From Daphnia pulex (Eukaryota; Arthropoda; Branchiopoda; Diplostraca; Daphniidae): a DNA stretch of 64,000 nucleotides. Made by a program: the position numbers and the translations under genes. Below are positions 1-64,000 of the stretch, one piece after another (position 1 is the stretch's first letter; each line of letters opens with the position of its first letter). The notes below the pieces were generated by a model. The model saw only the letters and a list, made by a program, of their open reading frames with translations, was not told the origin of the DNA and searched no databases. The stretch covers positions 1,612,001-1,676,000 of the forward strand of contig NC_060027.1 of assembly GCF_021134715.1 (NCBI RefSeq), written 5' to 3'.

Positions 1-3000
1 TTACCAAGTATCGAATGACAAAACCCAACAATATTAATACAAAACTGACGAGGATAAATATGCCGGATATCAAACCAAGGTCAAATCCGTTAACATTTCC
101 CTGTTTGTTAACAAATGACGCTGGGAATTAAAAGTAAATTTTTGACAATGAGAGAAAATAAAACACACCTCGATAAGGAAGCAAAATTCCTTCGTAGGTT
201 TTCCTGTTCCGGCCAATGAAACCGCTCGAACTTGAACGCAATAGTTGCCCGGTAATAGATCGGTCATTATTTTAGTCCTTTGGCTATTTTCAAAGTCCTT
301 CCGGCGAATGCATTCTTTAACAATTTGGTCCTTTAAGAGACATGTTGATAAATATATTATTCGACCTCATAAAAATATAATAAGACTTGCGTTGTCTGAT
401 CGTCTGTACTCCAGTAGATATTTTATAACAAGTCCGTTGGGATCCTCCGGTTCATGCCAACCGATTTTTATTGATGGAGACGTGTAATTCGATTCGTATC
501 TCACTATCCCACCAACGATATCATCCTCAAAATCTGTTTCAAATAGAAAAGCCAAAATTAACAAGTAATTCACGGTAATGATGTGCGAATTAAAACATAC
601 CACTCTTTTTGGTGCGAGTGGAAGTCATAGCAGCTGTCGTACTACATAGGGTACTATTCCTGACGGGATCGTGATCATGACAAGCCATCACCTGTATGGT
701 ATATTCGGCGTAGTGTCGTACACCGACCACAGTGTAACTCGTACCCGTCACTTTTTGATAAAAAGGGATCAACCGATTATTGCCATCGTACATGTTCGAA
801 TGATTTTCAACGGGAGCAATTTCAATTGCTTGATTGTCGATATTTACACTGTATATAAAACAAATTATTCATTATATTTCCATTACCAGAAAAGAAAGAA
901 AAAGAGACTTACATCGGGTCTTTGATATAGATTTTATCATGGAGATAGTTTTTGAAATCCGTTTTGAATATTTGTTCCCTTTCCAATTTTTCTTTCGATT
1001 TGGGTTCTAAAACCTTTGGTTTCTTATTATTGTCGCTCAGTGAAAGAACAGCATCTATTAAAAATTTTAAAAAATTTAACCGAATTCAACCAATTGTACG
1101 GCAGCGAAAATGTTTACGTTCAGCGCAAGCATCGAGACTGTGATAATAGTCTTGGTCGTCTTTACGCCAACTGCCAGTGACGATGTAATGCGTCACAATC
1201 CCGTTTGGATTAATCGGGGGTTTCCATTCTATAACGAGTTCGGAGCTAGAGTTGGCAGAAGCTCTTAAATCTTCTGGCTGATCTGGTTCTATAAGAAAAT
1301 GAAAACAAACATGTAAGAATCAACATAAAGCAAAAAAAAAAACTTATGACTTATTTACCTGCTGGACTTGTTCTTTCGTACAAAATTGGACTACGGGCAC
1401 CTACCCGTTTGCCCATTTGTTGCAGTGCGACTGTATACGTTTGGACGTAAATGGCGTACTGAGTGTAAGGCTTGAGATAAGTAATAAGGTGCATATGATT
1501 TTCGTCAGAATCAGCATCAAGATTAGCAGCTACATTGTTGACCCTCCACCTTTAAAAAAGGCATTTTAATGAATATCAAGACTACGCAGTAAAAACCACA
1601 AAAACTTACCCGTCACCACCACAAGCGTCACGTCCATCGTAATAAGAGACATTTGCAAAAGGAGCCTCGATATAAGAAATAATATAGCCCAGCAATTGGC
1701 GTTTATCATCTAACATAGCTCTGAAATTGTCCCAACTCAACAGCATTCCAACAGAGGACTTGTTAACAATAGTGACGTTGAGAACTTGTTCGTCACACGT
1801 CGCCTTATCGCCATTGGACCAAGGTGAAATGTCCACGTCCGAGTGCTTAAACGCCAAAGTTCCTGGAACGGTACTGGAGTTGACGAGCTCTTCGATTAAA
1901 TTCAAACACAACTTGGGATTGAAATGGAACAACATCTTTTTATAGATTGTCAAATTCTGCGTCTTGGGCCACAGCTGCTGCAAATTTTGATTGTCCTGAA
2001 CAGTCAACGCGTATCTGGGAAAAATAAAATTAAGGAATTTAAAATATTGAAATATTCAGATAGGAAACTAGGCACTTACTCGTCGTCAAAATTTTTGCTC
2101 CCACTGGAATGTTTCGGTTCCGGTTTCCCGGTAATGTTCCTGAGACTCTTGAAGAAACTGAGCGACAAGAAGGGAAAGGAGCGCGTGATTTTGAGATTTC
2201 CTTTAATCACTTCGATGCTGCCGAGACTCCTTTCCAGTTCCTGGATGATGTTGTCGCCTCCTTTGATCTGCATTTCCAGGTCGCCATCGATTGTTGTGCA
2301 TCCGCGCAACTTTTGGACCGTTTCGATGTTGCTAACAAACAATCCCTTGCACACCTTGGGACAAGGACCTGATCGAAATTGGAAAATGGAGAAATTGAGG
2401 CAAATTTCCAGTCAATAAATCAATCGAGAAATTTACCTTGACAGGGAACGCAGGTAAAATAATGTAGAGTATCATTGTGATTTATTTTTTTTTCCTGAAA
2501 GCCTGGCGGACATTCCTGGATTAAAATGAATGGTCATTAAACAATTAATCAATCAATTCGGTGCAATGGTTTAATGCATCACAAGAATTCACAGACGGAA
2601 ATTCCATTACTTACCAAGATGCATTCCCCCGACTCAGCAAAGACCTTCCAATTCTTTTTGACGTACGGATATTCCTGGACAGATTGGCGTGGGGGTAGCA
2701 TGGTGATGCACTCGACGTCGGTGACGCATCGCCGCTTCATAAACTAAACACAAGGCAAGAAGAAAAGAAGAAAATATTTTCAAATGAAAGTGGCGACGAT
2801 TGGATTCCCTTCCAAACTGGTCGACGTGCACAGGAAAGAGCAGCTCGTGTGTGTTTGATGGTTTGAATGTAATTGAATAGGAACAGATAGTTAAACAACC
2901 AATTGGCGACGGCGGATCAAGTGCGCCCGCTCCGCAATTCGAAACTAGAACACGTCCAATGAACGAGGCCAAGAGAGAAAGTTTCCTGCAAGATGTGGAG

Positions 3001-4260
3001 GTGAAAAATTCTTACCAAGTAATGGCCAGGAGGACAGACGGATCGGCATTCGCCGTTGTGGATGACGTGTTTGCAAACGTCGCACTGGTTGCTCTGACCG
3101 CCACTGCACCCACCGGCGCACTCCTCGTGACAGCAGCGCATTTCGGACGGACGCCCAACTTCTGTTGTCGTCACGCTGCACGCTCCACTGACGCATTGGT
3201 CGCACACTATCAACGATTGTTAAAAATTGAATGGAATATTACAGATATTTGTTAGGCGATTAATTGACCTTTCTGGCACTCGTCGTTGTTCCAACAAAGT
3301 TTCTGGCCATCTCCACCGGCTGGGCAACGATCCTGGCATTTTGGGCATTCACTGATCTTTTTATTATCCTATAAACAGAAAGAATGGAATAACAATTTTT
3401 TATCAGATTACAACAAACTGACGTACTAACCTGAATTGAATGATAAAGGCGACCGGAATAACTAATTCGATCCCAATCGATCGATTCCACGTAGCAGAGA
3501 TTTGGATTTTTCTCAATGAGGACGGACCCGCGCTGCAGTTCCGCCAACGATTTCAGTCCAATTTCCTGTTGGGTGAATCCGAGAATCGACCAAATGTTAA
3601 AACAAAGAGATCGACACGACATATTAACAAGAAACCCCAAAGAAAAAGAACGTACCTGTAGTTGCATGAGTTCATAAACGACGAATGAGAAATCGAAAAG
3701 GAGATGCTGGCCGCGGATGACGGCCAAATTGGGAAACAGTTGGCCGATGGAGCGTAGGCCTAAGACGCGGTAAAAGAGCAAATAGCCCGTGATTTCCCGC
3801 AAGGCCGGGAAGCTGCGGTTATTCAAGTCGCTGGCAAAGTCCAAATTTTCCATCAAAACAATGAGAAGGTTGCCTTCAACCACTCGGCAGCCCTCCAATT
3901 GCGTAAATTGTTGGGGGCCATTTCTAACTTCTATACTGCGACAAACTGGTTGAATCAAGAAATAAATCAACAAAATTAAATTCCGGTGGAAAGTATTGTG
4001 CCCAGCATAACATTGAATGGATAAAAACGTGTCGTCAAATACTTACTCTCTGTCTCTCGAAGAGGCTGATAGGCGTCGATGGACGAACTCAGAGGAGCGA
4101 GTATAAATGGGTCTCTAGTTCCTAAGTTCCCGGCTCTAGCTCTAGTTCTTAATCTTAAGGGTAATTGATGCATTGATGCTTCAATCACTTTAAAAAGGAC
4201 CAAGAAAATGATCAAATTGGCAAAGGAATTGTGAAAAGCAATTCTTAATTCCGCAGACAT
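1..4260 (-). CDS. InR: Insulin-receptor-like tyrosine kinase, N-terminal part (ectodomain and TM)
   Basis: A receptor for insulin-like peptides at the cell surface. The start at 4260 gives a signal peptide with a hydrophobic core (LIIFLVLF). Then follow receptor L domain 1 (exons 3945-3656 and about 3569-3432), a furin-like Cys-rich region (3371-3269, 3210-3015, about 2740-2437), L domain 2 (2369-2079) and three FnIII domains (about 2013-170). A DDIVGGIV...PEDPNGL block and an LLPGNYCVQVRAVSLAG block match the last FnIII domain of vertebrate INSR closely. The final exon (119-1) encodes a transmembrane helix, GLISGIFILVSFVLILLGF. The tyrosine kinase domain must lie left of the window. The alpha/beta insert (about 1055-800) keeps the FKNYLHDK alpha-CT-like motif but shows no furin site. 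Intron splice sites are inferred; family identity is very secure, the orthology class among crustacean InR paralogs is not. Confidence 0.93.
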
Positions 4261-5676
4261 TCTAGAATTAAATGTGCCAAGTGGTGTAACATTTGGTATT
4301 TACTGGCCACCCTCTAGAAAATACTTCACGGCAGTAATGAATGAGGTTCCTGCCACAACTGGTGGTTCTTCCTACCAGCCAAGGTTATTATATTGAGTCG
4401 TGGAATCAATCAAGACAGGGGATATTCATGCAAATAAGTGCCAAATATCAGATGGCTGCTTCACAGTCTCTGATTTCAACTGGACTGTTGTAAACAAGTC
4501 GATGATGTAGACTTTGCCCGAAAAACATGGGAAAACCAAGTGCCTTTGTGCATTGGACTTGAATTTCATTTGACTTAGACGTAGTCAGTTGCATCGATCA
4601 GCATTTCCGTAAATTGATTTGCTTCTCTTTCTAAGAAATAAAATAATCAAGAAAAAAACATACCATTGCTCTATGCTCTTCTGGCTGGCAACTGGAACCA
4701 GAGATATTCTATCTCTACACGAGTTTGAAACTTTGAACTACTCAGCGGTCCGAATCATCCGATCATCGACCGCTCGGAGTTCCAAAAACAAACAAATGTT
4801 GCCGCTTTGCAATAATAAATAACCACTGCGCAATGTTGACATAAAGTGGTTGTGAAATTTCAATTTCTGCTTTCACGAAACCATGGCAACGCTTTAAATA
4901 GAGTTTTAATTTAAATTTATTTTTACCACCAACTTTATAGGCTTTTCCACTTTATTGGAGGAGGCGTGAGCACATGCGGTCGCAAGAACTTGGCCGCCAT
5001 TACCCATTACACTCCCGATACACAACCGACCACGAAGCACTTCTCAGGGGGATTTGTGTTTTCTTTTTCTAAAAGGGTGAAAGTGCTTTTACCGTGTAGG
5101 GAAACAGCAAAGAGGCGGGAATAACGACCGTGAGTATAGCCATGCACTCGTTTTACTTCCACTTGCATGACGGTTGATTGCCACGTTGCTTATGCACACA
5201 GTCAAATCGAGACAAAGTCCGTGCACAGGTATAAATATTCAAAGTTAAAGTTTCTCACATGTCGGTTGAACATTTAGAGCCCACGTGAACTTCTAACCGC
5301 GTTCGTCCATGGATTTCTAGTTCAAACTTATTTTTAACAAAAGATCTTCGGTCCTTATTACCGGCAACTGTTTGCTGGCCAGTTTGATATTAAATTCGGT
5401 TATCTGGGGCAGGGAAAAATAGTTCGGATGCATAAATGGAAAGACGGTTGCGTGCTAAAAAGTTATAGCGTGCAGATACTGCCGTGCCGAGTGTATTATT
5501 ACTTTTAGTATCTTGCCACCGTACACCTTTGCTAGATTTTGCAGGCGGATAGAACATTTATGTGTAGGCCTTACATCTTTTCTTCTTTTATTGGAAGCTA
5601 AACCTGAGGTGGGACTTTGTGGGTAAACTATTTACAACTGTTTCTGCCCTTAATCAATTAACTTAAGCTCCTGCTT
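4261..5676. other. Intergenic region upstream of InR-like gene
   Basis: This 1.4 kb lies between the InR-like start and the stop of the thioredoxin-like gene, both on the minus strand. It should hold the InR 5' UTR and promoter. I see no conserved coding stretch, tRNA or clear repeat. A TATAAATA string occurs on the plus strand near 5230 without a recognisable gene after it. Confidence 0.5.
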
Positions 5677-7085
5677 TTAATTAATTTCTTCGTCTTCGTC
5701 CCCTTCAACACTGTTAGACTCGACATTTTCTGTCGTTCTTTGACTTATTCGTTTGATTAACGAATCTTTTTCGTCGGGGTCCGATATCAGCCGATATTGA
5801 ATGGGCTCGTAATCTGATACTTCCGGATCGATTTCGATTACGGGAGAATTATCGTCAGGAATGCCAATCAAATCCTCCAAATTCAACCCTTCGATTTGTT
5901 CTTCTAGTTCATCTTCGTCGCGTGCTGGTTTAATTATCACCTTCCTGGAAAATGAAACAAGAAAACTATTTTAAAAATCTGATTGTCTTTGCAAATTCAT
6001 AATTATAAATACTTTGGTTCGACTTCGGCGATGAGAGTTTTCAGTTTGTGTTCGAACCAATCCGACAAACTTAAATAATCGACGTAAGTGGGGAACCATA
6101 AAATGAGGCAATCTTTCTTATCGACTTGAACGGCTGATCTGGCGACAATTTCCAAATTTCGTTCGACAAATCCCTCCATCAATTTATCTATGATTAACGG
6201 ATACGATCCTTGCAACGTCAACCCATCAAGCTCCCACCAGTTATCCGGCGCAGTCGTCAATAAAGCATCTGTTCGAAAATTTAGAAAAACAATTACTCAA
6301 CTATTTGAATGGAGAAAATGGATTCAACTTGCTGTTGTAATTCTCGTTTTCAGGTTTAACGACTGGCAAGTCGATACTGTCCCATGAAATCTATTTTAAA
6401 AAGAAGTAGTATTTTAAACAAAACACTCAACTGTTTAATAAAATATCTAATTACCGTAACCCGTTGGCGGGTTCCTTCCAGCACTTCCTTCTCTGTTTGT
6501 AATTCCTGGAACAATGTTTTCCGGATGAGTGGGGCGTTAGCGCCTCTGATCAGCACAACTGGTTCGCCACCCTTATTTTAAAATAATAATCCGTTATTCC
6601 ATGGAAAATTTGAATCAAATTAAATGATCAACTTACGGCCAAAAATAGCCAAGTTGGTTCGCTGCGGCCTCTAAACTTTTCCAGTTGGCTAATGCAATCC
6701 GCTTTTGCCTGCGAGGAGATTAAAGTTTCAGACTCTGCACGCCATCGAGTAATAAAAGATGAAACTTACCAAGGCGCAATGAAGGAAATCATCGCCCAAG
6801 AGAAGTTTAATCTCTTTCAAATGGGTGGCCATGGCCGTGCACGGCCCGCACCACTCGGAGTAGACGTCCACCACTGGGTGTTCATTTTAGGAAGGTGAAA
6901 CTTTTATTTATTGCTATTAATAAAACCTGCAATTTTGAATCAATTAAGTTACCGATAAGGCCTTGAAGTTTGGTGAGTTCCTCCCATTTCTCATCGGATG
7001 CGACTTCAATTTGCCAAATTAAATGGTCCACTTTCCTCTCCCATTCGGCCATCTTCTTCGGGACGAATGCGCTCATATCGGCCAT
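5677..7085 (-). CDS. Thioredoxin-domain protein, NME8/TXNDC3-like (copy 1, intact)
   Basis: Seven exons: 7085-6953, 6873-6770, about 6711-6638, 6572-6455, about 6385-6340, 6270-6010 and 5945-5677. The N-terminal thioredoxin fold carries the active site WCGPC in VVDVYSEWCGPC, followed by ADCISQLEKFRGRSEPTWLF, which matches the arthropod thioredoxin-domain-containing protein 3 family (vertebrate NME8/NME9). In other animals this family is tied to ciliary and flagellar axonemes. A second conserved block (TTAPDNWWELDGL to AEVEPK) follows, then an acidic tail. I do not see the NDPK catalytic motif NxxHG/S-D, so the nucleoside diphosphate kinase activity of vertebrate NME8 relatives is not supported. 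Reading frame is continuous across the exons 1-2 junction. A mirror-image paralog lies at 10663-12189. Confidence 0.85.
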
Positions 7086-7162
7086 GATGACGACAAATAA
7101 AATCACAACAATTTAAATGAATATAAAAATACTACGGACACACATCCATTGAGCGTCACAAC

Positions 7163-7201
7163 GACTGAACGAAATGACATGATTTCCTTCCGGTTTTTAT
7201 A
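7163..7201 (-). promoter_or_regulatory. TATA box plus TCAGT initiator for NME8-like copy 1
   Basis: Read on the minus strand, TATAAAAA (7201-7194) is followed about 36 bases later by TTCAGTCG (TCAGT at 7167-7163), a good arthropod initiator. The start codon is about 80 bases further on. The spacing is slightly longer than the usual 30-32 bases. Confidence 0.5.
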
Positions 7202-8332
7202 CCATTTCTTCCAGTCCTATAAACTCCTCAAGTTAAAAGAAACAAAAGGCAAAGAAGTAATCGGGTCCGTCCTACCAACATGCGCTGTATCCCAATTTAA
7301 GTTTTAGAAACCACGTACTCCATTCATCCAAGAATTTGATTTTTCAAATTTTAAATACGTACCTCGTTTGTGTAGAACGCTGCATTCCCGCTCGCTCACG
7401 CACTCGTCTAGTTGACTCTGTTAAACCCCGGGCGGTTGATTGCATTTCTGATACTCGGGTTACTACCAAAACAATGTCGACGGAATGGGGAGAGTCGGAT
7501 AGGACAGTATGACCCATCACGAAAAACTGGTCAACTTCTCGATTGACTTTTTTGTTTTGTTTCTTAAATCGAAAGAAAACGGATGACGATTGCGTGACAC
7601 GGTACGACTAAATCACACAACACTCGCTTGCTAAGCACAATTATCAAACTTTTTCGTTTTTCCCTTTGGGATGCGCCATTTAACGATTGTCTAATCGATG
7701 GCGCAATACAAATACTAAAAAATAAATAAAAAATGTTATTTACATAAACCGCTCCGCTTGGCGATAACAAAAAAAAGAATATTATTTGGCAATTGGATCC
7801 GGTTAAATATGACCGTGAAAAAATGGACAGAAAAAAACCCTCAAAAGTGGACACAGCTGCGGTATCCCGTGTGGAGATGTATCGATTGTTGTTTGACACC
7901 CCATTGCGACACTGTTGTACAAACATTTCCGTAGTTGTTTGTACAGCTGCGCACACGGGGTAATAAAAGAAAAGCAATAAAATAAGAAACATGAGCTCAC
8001 CGATGACGTCACAATAGTAAACAAACCAACGAGTCAATAATGTAAAGTTCAAAATTCTATTCATTCCTTAAGAGTATTTGTAAAACGTAATTGTATAGAG
8101 TTTAAAAAAAAAGAGAGAAGTTTAATATTGGCCGAATAAAGAAGCCATATTCGATGACTAGAGAGGGAAGATTTTTTTAATATTATAATTTAAAAAGTGT
8201 CTTTTGTCGGTTGTCTTAGATTCGCAATTTTGTTCACAACGTTTGGAATGGTGAAATAGTTGGCAAACGAATTCAAGGCTGCGAGAGATTTCTTTCATAG
8301 TCTAACTGGGGTTTGTTTAGCTTTCACTGGGC
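7202..8332. other. Spacer between NME8-like copy 1 and FAPP1-like gene
   Basis: Holds the far upstream region of the NME8-like copy 1 and the probable 3' UTR of the FAPP1-like gene, both minus strand. The 166-residue reading frame here (8064-7564) is low complexity, rich in F, I, L and S, and matches no family I know. Confidence 0.45.
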
Positions 8333-9405
8333 TCACATTCTAGAACTAGAACGTGAGGATTTCCTACCGGACGGCGATATGGGCGCGGGAGAATGGGAAG
8401 GGTCGTGATTGTAGCCGTTGAGTGCTTTGTCGATCGTAGAATGGGGCAACTGGTAGTTAAACTCGGCTTTGGCAAGCCGCAAACACTCTTCTAGGGTCGA
8501 TATGAAGGTGTCGCAAGTGGCCGAGAGCAAGTGCGTGGATTCGTCCAGTTTCTATACACAACAAAAGATATATTTGTGAGACACGTTCAACTGTATCGAT
8601 TGGGATAAAATACTTCAACATCTGGAGGTGCTTGTGTAGCTGCATCTTTCACAGAATGAACTTGCTGCATCAATAAATCACAGTAGAGCCTCAATTCACT
8701 TCGTTTGGATTTCAAACTGTCTCTTTCTTCGGGAACTGAAATATATACTGGAGGTGAGAAAAGATTGGCATTAGACAAATTCGAGAACTATTGGTTTTTG
8801 AAATATTCACCTGGTTCACTGTATGTATCTTTTGTTGTGAGGCCTTCACAGGCTTTGGCACTGCCAAGTGCTACCAGCCACTGCTGCCTTTCTTGTGATG
8901 TGGAAGCCCTAAGGTAGAAGTGCTGTTCCCCAGGAACAGTAACATCGAGACGAAGAGGATCTGCTTGACTCACTGTAAAAGATTGGAACTAAAGTTAGTT
9001 TCTTCAACGATAATACATATAAAGCATTGTTGTTCACCTGAGATTTCACAAGCAGTGATTTTTAGCGAACCTTTGCAACCCTGATTAACTTCTTCCTGAG
9101 ATTTGTAGTAGACCAGGACTCCATCGTCCAGCACAAACCAGCGTGGTTGCCAGCCTGGAATCAATAAATGGCACGAAATCACACACAAGCAGCAACTAAC
9201 ACATCCAGGCAAGTGTTGATATCACAGTCACACGACAAAGAGTAACAAAGGCTTCCAAAATCGGCCGAATTGGAGCTGAAGCCATGGCAACAAACACTCA
9301 CAAGAGTGCTAGAGTCAGGCGTTGACGTCGTAAACTAAAGTAATAGAGTCTGTAATAGTACGAACCTGTCCAATAATTTGTCCATTTCCACAGGACTCCC
9401 TCCAT
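8333..9405 (-). CDS. Plekha3: FAPP1-like PH-domain protein (PLEKHA3 homolog)
   Basis: Five exons: 9405-9366, about 9154-9039, 8972-8812, about 8753-8613 and 8552-8333. The first exon is only 40 bases but encodes [14 protein letters not shown], nearly the same as vertebrate FAPP1. The PH domain follows ([19 protein letters not shown] to [15 protein letters not shown]), and then the characteristic [15 protein letters not shown] helix. FAPP proteins bind phosphatidylinositol 4-phosphate and Arf1 at the trans-Golgi. The predicted product is about 225 residues, without the glycolipid-transfer domain of FAPP2, hence the FAPP1 assignment. The C-terminal tail is Ser/Pro-rich and poorly conserved. It sits between the two inverted NME8-like copies, which suggests the inverted duplication placed or kept it there. 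Confidence 0.92.
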
Positions 9406-10662
9406 GTCTGACTTCAATTTCCGTGCTGAATCTTTGCTGATGTGGCGCTATATAAACCAGAGCCTATATAGATGTACTTGTTTGCAAGTGACACGTATTG
9501 AAAAATGCCCCGAGCAATGTTGTGTTTTTCACTCGTTGTTTACGTCGGCAGCTGCAGGCCGAGATATGCCCGTTGCCCTGTATTTCAAATGCACCTTTTG
9601 TTTTCCTTCTCGTTTTACATCAAGGACCCATAATTCACGTTTCAGATAACGTCAACGACGAGGAAAGATAGCGGCACGATTAATGTCAATGAAATTGCTA
9701 TCAAATTTCCAAGTTTTCGAGCTGGTAATCGATTATTAAGCAGAACGATACGAGATGGCGCGCAAGTTCTTCGATTTAAAACAAAAACAAATTCATTAAC
9801 GATCAAAATAAGGAAAATATCATCAAGAATCCTCGTATATTGATGACATAATAGTTCAAAGATCAAATAAGCAATTAAAATTAGGCGGCGTAATCTTTTA
9901 TTCTCGGAAATGGTCGACGGATCGATGAAAACGATTACTTAAAGGAAGCGAGAATAAAAGAAGTTGGTACTACGATTGTCGCAGCTAGGCTAAATCGTCG
10001 CAACGCGTAACCAACAGCAACGAATCAACATATCTTCGTTCGTTACCTACCAGATCAACCAAACCCTTCTTTTTAAGACTCGAGCACAAGAAAGCGGGCC
10101 GGAAAGTCATTCACACTAAAAAGGTACACACACAGCACAATTCCTTGTTATCCGTTTGATTAATCACAGTCTCTTACATTCAAGGTACTTCCATTTCTCT
10201 TTTCTTTTTCGCACAGCTCGTTATCTAACGATCAAAAAGGTAATAAAGCCAAATTTATAGCAGAAATAGACATGACGGGCTCCTCCCAAGTAGATTCGTG
10301 TCACCTATATATAGCGAAAACATTGCAGGTGTAATAAGACGCATCGCATAGCTAATTACTTTCACAGTGAGTTTCTAAGGTTGTAGTACATGTACGTGCG
10401 TTCGTGTGTGACCATGTTTTCATGTGCCTGCGGATAGCGACTGCGCTGATTTTCTTTGTAACCTCACACTTGTTCTCGATGGCTGAGAATTATTATAGGC
10501 GCCCACCACCTACAGTATATATACGCTGTATATAATAAAAACGTGAGGGAAATGAGAAGCTCAGTCTACCACCGACCGGCTCCTCTTTCTAGTCAAATGT
10601 CGCTCCTGTGAAATTTCAAATATTTAGATTTAATTTTGTGTACTTAAACTATAATAATCATC
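9406..10662. other. Shared upstream region of FAPP1-like (-) and NME8-like copy 2 (+)
   Basis: A divergent intergenic region of 1.25 kb. It holds several TATA-like runs (CTATATAAA near 9447, CTATATATAG near 10307, TATATATAC near 10517). Only the one at about 10531 has a well-placed initiator. No coding exon was recognised. Confidence 0.45.
10529..10565 (+). promoter_or_regulatory. TATA box plus TCAGT initiator for NME8-like copy 2
   Basis: TATATAATAAAA (from 10529) is followed 31-32 bases later by CTCAGTCT (TCAGT at 10561-10565), which is the expected arthropod core-promoter geometry. The start codon is about 100 bases downstream. Copy 1 has the same arrangement, so a focused promoter was probably present before duplication. 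Confidence 0.6.
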
Positions 10663-12189
10663 ATGGCGGGTAATTTGTTAGCAAGGAAAATGGCAGCCGG
10701 AAAGAAAAGAGTGGATCATGTCGCCTGGCAAATCGAAGTGGCCAATAATGAAGAATGGGAAGAACTCACCAAACTTCAAGGACTAGTCGGTAAATTTTTA
10801 AAAAAATTGTTCGTCTCAAAATTTTATCCGCACCATCTAAAAGTTAATTTTCCTATCCGGAAGTGGTGGACGTCTACTCCGAGTGGTGCGGTCCGTGCAC
10901 GGCCATGGCCAGCCATTTGAAAGAGATTAAATTACAATTAGGGGACGATTTCCTTCATTGCGCCCTGGTAAGTTCATCATCATTATTACTCGATTGCGTG
11001 CGTATCCAGCTGATAATATAATTAACTCGACTTTAAGGCTAAAGCGGATTGTATCAGCCAACTCGGCAGGTTCAGGGGTCGCAGCGAACCCACTTGGCTT
11101 TTTGTGGCTGTAAGTGGATCAAAATTATTTTAAAACGCAAATTCTAGATAAAATTACTGGCTAATTTGTCTAAAAGGGTGGTGAACCTGTAGCGTTAATC
11201 AGAGGCGCTAATGCTCCGCTCATCCGCAAAACTTTATTGGCGGAATTACAAACAGAAAAGGAAGTTATAGAAGGAACTCGCCAACGGATGACGGTAGTTG
11301 ATTATCTAAAAATTTTAATTTACAATTTAAATTGCAATATAATTATCTAAACAGATGGCGTGGGATAGTTTCGACCTGCCCAACAGTAATCCCGAGACCG
11401 AAGAAACCAACCGTAAGTCCAACAACTATTTACAATTAAATAATATCAATAATTAATTCTTTTGCGTTAATAAAAGACAAGGAAATTGAATTGACGACTG
11501 CGCCGGATAACTGGCTGGAGCTGGACGGATTGACTTTGAAAGGATCGTATCAATTGATCATCGATAAACTGATGGAAGCATTGGCAGAAAAGAATATGGA
11601 AATATCCGCCAGATCGTCTGTCCGTCTCCACAAAAAAGATTGTCTCATTTTGTGGTTCCCGTCGTCGGTGGAGGATGAAACCCTGGCCGAATGGTTCGAT
11701 GTTACCATCAAAAGTCTCATCGCCGAAGTGGAACCAAAGTATTTTCTAAATTTTGTCTCTTATAATTAAAAGTAATTGATTCATTCATTCCTTTTTTAAA
11801 ATTGAAGAATTGTCAAGGAAGAAGAGAACGAAGATGAATTGGTGGAGAAGATTGAAGGAATAGAATTGGAGGAAAAACCTGATAATTCGGATGAAAACGC
11901 AGCCGCTGAAGTCACCGATGAAGAATCTGATTATCAACCGATCGAATTCCACCTGATATCGGACCCAGACGAAAAAGAAGCGCTAATCAAACAATTGGAA
12001 AAGGAATCAGCAGAGGAAGGAGGAGAAGAAGAACAAGTTGAAAGTGAAACAGTTGAAGAAGCTGCCGAAGAAGAAGAGGAGAAACAACCGGAAGAACCGG
12101 AAGAAGTGCCCGTTGAAAATGCGGAAGAGAATGCAGATGCAATCGAAGAAGTTGCTGAAACCGTTGCCGAACCAGTCGAATCGACCTAG
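10663..12189 (+). CDS. Thioredoxin-domain protein, NME8/TXNDC3-like (copy 2, frameshifted in exon 2)
   Basis: Inverted paralog of the gene at 5677-7085 with the same seven-exon layout: 10663-10789, 10864-10968, 11038-11109, 11177-11293, 11355-11412, 11477-11738 and 11808-12189. The thioredoxin site WCGPC is at about 10884-10898. Exon 2 is 105 bases against 104 in copy 1: near 10917-10924 it reads TTGAAAAGAG where copy 1 reads TTGAAAGAG. As given, translation stops three codons later, after HLKRD. All later exons stay open in the ancestral frame, and the C-terminal tail is long and very Glu-rich (11839-12189). This is either a young pseudogene, a polymorphic null allele, or a sequencing error in an A-run. 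Without the extra base the product would be about 373 residues. Confidence 0.8.
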
Positions 12190-12731
12190 TCTCGACATAT
12201 CCCCCCCATAATAAAACGTCACCTTCAGTCGTAGATGTAAAACATTCTACGTAGCCGCTTAATATGTACGGTATAACTGCTTATTGCGGACTATATCCAG
12301 GGCCACCAGCTATATATAGAGGGATAACGATCCGAGAGCTTCAACTACAAAGCACCGTTTAATCACGTTCGTTATACATCAATCATCAAAAAAGAAATTG
12401 AGCGCACGACGGGCAGTATGTACGGAACAAGTTGTGGAGTAAATGACATTCGGAGGAACAACACAATGGCGTGTGTGAGTGACAAGAACTCTATAAAAGC
12501 AGCACACAGTCGCATATACAAGAAAACTTTTGTATGCAACTCGCAGAAAGAAACTGCCCGCTTGGGAAATCTAAAGTGTACGGTGTGGCAAAGGGGAAAA
12601 AGTTAAACGAAAAAATAAACACACACACAGTCTCACGCGATGGTTTTAACTTATTTTATTCCTGGTGCGGGACACGCAACCGCGGTTATACCCACCCCAT
12701 TGCTGTGTGCCATCCTTGATTTGTCCTTTAA
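12190..12731. other. Convergent spacer, NME8-like copy 2 and SLC66A3
   Basis: Contains an AATAAAA polyadenylation-like signal at about 12210, just after the copy 2 stop, and the 3' UTR of SLC66A3 from the other side. A CTATATATAG string at about 12309 resembles a TATA box, but no coding exon follows; the short frames at 12418-12719 look random. Confidence 0.45.
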
Positions 12732-13616
12732 TCACTCGGTTTTCTTGACTTTCTTCGAAGGCCTTCTCAGTTTCAATGTCAAGAATATAATGGCCAGATT
12801 GAGAATCAAACTAACCGAATAGTTGGCCAACAATGGGGCGTCGAAACCGCGATCCAAAGTTGTAAAAATCCTCGCTGGGAAAAACAAACAAAAGAGATAA
12901 AAATCGAATTCTACAAGGGAATGAATCGTTTAAAACACTTACTGACGCAAGTGTAGACGGCAATGGACCAGGTTAAAACACTAACCGACTCTGAGTTTTG
13001 AGAGGCGTGCATAGTTCGAAGTTGAGCCAGTTTACTCGCCGCAGATATCGGAGTGCAAAGGCTCTTAATATTTTAAAAACAAATCGTTCAATTGTCTAAT
13101 CTCTTTTTCTGACATTGTAAACAAATAATTTTACCATTAGCGTGACTAGTAGGGCGCCAGGAAACATTCCCGAGGTCAAGGCGTAAACGACGGCCGAATA
13201 GGCACCGAATGCGGCGAACCATTTCGTACCGATTTGATTACTGTAATGAAGGACAAGTGCCAAAAGGAGGAGATCCTGACCGACCAGAAATGGATACTCC
13301 AAATAAGATGAAAGTGCGTAACCGCTAGATACACTGTAGCACAGGCCAATAGTAAACCTACATGTGATACAATGACCTACTTAATTCTCTTCCGAGTTAA
13401 ACGTGACGAGGTATACTATAATTATTCAGAGAAATCAATAGAAATAGACAGATGAAACACTTACGAAGTCAATTCCAGTAAAGTGCCGGGTAGACTCAGT
13501 CCAGTGGTGCTTTTGCTTTTCACGAGACTAATTATCTGCGGCACTTTTAAAACAATACACAGCACAATTGTTGAAATGTTGGCAAAGCCAATTGATAAAG
13601 AATACAAGTCAGTCAT
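12732..13616 (-). CDS. Slc66a3: PQ-loop repeat transporter SLC66A3 (PQLC3)
   Basis: Four exons: 13616 to about 13465, about 13357-13136, 13066-12950 and 12873-12732. The protein is a small multi-pass membrane protein. PQ-loop motif 1 is LKVPQIISLVKSKSTTGLSL, and a second, weaker one is SAASKLAQLRTMHASQNSES followed by SVLTW and YTCARIFTT. The blocks SLPGTLLELT, YLEYPFLVGQD and SAASKLAQL line up with vertebrate SLC66A3. The family belongs with the SWEET/PQ-loop (MtN3) fold and sits in lysosomal or other endomembranes; the substrate of SLC66A3 is not established. The C-terminus ends in a Lys-rich stretch, RRPSKKVKKTE. It is divergent from MRPL42 with 220 bases between the start codons. Confidence 0.93.
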
Positions 13617-13836
13617 TTTTGAGAGTGACGTGGTTGATCGACTGATCTGATCAAAGTCCAGCAGAAGACTGACTATTTTTCAAAACTACTTTTGATGAGT
13701 TTACAGAGTTACATGACGTCTGGCAAATCAATCGAGATCATGCTGACCGACCCATTTTTCTTCTTTGTATTTTTAAATAATGGCAACGTTGTAGTGTTCG
13801 TCTGCTCGACTGTCAAACACATTTTCGTCGAGAAAC
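13617..13836. promoter_or_regulatory. Bidirectional promoter region, SLC66A3 / MRPL42
   Basis: Only 220 bases separate the start codons of two divergent genes, so both 5' UTRs and promoters must fit here or overlap. No TATA box in a convincing position is visible, as expected for housekeeping genes. Confidence 0.6.
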
Positions 13837-14369
13837 ATGGCCGCATCTTTAAAAACTTTGAGCGGCCTTGCTCAAAACAAAAGTTTGTTGAATTTTGGTG
13901 CTAGGCATGCCAACTTATTCGGCTATGGAATTATACGAAGCAACCACATCATCCAAAAGGAAAATCCAGAGGAAAAAATTGTCATGGCTGATAATGGAGA
14001 CACAATTGTGTGCTGGCATCCCCAACAAAAGTAAGCATTTTCTATCATTTAAATTAATTTTGCTTTTTTGTATCACTTGATTCTTATTTGATTTGTCTAA
14101 AAATAAAAAAAACTGTCGTCCATTAATCCAATTTTTGTTCCCACAGATTCCCTTATGAATGTAGTCTTCCCATGCCAACAAAGACAATCGATGTAAACCA
14201 AGTTCTCAGGTCAGAACAAGAAGACATAGCAGAAATATTTCATTTCGAGAAGCCACAGCAGCAAAGGGAATATTTAATGAAGATGACCGCCACAACCAAA
14301 CATCGTTGGTTCCCCAGGCTAGGAAAGAAATTTGGAAAGAAAAATAAGCCAGATCGCGAATTTTTGTAA
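13837..14369 (+). CDS. MRPL42: Mitochondrial ribosomal protein L42 (mL42)
   Basis: Two exons, 13837-14030 and 14147-14369, joined in frame to give 138 residues. The diagnostic block is TIVCWHPQQKFPYECSLPMP, matching the VCWHP...PYE...P.P signature of metazoan MRPL42, and the C-terminal TTKHRWFPR matches the vertebrate TTKHRWYP. The first 30 or so residues (MAASLKTLSGLAQNKSLLNFG) are hydroxylated and basic without acids, fitting a mitochondrial presequence. The protein is a structural part of the mitochondrial large ribosomal subunit. The AATAAA-like run just after the stop (about 14405) may serve polyadenylation. Confidence 0.93.
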
Positions 14370-14458
14370 TGCATCGTGAAAAATGCGTGTAGTTAAGTAA
14401 AAAAAAATAAAAAAGACAAAACAATGAGAAAGTCTAAGGTTTTCGTTCCTCTTTGACT

Positions 14459-16381
14459 TTAATCGACACGATTACGCTTCGGCAGTTGGAGCTAGACAAG
14501 AGATAAATTTAAGAAAAAAGAAACAATTACAAACTAGATAAATCACATACAGTTTATAAAATCTTGATAAAAACTTACCAAATCTGAGAGACCGTCATTT
14601 GACTGACTTTCTTGCTGCCTTTGATCTTGCTGGTTCATTTCCCTTCGACTTGATTTCATGTTTCTATGCTGCGGAAATGACGGCATCAACTTGGAATCGC
14701 ATGCTGCAATAAGCAATAAAACATCACATTAGAGCTATAACAATGTCAAGTAAAAGAGAAAAACCTACGTAGGGGTTGTTCTCTGAAGTAGGAGCTCTGG
14801 AGACACTCCTCAGCAGTGGCTCGTTTGGCTGGATCGTACATGAAAAGGAAATTTAGCAACCGGAGACCAGCTGGACTCAAGTACGGGAATTTGTTCTTGA
14901 GATTGTTGTACGGCTGTGACTTGAGGGTGAAATTCTGCAAAGCGGGCAGTTGGTCCATTTCAGGCCAAATAGCAGCATGGGGAGTCCCCAAGAGTTCGAT
15001 AATCATATCCAACTGCTGAACTTCAGTTCGGCCGGGCAACAGAGGCTTGTGGAGCAGCAATTCTCCTGCATAATTAAAAATGAGCCTTCAGCGAAACAGG
15101 AAACGCATTTACAATAGGACACACGAACCGAGAATGCAACCAGCCGCCCAAATATCAATGGCTGTTGTGTGAGTTGGAGAATTGAGTAGAAGTTCTGGAG
15201 CTCGGTACCACAAAGTCACGACGCGAGGCGTCATCGGTTTAATTGGTTCACCGAATCGACGTGCCAGTCCAAAGTCGGCTAATGAAGAAAACGGTGAGTA
15301 GATCAATTCAGATAAGGAATTCCATTAAAATTTGATTTTACCAATTTTGACGCATCCTCGATCAGTCATTAAAAGATTGGAAACTTTCAGATCACGGTGG
15401 ATGTAATAGTGCTTATGAAGGTACGCAAGTCCCTGGAAAACCTAAAGAGAAAAAGGAAATTTAGAAATTCTGAAAACCAAAAGACAAGAAAATAAATCTC
15501 ATACTTGGAGACCAATGCATTTCACTTGAGCTTCAGTGAAAGGGTTTGGCATATTGTCAAGTATCGAAGCCAAATCCTGCTCGCAGTACTCCATGACTAG
15601 AAAAACACTACGCCAAATAAAACGGGAATCAAGATACAGTTGCCTATGAAATTTATTGATTATGTTTTACCTTTCAAGACTTCTGCCAACCACGACTTCT
15701 TTGATGGCCACAATATTTTCATGTTGGCAATTCAACAGCAAAGTAATTTCACGTATGGCGCTGAGTGGAAGTCCATCCTTTTCTCTTTCCATACGCATTT
15801 TCTTCAACGCGACAACTTCTCCATTTCGGGTATCCCTTGCTCTATCTAAAAATTAAAATACATTATCAAAATATTCATCTGAATGCTGTGTTATAAAGTT
15901 GATGTTCTTACAAACTATGCCATAGGTCCCTTCACCAATGCGGTTCAGCTTCTCAAATTCAGAGACAGATCTGCACTTGCCCAGCTAAACCATCAAACAA
16001 AGAAATTAGTGGTTAATGAAGTCACTCAATAAATTTCGAGTAAAGTCTTACGATATAATGAACAAGATGATAAAGCAATAGAAAAACATCATTTAGAGGA
16101 CTAATACTAAGTGACTCAAGAGAACAGGATGTGTTGTAGTGCAACTATATCCAACGTTTGATTTCCTGTTGCATAGGTTTCATTACTCCTTAAAAGTTTC
16201 TATTTATTACTACTGTCAAACTATCCGGATGTGAGTCACGTTTACAGTCCTAAATAAACATGCAAATGTAAGGAACAAGTAATAATACATTATCTTTTTC
16301 CGGAATCGGCATGGGCTGACCGGTAAGGAAAGATGTCAGAACCCCCTTTTTGTTGACTGGAATGCTTGGATCCTGCATCAT
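14459..16381 (-). CDS. Cdk10: Cyclin-dependent kinase 10
   Basis: Roughly eight exons from 16381 down to the stop at 14459. The order is: N-terminal exon (to about 16287), [19 protein letters not shown] with the glycine loop GEGTYGIV (15985-15913), [19 protein letters not shown] catalytic loop (about 15440-15340), [20 protein letters not shown] activation segment (about 15280), then the C-lobe with GTPHAAIWP and [20 protein letters not shown]. These match CDK10 of other animals rather than CDK11, including the [19 protein letters not shown] run. CDK10 partners with cyclin M and phosphorylates ETS2. The last exon ([10 protein letters not shown]) is short and basic. The gene diverges from UBE2E. 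Confidence 0.94.
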
Positions 16382-16920
16382 GGTTTACGATCGACTTGAA
16401 TGTCTTTTCTACACAAATATAAAAAATTATATGTCACATAAATTGAATAGGGTACAAATCAATTCGTATAAATAAAATTACATAAAAAAAAGGTTGCTGC
16501 TTGAGGGGGAAAAAAACACGCGACAACAATAGTCATGCCTTCTGAGATTGCAGTGGCGGCAAATTCGCCGGGGTGACAGAAAGAGAATTTATTTTTAATG
16601 TTGATGCGATATTTTTAGATTGAACCAGAGTTGAAATGAAAATTTCATTAATATAATCCGAAATATAATCAAAGGAAAGGGAGAGATAAAAAGATAAAAT
16701 GGTTAAATCAAGGTGAGAATTGGCAACCTAAACTGGGTATGTTGTATGTATTCGCTTAGACGGTGGCTGCTGTATCGTTCGCAGGAGAGTCAGAACGCCC
16801 CAATAAAACAATCCTTTTATTTTAAATATATCTCCTGCCATTGAGGAATTACAATTCGAAGGAGCAATTCGTTCCTTCCGCAGCTGAAGTCAGTCATTTT
16901 CTGTGGTACGTTTCAATTCT
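16382..16920. promoter_or_regulatory. Divergent promoter region, CDK10 / UBE2E
   Basis: Lies between the CDK10 start and the probable 5' UTR exon of UBE2E, whose coding exon is preceded by an acceptor (TTATAGCAG) at about 17277. The transcription starts cannot be fixed from sequence alone. Confidence 0.4.
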
Positions 16921-17313
16921 ATTACAAGCTTGATGTCTATATTTTCTGTCGTCGGCTTTGTCCCCTTCAGGCTTTGTGTGTTTGCTTGGGTAAGAATGGG
17001 TTAAGAAACTCAGACACACAGAAAAAAAAAAAAACTAGAAATGGGTTTCCATTATTGTAGTCCCAGGATTGAAACTTGAGTTAGCAACACATTTTCCCAT
17101 AGGGATTTCATGGGTTATTTAATAACTTTCCCAGTAAACATTTCTGTGTAATTGAGTGCTGTTATCTAATAATAAGTTAATGGATAAGATTGTACTTTGT
17201 CCATGAAAAGTTGGAAAGCTTCCAAAACCTTTATTTTGCCAATTCTTTTAATTTTGTTTGTTTGTTTTTATAGCAGATTGATCTGGAGATCTCATTACTA
17301 CATCAGCTGCTCC

Positions 17314-18178
<865 letters not shown>

Positions 18179-19174
18179 TTCTTTTTGTTTCTTTCCTAAT
18201 TTTTTCATTTCTTTAAAAAAAAACTCCCCTTTGAAAAAAATCTGTCAAAATCCGCCACAACTCATGGAATTTTCTTTTCTTTTTTTACATAAAAAACAAC
18301 ATCCTCATTTGATTTGTTTTGGTTGTTTTCCTTATCATTTCTCCCCCCCCCCCCATCTAATTATTTTCGGCACACCTAGAGGATTTTTTCTTAAAGCTCT
18401 AGTCTGGTCCACATAAAACTTTTTTCTTTTAAAGTAAAAAAAGAAATTCCCTCCTATCCATTGAAAGACGCACATCTCGCTGTTTGGAATAAGGACTCTG
18501 TTTGGAAAAATTACGCAAAAAAAACAAAAAAAAAATTCTCAACGTCCCGTCGTAACTCCCGCCCGCTCCCCTTCCCCAACCCCACACCATTCTCGTGTCA
18601 TAATTCGAAATTTCTTATTAATGGTTTTTTTGCCCTCTTGGAATTGCAGAGGTAGAAGAAAATACACGACTTTGTTTAAAATCCCACGAATTCAAATTTT
18701 TTAAATTGATGTAAAATTTCATTTGTATTGATATATCTACAACAATCATTGTATCAATTTTTTGTAAGAAACGCGAAAGAATATCTTGAGGGAAGGTTAA
18801 GGTAAATATGATACCGGGATGGAAACATGTTGAACGAAAAAGTTTTACGCAAAAATCACATCCCGACTATGACTTAAGTTCATCAAGAAAATTCCATTAT
18901 TTTAGCCCATTTGACCGAGTTCGAATTCAAAAAGAGAACAATTAAAAATTCAATATAGATAATTTTATCTCTTCACCTGCTAAATGAACTAGACTCATTA
19001 ATTAAGACACAACAAGAATTATAGAAGATATATCGAAGACAGGCGGATTCCCTCATGTTAAAACGTGCCCGTATTACATTTAACGAGCCTTCAAGTGCGG
19101 TTCAATTAGTGCTCCATTAACCCAATATCTTTCTCAGATGCTCAAAACAAAAACCAAAAAAAGTATAGCTGTTT
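18179..19174. other. Convergent 3' UTR region, UBE2E and tetraspanin
   Basis: Rich in poly-A and poly-T runs with a C-run near 18345. It should hold the 3' UTRs of two convergent genes. No coding exon recognised. Confidence 0.5.
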
Positions 19175-20693
19175 TTAAACGGAATGATAACTGCCACGAA
19201 TGGCCTTGGCCAAGAGACAAGCAAAGACAATACCAATCAATTGAATGAAGGCAATGCCAACCCCAATACCGGCAAACACACCTGCCTTGTGTTTGACTTG
19301 CTCGGCGAGCTCAGGGACGCATCCGACTGTCCAGAGTCGTTCGTCAGCGTCGGGACTCAAGATCATGTTGGATCCGCAGCCAACTGTGTACTCCTTGCAA
19401 CAGCTGTCTGGGACATTGATGCCATGGCTGAAGGTTGTGTTTGCCCAGTCGCTGTAATTCTTGACACCACAGCAGTGAACCTGAAAATGTGATTTTAGAA
19501 AATGGGTTAACTCTCTAAAGTCCTTGTAAGCAAAAATGATAATCACATTACCTCATTCTGCATGATGTTCCATGTCTCTGTGACTCCCTCATGACCAGTG
19601 ACATTGTACTGTTGCTGAGCTTTGTACATGTTTTCAGTCAAAGTGACATCCACATCATTTCGTAAAACATAGGCAGCAATACCCCCAGCAAGTTCACAGA
19701 TGAAGATGACTGCAAGGAAGACTGAGAACTACACACACACAAGATTTCCAACTGTTAGTCAAACCACCATTTGCAATAATCAAATCAAGGTCACTCTTAC
19801 TGTAATCATCATGCAGTTATTTTCTCTGACTGCACCACAGCATCCGAAAAAAGCCACCAGGAAGATGACCACACCAACAATGATGAAAAGCATGGGAGCA
19901 GATAGGAATTCATTTCCCAAGAAATCCAGATACGTGGAATAGAGTCCCTGAATAACAGCCGCCGTGATGATGAGCGTAATGCCCGAAACCTGAGATGAGA
20001 AAAGCAATAAAAAGATTATTAACACGATATAATAATATACGGGGGTGGTCGTCGACTGCAGACACGAGGATCCCAGACACAATTTACGACCCCCCTAACA
20101 CAATAGAGAGGAGAATATCATCCACGCCACAAGATTGAACGCAACCCCACTACCGCAAAAGTAGTTAAACAAAAAAGGGAACATAAATAAAACTAAAAAA
20201 GAAGAAAACTGTATCCCCAAGAGAGAAAGGTAGTTGAAACAAGTTTTTCAAAAAGAGTTCGATGTGTTGACACGGTTGCCCGTGGCAGCAAATGGAAATT
20301 TGTCGAGCCATTCGTTTTTCTTTTCCCAGAAAAAGAAGTTATCACCCCCGTTATTCGAGGAAAAAAATATACGTAAGCCCCAAGTTTTATAGATTTCAAA
20401 CCAGCCTGTGAACAAAAGAAAAGTCTGGCTCCATTTTTCCGTTGTTGCAATCCGTCTGCAACACCGTCATGCGTTAGAGCATCAGATAAAATGTCGAATA
20501 ACACGAAACAAAAATTGGGCATTGCAACAATGGGGAAAAACCACGTTAACATTCAGACACGCCATGTAGCAAATGACGAGGGGCGTTTTTGGGGGAACTG
20601 ATAAAAACTTGGGAAACATTTCTTTTTACTCACAGCGAACAGTAGATTGAAGATGAAGAGCAAATACTTGATGAATTTCATTCCAGTCTCCAT
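19175..20693 (-). CDS. CD63-like tetraspanin
   Basis: Starts at 20693 (METGMKFIKYLLFIFNLLF) and ends at 19175. The four transmembrane segments are visible: exon 1; ITLIITAAVIQG and APMLFIIVGVVIFLVAFFG (about 19990-19810); FLAVIFICELAGGIAAYVL; and IGVGIAFIQLIGIVFACLLA. The large extracellular loop carries the tetraspanin CCG motif (HCCGVKNYSDW) plus DSCC and further Cys residues for its disulfides. The C-terminal tail is GSYHSV, a YxxPhi-type sorting signal like the GYEVM end of CD63, so endosomal/lysosomal targeting is likely. Five or so exons; introns are short except the first (about 20635-19990). Similar proteins in arthropods are called CD63 antigen-like or Tsp. Confidence 0.9.
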
Positions 20694-23600
20694 TTTGAAC
20701 TATACAATAGCAAATAAAACTTTGAAGTAAAACCAAAACCTAGCGAGTAGAGTTGGCTGTTGAATTCGAAGCGACAGGAAGATGGTGCAACTAATGTCCT
20801 TAGGATACGACGACTTCTCAACGACTGAAACGGTAAAATGTTGCGTCTCCACTATCAAGACGAATGGGTCGCAGCGCCTCTAGCGGCTAAATTTACAAAT
20901 TGTGTACACGTAAAAGAAATAAAAAAAACTAAATAGATCCGATGGTGGAATAGCGACAACGACGTGAAAAGTACGTGAAAGAGGGAAATCCATATTGATT
21001 AGAAACATGGAAATGGTTTGTTGTCGTGCTCTGTATCCGCTTGTTCAGATCCGGGTACATTTTATTTATTCGATCCAAGACTTGTCTATAATAATAAGCG
21101 GCTTAGAGAGCTGAATGGAGCGGAAATTTATGCAAACGGATGGGGGCCACCACACACAGAAATGGTGACTCATTTTTATTTTTTAACCGTCTTTTATAGT
21201 TCCTTTCATCGCCACGTTGTTGGTGTATGCATGGAATGCCACCTGGATTCATCATCCGTGACGTCACGTTCATAATATCTTGCACAAATGCAAGAACGTA
21301 CATTGCCACAAGTCGGCCCTGAGTTTTATTTTCCTGTCCTTCCCAAAAAATAAATAAAATAAAAAAAAGTACACGTTTTATATATTGATTGGACCTTCAG
21401 TTTTCTGTAATTCTTTATTGCGTCTGGCTGAGTTTCGGCAACCAATCTTACTCACATTTTCCCAGCAGGGCTAATAATACAATGTCACCGCGAAAGGTTT
21501 CGTATGAGAAATATTCAATCGATAAAATCGATGTCTCTTGTGTGTCGTGATGACAAAGTGGTCAAATGAATTGTCGCCAGCGTCATCGTATGCGTCCCGG
21601 GAAAAAAAAAGGGGAGGGAAAATCAGTGAAGAAATCCCGGATGTTGATCCTTCCCCACTTGCACACGCTGATTCACCAAAAAATTCTCTATTCCAAAGCT
21701 GACGCGCGTGTGTAAGTGAATCATCTTGGCTTTTATACCCTCATCATAGAAAAATCCCATCAGATAATGGCACTCAATCCCGCGATTATCGATCCCTCAC
21801 TCAAACTCCCGTAAAAAGAAACACACGGGAAGGTAGTACAGCGTCGGAGGGCTAATAAAATGAACATCTGGAATCATTTCCACCCGTTAACTTCTTCCCA
21901 GTTTACTACTTATTCCAACTTTCGTCGGCTATACAGCGAAATCACCTTAAGAGTACACACACACACACACAGCTCAGCGTTAACGATTTTTGACTTAACT
22001 AAAAAACAAAAAATGGGCGCTGCAGCAGCTCTCTTGTTTGTAAAACAAAAGTCGAGTTTCGGACCCCGGTGGATGTGTTTAGAATCCCTATACACACTTA
22101 ATAGGGTAGGGGAGAGCGTGCTGTGCCAAAAGAGTGACAGCTAGCTTCACTTCAAGTAGCAGGCAGGCGAGCTTGGGTATACACGCTTCTTGATTGCCTA
22201 ATGGCCGCCCACATTTTTCTACTTTTTTCCATTTTAGATTACCAGCTCTTCAAGCATTTTTACACGACCCCTGGAAAAACAAACATGAAAGAACCTTTCA
22301 TCAGAATGTCTTTTAAGTTTTTCGGCTATAATTAATTCATTCGTTGGATATACAAGGAAAGAATTCAAATCATTTACCCGATTTTTTTTTTTTGCTCTTG
22401 CCTGATGATGGTCCCCCCTTCTCGGATGATTAACTTTGGACTTTTGTGTAGGACGACACAATAGTTTTCTTTTTCTCTTTCAGTTACTTCTTTTACTTTT
22501 GCAGTTTTTTTTCTTTTTCTACGACTTTCATTATTTGATCTGACGTCAAGTTGGGGTACGTTTTTCCTCCTTTTCTCTCGTCCTTGTTGACGTTTCTAAT
22601 CAGTTTCATCCAATAAGCAGCTGTACCGCCGCTGGCTCCAAACTGAAATTCATTTCAAGGAAAATCTAATAAAAATAAAGAAACATCATGAAATCTTATG
22701 GGGGACAATTCAAGAAACTACTTACACCTACACTTACGCCCGTTCTATCGTGTGTCAGGGTTATTGTTTGACTTTCACCTGTTCCGACTAAATAAAACAC
22801 ACGAATTATTATCGATCGACGAAACGGGCCAAGCAAGCAGCAGTTTACGCACGTTATTGCTATAAACCCCGAGGCTTTGTCTCTTTTTTTTTCCCTCTTT
22901 GCTCGGTCACGCGGCTAATCTTGGCCATCTCCCACCGGACGAACTTTCTCCTTCCTATCCACTTCCGCTTTTTTTCCCCTCCGGAGCCAACGGCACGAAC
23001 CTAACCCCCTCTTGAATAATACACCAAAGGATAAAACCGTTCAACAGCCCAGCTCTTTGCATATCTTTAGATACACAAAATCGCGTGTCTACGAGTTATT
23101 TTGTACCTTCGCTCAGTCGTGGGTGGGAGGGACACCCAGTCAGTCATCATATCCCCGAGGGGAGGGCAAAGAGAGAGATAGAGAATCTTCTGCAATCAGC
23201 TCCGCTTTTCGTCCCCGTGATCCACTGTGTCAAGGCTCGTGCTTGTTCTATATTCCACTCGAAATAAAAAGAGAAAGAAAGTAAAACCTATCGGCGGCGG
23301 GAACTTGCTTTTTTCTTTTTTTTCTAACCCCCCGTCACGATTCGTTTTCCCGCTCCGTGCTGCTGTGTGGATCCAATCAGTTTGCGGACACAACAACTTG
23401 ATTGCGAGACGATAGACTACTTTAGAGTGCCTTCGGACGGGCGGAATTGTATAGAGATAAATAGATATAGCCCTTAACTCCTCTGCTACGGTATCGATTG
23501 AGTCCCCGAGAAAAGATATAGAGACTCTGTGTGGATATATCAGATTAATTCCGCTCGATTCCGGTGATGGTTTATGGAGGAGAGATCCTGCGGCCTTTTT

Positions 23601-24204
23601 TCTAAAAACGGGATAACTTGGTTAGATGATAATGGCTGCATAGCATTTTAGATTATGTGTACTGTGTGTGTCGTGGATCCTTTTGCGTCCGTCCTGCCGA
23701 GGCTGGTATTTTTTGGGGTTCCATTTCACGTCGCATCTGATGCAATTGCACGCACGAACTTGCACACATCGTTCTCTTCACACACGTGCATGAGAAATAG
23801 GAAACCGGCATGGTTTTCCCGGTTGCATTTCGTGTTGGCCGAAAACAAGGATCTGAAAAAAGAAATAAAAAGTTCGGAGAGAGAGAGAGAGATGTCTGGA
23901 AACGCTGATAACGCCATCGCACGCCGGAAGATGTCTCAGTTTGATTCGCTTTGAGGAGCACGAACGGTCGTAATCAACATCAAGCTATAAAATCCATGGT
24001 GCGCATTTTCTCCAACAAACAAGTTTGGGGGGTCGATACTATCGATGGGCAAGCAATCGCTAATTGTGTTTGCACGCAACTAATTAGCTATAAAATGATT
24101 AGTGGTTGTTTTGCGTCGAAACGTAAAATGAATGGGAACTTCGGTAATGGATATCGGGGTATATCTGCGTTTTAGTAAAGCATAGTTTCAACAATTAAAA
24201 TCAA
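20694..24204. other. Long mostly non-coding region between tetraspanin and gene A
   Basis: About 3.5 kb with a (CA)n run at 21957-21971, a GA run at about 23878-23893, and many pyrimidine tracts. Its left end holds the promoter of the tetraspanin gene. The reading frames here are short and of odd composition. One exon pair at 22493-22790 is listed separately as possibly real. Confidence 0.5.
22493..22790 (-). CDS. Possible terminal exons of an unrecognised gene
   Basis: On the minus strand an acceptor (AATTTCAG at about 22643) opens a 150-base exon, 22642-22493, reading FGASGGTAAYWMKLIRNVNK and so on to a stop after EKEKKLQK. A possible upstream exon begins after TTTATTTAG (about 22790), reads VGTGESQTITLTHDRTG, and ends at GGC|GTAAGT in the same phase. 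The composition is protein-like and unlike the surrounding low-complexity DNA. I do not recognise the family and found no start codon. It could also be chance. No function is proposed. Confidence 0.3.
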
Positions 24205-27200
24205 TTACTTATTAAAAATTTCAAATTCGTTGTCAGCAATTTCAACAATGCGAATCTGCAAATTCAATTGAAAACAAAACAGATATTTAAACAATTTGAG
24301 GATTTGCTATTTAAGTTAATAAATTTAGTATACACACCACGCTGTGGCTTGAAGAAATAACCAATTTATAAACTGGTTCCCCATTCGAAACTGCAGTTAG
24401 CCACGATAATCCGTAATAATCAGATTCTCCGACGAACACAGGGGTCCAAGTCTGAAATGTGAAATAATCGTATAAAACGTTAAGAAATTCTTAAATAAGA
24501 ATTTAAGAAATGATATTTTTCTAGACGATTTGTCCTCTAGAACAATTACTTATTGAAGTTTCTCGTACCTCAGTAGACCAGATAATTATTTCGTTTTTAG
24601 AAGTTGACGCCAGAAATTTTCCATCGTGGGAGAACACGAGGAGAAGTACACAATCTGTATGTTTATCAAGAATGAGAGGCCTTTTTGTTTCTTCAAAGGG
24701 ATTCCAGACGACGATCGAACCGCTGCTCAGTCCACTACCAAAACAAACTGACGTACATTTTTTGCAAATAAATAATTACAAGTTACTAACTAAGTAAAAT
24801 TGAAATTGTTTGATGATTTCCTGGCCACGTCAATTTCGCCACTTGTTTTGTTATTCGGACGCCATGCAAAACAATAGCATTTCGGGTTAATCTTAAATGA
24901 GTGAAATACCTCTTCGCTATTCAAAGACCAAATCTACAAAAATATGAAGATTGAATTAATTAGAGAATAATTATTAGTTCAAGTTACAAGATTACGTTCA
25001 ACTTGTTTGATGATACAGATGCCAAATATTGTGTGGCTTCATCCCAAAATAAATTCCTTATGATACTGTCCTTATTATTATTAGAAGAAAAAATTAAGAC
25101 CCGAATAATAGAAACAATTCTCAATGGAAACTTACTTTGAGTTCAAATGTTGTAACAAGGAATGGTTCGATTTTGTCAATTTGAAAAATGTTGATTGTCC
25201 TATTGTCGAACCCCACAATGATTTGCTGATCATTCGTCCACGCCATATTAATAATAATTCCAGCACACATAATTGTGTGAAAAAGAGTTTTCTGTTTGTG
25301 TGAAGGATATGAATTCCAAAGTAACATTTGCTCCCGATCCTAAATGATAAATCAAAACAGCAAAGACAAAATATGAATGTAAGGCGGTAAGAGGAAATGA
25401 AAGAAATTTCAAAAATTATAGAAGCAGTTCCTTAAAAAGTTCCAGACGGAACACAATAGAAAGTTAGAGGTAAAACAACGCTCTCAAATGATAACTGATA
25501 TGATGACTCCGGGAAAAAGATTGAAACTTACGCGATCATATGTAGCTAATAACTCGTGTTTAGAAGGAGACCAGTAGATTGCGATAACTTCTTCCAAATG
25601 CTGCGTCACTCGAAAGACGATTTCACCGACTGGATAGCTCCACACAGCGACGCAACCATCTTGGAATCCAGCTGCAACATGGTCTCCTTTATGCTTATTA
25701 AAAAAAAAAAAAAAAAAAAACGATCAAAAACAATGAAATTCATAATATTGAACAATAAATAGAGAACTTACATCCCATTGAAGCGCCGTAATTTTTTTAA
25801 GGTTTTGCCCCTCAAATTTCACTTCGGCTTCTTTCCAGCTCGAAAAAGGTACGGATTCCTTGGAAGCACTGAAAATAGTCAATCTATTGCATTTGCAACA
25901 AGCGAGAACGGGTAACGTTGGGTGAAAGCGGAAAAACACTTCTCCGTTGATTTCAGGCACCGACTTCAGAACTTCCTTGAATTCATCTTCGTTATAGAAA
26001 TTTAGAATTAATAATTACATTAAATGACACAATATTTTTGTAAACGGTTTAAGAATATAAAGGAAACGCTAAACTTCTGAACAAATCTGCTGAAAATAGT
26101 GTTTTGGTAAGACTTGGTATACCACCATACACTGATGATGCGACAAATAGTATCGATGGAACTTACATGAAGGGAAATCTTTGAAATATGCAGCAGCAAT
26201 ACGCAAATACTGGGTTCCGGTTTGGGATGGTTCTCCTACCATATTCTTGATTGATTGGTAAGCATAGTGATTACTGCCTAATCCTAATCGTAAAAGAAAA
26301 TCGTAACAAACAATTGAATAAAAAGCTGAAATAGAATACTAAATACTGTTTAAATTGACAGGTAGATTTTTTGCCATGTTGACAAGAATGGATGCGTTTA
26401 CATTCCCAAAAGGATGTAAGCCTCGGGACAAATAATAAAAGAAAAGGCATCCAGCTGCAAACACGTCTCCGTAAACTGTAAAAGCAAACGCGATGTTTCT
26501 CCCACTTTGCCTTTTTGAGGTAGGTGAGCAAACGTCAGGTAACATCCAGTATTTCGGATGTAGGACACAATCATTTCCTGAGGATTGCAAACTTCCATCT
26601 AGATCACAATACATATTACGCATTGACTACGTAGATGTTTTTTATTTAACTTACGAAGGCAATCTGAAATCTTAATTAAAACCGACTGAGACCGAACAAT
26701 CAGAATAGAACTAGGATTAAGTTGTCCATGGACGAGTCCTTTGTCATGTAAAAAGTTTAGTCCGTTGGATATTTGACAAAGGGTGTTTGGTTTGAATGGC
26801 ATAGGTCCCGTGTATTGCTTATTACAATACTGTTCCAGGGTAGCGTCAAACCGCTCAAGAGCGAAATATCTGTTAAAAAATCTGTATTGGAAATGACTGG
26901 TTTCAATAAAAAGCAACAGAGAATTTTACCTCATGCGATCCACGTCCTCTTCATATCCAATAATGTTCAATACATTTTCATGATTCAAAGAATTTGCTAG
27001 ATGTTGATCGACGATGTTTTTCCAGTCTAATTGGCAGTCCACTTTTTGAATTCTTCTCACCACAACTTCTTTCACTTGATCATTGTCGCGCCAATACCCG
27101 TGATGCAAGACGCCACACCAACTTGGAATCAATAGTAACTGTTTTTTGCAACACAACTTCTTCCCAGTAAAGCAATGTGTCTCTTCGATTCTTCCCTTTT

Positions 27201-27234
27201 TCAATTGTGGTTCCATGCATTCTTCATTGGCCAT
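24205..27234 (-). CDS. Gene A: IRE1-like pseudokinase fused to WD40 repeats
   Basis: Start at 27234, immediately after a possible acceptor (TTTAG|ATGG). The N-terminal half resembles the IRE1/RNase L kinase fold: EVVVRRIQKV, then FALERFDATLEQYC, ISNGLNFLHDKGLVHGQLNP, and YGDVFAAGCLFFYYLSRGLH. The ATP-binding Lys is Arg (VVVRR), HRD is HGQ, and DFG is replaced by DCL with one residue lost, so it should be catalytically dead. No KEN RNase domain follows. After GEPSQTGTQYLRIAA the gene passes directly (exon about 25985) into WD40 repeats resembling TBL1: ITALQWDHKGDHVAAGFQDG, IINMAWTNDQQIIVGFDN, LVFSHDGKFLASTSKNEIIIW. It stops at 24205. There is no coiled coil, unlike gene B. About 700 residues. 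Confidence 0.75.
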
Positions 27235-29340
27235 CTAAATTATAACAAACAAAAATAGTTAAATGGTTCTGGAAGATCTGCACTTCCATTGAGAAAAAAA
27301 AAATGAACTTGTTTCATAAAAAAAAAAAAAAGTCTTGCACACAAATTAGATTTAATTTGTGTGCGTATAGTTCCCACACTGATATTGTACAATCACAAAA
27401 ATTCTGCGAACTAAATTACTGCAGCAAATTTAAATAAATAGAGCATAAGATTTGAAAGACAGACAATCCATTCTTGTAGCCTTAAAAACGGCAAACCTAC
27501 AGCTACAACACTGACTGATCAGCTTTCAATGAGGAATCAGCAACTTGCTGTCCCGATTGATGATCCCTTATCAATCACACCTTTCACAAAATGTGATAAG
27601 CTTAATTTTAGTGTAAATGGTGTGAAGAGAAAGAGAAAACTTTTAGATGAGATCTGATTGGTGAATTAATTTTAAAAGATGGCAATATGTAGGCTATTAT
27701 GTTAAAAATGTGCACTTGCTGTTTTCAACACAACTGCAATAACCATGAATATTCGTAAAATTATGAAGTTGAAAGATTAAATTACGATGATCACTGATGT
27801 TGGAATAACAATAAAATTAATTGATAAATATTTTGAAAAATTCTTCAACTGTTTCACGTGTTCACAAGTTAAAAACAAATAAGACAAAAGCGTCGTGGAC
27901 GACGAGACGACGAACGGAGGGCGTCCCTAAACTGCGAAAGCGAAACGCGAAACGCGAAACGCCTAAAATGCGAAACAGCTGTGCGAAACGGACCCAAAAG
28001 TTGGGACCCTGTTTCGCATTTTAGTCTTTGGGTCCGTACTAAACTGCGAAATCGGTGTGAGCGAAACGTCGCAGCGTAAACGTCTTGGTAGCAGACGACA
28101 ATGGACGCCGTCAACAAACAAATTGTTAAGAGTTTCAAATTTTCGAGACTTCGAGTTTCGCGCACCTTATGGCTGGTCCGCTGGTCTATTTGTGTGTTGA
28201 CCATGAATACGAAATACCTTGAATGCAATATGCAATAGGTGTTTTTAATTAGAAGATTGGTATAACAAATTAATGGAACTTCTCGTTTCCATGTATCAGT
28301 ATCAATCAGATTAACATTCTTAATTTTAAGGAAAGTTTAAGCTGATTAAATTTTAGCTTGATTTGGAACATGGTAGCTTTGATTTTTAGCTTGATATAAG
28401 GCACTCATACTGTTATGGCCGATTCTTTCTTTGTGCACGTACCTACTGGTTGATTTAAATTATTTAATGTAATGTATAATCCCTGGGCCATTACCTAATA
28501 TTTTATTATTTAAAAATATCACCATAACGTGCTGCTCTATGTCTTTCATTGGTTTAATAATAGTAAAATGCGCATTAAAACATACAGGGATAGTGGCGAA
28601 GAAATCGAATTTGATTGCCCCCCTTCCTCCTTTAATGCCTCATCATATCGGGAGACAATGAAAAATGGCGGCAATCTCCGTCAATTTGGACCTCTGTGGA
28701 GAAAAGGAAAACTTTTTGTTTCGCAAGATGTTTCGCTCTTTAGTATGCCCTCCGGCATTTGGTCCCGCGAAACGGTCCAAAAATTTTGGTCCGTTTCGCA
28801 CAACTTTTCCGCATTTTAGGCGTTTCGCGTTTCGCGTTTCGCTTTCGCAGTTTAGGGACGCCCACGAACGGACGAGGTCGAACAAGTTAATCAACTGAGC
28901 CATCTGGTGGATTTACAGCCACCTAGCGCCGATCGCTACGCGGGAGAAGATGGTCTTTTTCAAATCTTTTAGTAAGAAAAGAACTTGAACTTCCTTGACT
29001 TGAATTTCGATTAGAAGTATCAATAAAAGAATTCTTAAGATAGCCCACTAAACGAATGCCCGATTTTCCCATAGGTAACTTATTGATTGTTTCCTCAGTA
29101 TCAATATAACAAAAAAAGAAAAGCAAAACAAGTAAAAACGTGCAAGCAATAACTAGCTGCCCAAATTCGAAATTATAATAAAGTATATTCAAATTAAATT
29201 TAACTAAACTTCTTCTGGTTTGAAATAACGGAACATGAAACGAAGGAAGTGTTTTTCAAAAAAAAAAAATCATACGTGAAAAAATTAACTGGATAATTTA
29301 TCTGACCGCACATCTACAAGTAATTCCTCCTAAGCAGCGG
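27235..29340. other. Spacer between genes A and B
   Basis: Contains the upstream region of gene A, a 945-bp transposon with its target duplications (27910-28872), and the probable 3' UTR of gene B. The TCAGT and 5' UTR exon seen upstream of B and C were not recognised here. Short frames at 28529-28903 lie inside the transposon and are not genes. Confidence 0.5.
27919..28863. mobile_element. Non-autonomous inverted-repeat DNA transposon (MITE-like) with 9-bp target duplication
   Basis: The ends are inverted repeats. The left end (27919 onward, GGGCGTCCCTAAACTGCGAA) and the reverse complement of the right end (to 28863) agree for 54 bases without a mismatch and continue with few mismatches for another 20-odd. 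The subterminal part is built from CGCGAAA-type repeats. The element is flanked by a perfect 9-bp direct repeat, ACGAACGGA, at 27910-27918 and 28864-28872. The 945-bp interior is AT-rich and encodes no transposase. A 9-bp duplication fits Mutator-like or Merlin elements; the superfamily cannot be settled from one copy. The intact ends and duplication suggest a fairly recent insertion. Confidence 0.9.
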
Positions 29341-32300
29341 TTATTCCATTTCAATAATAGCGAATTCAATAACGCGAACCTAGAATACAATAAAATTAAT
29401 TCATTACGTGCTTCGCATAGAGAGGACAATTTGAACTGCAACAATACAAACAATGCTATACCTGGCCATCTTTAGAGTTAACGGCTAACTTATAAGCAGC
29501 ATCGTCCGATGAATCGGTAGCCAGCCACGATAAACCAGTGGAATTTTTGTCACATTTCCCTGTGAATAGGGGTATCCAAGTCTGCAAGAAGAACAAAACA
29601 GACAAGATATGTAATTAACGAAGGTCGAAGATTAGACATTATTTGCACTAACAGGATAGCACTAGGGTCTATATCGATTAAGTAATTGAATAAGTGCAAG
29701 GTTTTTACCCTAGTGGACCAAATGATGAGTTCACTTTTCGAATCCACTGATGCCAAAAACCGTTCGTTGGGTGAAAATAAAATTGAAAAGACCGGTTCTG
29801 AATGTTTCATTAACATCCTATGCTTTCGGCCCTTTGCCAACGGATTCCAGATTACAATCGATCCATTCTCTAAGCCACTAAACAAATAAATGGACCATGG
29901 AATATTCGGTTAATCATACTGGGAAAATTATGGTAAAAAAATTGGGTTAAGTCTCAAATATGATTTCTTTACTCAATTTTCCTTAACTTCTTAACACCTA
30001 ATTTTTAGCTCAATCAAACGCGATCTAACTTACTTACCAGGCTACAGTGAAATTTTCTGCAGAATTCCTAGCTGCCTCAATTCCATCGTCCGTGGTACCG
30101 TTCGAACGCCAAGCTAAACAGCAACAGTACGAAATGACGTTCAGCTCATACATAGCCTCTTTGATGGTTGTGTTGAATGACCAAATCTGTGAATATGAAA
30201 CGAGTTTATCAGTAAATCACGAGAGCGATTGGCAACTGTACTACTTTGATCCATTTGTCATCGGAACAAGAAGCAAAATATAGCGTGGTGTCATTCCATA
30301 TTAAATCAGTAACAGTATTCTAAAATCAATCAAAACCAAAAGAATTAAATAATAAAATGAAATCGTAAATAGTAAGAACTCACGCTGTGCTTGACTAGAC
30401 AAGTTTTCGTTTGGTTTCCACCTATTTCAGATACTTGAATTGTTCCATCGACTAATCCCTGGGCGATGAGATTCTCAGATATCCACTTCACGCATTCGAC
30501 ATTTTTCCTGTGTTCGACTGTGGAGACATGATTTGTGTTTGAGCCAACGGCTGTCGAATTCCACAGCAAAACTACTTTCTGGCCCTGGATTGGAAATGGA
30601 GATTAATTAATTCAGCGAACAATTACCGACAAGACCTTTTTACATTTTCACGAGAAGCAAATATGTTTGATCGATATGGATTCCATTCTAGTTGATCGAC
30701 CTGCTTCAAATGTTTCTTCATTTGAAAGAGGACTTTTCCACTCGGGTAGCTCCAGACGATCACAACACCGTCACTGTAGGCAGCGGCCAACTGATTACCT
30801 ACATCCTTTTCGTTATTGAAGGTTTAAATAATCAACGCCACTCAGTTTTTAATATAAACTGAAAACAAGGTTTTACTTACATTCCATTCAAGAACTTTAA
30901 TCTCCATCATACTGTGCCCTCGAAGTTTAACGGCATTTTCTCTCCAAGTCGAAAAGGGTGCAGCCCCACTAGTCCCCGTGAAAAATGTCACTTGATTCGA
31001 CAGGAAGACGCAAGCGAGAAGCGGTTTTAATGGATGGAAACGGCTTATGAAATTCTTACTTCCCGGTACATATCTCAAAGTTTCTTTAAATTGTCCTGTA
31101 GTCGATCAAAATCATCCGTCTGAAACGTTTTTAGGGAAAAACCATATATATCTTACGTTCAACAGGTGCTGATGTAGGTGAAGTCTCGGGCAATGGCAAA
31201 TCAGCTCTGAAAAAAAAAAAAAAAACTTGTTTCTGTTTGTATACAATGATTGTATTTCAAAAATTACACTAAGTTTAAATGTAACAAATAAAAGGGTGAT
31301 ACTTTTACCTATCATCTTCTAGATCCGAATCCGATAGTTCAACTACGGGAGGATCAAGTTTATTCCGAAGGGATTGGTACTCACGCTGAACTTCTTCCAG
31401 TTGCGCCATAATCTGTGATTTCTCTTTTTTAGTCGAGTTGCATTCATCTGACAAGGTTTGATTTTCCAGAGTCAATTTAGATTTTTGACTGGCCATGGCC
31501 ATTAGTTGAAGCAAAAGATCTTGTTTTTCTTTCCCGAATCGTTTGCGGGTGTCCGCTAACAAACTTTTGAATCCTTTGGCCTGTTTTTCTTTAGATGCGG
31601 TCAGATTTTTAATTCGAATCTCCAGATCTGATAGTTTACGTTGGAGCGAATCGGCAAACTTGTTGGCTTCATTTCTGGCCAGAGTTAGCGCCTGAACCGA
31701 AACCGCCTTCAACGAAGTACGTTGTTTCTCGACTTCAAGTTCAAGTTTCAGATTGGCAACGGTGGCTTCCATTTGGATTTGGGTGTTGTCACTAGAACCG
31801 GGCATAATCGCCAAAGTGGGAACTTGTACTGACGGATCGTTCACTTTTGGACTTACACTAAATTGTTTGGCAATGACGGTACGTTCCTGCAGTTGATTCT
31901 GAAGACTTTGCTTCTCTTCCTCGTGCTTTTTGTGGTTCAATTCGACTTCGCGTTCCAAAACAAATATCTTCCACTGCAAGGATTCTGATCGCTCATTCGC
32001 TTCTTTTTTTTCTTTCGTTAATTCTTGCAAAGAGACAACCAGCTCCGATATCTTTTTTTTCTCGGCATCCAGTTCCTGCTGAAGATTGGTGATTGTACCT
32101 TCCAGCTTGCGTCGATCGTTATCACTGGAGCTCTTCAAATCAGACAAGGCTTTCAAAGACATCCTTTCAGTTTGTAGAGACGTGACGTCAATTGTTTGGA
32201 GTTCTCCGATTGTCCGTTGCAAAGTTGTTTCACGTTCCAGAAGCTGCTTCTCAAGATTGATTTTCTCCTTCTTAAGTGTTGCCTCATTCAAGTCTTTTTC

Positions 32301-33698
32301 ATTTTTCAAAGCCAATAGTTTTTGACGGAAGGATTCCGCAAGCTCTTCAGTGTCCTGCAGAGTAACAGTGATTTCTATTGTTTTCTTTCTTTCGACGTCG
32401 AGATCATGTTTTAGATTAGCAGCGACTGCTTCCAGCTCACGTTTGCTACTCTCACTGGAACGTTGCAAATCGGAAATGGTCTGAACCATGACAAGTTGAG
32501 CTTCCGTTGATTTTTCCTTCTCAGCTTTGAGTAAACGTTCCAAAGCGACAATTTCAGGTACTGCAAAAAAAAAGAAATTATTACTGCGATTCAATAACCA
32601 TCAAGAATTCAGACTAACATTTGACATTTTTGAATTGTGTAGCGGCAATGCGCAGAAACTGGGTCCCGTTTTGAGGAGGTTCCCCGATCATATCCTTGAT
32701 CAATTCATAAGCAAAGTGGCCTTTATGTAATCCTGAAATATATCACAAAAGAGTTATATAAGATTATAAGAGAATCTACAAACATATTTATCTTACTATA
32801 AAGGTTAACTGGGTTATTTTCTGCCATGTTGTTTAAAATAGATTCCATGTCGCCAAATGGATGCAGTCCACGTTTTAGGAAATAAAAAAAAAGACAGCCA
32901 GCAGCAAATACGTCTCCGTAAACCGTAGCAGTCGATTTTATCAGCAAACGGCCGTCTTGATCTAAAATAGTTGACCAAGACCGCGGCAACATCCAATATT
33001 TCGGTTGACATAAACTTTTATTCGCGCCAATGGATTCACCGTCTAAAAGACAATAATAAACAGAAGAGTTTAATACAAATTTTGTTTTTCTGCAGAAGTA
33101 ATAGAGCTTACAAAATCCGAAATCCGAGACCTTCATCATCAGTGGCTGAGAATCAAAAATCAAAATTGATTGAGGGTTTAGATTACCATGCGAAATCCCA
33201 TTTTCGTGTAAATAATTTAGTCCGTTGGATATTTGACAAAGGGCGTTAGCTTCCAATGGCATAGGTCCCGTGTATTCCCCATTGCAATACTGTTCCAGAG
33301 TGGCGTCGAACCGTTCAAGAGCGAAATATCTGTTAAAACAAACCGTATTGTAGAAATAACTGGTTTAAATTGAGAATATAACAAAGGAGTTACCTCCAGC
33401 GATCCATGTCCTCCTCATATCCGATAATATTCAAAACATTTTCGTGGTTTAGAGAGTTTGCTAGATGTCGATCAATGATGTTTCTCCAGTTCTCTCGGCA
33501 GTCAGTTTTCTGAATTCTTCTCACCACAACTTCTTTCTCGTGTTCATTGTCTCGCCAATATCCGAGAAACAAGAAGCCACACCAACTTTGGCTCAAGAGT
33601 AATGGATTTTGGCAACGCAAATTCTTTCCGGTAAAGAGCATTTCCTTCTCAATTTTCACCTTTTTCAGTTGTAGCCCCGAATATTCTTCACTAGCCAT
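29341..33698 (-). CDS. Gene B: IRE1-like pseudokinase, coiled coil and WD40 repeats
   Basis: Start at 33698, right after an acceptor (GCAG|ATGG). The pseudokinase (33698 to about 32640) has VVVRRIQKTD, FALERFDATLEQYC, ISHGNLNPQSIL in place of HRDLKPxNIL, an intact SDFGF, and VYGDVFAAGCLFFYFLKRGLHPFGD as in IRE1. The Lys-to-Arg and HRD-to-HGN changes predict no catalysis, and the C-lobe ends at GTQFLRIAATQF without an RNase domain. One large exon (about 32567-31311) encodes a coiled coil of about 420 residues ending PPVVELSDSDLEDD, which resembles a SUMO-interacting motif. A small exon (ADLPLPETSPTSAPVE, about 31208-31160) leads to WD40 repeats (31097-29341): IKVLEWN, VACGLENGSIVIWNPLA, ILFSPNERFLASVDSKSELI. 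About 1,100 residues. The WD40 part is close to TBL1. Confidence 0.78.
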
Positions 33699-34153
33699 CT
33701 GCATCATAAAATTCATAATAAATAAGAGCATGAATGAAATTGTTCTGATGCTTAACTTTTATGTTGATGGAAAAAATCAATAGATAGAATGTGTTAATGT
33801 AAATTAAGTGGGCAAGGTGATCACAAAATGATGATCTTGGAAAAGTATTATCAGTAAGTCAATAAAAAGAAATTTATAAAGCTAAGCTTTTAAGGTTCTA
33901 AAGCAGAATTTTAACCTACACTGTAGTCTAATCTTTTATAAAAAAAAGTAAACTAACGCTAAATGTGGGAATCAATTTCAATCCTAAAGGAATCAGAAAC
34001 TTGATGTCCTGATTAATGATACCACAGCATGGATGGTATAGGAGTTACTCCTAAAGACCTAAACCATGCCACAGTCTGCGATGATACCTTACACCTAATA
34101 TTAAATATTGCAAAGTAAGACTTTGAGAAATTTGAAGTTGTAACTTATATTAC

Positions 34154-34330
34154 CTTAAAATCTTCACATAGAACTTTATTTAGTAATTAGTCGTGGGTTT
34201 ACCGGTTTATTAGTTGCTGGTCTGTAGTCTGTACTGCTGCAGTAAGAACTGAAATTGAGGTTGTCTGCTAATAGCATTTACAGCGGTGGCGATTGGCACT
34301 AAACATTTTAATTGTTGACTTCTTCCGTGT
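34154..34330 (-). promoter_or_regulatory. Putative 5' UTR exon and promoter region of gene B
   Basis: The donor GATTTTAAG|GTAATATAAG (exon end 34154) and the upstream block GGTGGCGATTGGCACT (34278-34293) are nearly identical to the region upstream of gene C (37457-37640). With an acceptor directly before the ATG at 33698, a non-coding first exon is likely. Conservation between the two copies is the main evidence. Confidence 0.5.
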
Positions 34331-34384
34331 CCTAAGTCCTGTACTCCTGTTCATATTCCATCAAAATCATCTGTATGATACATT

Positions 34385-34450
34385 TTTAGAAAAACCATAT
34401 ATATCTTACGTTCTACATTTGTGTTAATGTAGGTGAAGTCTCGGACAATG
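34385..34450 (-). pseudogene. Fossil exon of gene C (equivalent of gene B linker exon)
   Basis: Collinear with the gene B linker exon at about 31208-31160, which reads ADLPLPETSPTSAP. Here the acceptor CAG is gone (the sequence runs CATATTTGATTTG), and the part matching ACATCAGCA reads ACATTAACA, putting an in-frame stop in the old frame. The former donor GTAAGATATAT is still present. Homology to gene B continues to the end of the following intron (about 34365) and then stops, so the WD40 exons are missing. Confidence 0.7.
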
Positions 34451-34550
34451 ACAAATCAAATATGTTAAAAACCAATTTCCTTTGTGTATTCAAAGATTCT
34501 ATTTCAAAAATTACACCACTTTATATGCAACAAATAAAAAGGTAATACTT

Positions 34551-36991
34551 TTACCTATCATCTTCTAGATCCGAATCTGACAGTTCAACCACAGGAGGAT
34601 CAAGTTTATTCCGAAGGAATTGGTACTCACGCTCAACTTCTTCCAGGTGCGCCATTATCTGTAATTTCTCCTTTTTAGTCGAGTTGTAATCGTCTGTTAG
34701 TTCCGAAACTAACGATGACAGGATTTGAATTTCCAGAGTCATTTTGGATTTTTCACTGGCCATGACCATTTGTTGTCGCAAAAGATCTTGTTTTTCTTTC
34801 TCAAATCGTTTGCGGGTGTCCGCTAACAAATTTTTGGATTCTTTAGACTGGGCTGTGGGGTTTCCTTTAGATGTGGCAAAATTTTTAACTTGAATCTCCA
34901 TGTCCGATAGTTTACGTTGGAGCGAATCCGCAAGCTTGTTGGCTTCATTTCTGGCCAGGGTTAGCGCTTGAACCGAAACCTCCTTCAACGAAGTCCGTTG
35001 TTTCTCGACTTTCAGTTCAAGTCTCAGATTAGCAACGATGGCTTCCATTTGGATATGGGTGTTGTCACTAGAACCGGCCATAACCGCCAAAGTAGGAACT
35101 TGTCTTGACGGATTGTTTTTTACTTTTGCTATCGCAGTATGTGTTTCGGCAATGACGGAACGATCCTGCAGTCGCTTCAAAAGACTACGCTTCTCTTTCT
35201 CGTGTTTTTTGCGGATCAATCCGACTTTCTTTTCCATAACTGATAGCTGCCGCTGTAAGGATTCTGAACGCTCATTTGCATCGGTTTTCTCTTTCGTTAA
35301 TTCTTGCAAAGAGACAACCAGCTCCGATGTCTGTTTTTTCTCGGCATCCAGTTCCTGCTGAAGATTGGTGATTGTACCTTCCAGCTTGCGTCGATCGTTA
35401 TCACTGGAGCTCTTCAAATCAGACAAGGCTTTAAAAGACATCCTTTCGGTTTGTAGAGACGTGACGTCAATTGTTTGGAGTTCTTCGATGGTCCGTTTCA
35501 AATTTGAATCACGTTCCAGGAGCTGCTTCTCAAGATTGATCTTCTCGTTCTTAAGTGTTGCCTCATTCAAGTCTTTTTCATTTTTCAAAGCCAATAGTTT
35601 TTGACGGAAGGATTCCGCAAGCTCTTCAGTGTCCTGCAGAGTAACAGAGATTTCCATTGTTTTCTTTCTTTCGACGTCGAGATCATGTTTTAGATTAGCA
35701 GCAACTGCTTCCAGCTCGCGTTTGCTACTCTCACTGGAACGGTGCAAATCGGAAATGGTCTGAACCATGGCAAGTTGAGCTTCCGTTGATTTTTCCTTCT
35801 CAGCTTTGAGTTCATTACACAAACGTTCCAAAGCGACAATTTCTGGTACTGCAAAAAATAATTAATTATTGCGATACAACAACCATCAAGAATTCACTTA
35901 CATTTGACATTTTTGAATTGTGTAGTGGCAATACGCAGAAACTGGGTCCCATTTTGAGGAAATTCTCCGATCATATCCTTGATTAATTTATAGGCAAAGT
36001 TGCCTTCGTATAATCCTAAAATATATCGAAAGAGTTAAATAAGAATGTTTCCTTTATACAGACACAAGAGATCTACAAATATCCATCATACTATGAAGGT
36101 TAACTGGATTATTTTCTGCGATGTTGTTTAGAATCGATTCCGTGTCGCCAAATGGATGCAGTCCACGTTTTAGGAAATAAAAAAATAAGCAGCCAGCAGC
36201 GAATACGTCTCCGTAAACCGTAGCAGTCGATTTGATCAGTAAGCGGCCGTCTTGATCTAAAATAGTCGACCAAGACCGCGGCAACATCCAATATTTCGGA
36301 TGACACAGACTTGTATTCGAACCAATGGATTCACCGTCTAAAAGACAATAATAAACAGAAGAGTTTAATACAAATTTTGTTTTTCTGCAGAAGTAATAGA
36401 GCTTACAAAATCCGAAATCCGAGACCTTCATCATCAATGGCTGAGAACCAAAAATCAAAATTGCTTGAGGGTTTAGATTACCATGTGAAATCCCATTATC
36501 GTGTAAATAATTTAGTCCGTTGGATATTTGAAAAAGGGCATTGGCTTTCAATGGCACAGGTCCCGTGTATTTCCCATTACAATACTGTTCCAGAGTGGCG
36601 TCGAACCGTTCAAGAGCAAAATATCTGTTAAAACAAACCGTATTGGAAATAACTGGTTTAAATTGAGAATATAATAAAGGAGTTACCTCCAGCGATCCAT
36701 GTCCTCCTCATATCCGATAATATTCAAAACATTTTCGTGGTTTAGAGAATTTGCTAGATGTCGATCAATGATGTTTTTCCAGTTCTCTCGGCAGTCAGTT
36801 TTCTGAATTCTTCTCACCACAACTTCTCTCTCGTGTTCATTGTCTCGCCAATATCCGAGAAACAAGAAGCCACACCAACTTTGGCTCAGGAGTAATGGAT
36901 TTTGGCAACGCACATTTTTTCCGGTAAAGAGCATTTCCTTCTCAATTTTCACCTTTTTCAGTTGTGGTCCCAAATATTCTTCACTGGCCAT
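34551..36991 (-). CDS. Gene C: IRE1-like pseudokinase and coiled coil, WD40 part lost
   Basis: A recent duplicate of gene B with near-identical kinase exons (36991 to about 35930). Start at 36991 after GCAG|ATGG. It shares VVVRRIQKTD, ISHGNLNPQAIL, SDFGF and VYGDVFAAGCLF, and thus the same predicted loss of catalysis. The coiled coil exon (about 35850-34551) is close to that of B, with a short insertion (SSLVSELTDD) and different residues around 35160-35270. Translation ends LSDSDLEDDR and stops at a TAA made from the former donor site (AGG-TAA), so the protein ends exactly where B continues to its WD40 part. About 750 residues. The SUMO-interacting-like VVELSDSDLEDD becomes the C-terminus. 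Confidence 0.8.
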
Positions 36992-38641
36992 CTGCATCAT
37001 AATGAATAAGCATGAATGAAATAATTCTGCTGCTTCAATTTTATGTTTACTGAAAAATGTCATCATACTTAATCAATTGATCAATTTTCACGTAAATTAA
37101 TTGGGTATGATGGTCACCAAATGATGTTATTGTTTCAGTAGGAAAAGAATAATATTATCAAGACAATAAAAGGAAATGGTTCTAAAGCAGAATTTTAACC
37201 TTGAGTCTGTGGTCTTATCTTCCATAAACAAGTAAACTAACACTTAATGTGTGAATTAATTTCAAGGTAAGGAATCAGAAACGTGAGGTCCTGATTAATG
37301 ATACCGCAGTCTGTGATTTTTTAAAAATATATGGCTAACTACTATATTTGTTGGATGGAGAAAAAAAAACTATTTGTTTGGCAGTGGAAAATAGCCATTG
37401 CATTTGTCAACAAGATAAGACTTGAGAAATCTGAATTTGTAAAAAACTTATATTACCTTAAAATCTTCAAATAGAACTTTATTTAGTACATAATTTCGTG
37501 GGTTTAGCTGGTTTATCTGCTGAGTGCTGATCTCTGTACTGCTGCAGTTCTAGGCGTTAACTGAAATTTAGGTCGTCTGCTGTGCTGATTCGATTAAAAG
37601 CGGTGGCGATTGGCACTTAACATTTGAATTGTGTTTTGTATGTTTTGTTTTTATTCCAAATTACAAAAGAAAAGAGCCCTGCATCCAAAGCGCGAAATAA
37701 ATTAATCTAACTCCAACGTGGGTAGCAATCAGTACCTTTAATTTCGTGTGATCAACACTAACGCAACACCAATAGTCCAATAGCGAATACAAACGATCAA
37801 GACATGCGGACTGAACCCTAAAGCTCCTCGATCCTAACAAGTCATGTCTATGGGATTGTACCTCCTTACCCAATACTAATTGAGGTATTTATTCCATATG
37901 CATAGCAGAAAAAAATAAAGATTAAATTTTCTAGAAAGGCTCAGAATGCTGGCCGATGTTGTAATTCCGGTGAATTTTTTTTTCACGTCATACTGAAACT
38001 GCTGAAACCAATGTGGTTTTATTTTTATTTGTAAGTGATGTAACAAACATCTAGCCATACAAAATAAACTTCCACAAAGATGATTCAAGGATGGGCAGTT
38101 TTCTACAAGAGTCGACATTCTATGGCCTTTGTCAAACCAAAATGCGTCGTTCCAGGAAGTAATTTAATTTATTCCATCGACTCAGAACCCCTCTTCCCAA
38201 TTCATTGATTAAAATCTTGGAACGGATTTCCAGACGTATTGGTGATGCCGGTGTGAAGACAAAAAAACGAATCCTGGACAATTCTTCCGCAGCCAGAAGA
38301 ATTGGCAGATTTGTTTCTTAGATACGATTTAAAGCAATAAATATTTCCCATACCCATTAAGCTCTGATTAAAGTGAATTCCCACATAAGTTTCGAAATCC
38401 AAAAAAAGGTTTTATTTCGCTTAATCCATGTTACTGCTTCAAGCACATAAAAAGTAAAAACAGAAAACGTAGGAAAGGCTAGGTTAAATGGAAAGGGAGA
38501 GCGATTAATCAAACAATTTAAATAGCTCTTCACTTAAATGAGCACATTTACATGCTGTAGCGGCCTAACTCGGTCTACTGCCCCTAGACAAAAACAACTT
38601 TTCTCTTCATCATTCTCAATCTTCATGCTTCAGTAACAATC
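36992..38641. other. Spacer between genes C and D
   Basis: Holds the gene C upstream region and the 3' region of gene D. Minus-strand frames at 38118-37876 and 38402-38202 have some protein-like character (VENCPSLNHLCGSLF), but I found neither splice linkage nor family match and do not call them. Confidence 0.4.
37457..37640 (-). promoter_or_regulatory. Putative 5' UTR exon and promoter region of gene C
   Basis: Shares the donor AAGATTTTAAG|GTAATATAAG (exon end 37457) and the block GGTGGCGATTGGCACTTAAC (about 37601-37620) with gene B. The duplication therefore included the promoter. Confidence 0.5.
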
Positions 38642-41639
38642 TTATAGACGGATCAAGAAAGTTTCACTTGCAACAACACCATTTTCGACAATCAACTCCG
38701 GAGCTTCGTTTAAAGCTCCTAAGATTAAGGAACTCAAATCCTCGCCAATTCCGGCCATTGTCACCACGGGAGAATCTTCAGACGCCTAAACGAAATCAAT
38801 TTATTTATCAACAAACAATGAACTTTCTAAAATACAAGAAGTTGTGGATACCTTAAGTTTCTCCTTCTCCAGCAAATTTGAACCTTCACTATCGATGGAA
38901 TCATTCACGTCACCTAAACAAATAAAAGTTCCATGGGACAATCGACAGGTTAAAATAACGATTATAGATTGAACTGTTAAAATGTAAAAAGCACTTTGAC
39001 GGTTTACCTGATTCCCCTTTGTCGTCGACAACATCACGACAAATGCCATTGCTGACACTAATGTCCTGGGGTAATTGATGGCCATTGGAGTGTCCCTCAC
39101 GCTTATTGGGAACCTCATTGGCTTGAACGACGTTGCTGTTTTCGTGAGATAGCCACCCGATATTGCGTAGATCAATGACACCTCGAATAAGGGAACGGAT
39201 ACGGTCGGAAATTTCGGCCTTGTTACCGATCACCATCAAATTGTTCAAGTAAGTAGTCATCATCTCCATGTTTTTCTAAATTACCAAAACAAAAAATTAC
39301 ACGTTATCCTGAGTTAAATTAGGGGGAAAAGGACCAACCGGGTTCGGGTTTGGTTTCTTGTTGGGAACCTCTAAATCTTTGCCGATGGAAATCAGAAGAA
39401 AGCAGAGGCACTCGAGCGCTTCTTCATCTCTATCTTGGCTCAACAACCAGACGATACACTCATGTACAAATCTCAGAGGAACCACTTTGATTTTATACAG
39501 TTCTCCCATAAACCTGAAAAAATTGCCCAATAAGTTTCGAAATATTACAATCACACAATCGTTGTACCTGATGTTTGCAAAAGCATATTTCCTTCGATTA
39601 TTCTGCAATTCTATTAGTTCCATTTCCATTTCAGCCTTCTTTGCCTCCTAGAAAATTAAGATTGGTACAGAATTTTATGATCAAAAAGTTGAGCTTGTCG
39701 TTACCGTTTCTGCGCAATCAATTTCTTTCTTTTTATTCTCAACGTCGTACTGCCCGGTGCTTGTCTTATCAAACTCACTCAGGCAACGATCCATCAGCAT
39801 TGATCGGAAGTTTGGCGTTTCAGTTGAATTCGAATCGCACTCTGCCTTCTTCAACGACAAAGATTGGCACGTTTTGGCGTACATCAACGAGAGATTGGGT
39901 TCTTCAAGAGCCTATTTAAAGTAAAATAATTAAATGATAGGACGACATCAGTTCAAATAAACCACCAAACCTTTTCATAAATCAATTGAGAGACTCGCAA
40001 CAAACGTTCTTCAGTGTTGAGATTCAAAGCTTTGAATTTTGGCAATGTTCTCTCAAACGTTAAAGGAGTCAGTTCATTCAAAATCTTAACGACGTGCTTG
40101 AGGTACTCCTGCAATCCAACAACAGAAATGCAAAATCTTTAATGAGATAAAGAGTCATTAATTTCCCATTTACCTCTATACCGACTCCATCGGGAATATA
40201 CATGTCTTTCTTTTCCCTCAACTTAAAACGGTTTTCGGGTTTGCGTAAGTTTTCTTCAGATCGTTTACGCACAATCCTATTCGACTTCAAAGGTTCTTTA
40301 TTTGAAAATTTCTAAAAATATTAAACCAAGAATAAACGTGTGACACTTGGAAACTTTGAAAAAGTAGGGAAAAGAATAGTACCTTTGGCTGCGAAATTTT
40401 AGGAAAAATCAAGCGTTCTGGTGAATTATTGGAAACGTCCTCCTTTTCAAAATAAATGGTGCAAAAATTTACTCAGTAAAAAACGATATAAGCTAACTTT
40501 AGAAGAAGTAAAACAAAACCAAATTAAAAATACCTTTACCGGAGACCCACGGGTGATTTCTTCGTTGATCAATTTTTCAGGTAATATTTGGGATGCCGGG
40601 TTGTTTCGCAATTCCAAAAGAAAAACTCGGTCGTATATCTTTTTCCCCTCTGGACTCCATTGCTCTGTAATAAATCAATTTTTTCAGCACATAAAAAAAA
40701 AAAAAAAAAAAAAAATCACATTTTCAGACATACCTTGCGAGCTTAGATCCTGTACAACCTCAGTTGTTTGTCCTGTTGTTACCTATAATCAACAATGAGC
40801 GGTAATGTTACAATGTAGTTGATCTTCCAATATACAACATACAAAATTTTTATTTTCCTCCAGTGAATAAAGTTGTTTAGATTTTATTACCTCTGAGCTG
40901 AAGAGATATTGGCCGGTTTTCATGCTAGCCAAATGGAGATCGACATACCTACAATGCAATCAGTGTAAAATGAAAAGATTTGTTTAGTATTAAAAATTGT
41001 ATACTTTTTCTTCGAAGCCATTTCTTCACTTAGCTCCCCAAACACAGAGCACACATCCAACAATGTCCTGGCAGAGGAGAAGGCCCCAAGAACAATCCTG
41101 CAGATAAATAATATGCTCACACTGCTATGTAATTTCAAAGAAAAAGATCGTTTTAATATTCACTTTTTATATTGGTTGAATGGGAATAAATTAAACGCTG
41201 TCTCCGCCCAGTTTATGAACTTAAGAACCACATTCTCCAAATGAATTCGGGCCTCAAGCAAATCAGAGACAGTCTGGTGTTGAAACGAAATAAATAGTAC
41301 AGAAAATTACAAATTTTCACCAATTCACCTTAAAATCTTGTTACCTTCAGGGATTTCAGCTCTTCTTTTTTCAACCCAAGCCACTCCATGAGATCAAGCA
41401 AATAATCTAGGTCTTCTTTTCCTTTTTGAAGGATAAAACCTTGTTGAAGAGCGTACAATCGACCTAAAGAGGGAAAATAAGATGGATATTAACGCCGGAA
41501 GAAATACCATGCTTTCAAAATGCATACACCAGTAGCTAACAGCACAGTCTATCGATTCATAGTCGGAAGCAATATCCAGATACTGTTCCATTTTTTTCAA
41601 ATTCGCTGGCAACGAGCCCAAAGAAAACGGAATCGCCAT
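38642..41639 (-). CDS. Gene D: VTA1 N-domain fused to eIF4G-like MIF4G, short form
   Basis: About 16 exons, roughly 660 residues. Residues 1 to about 150 match the VTA1/LIP5 N-terminal domain that binds ESCRT-III proteins: SLPANLKKMEQYLDIASDYE, AVSYWCRLYALQQG, ARIHLENVVLKFINWAE, and TLLDVCSVFGELSEE. The frame then continues through two short exons into IYDRVFLLELRNNPAS (about 40640), the YxxxxLL eIF4E-binding motif of eIF4G. The MIF4G domain follows (about 40110-39010): LNELTPLTFERTL, LNTEERLLRVSQLIYEKALE, RFMGELYKIKVV, EEALECLCFLLISIGKDLE, IDLRNIGW. The end is acidic and stops at 38642. MA3 and W2 are absent. The junctions CAA-G|AG and TGG-T|GT keep one frame throughout. Confidence 0.82.
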
Positions 41640-44383
41640 AATTGTGTTAAAATGTTTGAAATCAAGTATTTTTAGTTAAATCTAGGTAGAAAATGAGAGT
41701 GAGCTATGAACACCATTTGATGCCACGCGTTTGAGCGGTTTGAACAAAATGAAGCTGAAGAAGTGAAGAATTTTGTCACGAGCATAGGCAAGTGCCTAAT
41801 GCCCTTAAGCGATAACAAGGGAGCACTCTGGCGGACAAGTGGTTGGTCTGGCCTGCAAATAGTTCTGAATTTTTTCACCAGAAATGAAATCGGATGATTT
41901 TACGCGGAAATTATTTTAAAAATTAACTTTCATGAAAATCAAAATTGTAACAAGGTTGGAATAAAATGATAAAAATATGTACTACTGATTCCATTTTTTA
42001 AAATCCTTTTTAAAATTTATTATTTATACGTCATTCATACAATGCAGATGCAGGTCAATACTTTATTTTCAGCACGAGTTCGGTAGCAAATAAATGGTAA
42101 TCAATTTTTAAATATGTCAATCTGCGTTAGTTTGTCACTATAAATCGTTTAAAATTAAAGATAGAAAAGTACTTCCTAGAAGCAAATGCGGTGTCCTTAA
42201 GGTGTCCAGCATTCCAGCTGTATAAGAATGCGCTCATTAAAAATAAAAAGATCACGTCATAGGGCAAACATTGTTAATTTGATGAACATGATTACTTTAC
42301 GAAAATCAATTCCGATACTAAAAGGAAAGCGAAAGCTATGATGAGGCTAATAGATTTGCTCGTCTTTCGTCATGGCCGGAAGTGGACGATCGCTCGTTGT
42401 GACACAATGAAATGTACGGATCGATAAAGTGGTCGGATGGTTGGTGAACGTCATGTCCGAATTCTTTCTTTTTAGCTGACTGGATCACCGGGACAAATGG
42501 ACAAAAGTCCTTTTGATGTGATCTCAGACTATTCAGACATATGCTTGGGCTGTTCTATAATTGGAGAGATTTAATTACGTTTTGAGCAGCAGAAAGGCAA
42601 ATGAGAGAACTAGGATAACTGGGTGAGATATTTAGTTTAGATGATAACTGACGAACTGTAATATGAATAAATCATTCAGAGTCGATTGACTATTGAAATT
42701 TCACGCCACAGACATGAAGGCAATCACTACAATGACCAGTTTACAAACAATGTGAAAGATAAAAGAAGTTAAAGAGACTCACCTGACGGTTACAAAATTT
42801 GTTATTCTTGAAAAAAATTTGAGACTTTTTGACGATTTTGACACAGGGTGCCCAATAAACTGTCCAATCGTGACTTTCTAAGTCATGAAAATAAAACTTA
42901 AGTCAAAGTATGACTAGAACGCCCCCTACCCGTGGTGGAAGAGATAATAGCGATCACTTGCCTGTTTGGTTGTTTCCCGTAATACATTTACCCTCACCTC
43001 CATTTACATTATATGAATAAATGTTGATGCTAAAGATTTACATTTACGAATTGTTACCTTAGGGAGAAATTATATCTGCTGCAATGTATTCCTTTCTCAA
43101 ATAAGTTTTGTCATGAACAAACATGTAGGAATCTACTGAACGGTTATTTGACCAATAATATTGAAGCGATTCACCTTGTCCTGGACTTTCCCCCCATTGG
43201 CAAAGAGGATTCGGTACTTTGGTTCGTCTTTGAGGGTAGGTGATCCATCGGGTAAATTCAAAATCACGCGACTGTAGCAGATGGGTTAATGTGAAAATTG
43301 GGTGTGGGACGATGCCAAATGGCAACCAATAAGTGACAGCCAGGTCGGCATATTTGCGTATTTCCTATTGGACGAATCAGATCAATTTATTTGATCTGAC
43401 GTACCGAATAATAAAATAAACACAGATGATGGACTGTGAGCAGAGTCAACTTCGTTCGACAAGTGTTCGGCAAATGTGCAGCACCTATAACCTAATAGAA
43501 AGAATAATGCTGTTTACATTGCAGCTATTTTGAAATACAACCCCTTCACCCGGAATTCCGTATTCACAGTTGGCAATGTTTGAGCACATTAATTGATTAG
43601 CGCGCACTTTCAGTAAGCGCTAAGGGGCGCACGAAGTACTTACATCCGGACCCAACGTCAACAAACGAAGTTAAAAAAATTACTGTCTGTTTTCAAGCCA
43701 TTTGCCTTCACCTGTCACTCCGTGGTGTTGTGCATGATTTTAATTCGTGTTCTGGACAATCCCTCTAGAAAATCTTAAAAATTTGAAAATGTCGAAAGCC
43801 AATTGGTGGCCTATTCGATCCGCAAAGATCGATCATTATTGTCGGTGAGCTGTTGATGATCATCCCATTCTACACGTATAAACGACGTGCTAAGATCCAG
43901 TTAGCCAAGATCAGTTTGATATCAAACAGCAAGAGGAATTTATAGCTTTAAAACCAGGGCACTGCACCAAATCGATTATTTTTCCTATTTTGATGTTCCA
44001 AAGTGTGTGAAATAATATTTTTAAACCTACTAAAAATAGGGAGAACCAAATTTGAAACATCCATTAACAAACAAAAAAGAATATCACGATTTCCCTGGAC
44101 CTTGTAAGGCCTTAATTTACGCACGTAGAAGATAATACACCAAAAAAAAACTCTAACGTACTTCAATTCGATTTGAGCAAATCGTATAATACCAACGGTG
44201 AAACGAAATAAATTTAATTGCGATCTTAGGCAAGTATGAACAACGGAATTTTACTAATGTGCTACTGGAAAGGGATAATTTGCGAAGGGCCGTGAACAAA
44301 TAATTTGTTTGGTTCTTTAACGTTTAAGAAAAATGGGTCAGAAAAACGCGAAGAATGTTATAATTGAGGATGCGCGCAAAGCT
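41640..44383. other. Spacer between genes D and E
   Basis: 2.7 kb holding the gene D promoter and the gene E 3' region. A minus-strand frame at 43325-43059 (88 residues, including CQWGESPGQGESLQYYW) is protein-like, but without splice sites or family match. No MA3 or W2 remnant of gene D was recognised by eye. Confidence 0.4.
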
Positions 44384-47300
44384 TTACTCACATGTTGCTG
44401 CAAACAACATATCCATGGAGCGCCATAATTCCCAAGACGAAGGGGAGACGACGCCGCTATGGAGAAGAATCAGAATAATGCCTGTGATGAAATGGAAGTC
44501 AAAATAATGTTGCGGTTAGTTTAATAGAAAAAACTGAAAGCAAAAGGCAACCTTACAATTGAAATTTTGTTGTTTGTTGGAACATTTTTGAATTGTAAAA
44601 AGGACTTCCAGTTCGTAGTCAGTGCTGTTGCAAACATAGTGTCTTAGCAAGTTGGTCCAGCGTTCGAAAGTAATGTAGTTCATTTCCGAGTCATGTTCTG
44701 AATTAAATAAAGCGGAAATAAACCACACAACTCTAATTTGAAAAGAGAGAAAAGGGTAAAAGTTATCTTGCCTTCCATGGAACATTTAAAGAGTGCGTTG
44801 GTCAAGGTACGGATAAAATCGCAATTCACCTCAAAATTGTGTTTCTGTTAAAAATTTTGAATGATAACAATGATGATAAATGAGATAATTAATTTAAAAA
44901 AATGAAATCAAGACCTGGATCCATGTGTAGACTTCATTATCAGTCAATTGATTAGCATCTCTCAAGAACTTTTCCAGGCTACACTGGAAGTCGATGTTAA
45001 CTTGGCAGGTAGGAACTGGGTTACTGTTAGGCATGCGTGCAAAGCCACTATCCTTTGGTAAAGAATCAAATTTGGAAAGAAATTCCAGTTCCTAATTTCA
45101 GCAACAAATTTAAGATTAATAAAAACAGGATTGATGAAACACATGCATTATAAGCTACCTTGTGATGATTGCGGAATGCGATCAGATCAACATCATGTGG
45201 CAGAACACTGATAAGGGATGCGTTCGAAAAGATAAACAATCTTTCAGCTTCGGCAACACCCTATACAACAATAGATGAATTTATAGTTCTCTTAATTACA
45301 CTTATCACAAAATATTAAGAATAACAATTATCAACGGAAGAGCCGTACTGGCTAAAATTTTACCTGGACAAGTACTAATTCCTTCAGGACCGCAGCTACA
45401 AAATCGGCAGCCAAGGGCGAATTCAGTACCGACGACAACTGTGGAAGAAATTTCAAATTGATCACGCCTTCTTCAAACAGAGGCTCGACCAGTTCAACCG
45501 CTGATTCCCATAGTAACTTGGGGAAAATCACCATCCAATCTTCAGCCCCTTGGAGGAGTTCTGTAAATCTGAAAGAAGTCAATCTGGCTTTGAAAAGTCT
45601 TTCAACCACAAAAAAAAAATTCATTGGCAGAATTCAACTCACCCTTCTTTAAGGTCCGATGTGTTAAAAAGGTTTCTCTTAACCATTTCCTTGAACAAAG
45701 TGCTAGTCGCCCTACGTTCTTCTCTTCCAAGTTCATTCACGTGAAGCAAGCACTGGTTAATAAATCTGGCTACGGTTGATGGATGCAACCATTCCTTCAC
45801 GCCAAGAACCGCATCCTGAAGAGAATTATTATAACACACATAAAAGAAGAATGCATTTACTGTACGTTTTACCTCGATGTTTTTATCATTGGTGAAAAAT
45901 GTACATAGGAGGACGAGTGATTTTAGTGCAATTTCATCGTTCGTTAGAGTAAATTTGCCCAATGGTACATCTAAATATTCAAAGCAATCAAAGTTTTAGG
46001 CTTTTACATCGCAATTTTTCTAATGTTACCTTGAGAGATTTCTCGTGTTAACTGTGGCGATTCAAGACTTTCAAGTACGGGATCAGCAGCGGAGTTTTCA
46101 TGGGATTGCTGACTAGATGAACAAACAGGGATATCTATTCGAAAACAAATAAATTTGAAAAAATGTTCAGAAGTGAAATTCTATCTGCTTTGAGACTGAA
46201 ATAACATAAACATCATAGAAAATTTACACGCGGCATCATATCGCAGCACTATTTATCGACATTAAAACGCTGTTAAATACCAGATATCTGTGAGGGATGC
46301 GAATCTTGTTCGAGATGATCATCCTGGAGCGGGAAGAAAGCACTTTCTGAGGCTGCAAGCGTCACCGGTTCGTCTTTTTCAACATAGTCGCAATCTTCCA
46401 AGGATTCATCCACATTTTGTTGCTGTCTAGGTGAGTCACAAATATTCTGTTCCTGAATCGGGTAGCATTTGAACTGGGAATCTTGAGTTGCACCAGGATA
46501 GCTCTCGGTCGTTGGTTGGAACTCCCCGTTAGACGTTTCTCGCCTCAAAGAATCCAAGCATTTTAGATGTTGTTTCTTAAAGATCCAGTCGCGATTGCGT
46601 AAATTAATAACGTGTTCAATTCGGGAACGAAGACGGTCTGATATTTCGATTTTGGTAACAAGGGATTCCAAAACTTTGAATGCGATATTCAAAGTTGCCA
46701 GGATCTGCATTTAAAAAAATTTAAAAATGAGGAGAGAAGTATTAGAACAAGCATATTGGTCTACCGAGATAGCTGGGAACTCTTTCATTTCCACCCGATA
46801 CTCTACTGCCTTGCCGACCGTAGCCAATAATATGCAAAGGCAGTCCAGCGACTCTTCGTCTTCGATTTCAGCTTTAGTCAATAGCCGACAAATACAATAA
46901 TTCAAAAAGTCGCTTGAAGCAACGCGGTGTTTAAATAATTCACCGATAAACCTGGCAATAACAGTGTTATAGATTTTCAGAAAACTGCGCGCGGTTCAAC
47001 ATTTACGCTACCTTGTGATTCTTGTTGACTTATTCCACACTTGCTTCTTCGGAAAAAAAAAATAGTATTACGGATATGTTTTTATCAAATAGTACATTGA
47101 AATTCTTTTTACCGTTTCGGCGTTCTCAATTTCTTTCTTTTTTTCGACAACATCGACCGGGGAGTGTCTTTCCCGATCAAAATCTTTCTGGCACTGATCC
47201 AACAGCAGCGCACGGAAATTTGTTGTTTTAGCTGGGTTTAAAGCAGATGCAACTTTTCTATGCGACAAGGCAGCACAAATTTTTGCTAATAAAGGCAAGT

Positions 47301-48837
47301 AAACGGCATTTGCAACCAGAACCTAAAATTAAAATAGACAAATCAATTGATTGGAAGAAATTTAGCGTAGGATAATCGTCCAACAATACATTTATTTACA
47401 TACCTTTTTACAAATTAGCTGGGACATTTCTATTAACCTTTCTTCAGTATCAATAGTTAACGCTTTAACTTGTTCTTTTCTTTGTTGAATGTTAGCCCAC
47501 GTTAATCCTTTCAAAATATCTTTGAAGGATATCGGATAGGCCTGAAGTTCAATTAATAAAGGAGTTAATTTGAGATGAAACATTGATTAATAAACAAACC
47601 GAAATTATCTGTTCATTTTTATTTCGATGATCATCTGGACAGTGGTCGCACAACGCTTCTGGCAACTGTTGCGGTTTTTTAAGTGATGCAGGACAATATC
47701 GAAGTTCCAATAGGAAGTGTCGATCATATAGCTTGACTCCTTCGGGATTTACTTTGCCTGCTCGATCTACCGAAAGTAATAGTTAAAGCCACTTAGATTA
47801 AGCGAGACACACACATAGTTATTCAAATTATTAGCTTACTATTATCTTTCAGTGTGTTCGTTAGCGACAGACTTTCAGAAGGCGATGAAATTGTGACTTC
47901 CGCGATGACACAAGACGAATCGACACTGTTTTGTTGGTTAATTTCAGCTGTTACCTGCACAATTTTATAACTATTAAGTACTGATAATATTCAAGCATAT
48001 AATAAATCTTCTCATTTCTAGGTTTAATGCACCATAATTGCATTGACAGTACTAAAGTACAATGGAAACTTATTAACAATTTATACATACTTTTGATAAT
48101 CTGGTTTTCAAGACAGCCCCATTCAACTTGGCCAAACTGCAACAAAGAAACAATTAGATTTTTGTGTATTTTTCAAATTCTAATTGGATTATTATCATTA
48201 ATACTTCTTCTTTTCAGCTAACTCTTCATTTGTCCCCCAGAATGAAGAACAAACATCCAGTAGAGTTTCAGTAGACTCAAGTGTTTCAATTATAAGCCTG
48301 CAAGTCCACACAAAAAATGAAATGGAATAAGTTTTTCATCATACAAAATCAATCACCTACCTGACAGAATGTTTGGTAGCAAAAAACTTGAACCCCATAT
48401 CTGCCCAGCTAAAATGCTGTAGAGCCACGCTTTGAACATGATCTCGAGCAGAGACATGACCAATGATTGCCTGAAATTAGAAGCACGACAGATATTATTA
48501 AGATAACTCCAATGGAATGTTTTGAATACCTTCGAAGGATTGAATTCTTGCTTATGTTTTGAAAGCCTTTCATCTAGCTGATGCAAAAATCTCAGGTCTT
48601 CATATCCTTTGTACAAGGTGTAACCTTTCAGGAGGGCATAGTATTGACCTTGATTAGAATACAACACTTGTGTAGGAAAGAGTGTTATTGAAGCTTAAGT
48701 TTAAAAAATGCATTACACCAATAGGTCACAGTCAAATCAACGGCCTCGTACTCTTTAGCTATGTCCAAATACTTTTGGATGTCTTTCAGATTCGTGGGCA
48801 ATGATGGCAGTGATTCCAAAGAGTTTAGAGTTGCCAT
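44384..48837 (-). CDS. Gene E: VTA1 N-domain fused to full eIF4G core (eIF4E motif, MIF4G, MA3, W2)
   Basis: About 20 exons, near 980 residues. The VTA1-like N-domain (48837-48203) has SLPTNLKDIQKYLDIAKEYE, VTYWCQYYALLKG and TLLDVCSSFWGTNEELAEKK. Then VKLYDRHFLLELRYCPASLK (about 47740) is the eIF4E-binding motif in the eIF4G context, including the following PASxKP...LP. MIF4G lies at about 47560-46560 (LTIDTEERLIEMSQLICKK, NFRALLLDQCQKDFDRE, EESLDCLCILLATVGKA, VINLRNRDWI). A Ser/Gln/acidic linker leads to MA3 (about 45960-45160; EGFTELLQGAEDWMVIFPKL, ELVEPLFEEGVI). A W2-like end follows (44846-44384; MNYITFERWTNLLRHYVC, SGVVSPSSWELWRSM). The final TGTGAGTAA could be a stop or a donor, so the last residues are uncertain. 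Confidence 0.82.
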
Positions 48838-49447
48838 CGTGGTTTAAAAGTAATTTAAACCAAAAACTCGCATCAAAACACAATAAATTAAGCGTGGGTA
48901 ACATATAAAACAAAAAACATTAAACAACCAGCACGTGACCACAACTACGTGAAAAACAGCACATGCATGCCCAAGGATTCAATGCAGACTGCCTCACTGT
49001 GCTGTTGCTGTAGGCTGCCGGCTGCCCTAAGGCTGAAGGGGTAAACTGTGGGATGCAGTTGATTTCTGAGAAGGGCGGGGCCTAAAAATAATGTGGAAGT
49101 GGATATGAAGAACTTGAAGCCTTATAGATTAATAGTGTATTGGAAGTTGGAAGTTGGAACCCACACAGACATAACAATAAAAGAGTGGCTTTATATACCA
49201 CGGAAAAATAATACCTTGTACCTGAATACAAAAATTAAATTGAAAAAATTAAATTTGAAAATATTTTAGATGGAACAGTCAGTAGGGCCTGTAATAAGGT
49301 CATAGATAAAGAAGACGAAGAATGGTCTTTGTCTATGATAAGGTGTTGAATCACTTGAATAATGTCGAGGTTGACATTTCGGGAACGAAGTGTACCTAGT
49401 CGTTGGGGGAAGAGGACACACATTCAGGGGCCATTACACAAACATTC
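48838..49447. other. Spacer between gene E and CUB-like gene
   Basis: 610 bases with the promoter of gene E and the 3' UTR of the CUB-like gene. Contains a short tandem duplication (TTGGAAG, near 49140). No coding exon recognised. Confidence 0.45.
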
Positions 49448-51856
49448 TTACACGAACGTCCAAGTGCAATTGAACCAAATAGTGCCCGCAAAACCAGACA
49501 GATCTAAATCAAGGAACAATTGATTTCCCTTTGATGTGTAAATCTGGTTGACGACAGGTTTATTAGTGATATAGGAGATGTAGGTGTCGTATTCATACAA
49601 CTAATTAAGAAAAGCAAATTTCCATATTAATAAAGAACACAAGAGTGCTATGAATAGACATTAAAATTCACTTACTAAAATGTTGGTAAATTGATTGATG
49701 AACGGACACGACATTTGAACGCGCACATTAGCAGGTGCGGTAATTATAAAGCGACAGACACCACCAAAGATAGTGGTATTTGTGTTTTCTAGCGGGGAGA
49801 TTGTTCCAGAGGCTACCGTTGTTTCTCCATCTCGGCAAACTATAAAAAAATAGCAAAAGTAATGTCAGCAACATTTGCTACAGATGTTGAAACGTTTCTT
49901 TTATAACTAAAAAATTACCTTTAAAGTCCTTGGTTGGTGGAATTGTTATCGTCGTCCAACCACACAGAAACTTATCACCTTTTACGTAAGAAGCAAAAAC
50001 GTCTAATCGATTGTTTATCGATGTGGATAACAACAAGGATGGCAATCGAGAAGTTGCAATTTGGGCAGTTTCAGATAACTAAAGAAAAATATGAGAATAT
50101 TGCTATAACCTGTAATTTTCACCATGTTTAATGCATATGCATACTATATTACTAAACACTAAAAACGTGCCATAAATTACACCTACTCTCAGAATGCTGC
50201 CAGAACTGATGACGACATTCGTAGAGTTATAGTTACAAGTCATCTGAATGCGCTGACCAAGAGGAACAAAAATGGAGAATAAACAAGTTTTTAATTCGTT
50301 CGTATTGACTAATGCTGGGCTAATTGTCCCGTTTGTGGTCGTTGATTTTACGTTTAAGCAGTCTGAAAATCGAAAAACCAATCAATACATAATTTGGATT
50401 CTATAAATAGTGATGGTTGAAATTACTGTTAAAATCTCTCGTCGCCGTGGTGGGTGTTGCTGTCATCCAATTGCAATTAATTGCAGAATCTGTATCGGTA
50501 GCTTGATAAAACATCAGCAGATCTACTTGATTGCTATTTGCTGTTGTCTTGTTGAATTTAGGTTGAAAAAGCCAGTTTTGTCTAAAATATGAAGTCTGTG
50601 ATAACGAATAAAACATTTAATGAATAAAAAGCGGCAAATCTGAAAAAAAACTGCAACTAAATCTTTGCAATAATCAATTAATCTAATAATTAAACTTACT
50701 GTAGATAGAGCAAAATTTGTAGAAGTAATGAAAGAGCAAGACGTCTGAACTTGACGATTGGGTGATGAATTGATGAAGAAGGGACATGCTTTCCTTATCC
50801 CCGCGTTGGCATTTCCATTTCCTACTGGTTCACGCAGAGTTTGAATGGATCCATTGGCTGCAGTCGTCTCACCATCTCGACACCCTGAAAACAAAAATTT
50901 TGGCGATTATTTTGAACTGTTTGATCGCGAAACGATAAAAAAATTATTATCACATTTAAAATCTGTCGTTGTCGTGGGAATTGTCGTCCAATTACAATTA
51001 AATGTGTCTGCTGCGTTGACGACTCGATAAGTGACAGTCATTGCATTGCTGTAAGAAGTGTAAACCCTGTTTGGTACGACATTGTATAAAGACTGAAGGT
51101 CGAGGGTTCCGTCGAACTATAAAAAAAATAGTCACATGGACGTTCAAATCGACATAATATCTCCATACGTTTCTATTTAAATTTCTTACGGTCAATGAGC
51201 TTGAAACTATTTCAATTCCTCCTGCGTTGTCTAAGACAGTTGTTATTGGAGTGAGTTTTGCGACCGAGCAAGACATCTGAACTTGTTGATTCGAAGGTAC
51301 GACAATGGAAAAGCTGCACGTTCTCGGCGATCCCGTTGCGACTGGTTTTAGTCCGTCTAATGGCTGAATGGATCCACTGGCCGCTGCTGAATTTGTGTCC
51401 TGACAAACTTTAAAGGATTTAATAGTTGTGGCGGCTGTTGTGGTAATAGGATTTCTGGTTGTCGGTCTAGACGTCGGTCTAGTCGTCGGTCTAGTTGTCG
51501 GTCGTCGGGTTGTCGTTCTGGTTTTCGGTGGGGTTGTCGGTCTGGTTGTACCGTTTGTGTTTAATTTAAATAATTAATAATACAATTAAAAATCTATAAT
51601 TAATATAATTATTAAATAATTAATTTAATACAATTTAATACGAGTTGTGGTTCTTAGTGTTGATTTGACAGTTGTCAGTTTGGGCTTTGTAGACGTTACT
51701 TGCCCCTTGGCCGTTGTTTTAGTCTGAGCTTCCTATAATCAACGTAAACAAGAGATTTGCATATAAATAAAAAACAAGGTGAATTGAAAAAAAAAAACTT
51801 ACCACGGCAATAATTGCCAAGCAGAAGACGAGAACAAAAGTTAGGAGCGACTTCAT
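49448..51856 (-). CDS. Secreted protein with four CUB-like repeats and Thr-rich linker
   Basis: Start at 51856 gives a signal peptide, MKSLLTFVLVFCLAIIAV. A Thr/Lys-rich exon (about 51733-51640) and a Thr/Arg/Pro-rich segment follow, encoded by 12-base units (TTRPTTRPTSRPTTR), probably O-glycosylated. Four related domains of about 105 residues come next, each starting with a Cys and a (A/N)-(S/N)-G-x-I-x-P motif and ending with a C-x-W-T: CQDTNSAAASGSIQPL (51410), CRDGETTAANGSIQTL (50885), CLNVKSTTTNGTISPA (50365) and CRDGETTVASGTISPL (49840). The pattern fits the CUB-like families expanded in crustaceans. It ends WFNCTWTFV at 49448. Role unknown; extracellular matrix, mucus or immune recognition are possible. 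Confidence 0.8.
51459..51520 (-). repeat. 12-base tandem repeat coding for RPTT/S units
   Basis: Units of the type GTCGGTCTAGTC (plus strand) repeat about five times with point changes and encode a Thr-Arg-Pro linker. Such repeats change length readily, so copy number may vary between individuals. Confidence 0.75.
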
Positions 51857-52269
51857 TTTCCAACCTTATCGAAATGATGGCAAGAAATGCTCTGAAAAAG
51901 TTCTAGCAACCAGCGAGGTATTTATCTGCATCCATACCTTGCACCAGTAAATGGAAGCGAATGGACACGTATTACAAAACTGCATTTGCACGACAATATC
52001 CATTGTACAAGTCGCACAGTTTTCGAAGGATCTGTTGGGTGCAGCTGTATAGTTTCGAACCAGACGCGCACATTGGATTGACGCACGAAGTCTGGATACA
52101 AGGCTGCGCTAATTAACGGTAGAATGCATTACTGGTGCAGCTCCCAATGCACATGCAAAGAAAATTAGAAAATGAAACACGTCAGTCCTTGCGCAGGAAC
52201 TTACCGCGACAAGTGTTATTCCGGATGCACGTTGCCCCTTTTCGTTTATCGGGGTTAGAATATGTGCGA
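51857..52269. other. Upstream region of the CUB-like gene
   Basis: Promoter-proximal DNA of the CUB-like gene. No coding exon recognised. Confidence 0.4.
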
Positions 52270-53011
52270 CCGCTTTTTTATGAACACTGTACAGTAACAC
52301 TCGGTTGTTGTTGTCGTCATCCAGTCAAAATAATTGGAGCGTCTGTAACCAAGAGCAGTTTTATTTGTTTTCCATTTGCTGCTGCCTTGTTTTAAATTTA
52401 GGTGGAAAATATGTCAGATCATCGAATTTGTTGAACTAATAATAGGTGAACTAATAGTTGTTGTTGACACAAGACATCTGAATTGGACGATTGGGTGATG
52501 ATGAAGAAGAGAAATAGTCTTAATTACATCCGCATAATAGGTTTTTTTTCATTTTCTACTGATCCACACAGAGTTTGAATGAATCCATTGGCTGCAGTCG
52601 TCTCAACATCTCGACTCCATGAAATATAAAAATTAATATTTCGGGGATTATTGGGAATTCTTTGATCGAAGCGATGAAAATGATAATCACATTTGAAATC
52701 TTTCTTTGCCGTGGGCGCCTGAATTGTTGTTCAATTACAATCTTAAAATATGTCCGTTGCGTTGACGACTCGATAAATTAAAGCCATTGTAATTTTACAT
52801 CCTGTTTGGTACGATTACGTTCAATGGTCGAGGGTCCCGTCGAACTATAAACAAATAACCAAATGGACGTTAACTGACATAATCTCATAAGTTTCTATTT
52901 AAAATTTCTTACGATCAATGAACTTGAAACTGGAAAGCCCATGTTTGTTGAAGATAGTTGATATTCAGATATAATTGCAGTGAGTTTTGAGATCGAGCAA
53001 GACATCTTTTT
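52270..53011 (-). pseudogene. Decayed partial copy of the CUB-like gene
   Basis: Several blocks are clearly related to the functional gene, in the same order and strand: about 52561-52615 to 50830-50885 (CACAGAGTTTGAATGAATCC), about 52700-52790 to 50951-51040 (GCGTTGACGACTCGATAA), about 52470-52500 to 50740-50770, and 52980-53000 to 51251-51280. Between and within these are small deletions and frame breaks, and no continuous frame or signal peptide is left. The copy covers the second and part of the first CUB-like repeat. Confidence 0.75.
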
Positions 53012-53028
53012 GTCCAAAAAGATGTCTT
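52999..53028. repeat. Perfect 13-bp hairpin at the pseudogene edge
   Basis: AAGACATCTTTTT (52999-53011), a 4-base loop GTCC, then its exact reverse complement AAAAAGATGTCTT (53016-53028). The left arm is partly ancestral gene sequence (GCAAGACATCT also occurs at 51268), so the right arm is the new part, formed at the break of homology. Confidence 0.85.
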
Positions 53029-53763
53029 AATGTCTCCATAATCCCGATTATTTGCATTTATGAACGCTAACACGATGAAGGCAGAACAATGATTATTTGA
53101 CACGGTAGCCTACAGGTTACATTATATGCGTTAAAAAAAGTGCAACCTACGTTGCAAATAAAATATTTTAGAAAAATCGTGTGCATATTCGGTTTCAGTT
53201 AGCACAACTATAAAGTTAAACGTTAAACTTACTCAAAAAATAAAAAATGAGAAGAATGATGACGTGAAAGGGGGCGTTTCATATACATATCCATCCATAC
53301 TGTTATGTTATCAAACGTTTCGTCAGTACATTCACATTCACCAATGTTCATTTTTTTCTGAACTACCAGATGAGACTCTGCAAACTACTGTAAAAATAGC
53401 TTTGTGTTTGAATGAAAGAAGCTTTGTGTAATATGAATAATGAATCATAAAAAAAATAAATAAATCATTTGGGGCGCTGTGTGAGAGTGCAAAGTCAAAG
53501 TTTGGAAACCGAGTCCGTCACCAAGTCGCCACTCGCCAGGGCACACAAAAACGTAAACAACCAGTTGGCAACAGAGACGATGAAAAACACCCCCGTTCCC
53601 TAAACAGCCCAAAACACACACGTGTCTTTAAAGCCTAACACAAAACATCCTTGCTTTTTGTTAAATAGTGATGGTGTGACAGACTGGATACAAGTTTTTG
53701 ACATTTCTAGAAAAGTTTGGAAAGAAATATTGCTTGGTGATCAGTCGATATCCAACAGAAACC
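53029..53763. other. Upstream region of HRG-1 gene
   Basis: No coding exon recognised. The start codon of the heme transporter has a good context (ACCATGG), and the longer frame upstream (53698) is not preferred. Confidence 0.45.
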
Positions 53764-54476
53764 ATGGGTTGCTGTCAAAACAGGGATCGTTGTTGTTCCA
53801 TTTGGAGAATCGTTCAGTCTTCACTTGGAATATTTATTGGCATTTCCACAGCCTTTGTTTTCTATCACAATTTTGGAAATGCTCAAGCAGCTGGCTGGGC
53901 ACTTACATCAGGTAAATTTCCATAGGAAACTCCTTCTCTGACAGGTATTATTAACATTCGTCTTCTGAATGTTTCAGGTGTATTTGCAGCGGCTGCCCTA
54001 CATTTAGCAATTCTCATCCACAAGAAAACAATACATAGTTGGTATACAGTTTTGCATTTAAGGAATATTCAGGTAAATGATTTTGGCATCATCAATTCAT
54101 TTGTTTTCAGTAAGATATTAAATCGTTTTACAGCTTTTAGCTTTTCTACTGACTGACATCAGTATTGCAGTCTTCGCATGGTATCTATTCTATGCAGCTT
54201 ATTACAAAATTCGTAAGTAAAAAATTTAAATATGAGGCATTTATAGTAACTAACTTTTCTCATTAAAATCAGCCATGGTGCCAGTTGACAATAGTGCTAT
54301 TGTCACCTCCGTATGGTAAATGAATTGTAAGCCAAAAAATTAAATAAAGTTAATAATTTTCTTCCAACAGGGTTTTCATGACTGCCAAATGGACCTTTCT
54401 TGTTTGGTTGTTTGCAAGACTTGCCATCAGGGAAAAAGAAGAGTATGAACTTACCTCTGACAGTGATAGTACTTGA
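53764..54476 (+). CDS. hrg-1: Heme transporter HRG-1 (SLC48A1 family)
   Basis: Five exons: 53764-53911, 53978-54072, 54134-54212, 54273-54315 and 54371-54476; 156 residues, close to the usual HRG-1 length. The start is the ATG in ACCATGG; MGCCQNRDRCC may be acylated. Four hydrophobic segments are visible (LGIFIGISTAFVFYH, GVFAAAALHLAIL, LLAFLLLTDISIAVFAW, SVWVFMTAKWTFLVWLF). The last one with FARLAIREKEEYELTSDSD matches the HRG end (SCVWSFISFKWAFLLSLYAH and an acidic tail) of vertebrate SLC48A1. HRG-1 exports heme from endolysosomes to the cytosol. Short C-terminal acidic sequence could carry sorting signals. Confidence 0.87.
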
Positions 54477-55164
54477 GATTTTTATTTGTTTTTATCTGAT
54501 CTGAATGTTTAACCTAATATTCATTACAAATATACTTAATCTCTTAAACAACTTAAGTTTCATATTAATTTAACTTATTTGAATGTTTCTTATTAATCTA
54601 GACCAAACAATTTAAGGTGGAGTATCAGACCAAATTTTCTTGTATTGGCGCTTGATTGAGGTGCATATACCAAAGCCCTTACACAAACAATGGGTAAGTA
54701 AAAACGATTCGAATAAACCAAGTGGAAAGATTACAATCTACCCATAAAGCCATCTCACTAATGTACAAGATGAACGTCACAGGTAGAGTGCACTCTGAAA
54801 GAGAAAAAGTACACGAGGGCGCAGTCTTCAAAGATTAAACTTAAGATATCGTAGTTCTTCTTCAGGTATCATCCAATAGTGGGGAACGCGCTAAAATTTC
54901 GTGTTGCAAGAGAAGAAAAATCTGCACAAATAGAAGTCAACAAGATACAAGCGAGCACAAGCTGTCAAAAGACAACTTGGTGCTGGATAACAAGGTCAAA
55001 ACAAGTTGATAAAGTCCCAACCAAACACTTGCTTTTCTCCTGAACTCTTTTCTATGCCGATTGAAAAATTTTTTTACGGAAACTAAATGAAGAATTTCGA
55101 ACTGTAGATGCTTCGGACCCGGTACATAACACTTCTGTCGGTTGGATGGAATAACTACCTCCAT
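54477..55164. other. Convergent 3' region, HRG-1 and eEF1A
   Basis: Both neighbouring genes converge here. The part next to the eEF1A stop should be its 3' UTR. No coding exon recognised. Confidence 0.5.
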
Positions 55165-56879
<1,715 letters not shown>

Positions 56880-56981
56880 TTAGGAGGATTTGTTGAACAA
56901 ACTGAAACAGCTAGAAAAAATTTGATAAATTAGTAAAACAGTCAGCAAACTTCCAAAGAAACTATTTCAATCTTAACCAAC

Positions 56982-57034
56982 CTAGAAGCTTGGAAGGAAT
57001 GATAGAATGAACTAGCTGTCACCCCATTTATACC
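56982..57034 (-). promoter_or_regulatory. eEF1A: Possible proximal eEF1A promoter with TATA box
   Basis: Minus-strand GGTATAAATGGGG (TATAAAT at 57032-57026) lies 32 bases before TATCATTCCTTCC (start near 57000), a pyrimidine-rich TOP-like start. The following sequence TTCTAG|GTTGGT could be a donor, but GTTGGT is a weak one. An acceptor (TTTCAG) lies at about 56902, before the start codon. Confidence 0.4.
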
Positions 57035-58129
57035 TCGAGAATACACCATCCCTCTCAAAAGTATCCCCACAAGGGTTAACCAACCCCCCCACCCACCCAC
57101 CTACCAGGAGTTTTGTCACCCCAGAATGAAATTCGCCCACCGAGACCTTGAAATATACTTAACAAAGAATTACTGAGATTTTCTCAAGGACTACTAACAA
57201 ATTTAATATCCAAAGTTAAAGGAAACTAAATCTTCCCATAGGAATGAACGGCCATTTGCTAACGGTACTTGGGACATCCCAGTAACAAAAGAAACGCCAC
57301 GCCTAAGAGCTGTTACAAAAATTCCTCGTATTTAAAAATAAATCTGGAAGTGAATTGCACTGAACACTTAAAGTAAATAAATCCCAACTACTTGTTTCCT
57401 AAAATCCAAAATGAAATAGTGAACACGAGAACTGCGAGCAATGGCGACCAAGCCCACATGTCGAGGCGAACCGGCCCACTTGACAGTTGCACCATCTTTT
57501 TCTCGAATGCAAAAAACTGTCACTTCCTGAAAATATTAATCCTCAAATAGCTATATTGTGAAGAGAATTCGAAACCCTATTCATTTAAGACATTGTTATA
57601 AACGGATTGACAAACTAAACAACGATTTCCGAGGATAAAATACGAGAGACACGTCAAAACGTGTGCTTACCTGATTGTTCCGTGGAAGAGAAGAGAACGA
57701 ACTCGGAAAGGGAGCTGTTGGAATGAAGCTTGATAGCTGGGCAGCCAATAGAAGAAGCTTGCTGGAGGATGGGAATAAAGACTACAGAGTTGCCTCTCGA
57801 TTAATCATGTTTAATTTAAATTTTTAATAGTAATTTATGCAAAAAAATAGTAGAATATCAGTTATAATTTTTTAATTTACTAATTTAAATTATATGGGGG
57901 CTTTTCAAGGTTATTTGGACAATTTTTTCAACTTCGGGTTTTTCATCTGTTCTCTGGGGATTTTCTACAAGGTTATTTTCTAAGTTCTGTTAAAATTCCT
58001 GTCATTCCCAAATGAATTCTGAATTTTGGGTACATTTTAGTTTAATAGAAGTAAACTTTAATTTTATTGAAAATTATTTGAGATTTGAAATATTTTGATT
58101 TGACACCCTCTTGTTTACTCTTGAGAAAG
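57035..58129. other. Divergent region, eEF1A / MRPS14
   Basis: Holds the eEF1A first intron and 5' exon and the MRPS14 promoter. CCCACC-type repeats near 57085-57110. No further coding exon recognised. Confidence 0.45.
57668..57760 (-). other. eEF1A: Probable distal 5' UTR exon of eEF1A
   Basis: Minus-strand sequence CAGCTCCCTTTCCGAG... ends GGAACAATCAG|GTAAGCAC with a strong donor at about 57670. The pyrimidine-rich start fits a 5' TOP mRNA, and an ATTGG (CCAAT) box lies just upstream (about 57745). Confidence 0.5.
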
Positions 58130-58875
58130 ATGGCCACCACCATCATGAACCGACTTTTCAATATTCCCAGCTTAATTTGTCAAAATGCTGCTCAACTACT
58201 TAAAAACGGGGTAATCTATTGATTTTTATTCGATAGTTTGTGGTTTATTGTAAAATATTTTTCATTAGGCAAATAACGCAGTGAAACTTGACCAGCCGGT
58301 TAGAAATAATTGGACTGATTGGAGAATGATCAAGGATAACAAGCGTCGAAAATTACTAGTCCAACATGCACCTGATCGTCTTCGTATGCAAGCAATTAAA
58401 AAGAACGACATTTTGCCAGCTGAAATTATTGTAATTATTATTTATCTTCATTTGATTCTAGCTCTGAGTTGCATCCCAATATCGAGTAAAAGAACTTCAC
58501 AGCTAATATATCTCCTAACTATACCATATCTATGATAATAGGTCGATTTTTTAAAGCATTTATTGGGTCAACCAATTTATTTGGGGGTTCCTTAAGTATA
58601 CATGTTTTAATATTAATTCAGAAATGAACTCAGTGTATTCAGTACTGTACAAAACAAGCCAAGGAAATATTCATTAATGATTTTATTTTAAGGAAATCGG
58701 ACAAAAGATGCTTGAACAACTTCCCCGAGACTCCGGTATAACTCGCGTCCGCAACCGCTGCGCCATCACATCCCGACCAAGAGGCATCGTCACACGATGG
58801 AGATTGAGCAGAATTGTCTGGCGTAGTTTGGCGGATTACAACAAACTATCTGGGGTTCAGCGAGCAATGTGGTGA
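58130..58875 (+). CDS. MRPS14: Mitochondrial ribosomal protein S14 (uS14m)
   Basis: Three exons, 58130-58210, 58269-58430 and 58693-58875, 141 residues in one frame. The uS14 core is clear: VRNNWTDWRMIKDNKRRKLL, then RNRCAITSRPRGIVTRWRLS and the ending DYNKLSGVQRAMW, as in other animal MRPS14. The Cys-x-x-Cys zinc motif of some bacterial S14 proteins is absent, as usual in the mitochondrial form. The N-terminus (MATTIMNRLFNIPSLICQN) is a plausible mitochondrial presequence. It is a structural protein of the mitochondrial small ribosomal subunit. Confidence 0.95.
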
Positions 58876-59200
58876 TCACGCAACATGAGTGTAATTCTAG
58901 AAAAAGTTCAAACAAAACAATAAATCTCTTTAATAGTCGTTGTATTGCTCCACACACCTGTATGAAATAACAAAAAGAGGTTTTGTAAACAATCACAAGT
59001 AACAAGTGTACTATTACTCTAAGCCACTCTACATCTTGTAAATGTTGCTTTGATCTCCCAGTATTAAGGAAGGACACAGTTCCAAGCTGACTAGCCAATC
59101 TTACCAAATGACCGTCAGGAACGGCCCAGGGTGTAACTGGTTAGGTTTGAAAAAAAGGAAGTTCTGGTAACAAAAGAAATGTTACCTTTTTAAAGTCTTA
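58876..59200. other. Convergent 3' region, MRPS14 and RRM protein
   Basis: Short spacer; AATAAATC at about 58919 may be the MRPS14 polyadenylation signal. Nothing else seen. Confidence 0.5.
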
Positions 59201-60110
59201 TTAACCAAAGGATTGATTTTGAGAAAATTTCCCCCATGGTCGCTGCTTGGCCGAACTAATTTTGCCTTCTCTCGAGAGGAACCTCAGCTTTAGTGTCTTT
59301 TCCTTAATCAGGGCCATTCTTTTCTGACTAGTTTTGCTGCCGCCAAAGGTACATTCGACATTGATTCGTCTTCGAGCGAGGAAGGTGTGGTGCATACTCA
59401 AAACATTCTAAATGAAAAAAAAAAATTAGCTTAGCTTTACCATAACGGAAGAATTAGACAGATACCTCGTAGGTAACGTGCTCTTCAACTTCAATATAAC
59501 CAAATCCTCTGGGCTGATTGGTTTCCTTTTCCAGCGGAATCCGGACATTCTTGATAGGCCCACATTTGGCGAAATGACGGAGGATATCTTCTTTTGTAGT
59601 GTCGTATGACAAATTACCAATAAATAGGGTGTAGCCTTGAAATTTCTGTTTCTTTCTTTTGCCAGATTCTTCAGTAGCCTCAGCATCACCAGTTGTTTCA
59701 CCTCCAACTACATTTTTCTTTTTTTTCTTTTTCGGAGGCTTTACAGGTGTTTCGGGTGAACCTTCAATTGGCTGAGAAGCAGAAGAATCTTGATGAGTGG
59801 ATGGCTCATCACTTTTTTCATTCGTCTTAAATTTCTTTTTCTGAATAGGGCTATTTAAAATTTGATTATCTTCACCTTCTTCAGCATATTCTATTTGTTG
59901 TCTTGAATTGCGAGAATTATAGGTAGATTTTGCACCTCTACTGGAATCTGCTTTGAACCCGAAACTGTTTTGAAACCTTCCACGTTCTTGACCGCCATAG
60001 CCATCAAACGAGGATCCAGCACTTTCTGTGGTTGAAGCATTCGAGTTTTTGAATCCTCTAGCTTTCCACTCTGTAGCATTGTTTTGAGCGAATTTCTGCG
60101 CCTTGCTCAT
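59201..60110 (-). CDS. RRM protein, probably nucleolar (Nop6/RBM34-like)
   Basis: Two exons: 60110 to about 59466 and about 59410-59201, about 280 residues. The N-terminal half is polar and disordered, with Lys-rich clusters such as PPKKKKKKN that may be nuclear or nucleolar signals. One RNA recognition motif follows: RNP2 is YTLFIGNLSY and RNP1 is RGFGYIEV. The C-terminus (RRINVECTFGGSK, KTLKLRFLSREGKI) is conserved-looking and basic. The arrangement, a disordered basic N-terminus plus one C-terminal RRM, resembles yeast Nop6 and related small ribosome-biogenesis factors, but the exact ortholog is not clear. It is divergent from the MPP7-like gene. Confidence 0.75.
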
Positions 60111-60666
60111 GTTGACCTTGAATATTTTTCGGTTTTACTGTTGCACAGACAGATGCAGGGATCTGGGAGAGTTAATATACGTATTATAAACAAGTGTAAC
60201 AAAATACTATAAAAACCTTTATTTATTACCAGAATTGAGTTAAATTTGATTTGTTACCAAAAATTGTCAATACACTTTAAAAGAGAACGAAAATACGCGT
60301 GGTTGAGAAATGAAGTACTATCGATTATTGTGAATCGACTTTGAAGAGACCGCTGTCAAGTTTCTTTCATTTTATTTTTATATGTTTTTATCAACCAAAT
60401 TTAGACGTAGTGCAATTTAAATATTTAAAAAATAAATAATGATATTGTTTGAAAATATTTCAAGAGAAAGTAAATTTTATTGCGTGAAAACGGCAAGCAC
60501 AATTCAGCCATTGAGTTTTGGCCTGTCAATTCGGGGATTGAGAGGGGAGGGAAGCCTGAAGGATATTTTGACCGGATTTGTTTGTTTTTCCCCGTGTATT
60601 GATGGACCATTAAAGTAAATTTGCAATACATTGGATACAATTGTGCGTGAGCTTGTCGTTGTGAAA
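60111..60666. promoter_or_regulatory. Divergent promoter region, RRM protein / MPP7-like
   Basis: 556 bases separate the two start codons. Both promoters and 5' UTRs should be here. No TATA box in a convincing position. Confidence 0.45.
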
Positions 60667-63600
60667 ATGACGTCCCTCCCTAGTGAAGGTAAGCTGCAAC
60701 ATTTCTCCTTAGCTCTGCCTGTTTATAGCTCTTTGCACATAATTAACCTCATTTGCTTATAGATTTGTCGAGACTGCTGGCTACACTGCACCAGACTCGA
60801 GGCGGCGATGATTTCCAAGACATAAACTTCCTCAGCCAGGTTTTGACTTCCAAAGGAATGACAAACTTGCTTCGGGTGCACAAGAAAATCAGTGCTATAG
60901 TGGGCAAGCCCAACTCTGCCTCAGACACCAATGGTGGTCTGGAATACGAGCCAGAGATGATTGTTCCCATCGTCTCAAATGTGTTCAACATCTCTTGTGA
61001 AGTGATTGAAATCCTTCAGAGCTTTGTGCAGCGCAGTGGAAGCAGGGATTCCCGGGAGCTCATCTTGCTGCTCCAACGCCCAGCTTTCCAAGTATGTGCA
61101 CTAAAACAAGTCTAGCTTTTGTATTTTGGTTTTTCAGTAAATTATTGCTATTTTTATTAAATATTTCAGAGTCTCCTGTTGGTCCATGATACCATATCTC
61201 AGAAAGATTATGTTCCCAAATTACCTGAACCTCCATTTGACACTGTTGATGAAGACGAAGAGACTATCAAGATTGTTCAGCTGGTCAAAAGCAATGAACC
61301 ATTGGTAAATCTATTTCCCATTCATCTTCACTCTAGTTTAATTCAATTCCATAATGTTATGAACAATTATCTTTCCTAATGCTTATTCTGGAAAAGGCTC
61401 AAACTGCTGAGCCTATAGTGGTAAGTAGCATCTTTTCCGTGTCTGTAACTAGCGCAATCCTTCAATGCGACAGTCTTCAATTGATCGTGAAAGAAATGAT
61501 TGGAAATTTTAAAAAATTTATTGAAATCGATTGTGGCAATATAGGGAGCGACGATCAAGACGGACGAGCGGACGGGGAAGATTGTCATCGCTCGTGTGAT
61601 GCATGGCGGTGCTGCCGATCGGTCGGGATTAATCCATCCCGGTGACGAGGTCGTCGAGGTCAACGGCATCGATGTATTGGGCAAAACGCCCAACGATGTC
61701 CTCGAGATTCTCGTAAGTTATCGATCGATCCCCCATCAGTTTTTGGCTCGTGCGTTTTTCGATAACTTTTCAATTCCTTCCGATTCTCTTTTTCTGGCAG
61801 CAAAACGCCGAAGGAACCATCACATTCAAATTAATCCCGAGCGAAAGTCAAAGGCCGTCGAGGGAGAACCGCGTACGAGTTCGAGCGCTTTTTGATTTCA
61901 CGGCTGCCCTCGATCGATACATTGTAAGTTTTGGGCATCGAATAAATCAATTATATTATCTTTGTGGCTTTGAATTGCCGCCGTGGTTGTTGCACAATCA
62001 TTTTTTTTTGTCTTTGTCTGTATACTTCCGTGAAGCCGTGCAAGGAAGCCGGACTGGATTTCCGAAGAGGAGATATTATTCATATCGTTAGTCAGGACGA
62101 TCCTTACTGGTAAAGGCTTTAACTTTGTTTTATCATATAGACAATTGACAAAATAAATCATTTGGTTGAATAGGTGGCAGGCGAGACATGAAGGCGATAA
62201 ACAGATGCGTGCGGGATTAATTCCCAGCCGAATGTTGCAAGAGAAACGCATCGCTTACGAACGGGCCCACTCGGCTAATAATAACGCCGATCAGCAAGGT
62301 GAGTCTCTTTTATTCATTGCGATGGTTATCGATTTCTTTTTAAATGAAAATAGGACAAAAGTCTTATGAAAAAGATTTGGCCTGGTGCACGAAATAGTTA
62401 AGAGGATTGTGACCGTTTGCCAAACTTTTTGTGTGCCCATTTCGACCATTTGAATAGTTGTAGACCCACCCATAAAAGAAGGACCAGCCAGTTGTTTGAT
62501 TATTGAATTCGACCGACCTCTTTTTCTCTTTTTACGTTTGCCATCATAACAGTTTTATTGATGTCGGCTCGCTCCCCCTTTGCTCTTCTCATCCAATAGA
62601 AATCAATACCTTTGATGTTTGGGATCCAAGAAAAATCGATAAATCTCCTTGTTTAACCAGAGATTTAGACGTTAGAGAGACTCTGTTTGTTTGATTTCGG
62701 TTTGCGGGTTGGCTGATGTTGACGCTTGATCGATTCTATTTGATTCTCATCCCTTTTGCTTATGATCCGTCTATTCTTTTGTCCGTGTGTTTATTTCGGT
62801 TATTTGGCTGATGCTTCCGTACCCTGTTTTGACCCCCTACCAAAAAATGAAAAATGAAAAATGAAACCAAAAGAAAAGGGTTGCAGTCCGGCCCGCTCGA
62901 TGGGCTCCTTGAAAAGTGAAAGGAGCAGTCCCACTCAAAAAGTCATGTACGCTCTGGCAGAGAACGAAGATTTCGACCGGCAAGAGATTGTCACTTACGA
63001 GGAAGTGGCCCGTCTGATGCCGTACCCGGCCGTTCCCCGGCCCATCGTTCTCATCGGTCCCCCAGGTGTTGGCCGCAACGAACTGAAACGGCGTCTCATC
63101 GCCCTCGACCCCGACAAATTCCGCACAACAATTCCATGTGAGAACAAGACCAAAACATTTCGCTGTCGAAAAATAGTCGCGTCGACACTCTGGCTCAACT
63201 TTTGTTTGACATTTGTGACATGACATATAGATACTTCGCGGTTGCCGAAACCGGGCGAAGCCGACGGAGTCGATTATCATTTCCTCGACCGACAGCAGAT
63301 GGAGCGCGACATCGACGACGGACTCTTTGTCGAATTCGGCGAGTACAAGGGCAATTTGTACGGGACGGCCAATCGGAGTATCAAGGAAATTATCGAACTG
63401 GGCTACACTTGCATCCTCAATCCTCACCATCAGGTCCTTTACATTTTAATACGAGTTAATTGTCTTTTAATTCTATATAACATTTGGTTCTTAAATAGGC
63501 GCTGAAAACGTTGAGGACGGGCGAGTTTAAGCCGCACGTCGTCTACATCAAACCGCCGGGCTTTGCCGTTTTGCGTGAAACGCGTTCGGCCGCCTACGCC

Positions 63601-63816
63601 CGTTCGACGTTCGACGAGAATTCGTCGCGCGGATTCACCGACGACGAGCTGGCCGAAATGATCCGCAGCGGCCAGCGGATCGAACTCCATTACGGCCACC
63701 TTTTCGACGACGTCATCGTCAACGGCGACCTGTCGACGGCCTTTGAGCAGCTGCTGGTCGTCGCCCGCAAACTCGACACCCAATCCCAGTGGGTCCCCGT
63801 GTCCTGGGTCGTCTGA
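60667..63816 (+). CDS. MPP7-like membrane-associated guanylate kinase (MAGUK p55 family)
   Basis: About ten exons: 60667-60688, 60763-61091, 61170-61304, 61545-61712, 61801-61923, 62036 to about 62109, about 62175-62298, about 62880-63136, 63230-63432 and 63500-63816. Domains in order: L27 ([37 protein letters not shown]), PDZ ([42 protein letters not shown]), SH3 ([30 protein letters not shown]), and guanylate-kinase-like ([31 protein letters not shown], ending WVPVSWVV). This order and many residues match MPP7/MPP3; Drosophila metro is the likely relative. It organises cell polarity and junction complexes with Dlg and Lin7. The hook between SH3 and GK (62299-62880) may contain an unresolved small or alternative exon, since the simplest splice there does not keep frame. 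Confidence 0.9.
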
Positions 63817-64000
63817 CGACCGTCTCTTTTCTCTTCTCTCTTTTTTAATTCATTTCGATTTGATTAGGCATTCCCCCAATTAAGAACAGACGAGACAATT
63901 TTTAGACTTTTGACAGGTGAAGCTGATGAGGAAAATGAGTGAGAAATACTCGGATAGATCTGTTAGCTAATTATTGATATATTATACATAATAACTGTTG

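Follow-up and report, generated by a model that had tools for sequence, protein, structure and literature searches.

The window, the whole 64,000-nucleotide stretch of Daphnia pulex DNA that was analysed, contains two tandem paralogous genes, D and E, whose hand-built models have exactly the ends given in a preliminary description of the locus (Table 1). That description read, in a single frame, a VTA1 N-terminal domain followed by an eIF4E-binding motif and a MIF4G domain, an order upheld by the open frames and by Pfam and now confirmed for both predicted proteins. All 15 introns of D are GT-AG, and 19 of the 20 introns of E are GT-AG with one GC-AG; the frame is open throughout both models, in which the donor of D exon 13 and the linker exons are uncertain.

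Table 1. Features of genes D and E (positions in the window)
Feature	Position	Strand	Details
Gene D: Vta1 N-domain, eIF4E-binding motif, MIF4G	38642..41639	minus	16 exons, 637 aa; hand-built model, Pfam
Gene D, exons 1-8	41639-41528, 41463-41345, 41273-41164, 41097-41005, 40948-40891, 40782-40734, 40664-40534, 40442-40383	minus	
Gene D, exons 9-16	40311-40174, 40108-39971, 39911-39705, 39647-39568, 39513-39369, 39275-39008, 38913-38852, 38785-38642	minus	
D exons 1-4: Vta1 N-terminal domain	41005..41639	minus	Pfam residues 17-156, final residues in exon 5
D exon 7: eIF4E-binding motif	40534..40664	minus	YDRVFLL, residue 191
D exons 10-14: MIF4G domain	39008..40108	minus	Pfam residues 293-518
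Gene E: Vta1 N-domain, eIF4E-binding motif, MIF4G, MA3	44384..48837	minus	21 exons, 977 aa; hand-built model, Pfam
E exons 1-4: Vta1 N-terminal domain	48205..48837	minus	Pfam residues 19-159, final residues in exon 5
E exon 7: eIF4E-binding motif	47600..47766	minus	YDRHFLL, residue 215
E exons 8-12: MIF4G domain	46281..47541	minus	Pfam residues 264-483
E exons 15-16: MA3 domain	45364..45815	minus	Pfam residues 659-749

The Vta1 N-domain (PF04652), predicted earlier for residues of about 1-150, was found there by Pfam in both D (3.6e-28, 98.8 bits) and E (1.3e-17, 64.6 bits; cut-off 26.8). MIF4G was likewise recovered in both, with 107 bits in D (1.4e-30) and 74 bits in E (1.8e-20) against a cut-off of 30.8. 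Of MA3 and W2, domains of metazoan eIF4G1/3 that the preliminary description also named for checking, MA3 was matched in E (6e-6, 26.7 bits; cut-off 23.2); Pfam matched neither MA3 nor W2 in D, whose protein ends after MIF4G, and W2 was not detected in E. A PDB search linked D to human VTA1/LIP5 chains (8e-17) and to human eIF4G1 (5e-49); for E, residues 1-202 matched LIP5 (1.4e-11). The motif YxxxxL(L) is exact in both genes, with the Pfam eIF4E-binding profile remaining below its threshold of 27 bits (D 22.5, E 12.4); in the PDB search the motif stretch of D aligned with KKRYDREFLL of human eIF4G1, its own segment score of -0.7 bits amounting to nothing. Exons 2 (119 nt) and 4 (93 nt) of D equal those of canonical VTA1 in length, and exon 7 shares its 131-nt length and phase-1 start with a canonical eIF4G exon (C4:482363-482493).

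The junctions of D and E are alike, with a phase-1 intron directly before the exon of the eIF4E motif. An in-frame stop lies 15 bases (D) or 21 bases (E) before the first full codon of this exon with no ATG between, so that splicing from upstream exons is needed; an unseen 5' exon other than Vta1 may also serve. Separate VTA1-like and eIF4G-like transcripts, mis-joined in the models, are therefore highly improbable: Met154 in exon 5 of D could start a shorter product, but the splice-dependent motif exons, together with the lack of any Met between residues 105 and 296 of the E model, oppose this reading, as does the recurrence of the Vta1-then-MIF4G order in a third gene on C3, from which the motif is absent. 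Three additional loci on C4 and C10 pair Vta1 with other eIF4G pieces, so more than chance is involved. The earlier argument that a tandem paralog pair speaks against an accidental merger of neighbours was thus strengthened by these relatives and by the motif exon, and such a merger is very unlikely on the gene structures. No repeats of at least 40 bases were found within positions 36000-52000, and a literature search found no description of a VTA1-eIF4G hybrid protein.

The exact motif accompanies Vta1 at four of the eight non-canonical Vta1 loci of the genome. C4:490k and C4:495k, both predicted gene models, have Vta1 and the motif with no MIF4G match, while at C10:12.88M the motif is weakened and MIF4G is again unmatched; mosaics occur at C4:490k and on C10, and a fragment at C11:5762133-5761839 holds exons 1-2 of D only. 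Intronless MIF4G copies elsewhere in the genome form a separate group, three weak Vta1-like places were seen at C11:4.26-4.30M (E=0.107), and neither D nor E had a tblastn match at a MIF4G locus on C6. On C4, a canonical-looking eIF4G (C4:482363-486906) and canonical VTA1 stand about 11 kb apart on one strand amid their own segment copies, so this cluster is the likely birthplace of the fusion; segment copies on C4 are 93-98% identical. D, E and the C3 gene group together, weakly and on long branches, in both the Vta1 and the MIF4G trees; tree support for a single fusion is weak, and alternative groupings were not rejected. A retrocopy origin of D and E was rejected because they still have introns where their VTA1 and eIF4G parents do.

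Comparison of D with E suggests that both genes are under purifying selection, with dN/dS of 0.32 in Vta1 (147 codons, dS 1.6) and 0.37 in MIF4G (216 codons, dS 1.4), although dS is near saturation and the protein-guided alignment depresses dN somewhat. For either domain, none of 1000 bootstraps gave a pN at or above pS; judged only from codon position, the signal for MIF4G is modest (p=0.033). These ratios in both halves, and the fact that at such divergence the frames are complete (637 and 977 codons) and the splice dinucleotides match the consensus, make it improbable that the fusions are by-products of unstable C4 duplication, some of them transcribed, with no cellular role, a reading to which the C11 fragment and the mosaics would be congenial. 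Viruses exploit both eIF4G and ESCRT host pathways, and by analogy the hybrids might be conflict-driven decoys that act as baits or as interfering copies and whose evolution proceeds through copy turnover. Turnover with domain loss, the near-identical C4 segment copies and the long branches would fit such a role, which is nevertheless quite unlikely, since the virus link is one of analogy and no sign of positive selection was seen, every finite pairwise dN/dS computed being below 1 (whole-domain averages are blind to selection at few sites). When residues 1-522 of D were compared with a viral collection, six stretches fitted a pattern and there were no relatives.

A less improbable, still doubtful alternative is that the selected core would be Vta1 plus the eIF4E motif, acting as a localised 4E-BP-like repressor that sequesters eIF4E from true eIF4G, with MIF4G and MA3 optional or decaying. 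Such a repressor would resemble C4:490k and C4:495k, but these are predicted models. Along the 156 motif-to-MIF4G columns common to human and Daphnia eIF4G, E is gapped at 18, which together with its undetected W2 would suit decay, whereas D keeps 100 and its MIF4G is constrained; moreover, no part of E is better conserved than the MA3 region (exons 14-18, 249 codons, 70% identical to canonical eIF4G, dN/dS 0.21).

The designation VTA1 holds for the N-terminal tandem-MIT region and fails for the C-terminal part, Vta1_C/VSL having no Pfam match in D or E. Genome-wide, the sole Vta1_C match (C4:499296-499409) lies beside canonical Vta1, and this confinement makes direct regulation of Vps4 by D or E unlikely. 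The MIT1 pocket for the CHMP1B MIM1 helix was scored for identity to human at 11 positions, ten from an interface list and Met43 from the pocket text of PMC6862464. Canonical VTA1 retains 9/11, D 7/11 (vs 37/123 elsewhere) and E 4/11 (vs 31/123 elsewhere; no excess, p=0.31). The pocket is kept above the domain average in D, C3, C4:490k and C10:12.88M (Fisher p 0.014-0.030, uncorrected) and is borderline at C4:495k (6/11, p=0.060), while much of it is lost in E and at C10:722k (5/11, p=0.17); folding by itself may account for the retention of its residues. With most of the pocket present in D and no excess in E, the tethering of translation to ESCRT membranes suggested in the preliminary description is still an inference.

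From gene structure, domains, constraint and family, a model was proposed that predicts the expression, binding, location and function of D and E, and about even confidence is placed in it: they would be DNA-level VTA1-eIF4G chimeras under purifying selection, most likely ESCRT-III-tethered eIF4E/eIF4G-like adaptors. At the DNA level, a VTA1 copy would have contributed its 5' exons and an adjacent eIF4G copy its 3' exons, the C4 cluster being the probable site of their joining, with relatives today on C11, C3 and C10. The tandem MIT domains of the VTA1 part are of the type that binds ESCRT-III tails, without the VSL that docks on Vps4, and the adaptor could recruit eIF4E to membranes coated with ESCRT-III, along with capped mRNA and perhaps also eIF4A, or, in the alternative direction, withhold eIF4E there. 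It is a bolder and rather unlikely extension that D, E and their kin couple capped mRNA via eIF4E to ESCRT-III polymers, either for local translation at endosomes, midbody or nuclear envelope or for loading into ESCRT-made vesicles, e.g. exosomes; if true, cap-dependent initiation would be linked physically and directly to membrane scission. Should the fusion proteins bind ESCRT-III and eIF4E, evolution would have given the water flea an in-built link from membrane remodelling to the initiation of translation, and the presence or absence of MIF4G, MA3 and motif across the family would offer natural variants for its dissection. Since probable parents survive in one genome alongside mosaics and products, it can be studied directly how neighbour exon joining gives rise to a chimeric gene family.

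Among known systems, VTA1/LIP5 likewise has the tandem-MIT N-domain, human LIP5 being the solved relative, and exon lengths and phases match those of the genome's own canonical gene; in contrast, Vta1_C/VSL is replaced in D and E by eIF4G exons, and the MIM1 pocket of E is poor. The eIF4G1/3 type shares YDRxFLL, MIF4G and, with E, MA3, and the exon structure follows C4:482363-486906, but D stops after MIF4G, E is without detectable W2, and Vta1 takes the N-terminus, which in animal eIF4G carries the PABP-binding site. eIF4G2/DAP5/NAT1 is an eIF4G paralogue with a differing N-terminus; unlike it, D and E retain the eIF4E motif, and their MIF4G domains group with the genome's eIF4G, with human DAP5, the NAT1-like C4:5535255 and human eIF4G1 across a 97/96 branch. 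4E-BP and other eIF4E-binding proteins have the YxxxxL(phi) motif in common with the family, in which C4:490k and C4:495k may encode little beyond Vta1 and motif, whereas the motif exon here is eIF4G-derived and joined to an MIT module.

The gene models of D and E, two neighbouring minus-strand genes of Daphnia pulex, were built by hand from that strand, and their ends proved identical to those claimed in the preliminary description. Confidence is lowest for linker exons 5-6 and for the exon 13 donor in D. The order described there, Vta1 then MIF4G in both genes, was recovered by Pfam, as was MA3 in E; W2 gave no match in E. The eIF4E-binding Pfam profile scored below cut-off in D and E alike. 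In a search of solved chains, the halves of D matched human VTA1 (LIP5) and human eIF4G1, and E residues 1-202 matched LIP5. The two genes are spaced 2744 bases apart and share 31% identity over 551 aligned positions.

Features of the window and their relatives elsewhere in the genome (C prefixes denote contigs; unprefixed positions are those of the window, which is C11:1612001-1676000)
Feature	Position	Strand	Content
D	41639-38642	minus	16 exons, 637 aa; 15/15 introns GT-AG
E	48837-44384	minus	21 exons, 977 aa; 19/20 introns GT-AG, one GC-AG
Canonical VTA1	C4:498292-499413		sole Vta1 locus with Vta1_C
C3	C3:494652		Vta1 and MIF4G, both above cut-off; no eIF4E motif
C4:490k	C4:490396		Vta1, motif YNRLFLL; no MIF4G match
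C4:495k	C4:495244		Vta1, motif YDHLFLL; no MIF4G match
C10:12.88M	C10:12877354		Vta1, weakened motif YGRLFIL, MA3 region, W2; no MIF4G match
C10:722k	C10:722422		Vta1; no other domain recognised
D fragment	C11:5762133-5761839		same contig as D; copy of D exons 1-2, protein identity 85% and 95%
Canonical-looking eIF4G	C4:482363-486906		matched exons; W2 match up to 486989
Duplication-rich stretch	C4:478001-505000		eIF4G-region copies, 93-98% identical, between eIF4G and VTA1
eIF4G tail	C4:485857-486996		repeated at 491228-492374, 97.8%
Upstream of matched eIF4G exons	C4:478547-480166		repeated at 493144-494612, 93-96%
Tandem loci	31305-33364, 34551-36707	minus	each a kinase-like ORF (Pkinase, 5e-11 and 1.2e-10), then a long coiled-coil-like ORF
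Receptor L domain ORF	3260-4042	minus	3.4e-22; presumably insulin/EGF receptor type

Ahead of the first full codon of the exon bearing the eIF4E-binding motif, YxxxxL(L), there is an in-frame stop, at a distance of 15 bases in D and 21 in E, with no ATG between the two in either gene; the E model is without Met between residues 105 and 296, the motif lying at 215. An ATG-started product with the motif therefore requires splicing from upstream exons. A shorter D product from Met 154, in exon 5, is possible, and so is an alternative 5' exon beyond those modelled.

Six-frame searches of the genome (133,188,837 bases, 13 contigs) returned nine clear Vta1 loci and three further weak Vta1-like places (E=0.107). 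Among the eight non-canonical loci, Vta1 is joined to MIF4G in three, and four carry the exact eIF4E motif; the MA3 region of C10:12.88M scored 22.3 bits, slightly below the cut-off of 23.2. Exons of the relatives were placed by our own spliced aligner, which recovered many exon ends, not all, in a pilot that aligned each of the two proteins D and E to the locus of the other; these computational models were checked less than D and E.

A second eIF4G-derived family was also observed, whose ORFs of 1001-1144 aa are unbroken at five loci, three on C7 and one each on C2 and C8. The motif YDRAFLM is common to these five, and both of those scanned with Pfam have MIF4G and a KH domain; another C7 copy and one at C3:4.13M are split into shorter ORFs.

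The likely parents, canonical VTA1 and the canonical-looking eIF4G, lie on the same C4 strand about 11 kb apart. D exon 7 equals the eIF4G exon 482363-482493 in length (131 nt) and phase, and D exons 8-12 (60+138, 138, 207, 80) match the eIF4G exons (198, 138, 207, 80) apart from one additional intron; in E the 198-nt exon is gone and the 80-nt exon is shorter. Canonical VTA1, D and E agree in the lengths of Vta1 exon 2 (119 nt) and exon 4 (93 nt). Judged from these structures, the birth of D and E looks like exon joining at the DNA level, and we infer that C4 was its site.

Whether this happened once was addressed by trees, in which D, E and C3 grouped together for Vta1 (55/85) and for MIF4G (86/89 in a 12-row tree, 74/82 in an 8-row tree), none of these groupings being starred; D with E alone was the best grouping for neither domain. 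Single origin is thus favoured, not proved: grouping E with canonical VTA1 and LIP5 was not rejected (p-AU 0.103), nor was grouping C3 with eIF4G (p-AU 0.098). The C3 junction is unlike that of D and E, Vta1 exon 4 being spliced to a YAK-starting exon that continues into MIF4G; VTA1 exon 5 also starts with YAK, and a second fusion event for C3 is possible. The non-canonical Vta1 domains were jointly set apart from canonical VTA1 and LIP5 (98/98). Deep placing in the MIF4G trees is unsure, since the 8-row tree put human eIF4G1 beside intronless copies (81/81), in conflict with the 12-row tree.

Constraint was estimated by a Nei-Gojobori-type script of our own, with many pairs near saturation. 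Between D and E, dN was 0.51 and dS 1.60 for Vta1 (147 codons, ratio 0.32), and 0.51 and 1.39 for MIF4G (216 codons, ratio 0.37); pN>=pS occurred in 0/1000 bootstraps for each, and codon positions differed (p=0.0018 and p=0.033). E and eIF4G were 70% identical over exons 14-18 (249 codons, ratio 0.21). Ratios ranged from 0.16 to 0.56 over 19 pairs (6 MIF4G, 3 MA3 and 10 chosen from 28 Vta1), and all 28 Vta1 pairs comprised 26 finite ratios, each <1, and 2 saturated ones. The youngest pair, C4:490k and C4:495k (85% alike), gave no codon-position signal (p=0.61) and pN>=pS in just 0.3% of bootstraps.

Over 156 columns from motif to MIF4G that are identical between human and Daphnia eIF4G, D kept 100 (2 gapped), E 81 (18 gapped) and C3 82 (34 gapped). 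The two genes thus show a complementary pattern, with the better Vta1 and MIF4G in D and MA3 in E. A putative eIF4E sponge is the main rival to the most likely reading, a putative MIT-tethered eIF4E/eIF4G-like adaptor. Titles and abstract openings in part of the open-licence literature yielded no prior description of a VTA1-eIF4G fusion, and a term search of the main text of PMC12102780, on Daphnia gene families, found neither eIF4, VTA1 nor MIF4G; the gene models may already be in the RefSeq annotation under different names.

The first MIT domain of LIP5 prefers late ESCRT-III tails and its second binds CHMP5 (PMC9477494), yeast Vta1 MIT1 binds the Did2 MIM1 helix (PMC5141497), and the Vps4 site is the VSL domain (PMC6862464). 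Because VSL is absent from D and E, direct Vps4 control by them is unlikely. Snf7-family ESCRT-III matches were found in the same genome. Eleven LIP5 residues were mapped, ten of them on the CHMP1B interface list of PMC6862464 and one, Met43, named in that paper's account of the pocket; identity to human was 9/11 in canonical VTA1 (one-sided Fisher, uncorrected, 0.015), 7/11 in D (0.030), C3 (0.022), C4:490k (0.014) and C10:12.88M (0.014), 6/11 in C4:495k (0.060), 5/11 in C10:722k (0.17) and 4/11 in E (0.31), against 53/123 remaining N-domain columns in canonical VTA1 and 31-37/123 at the other loci.
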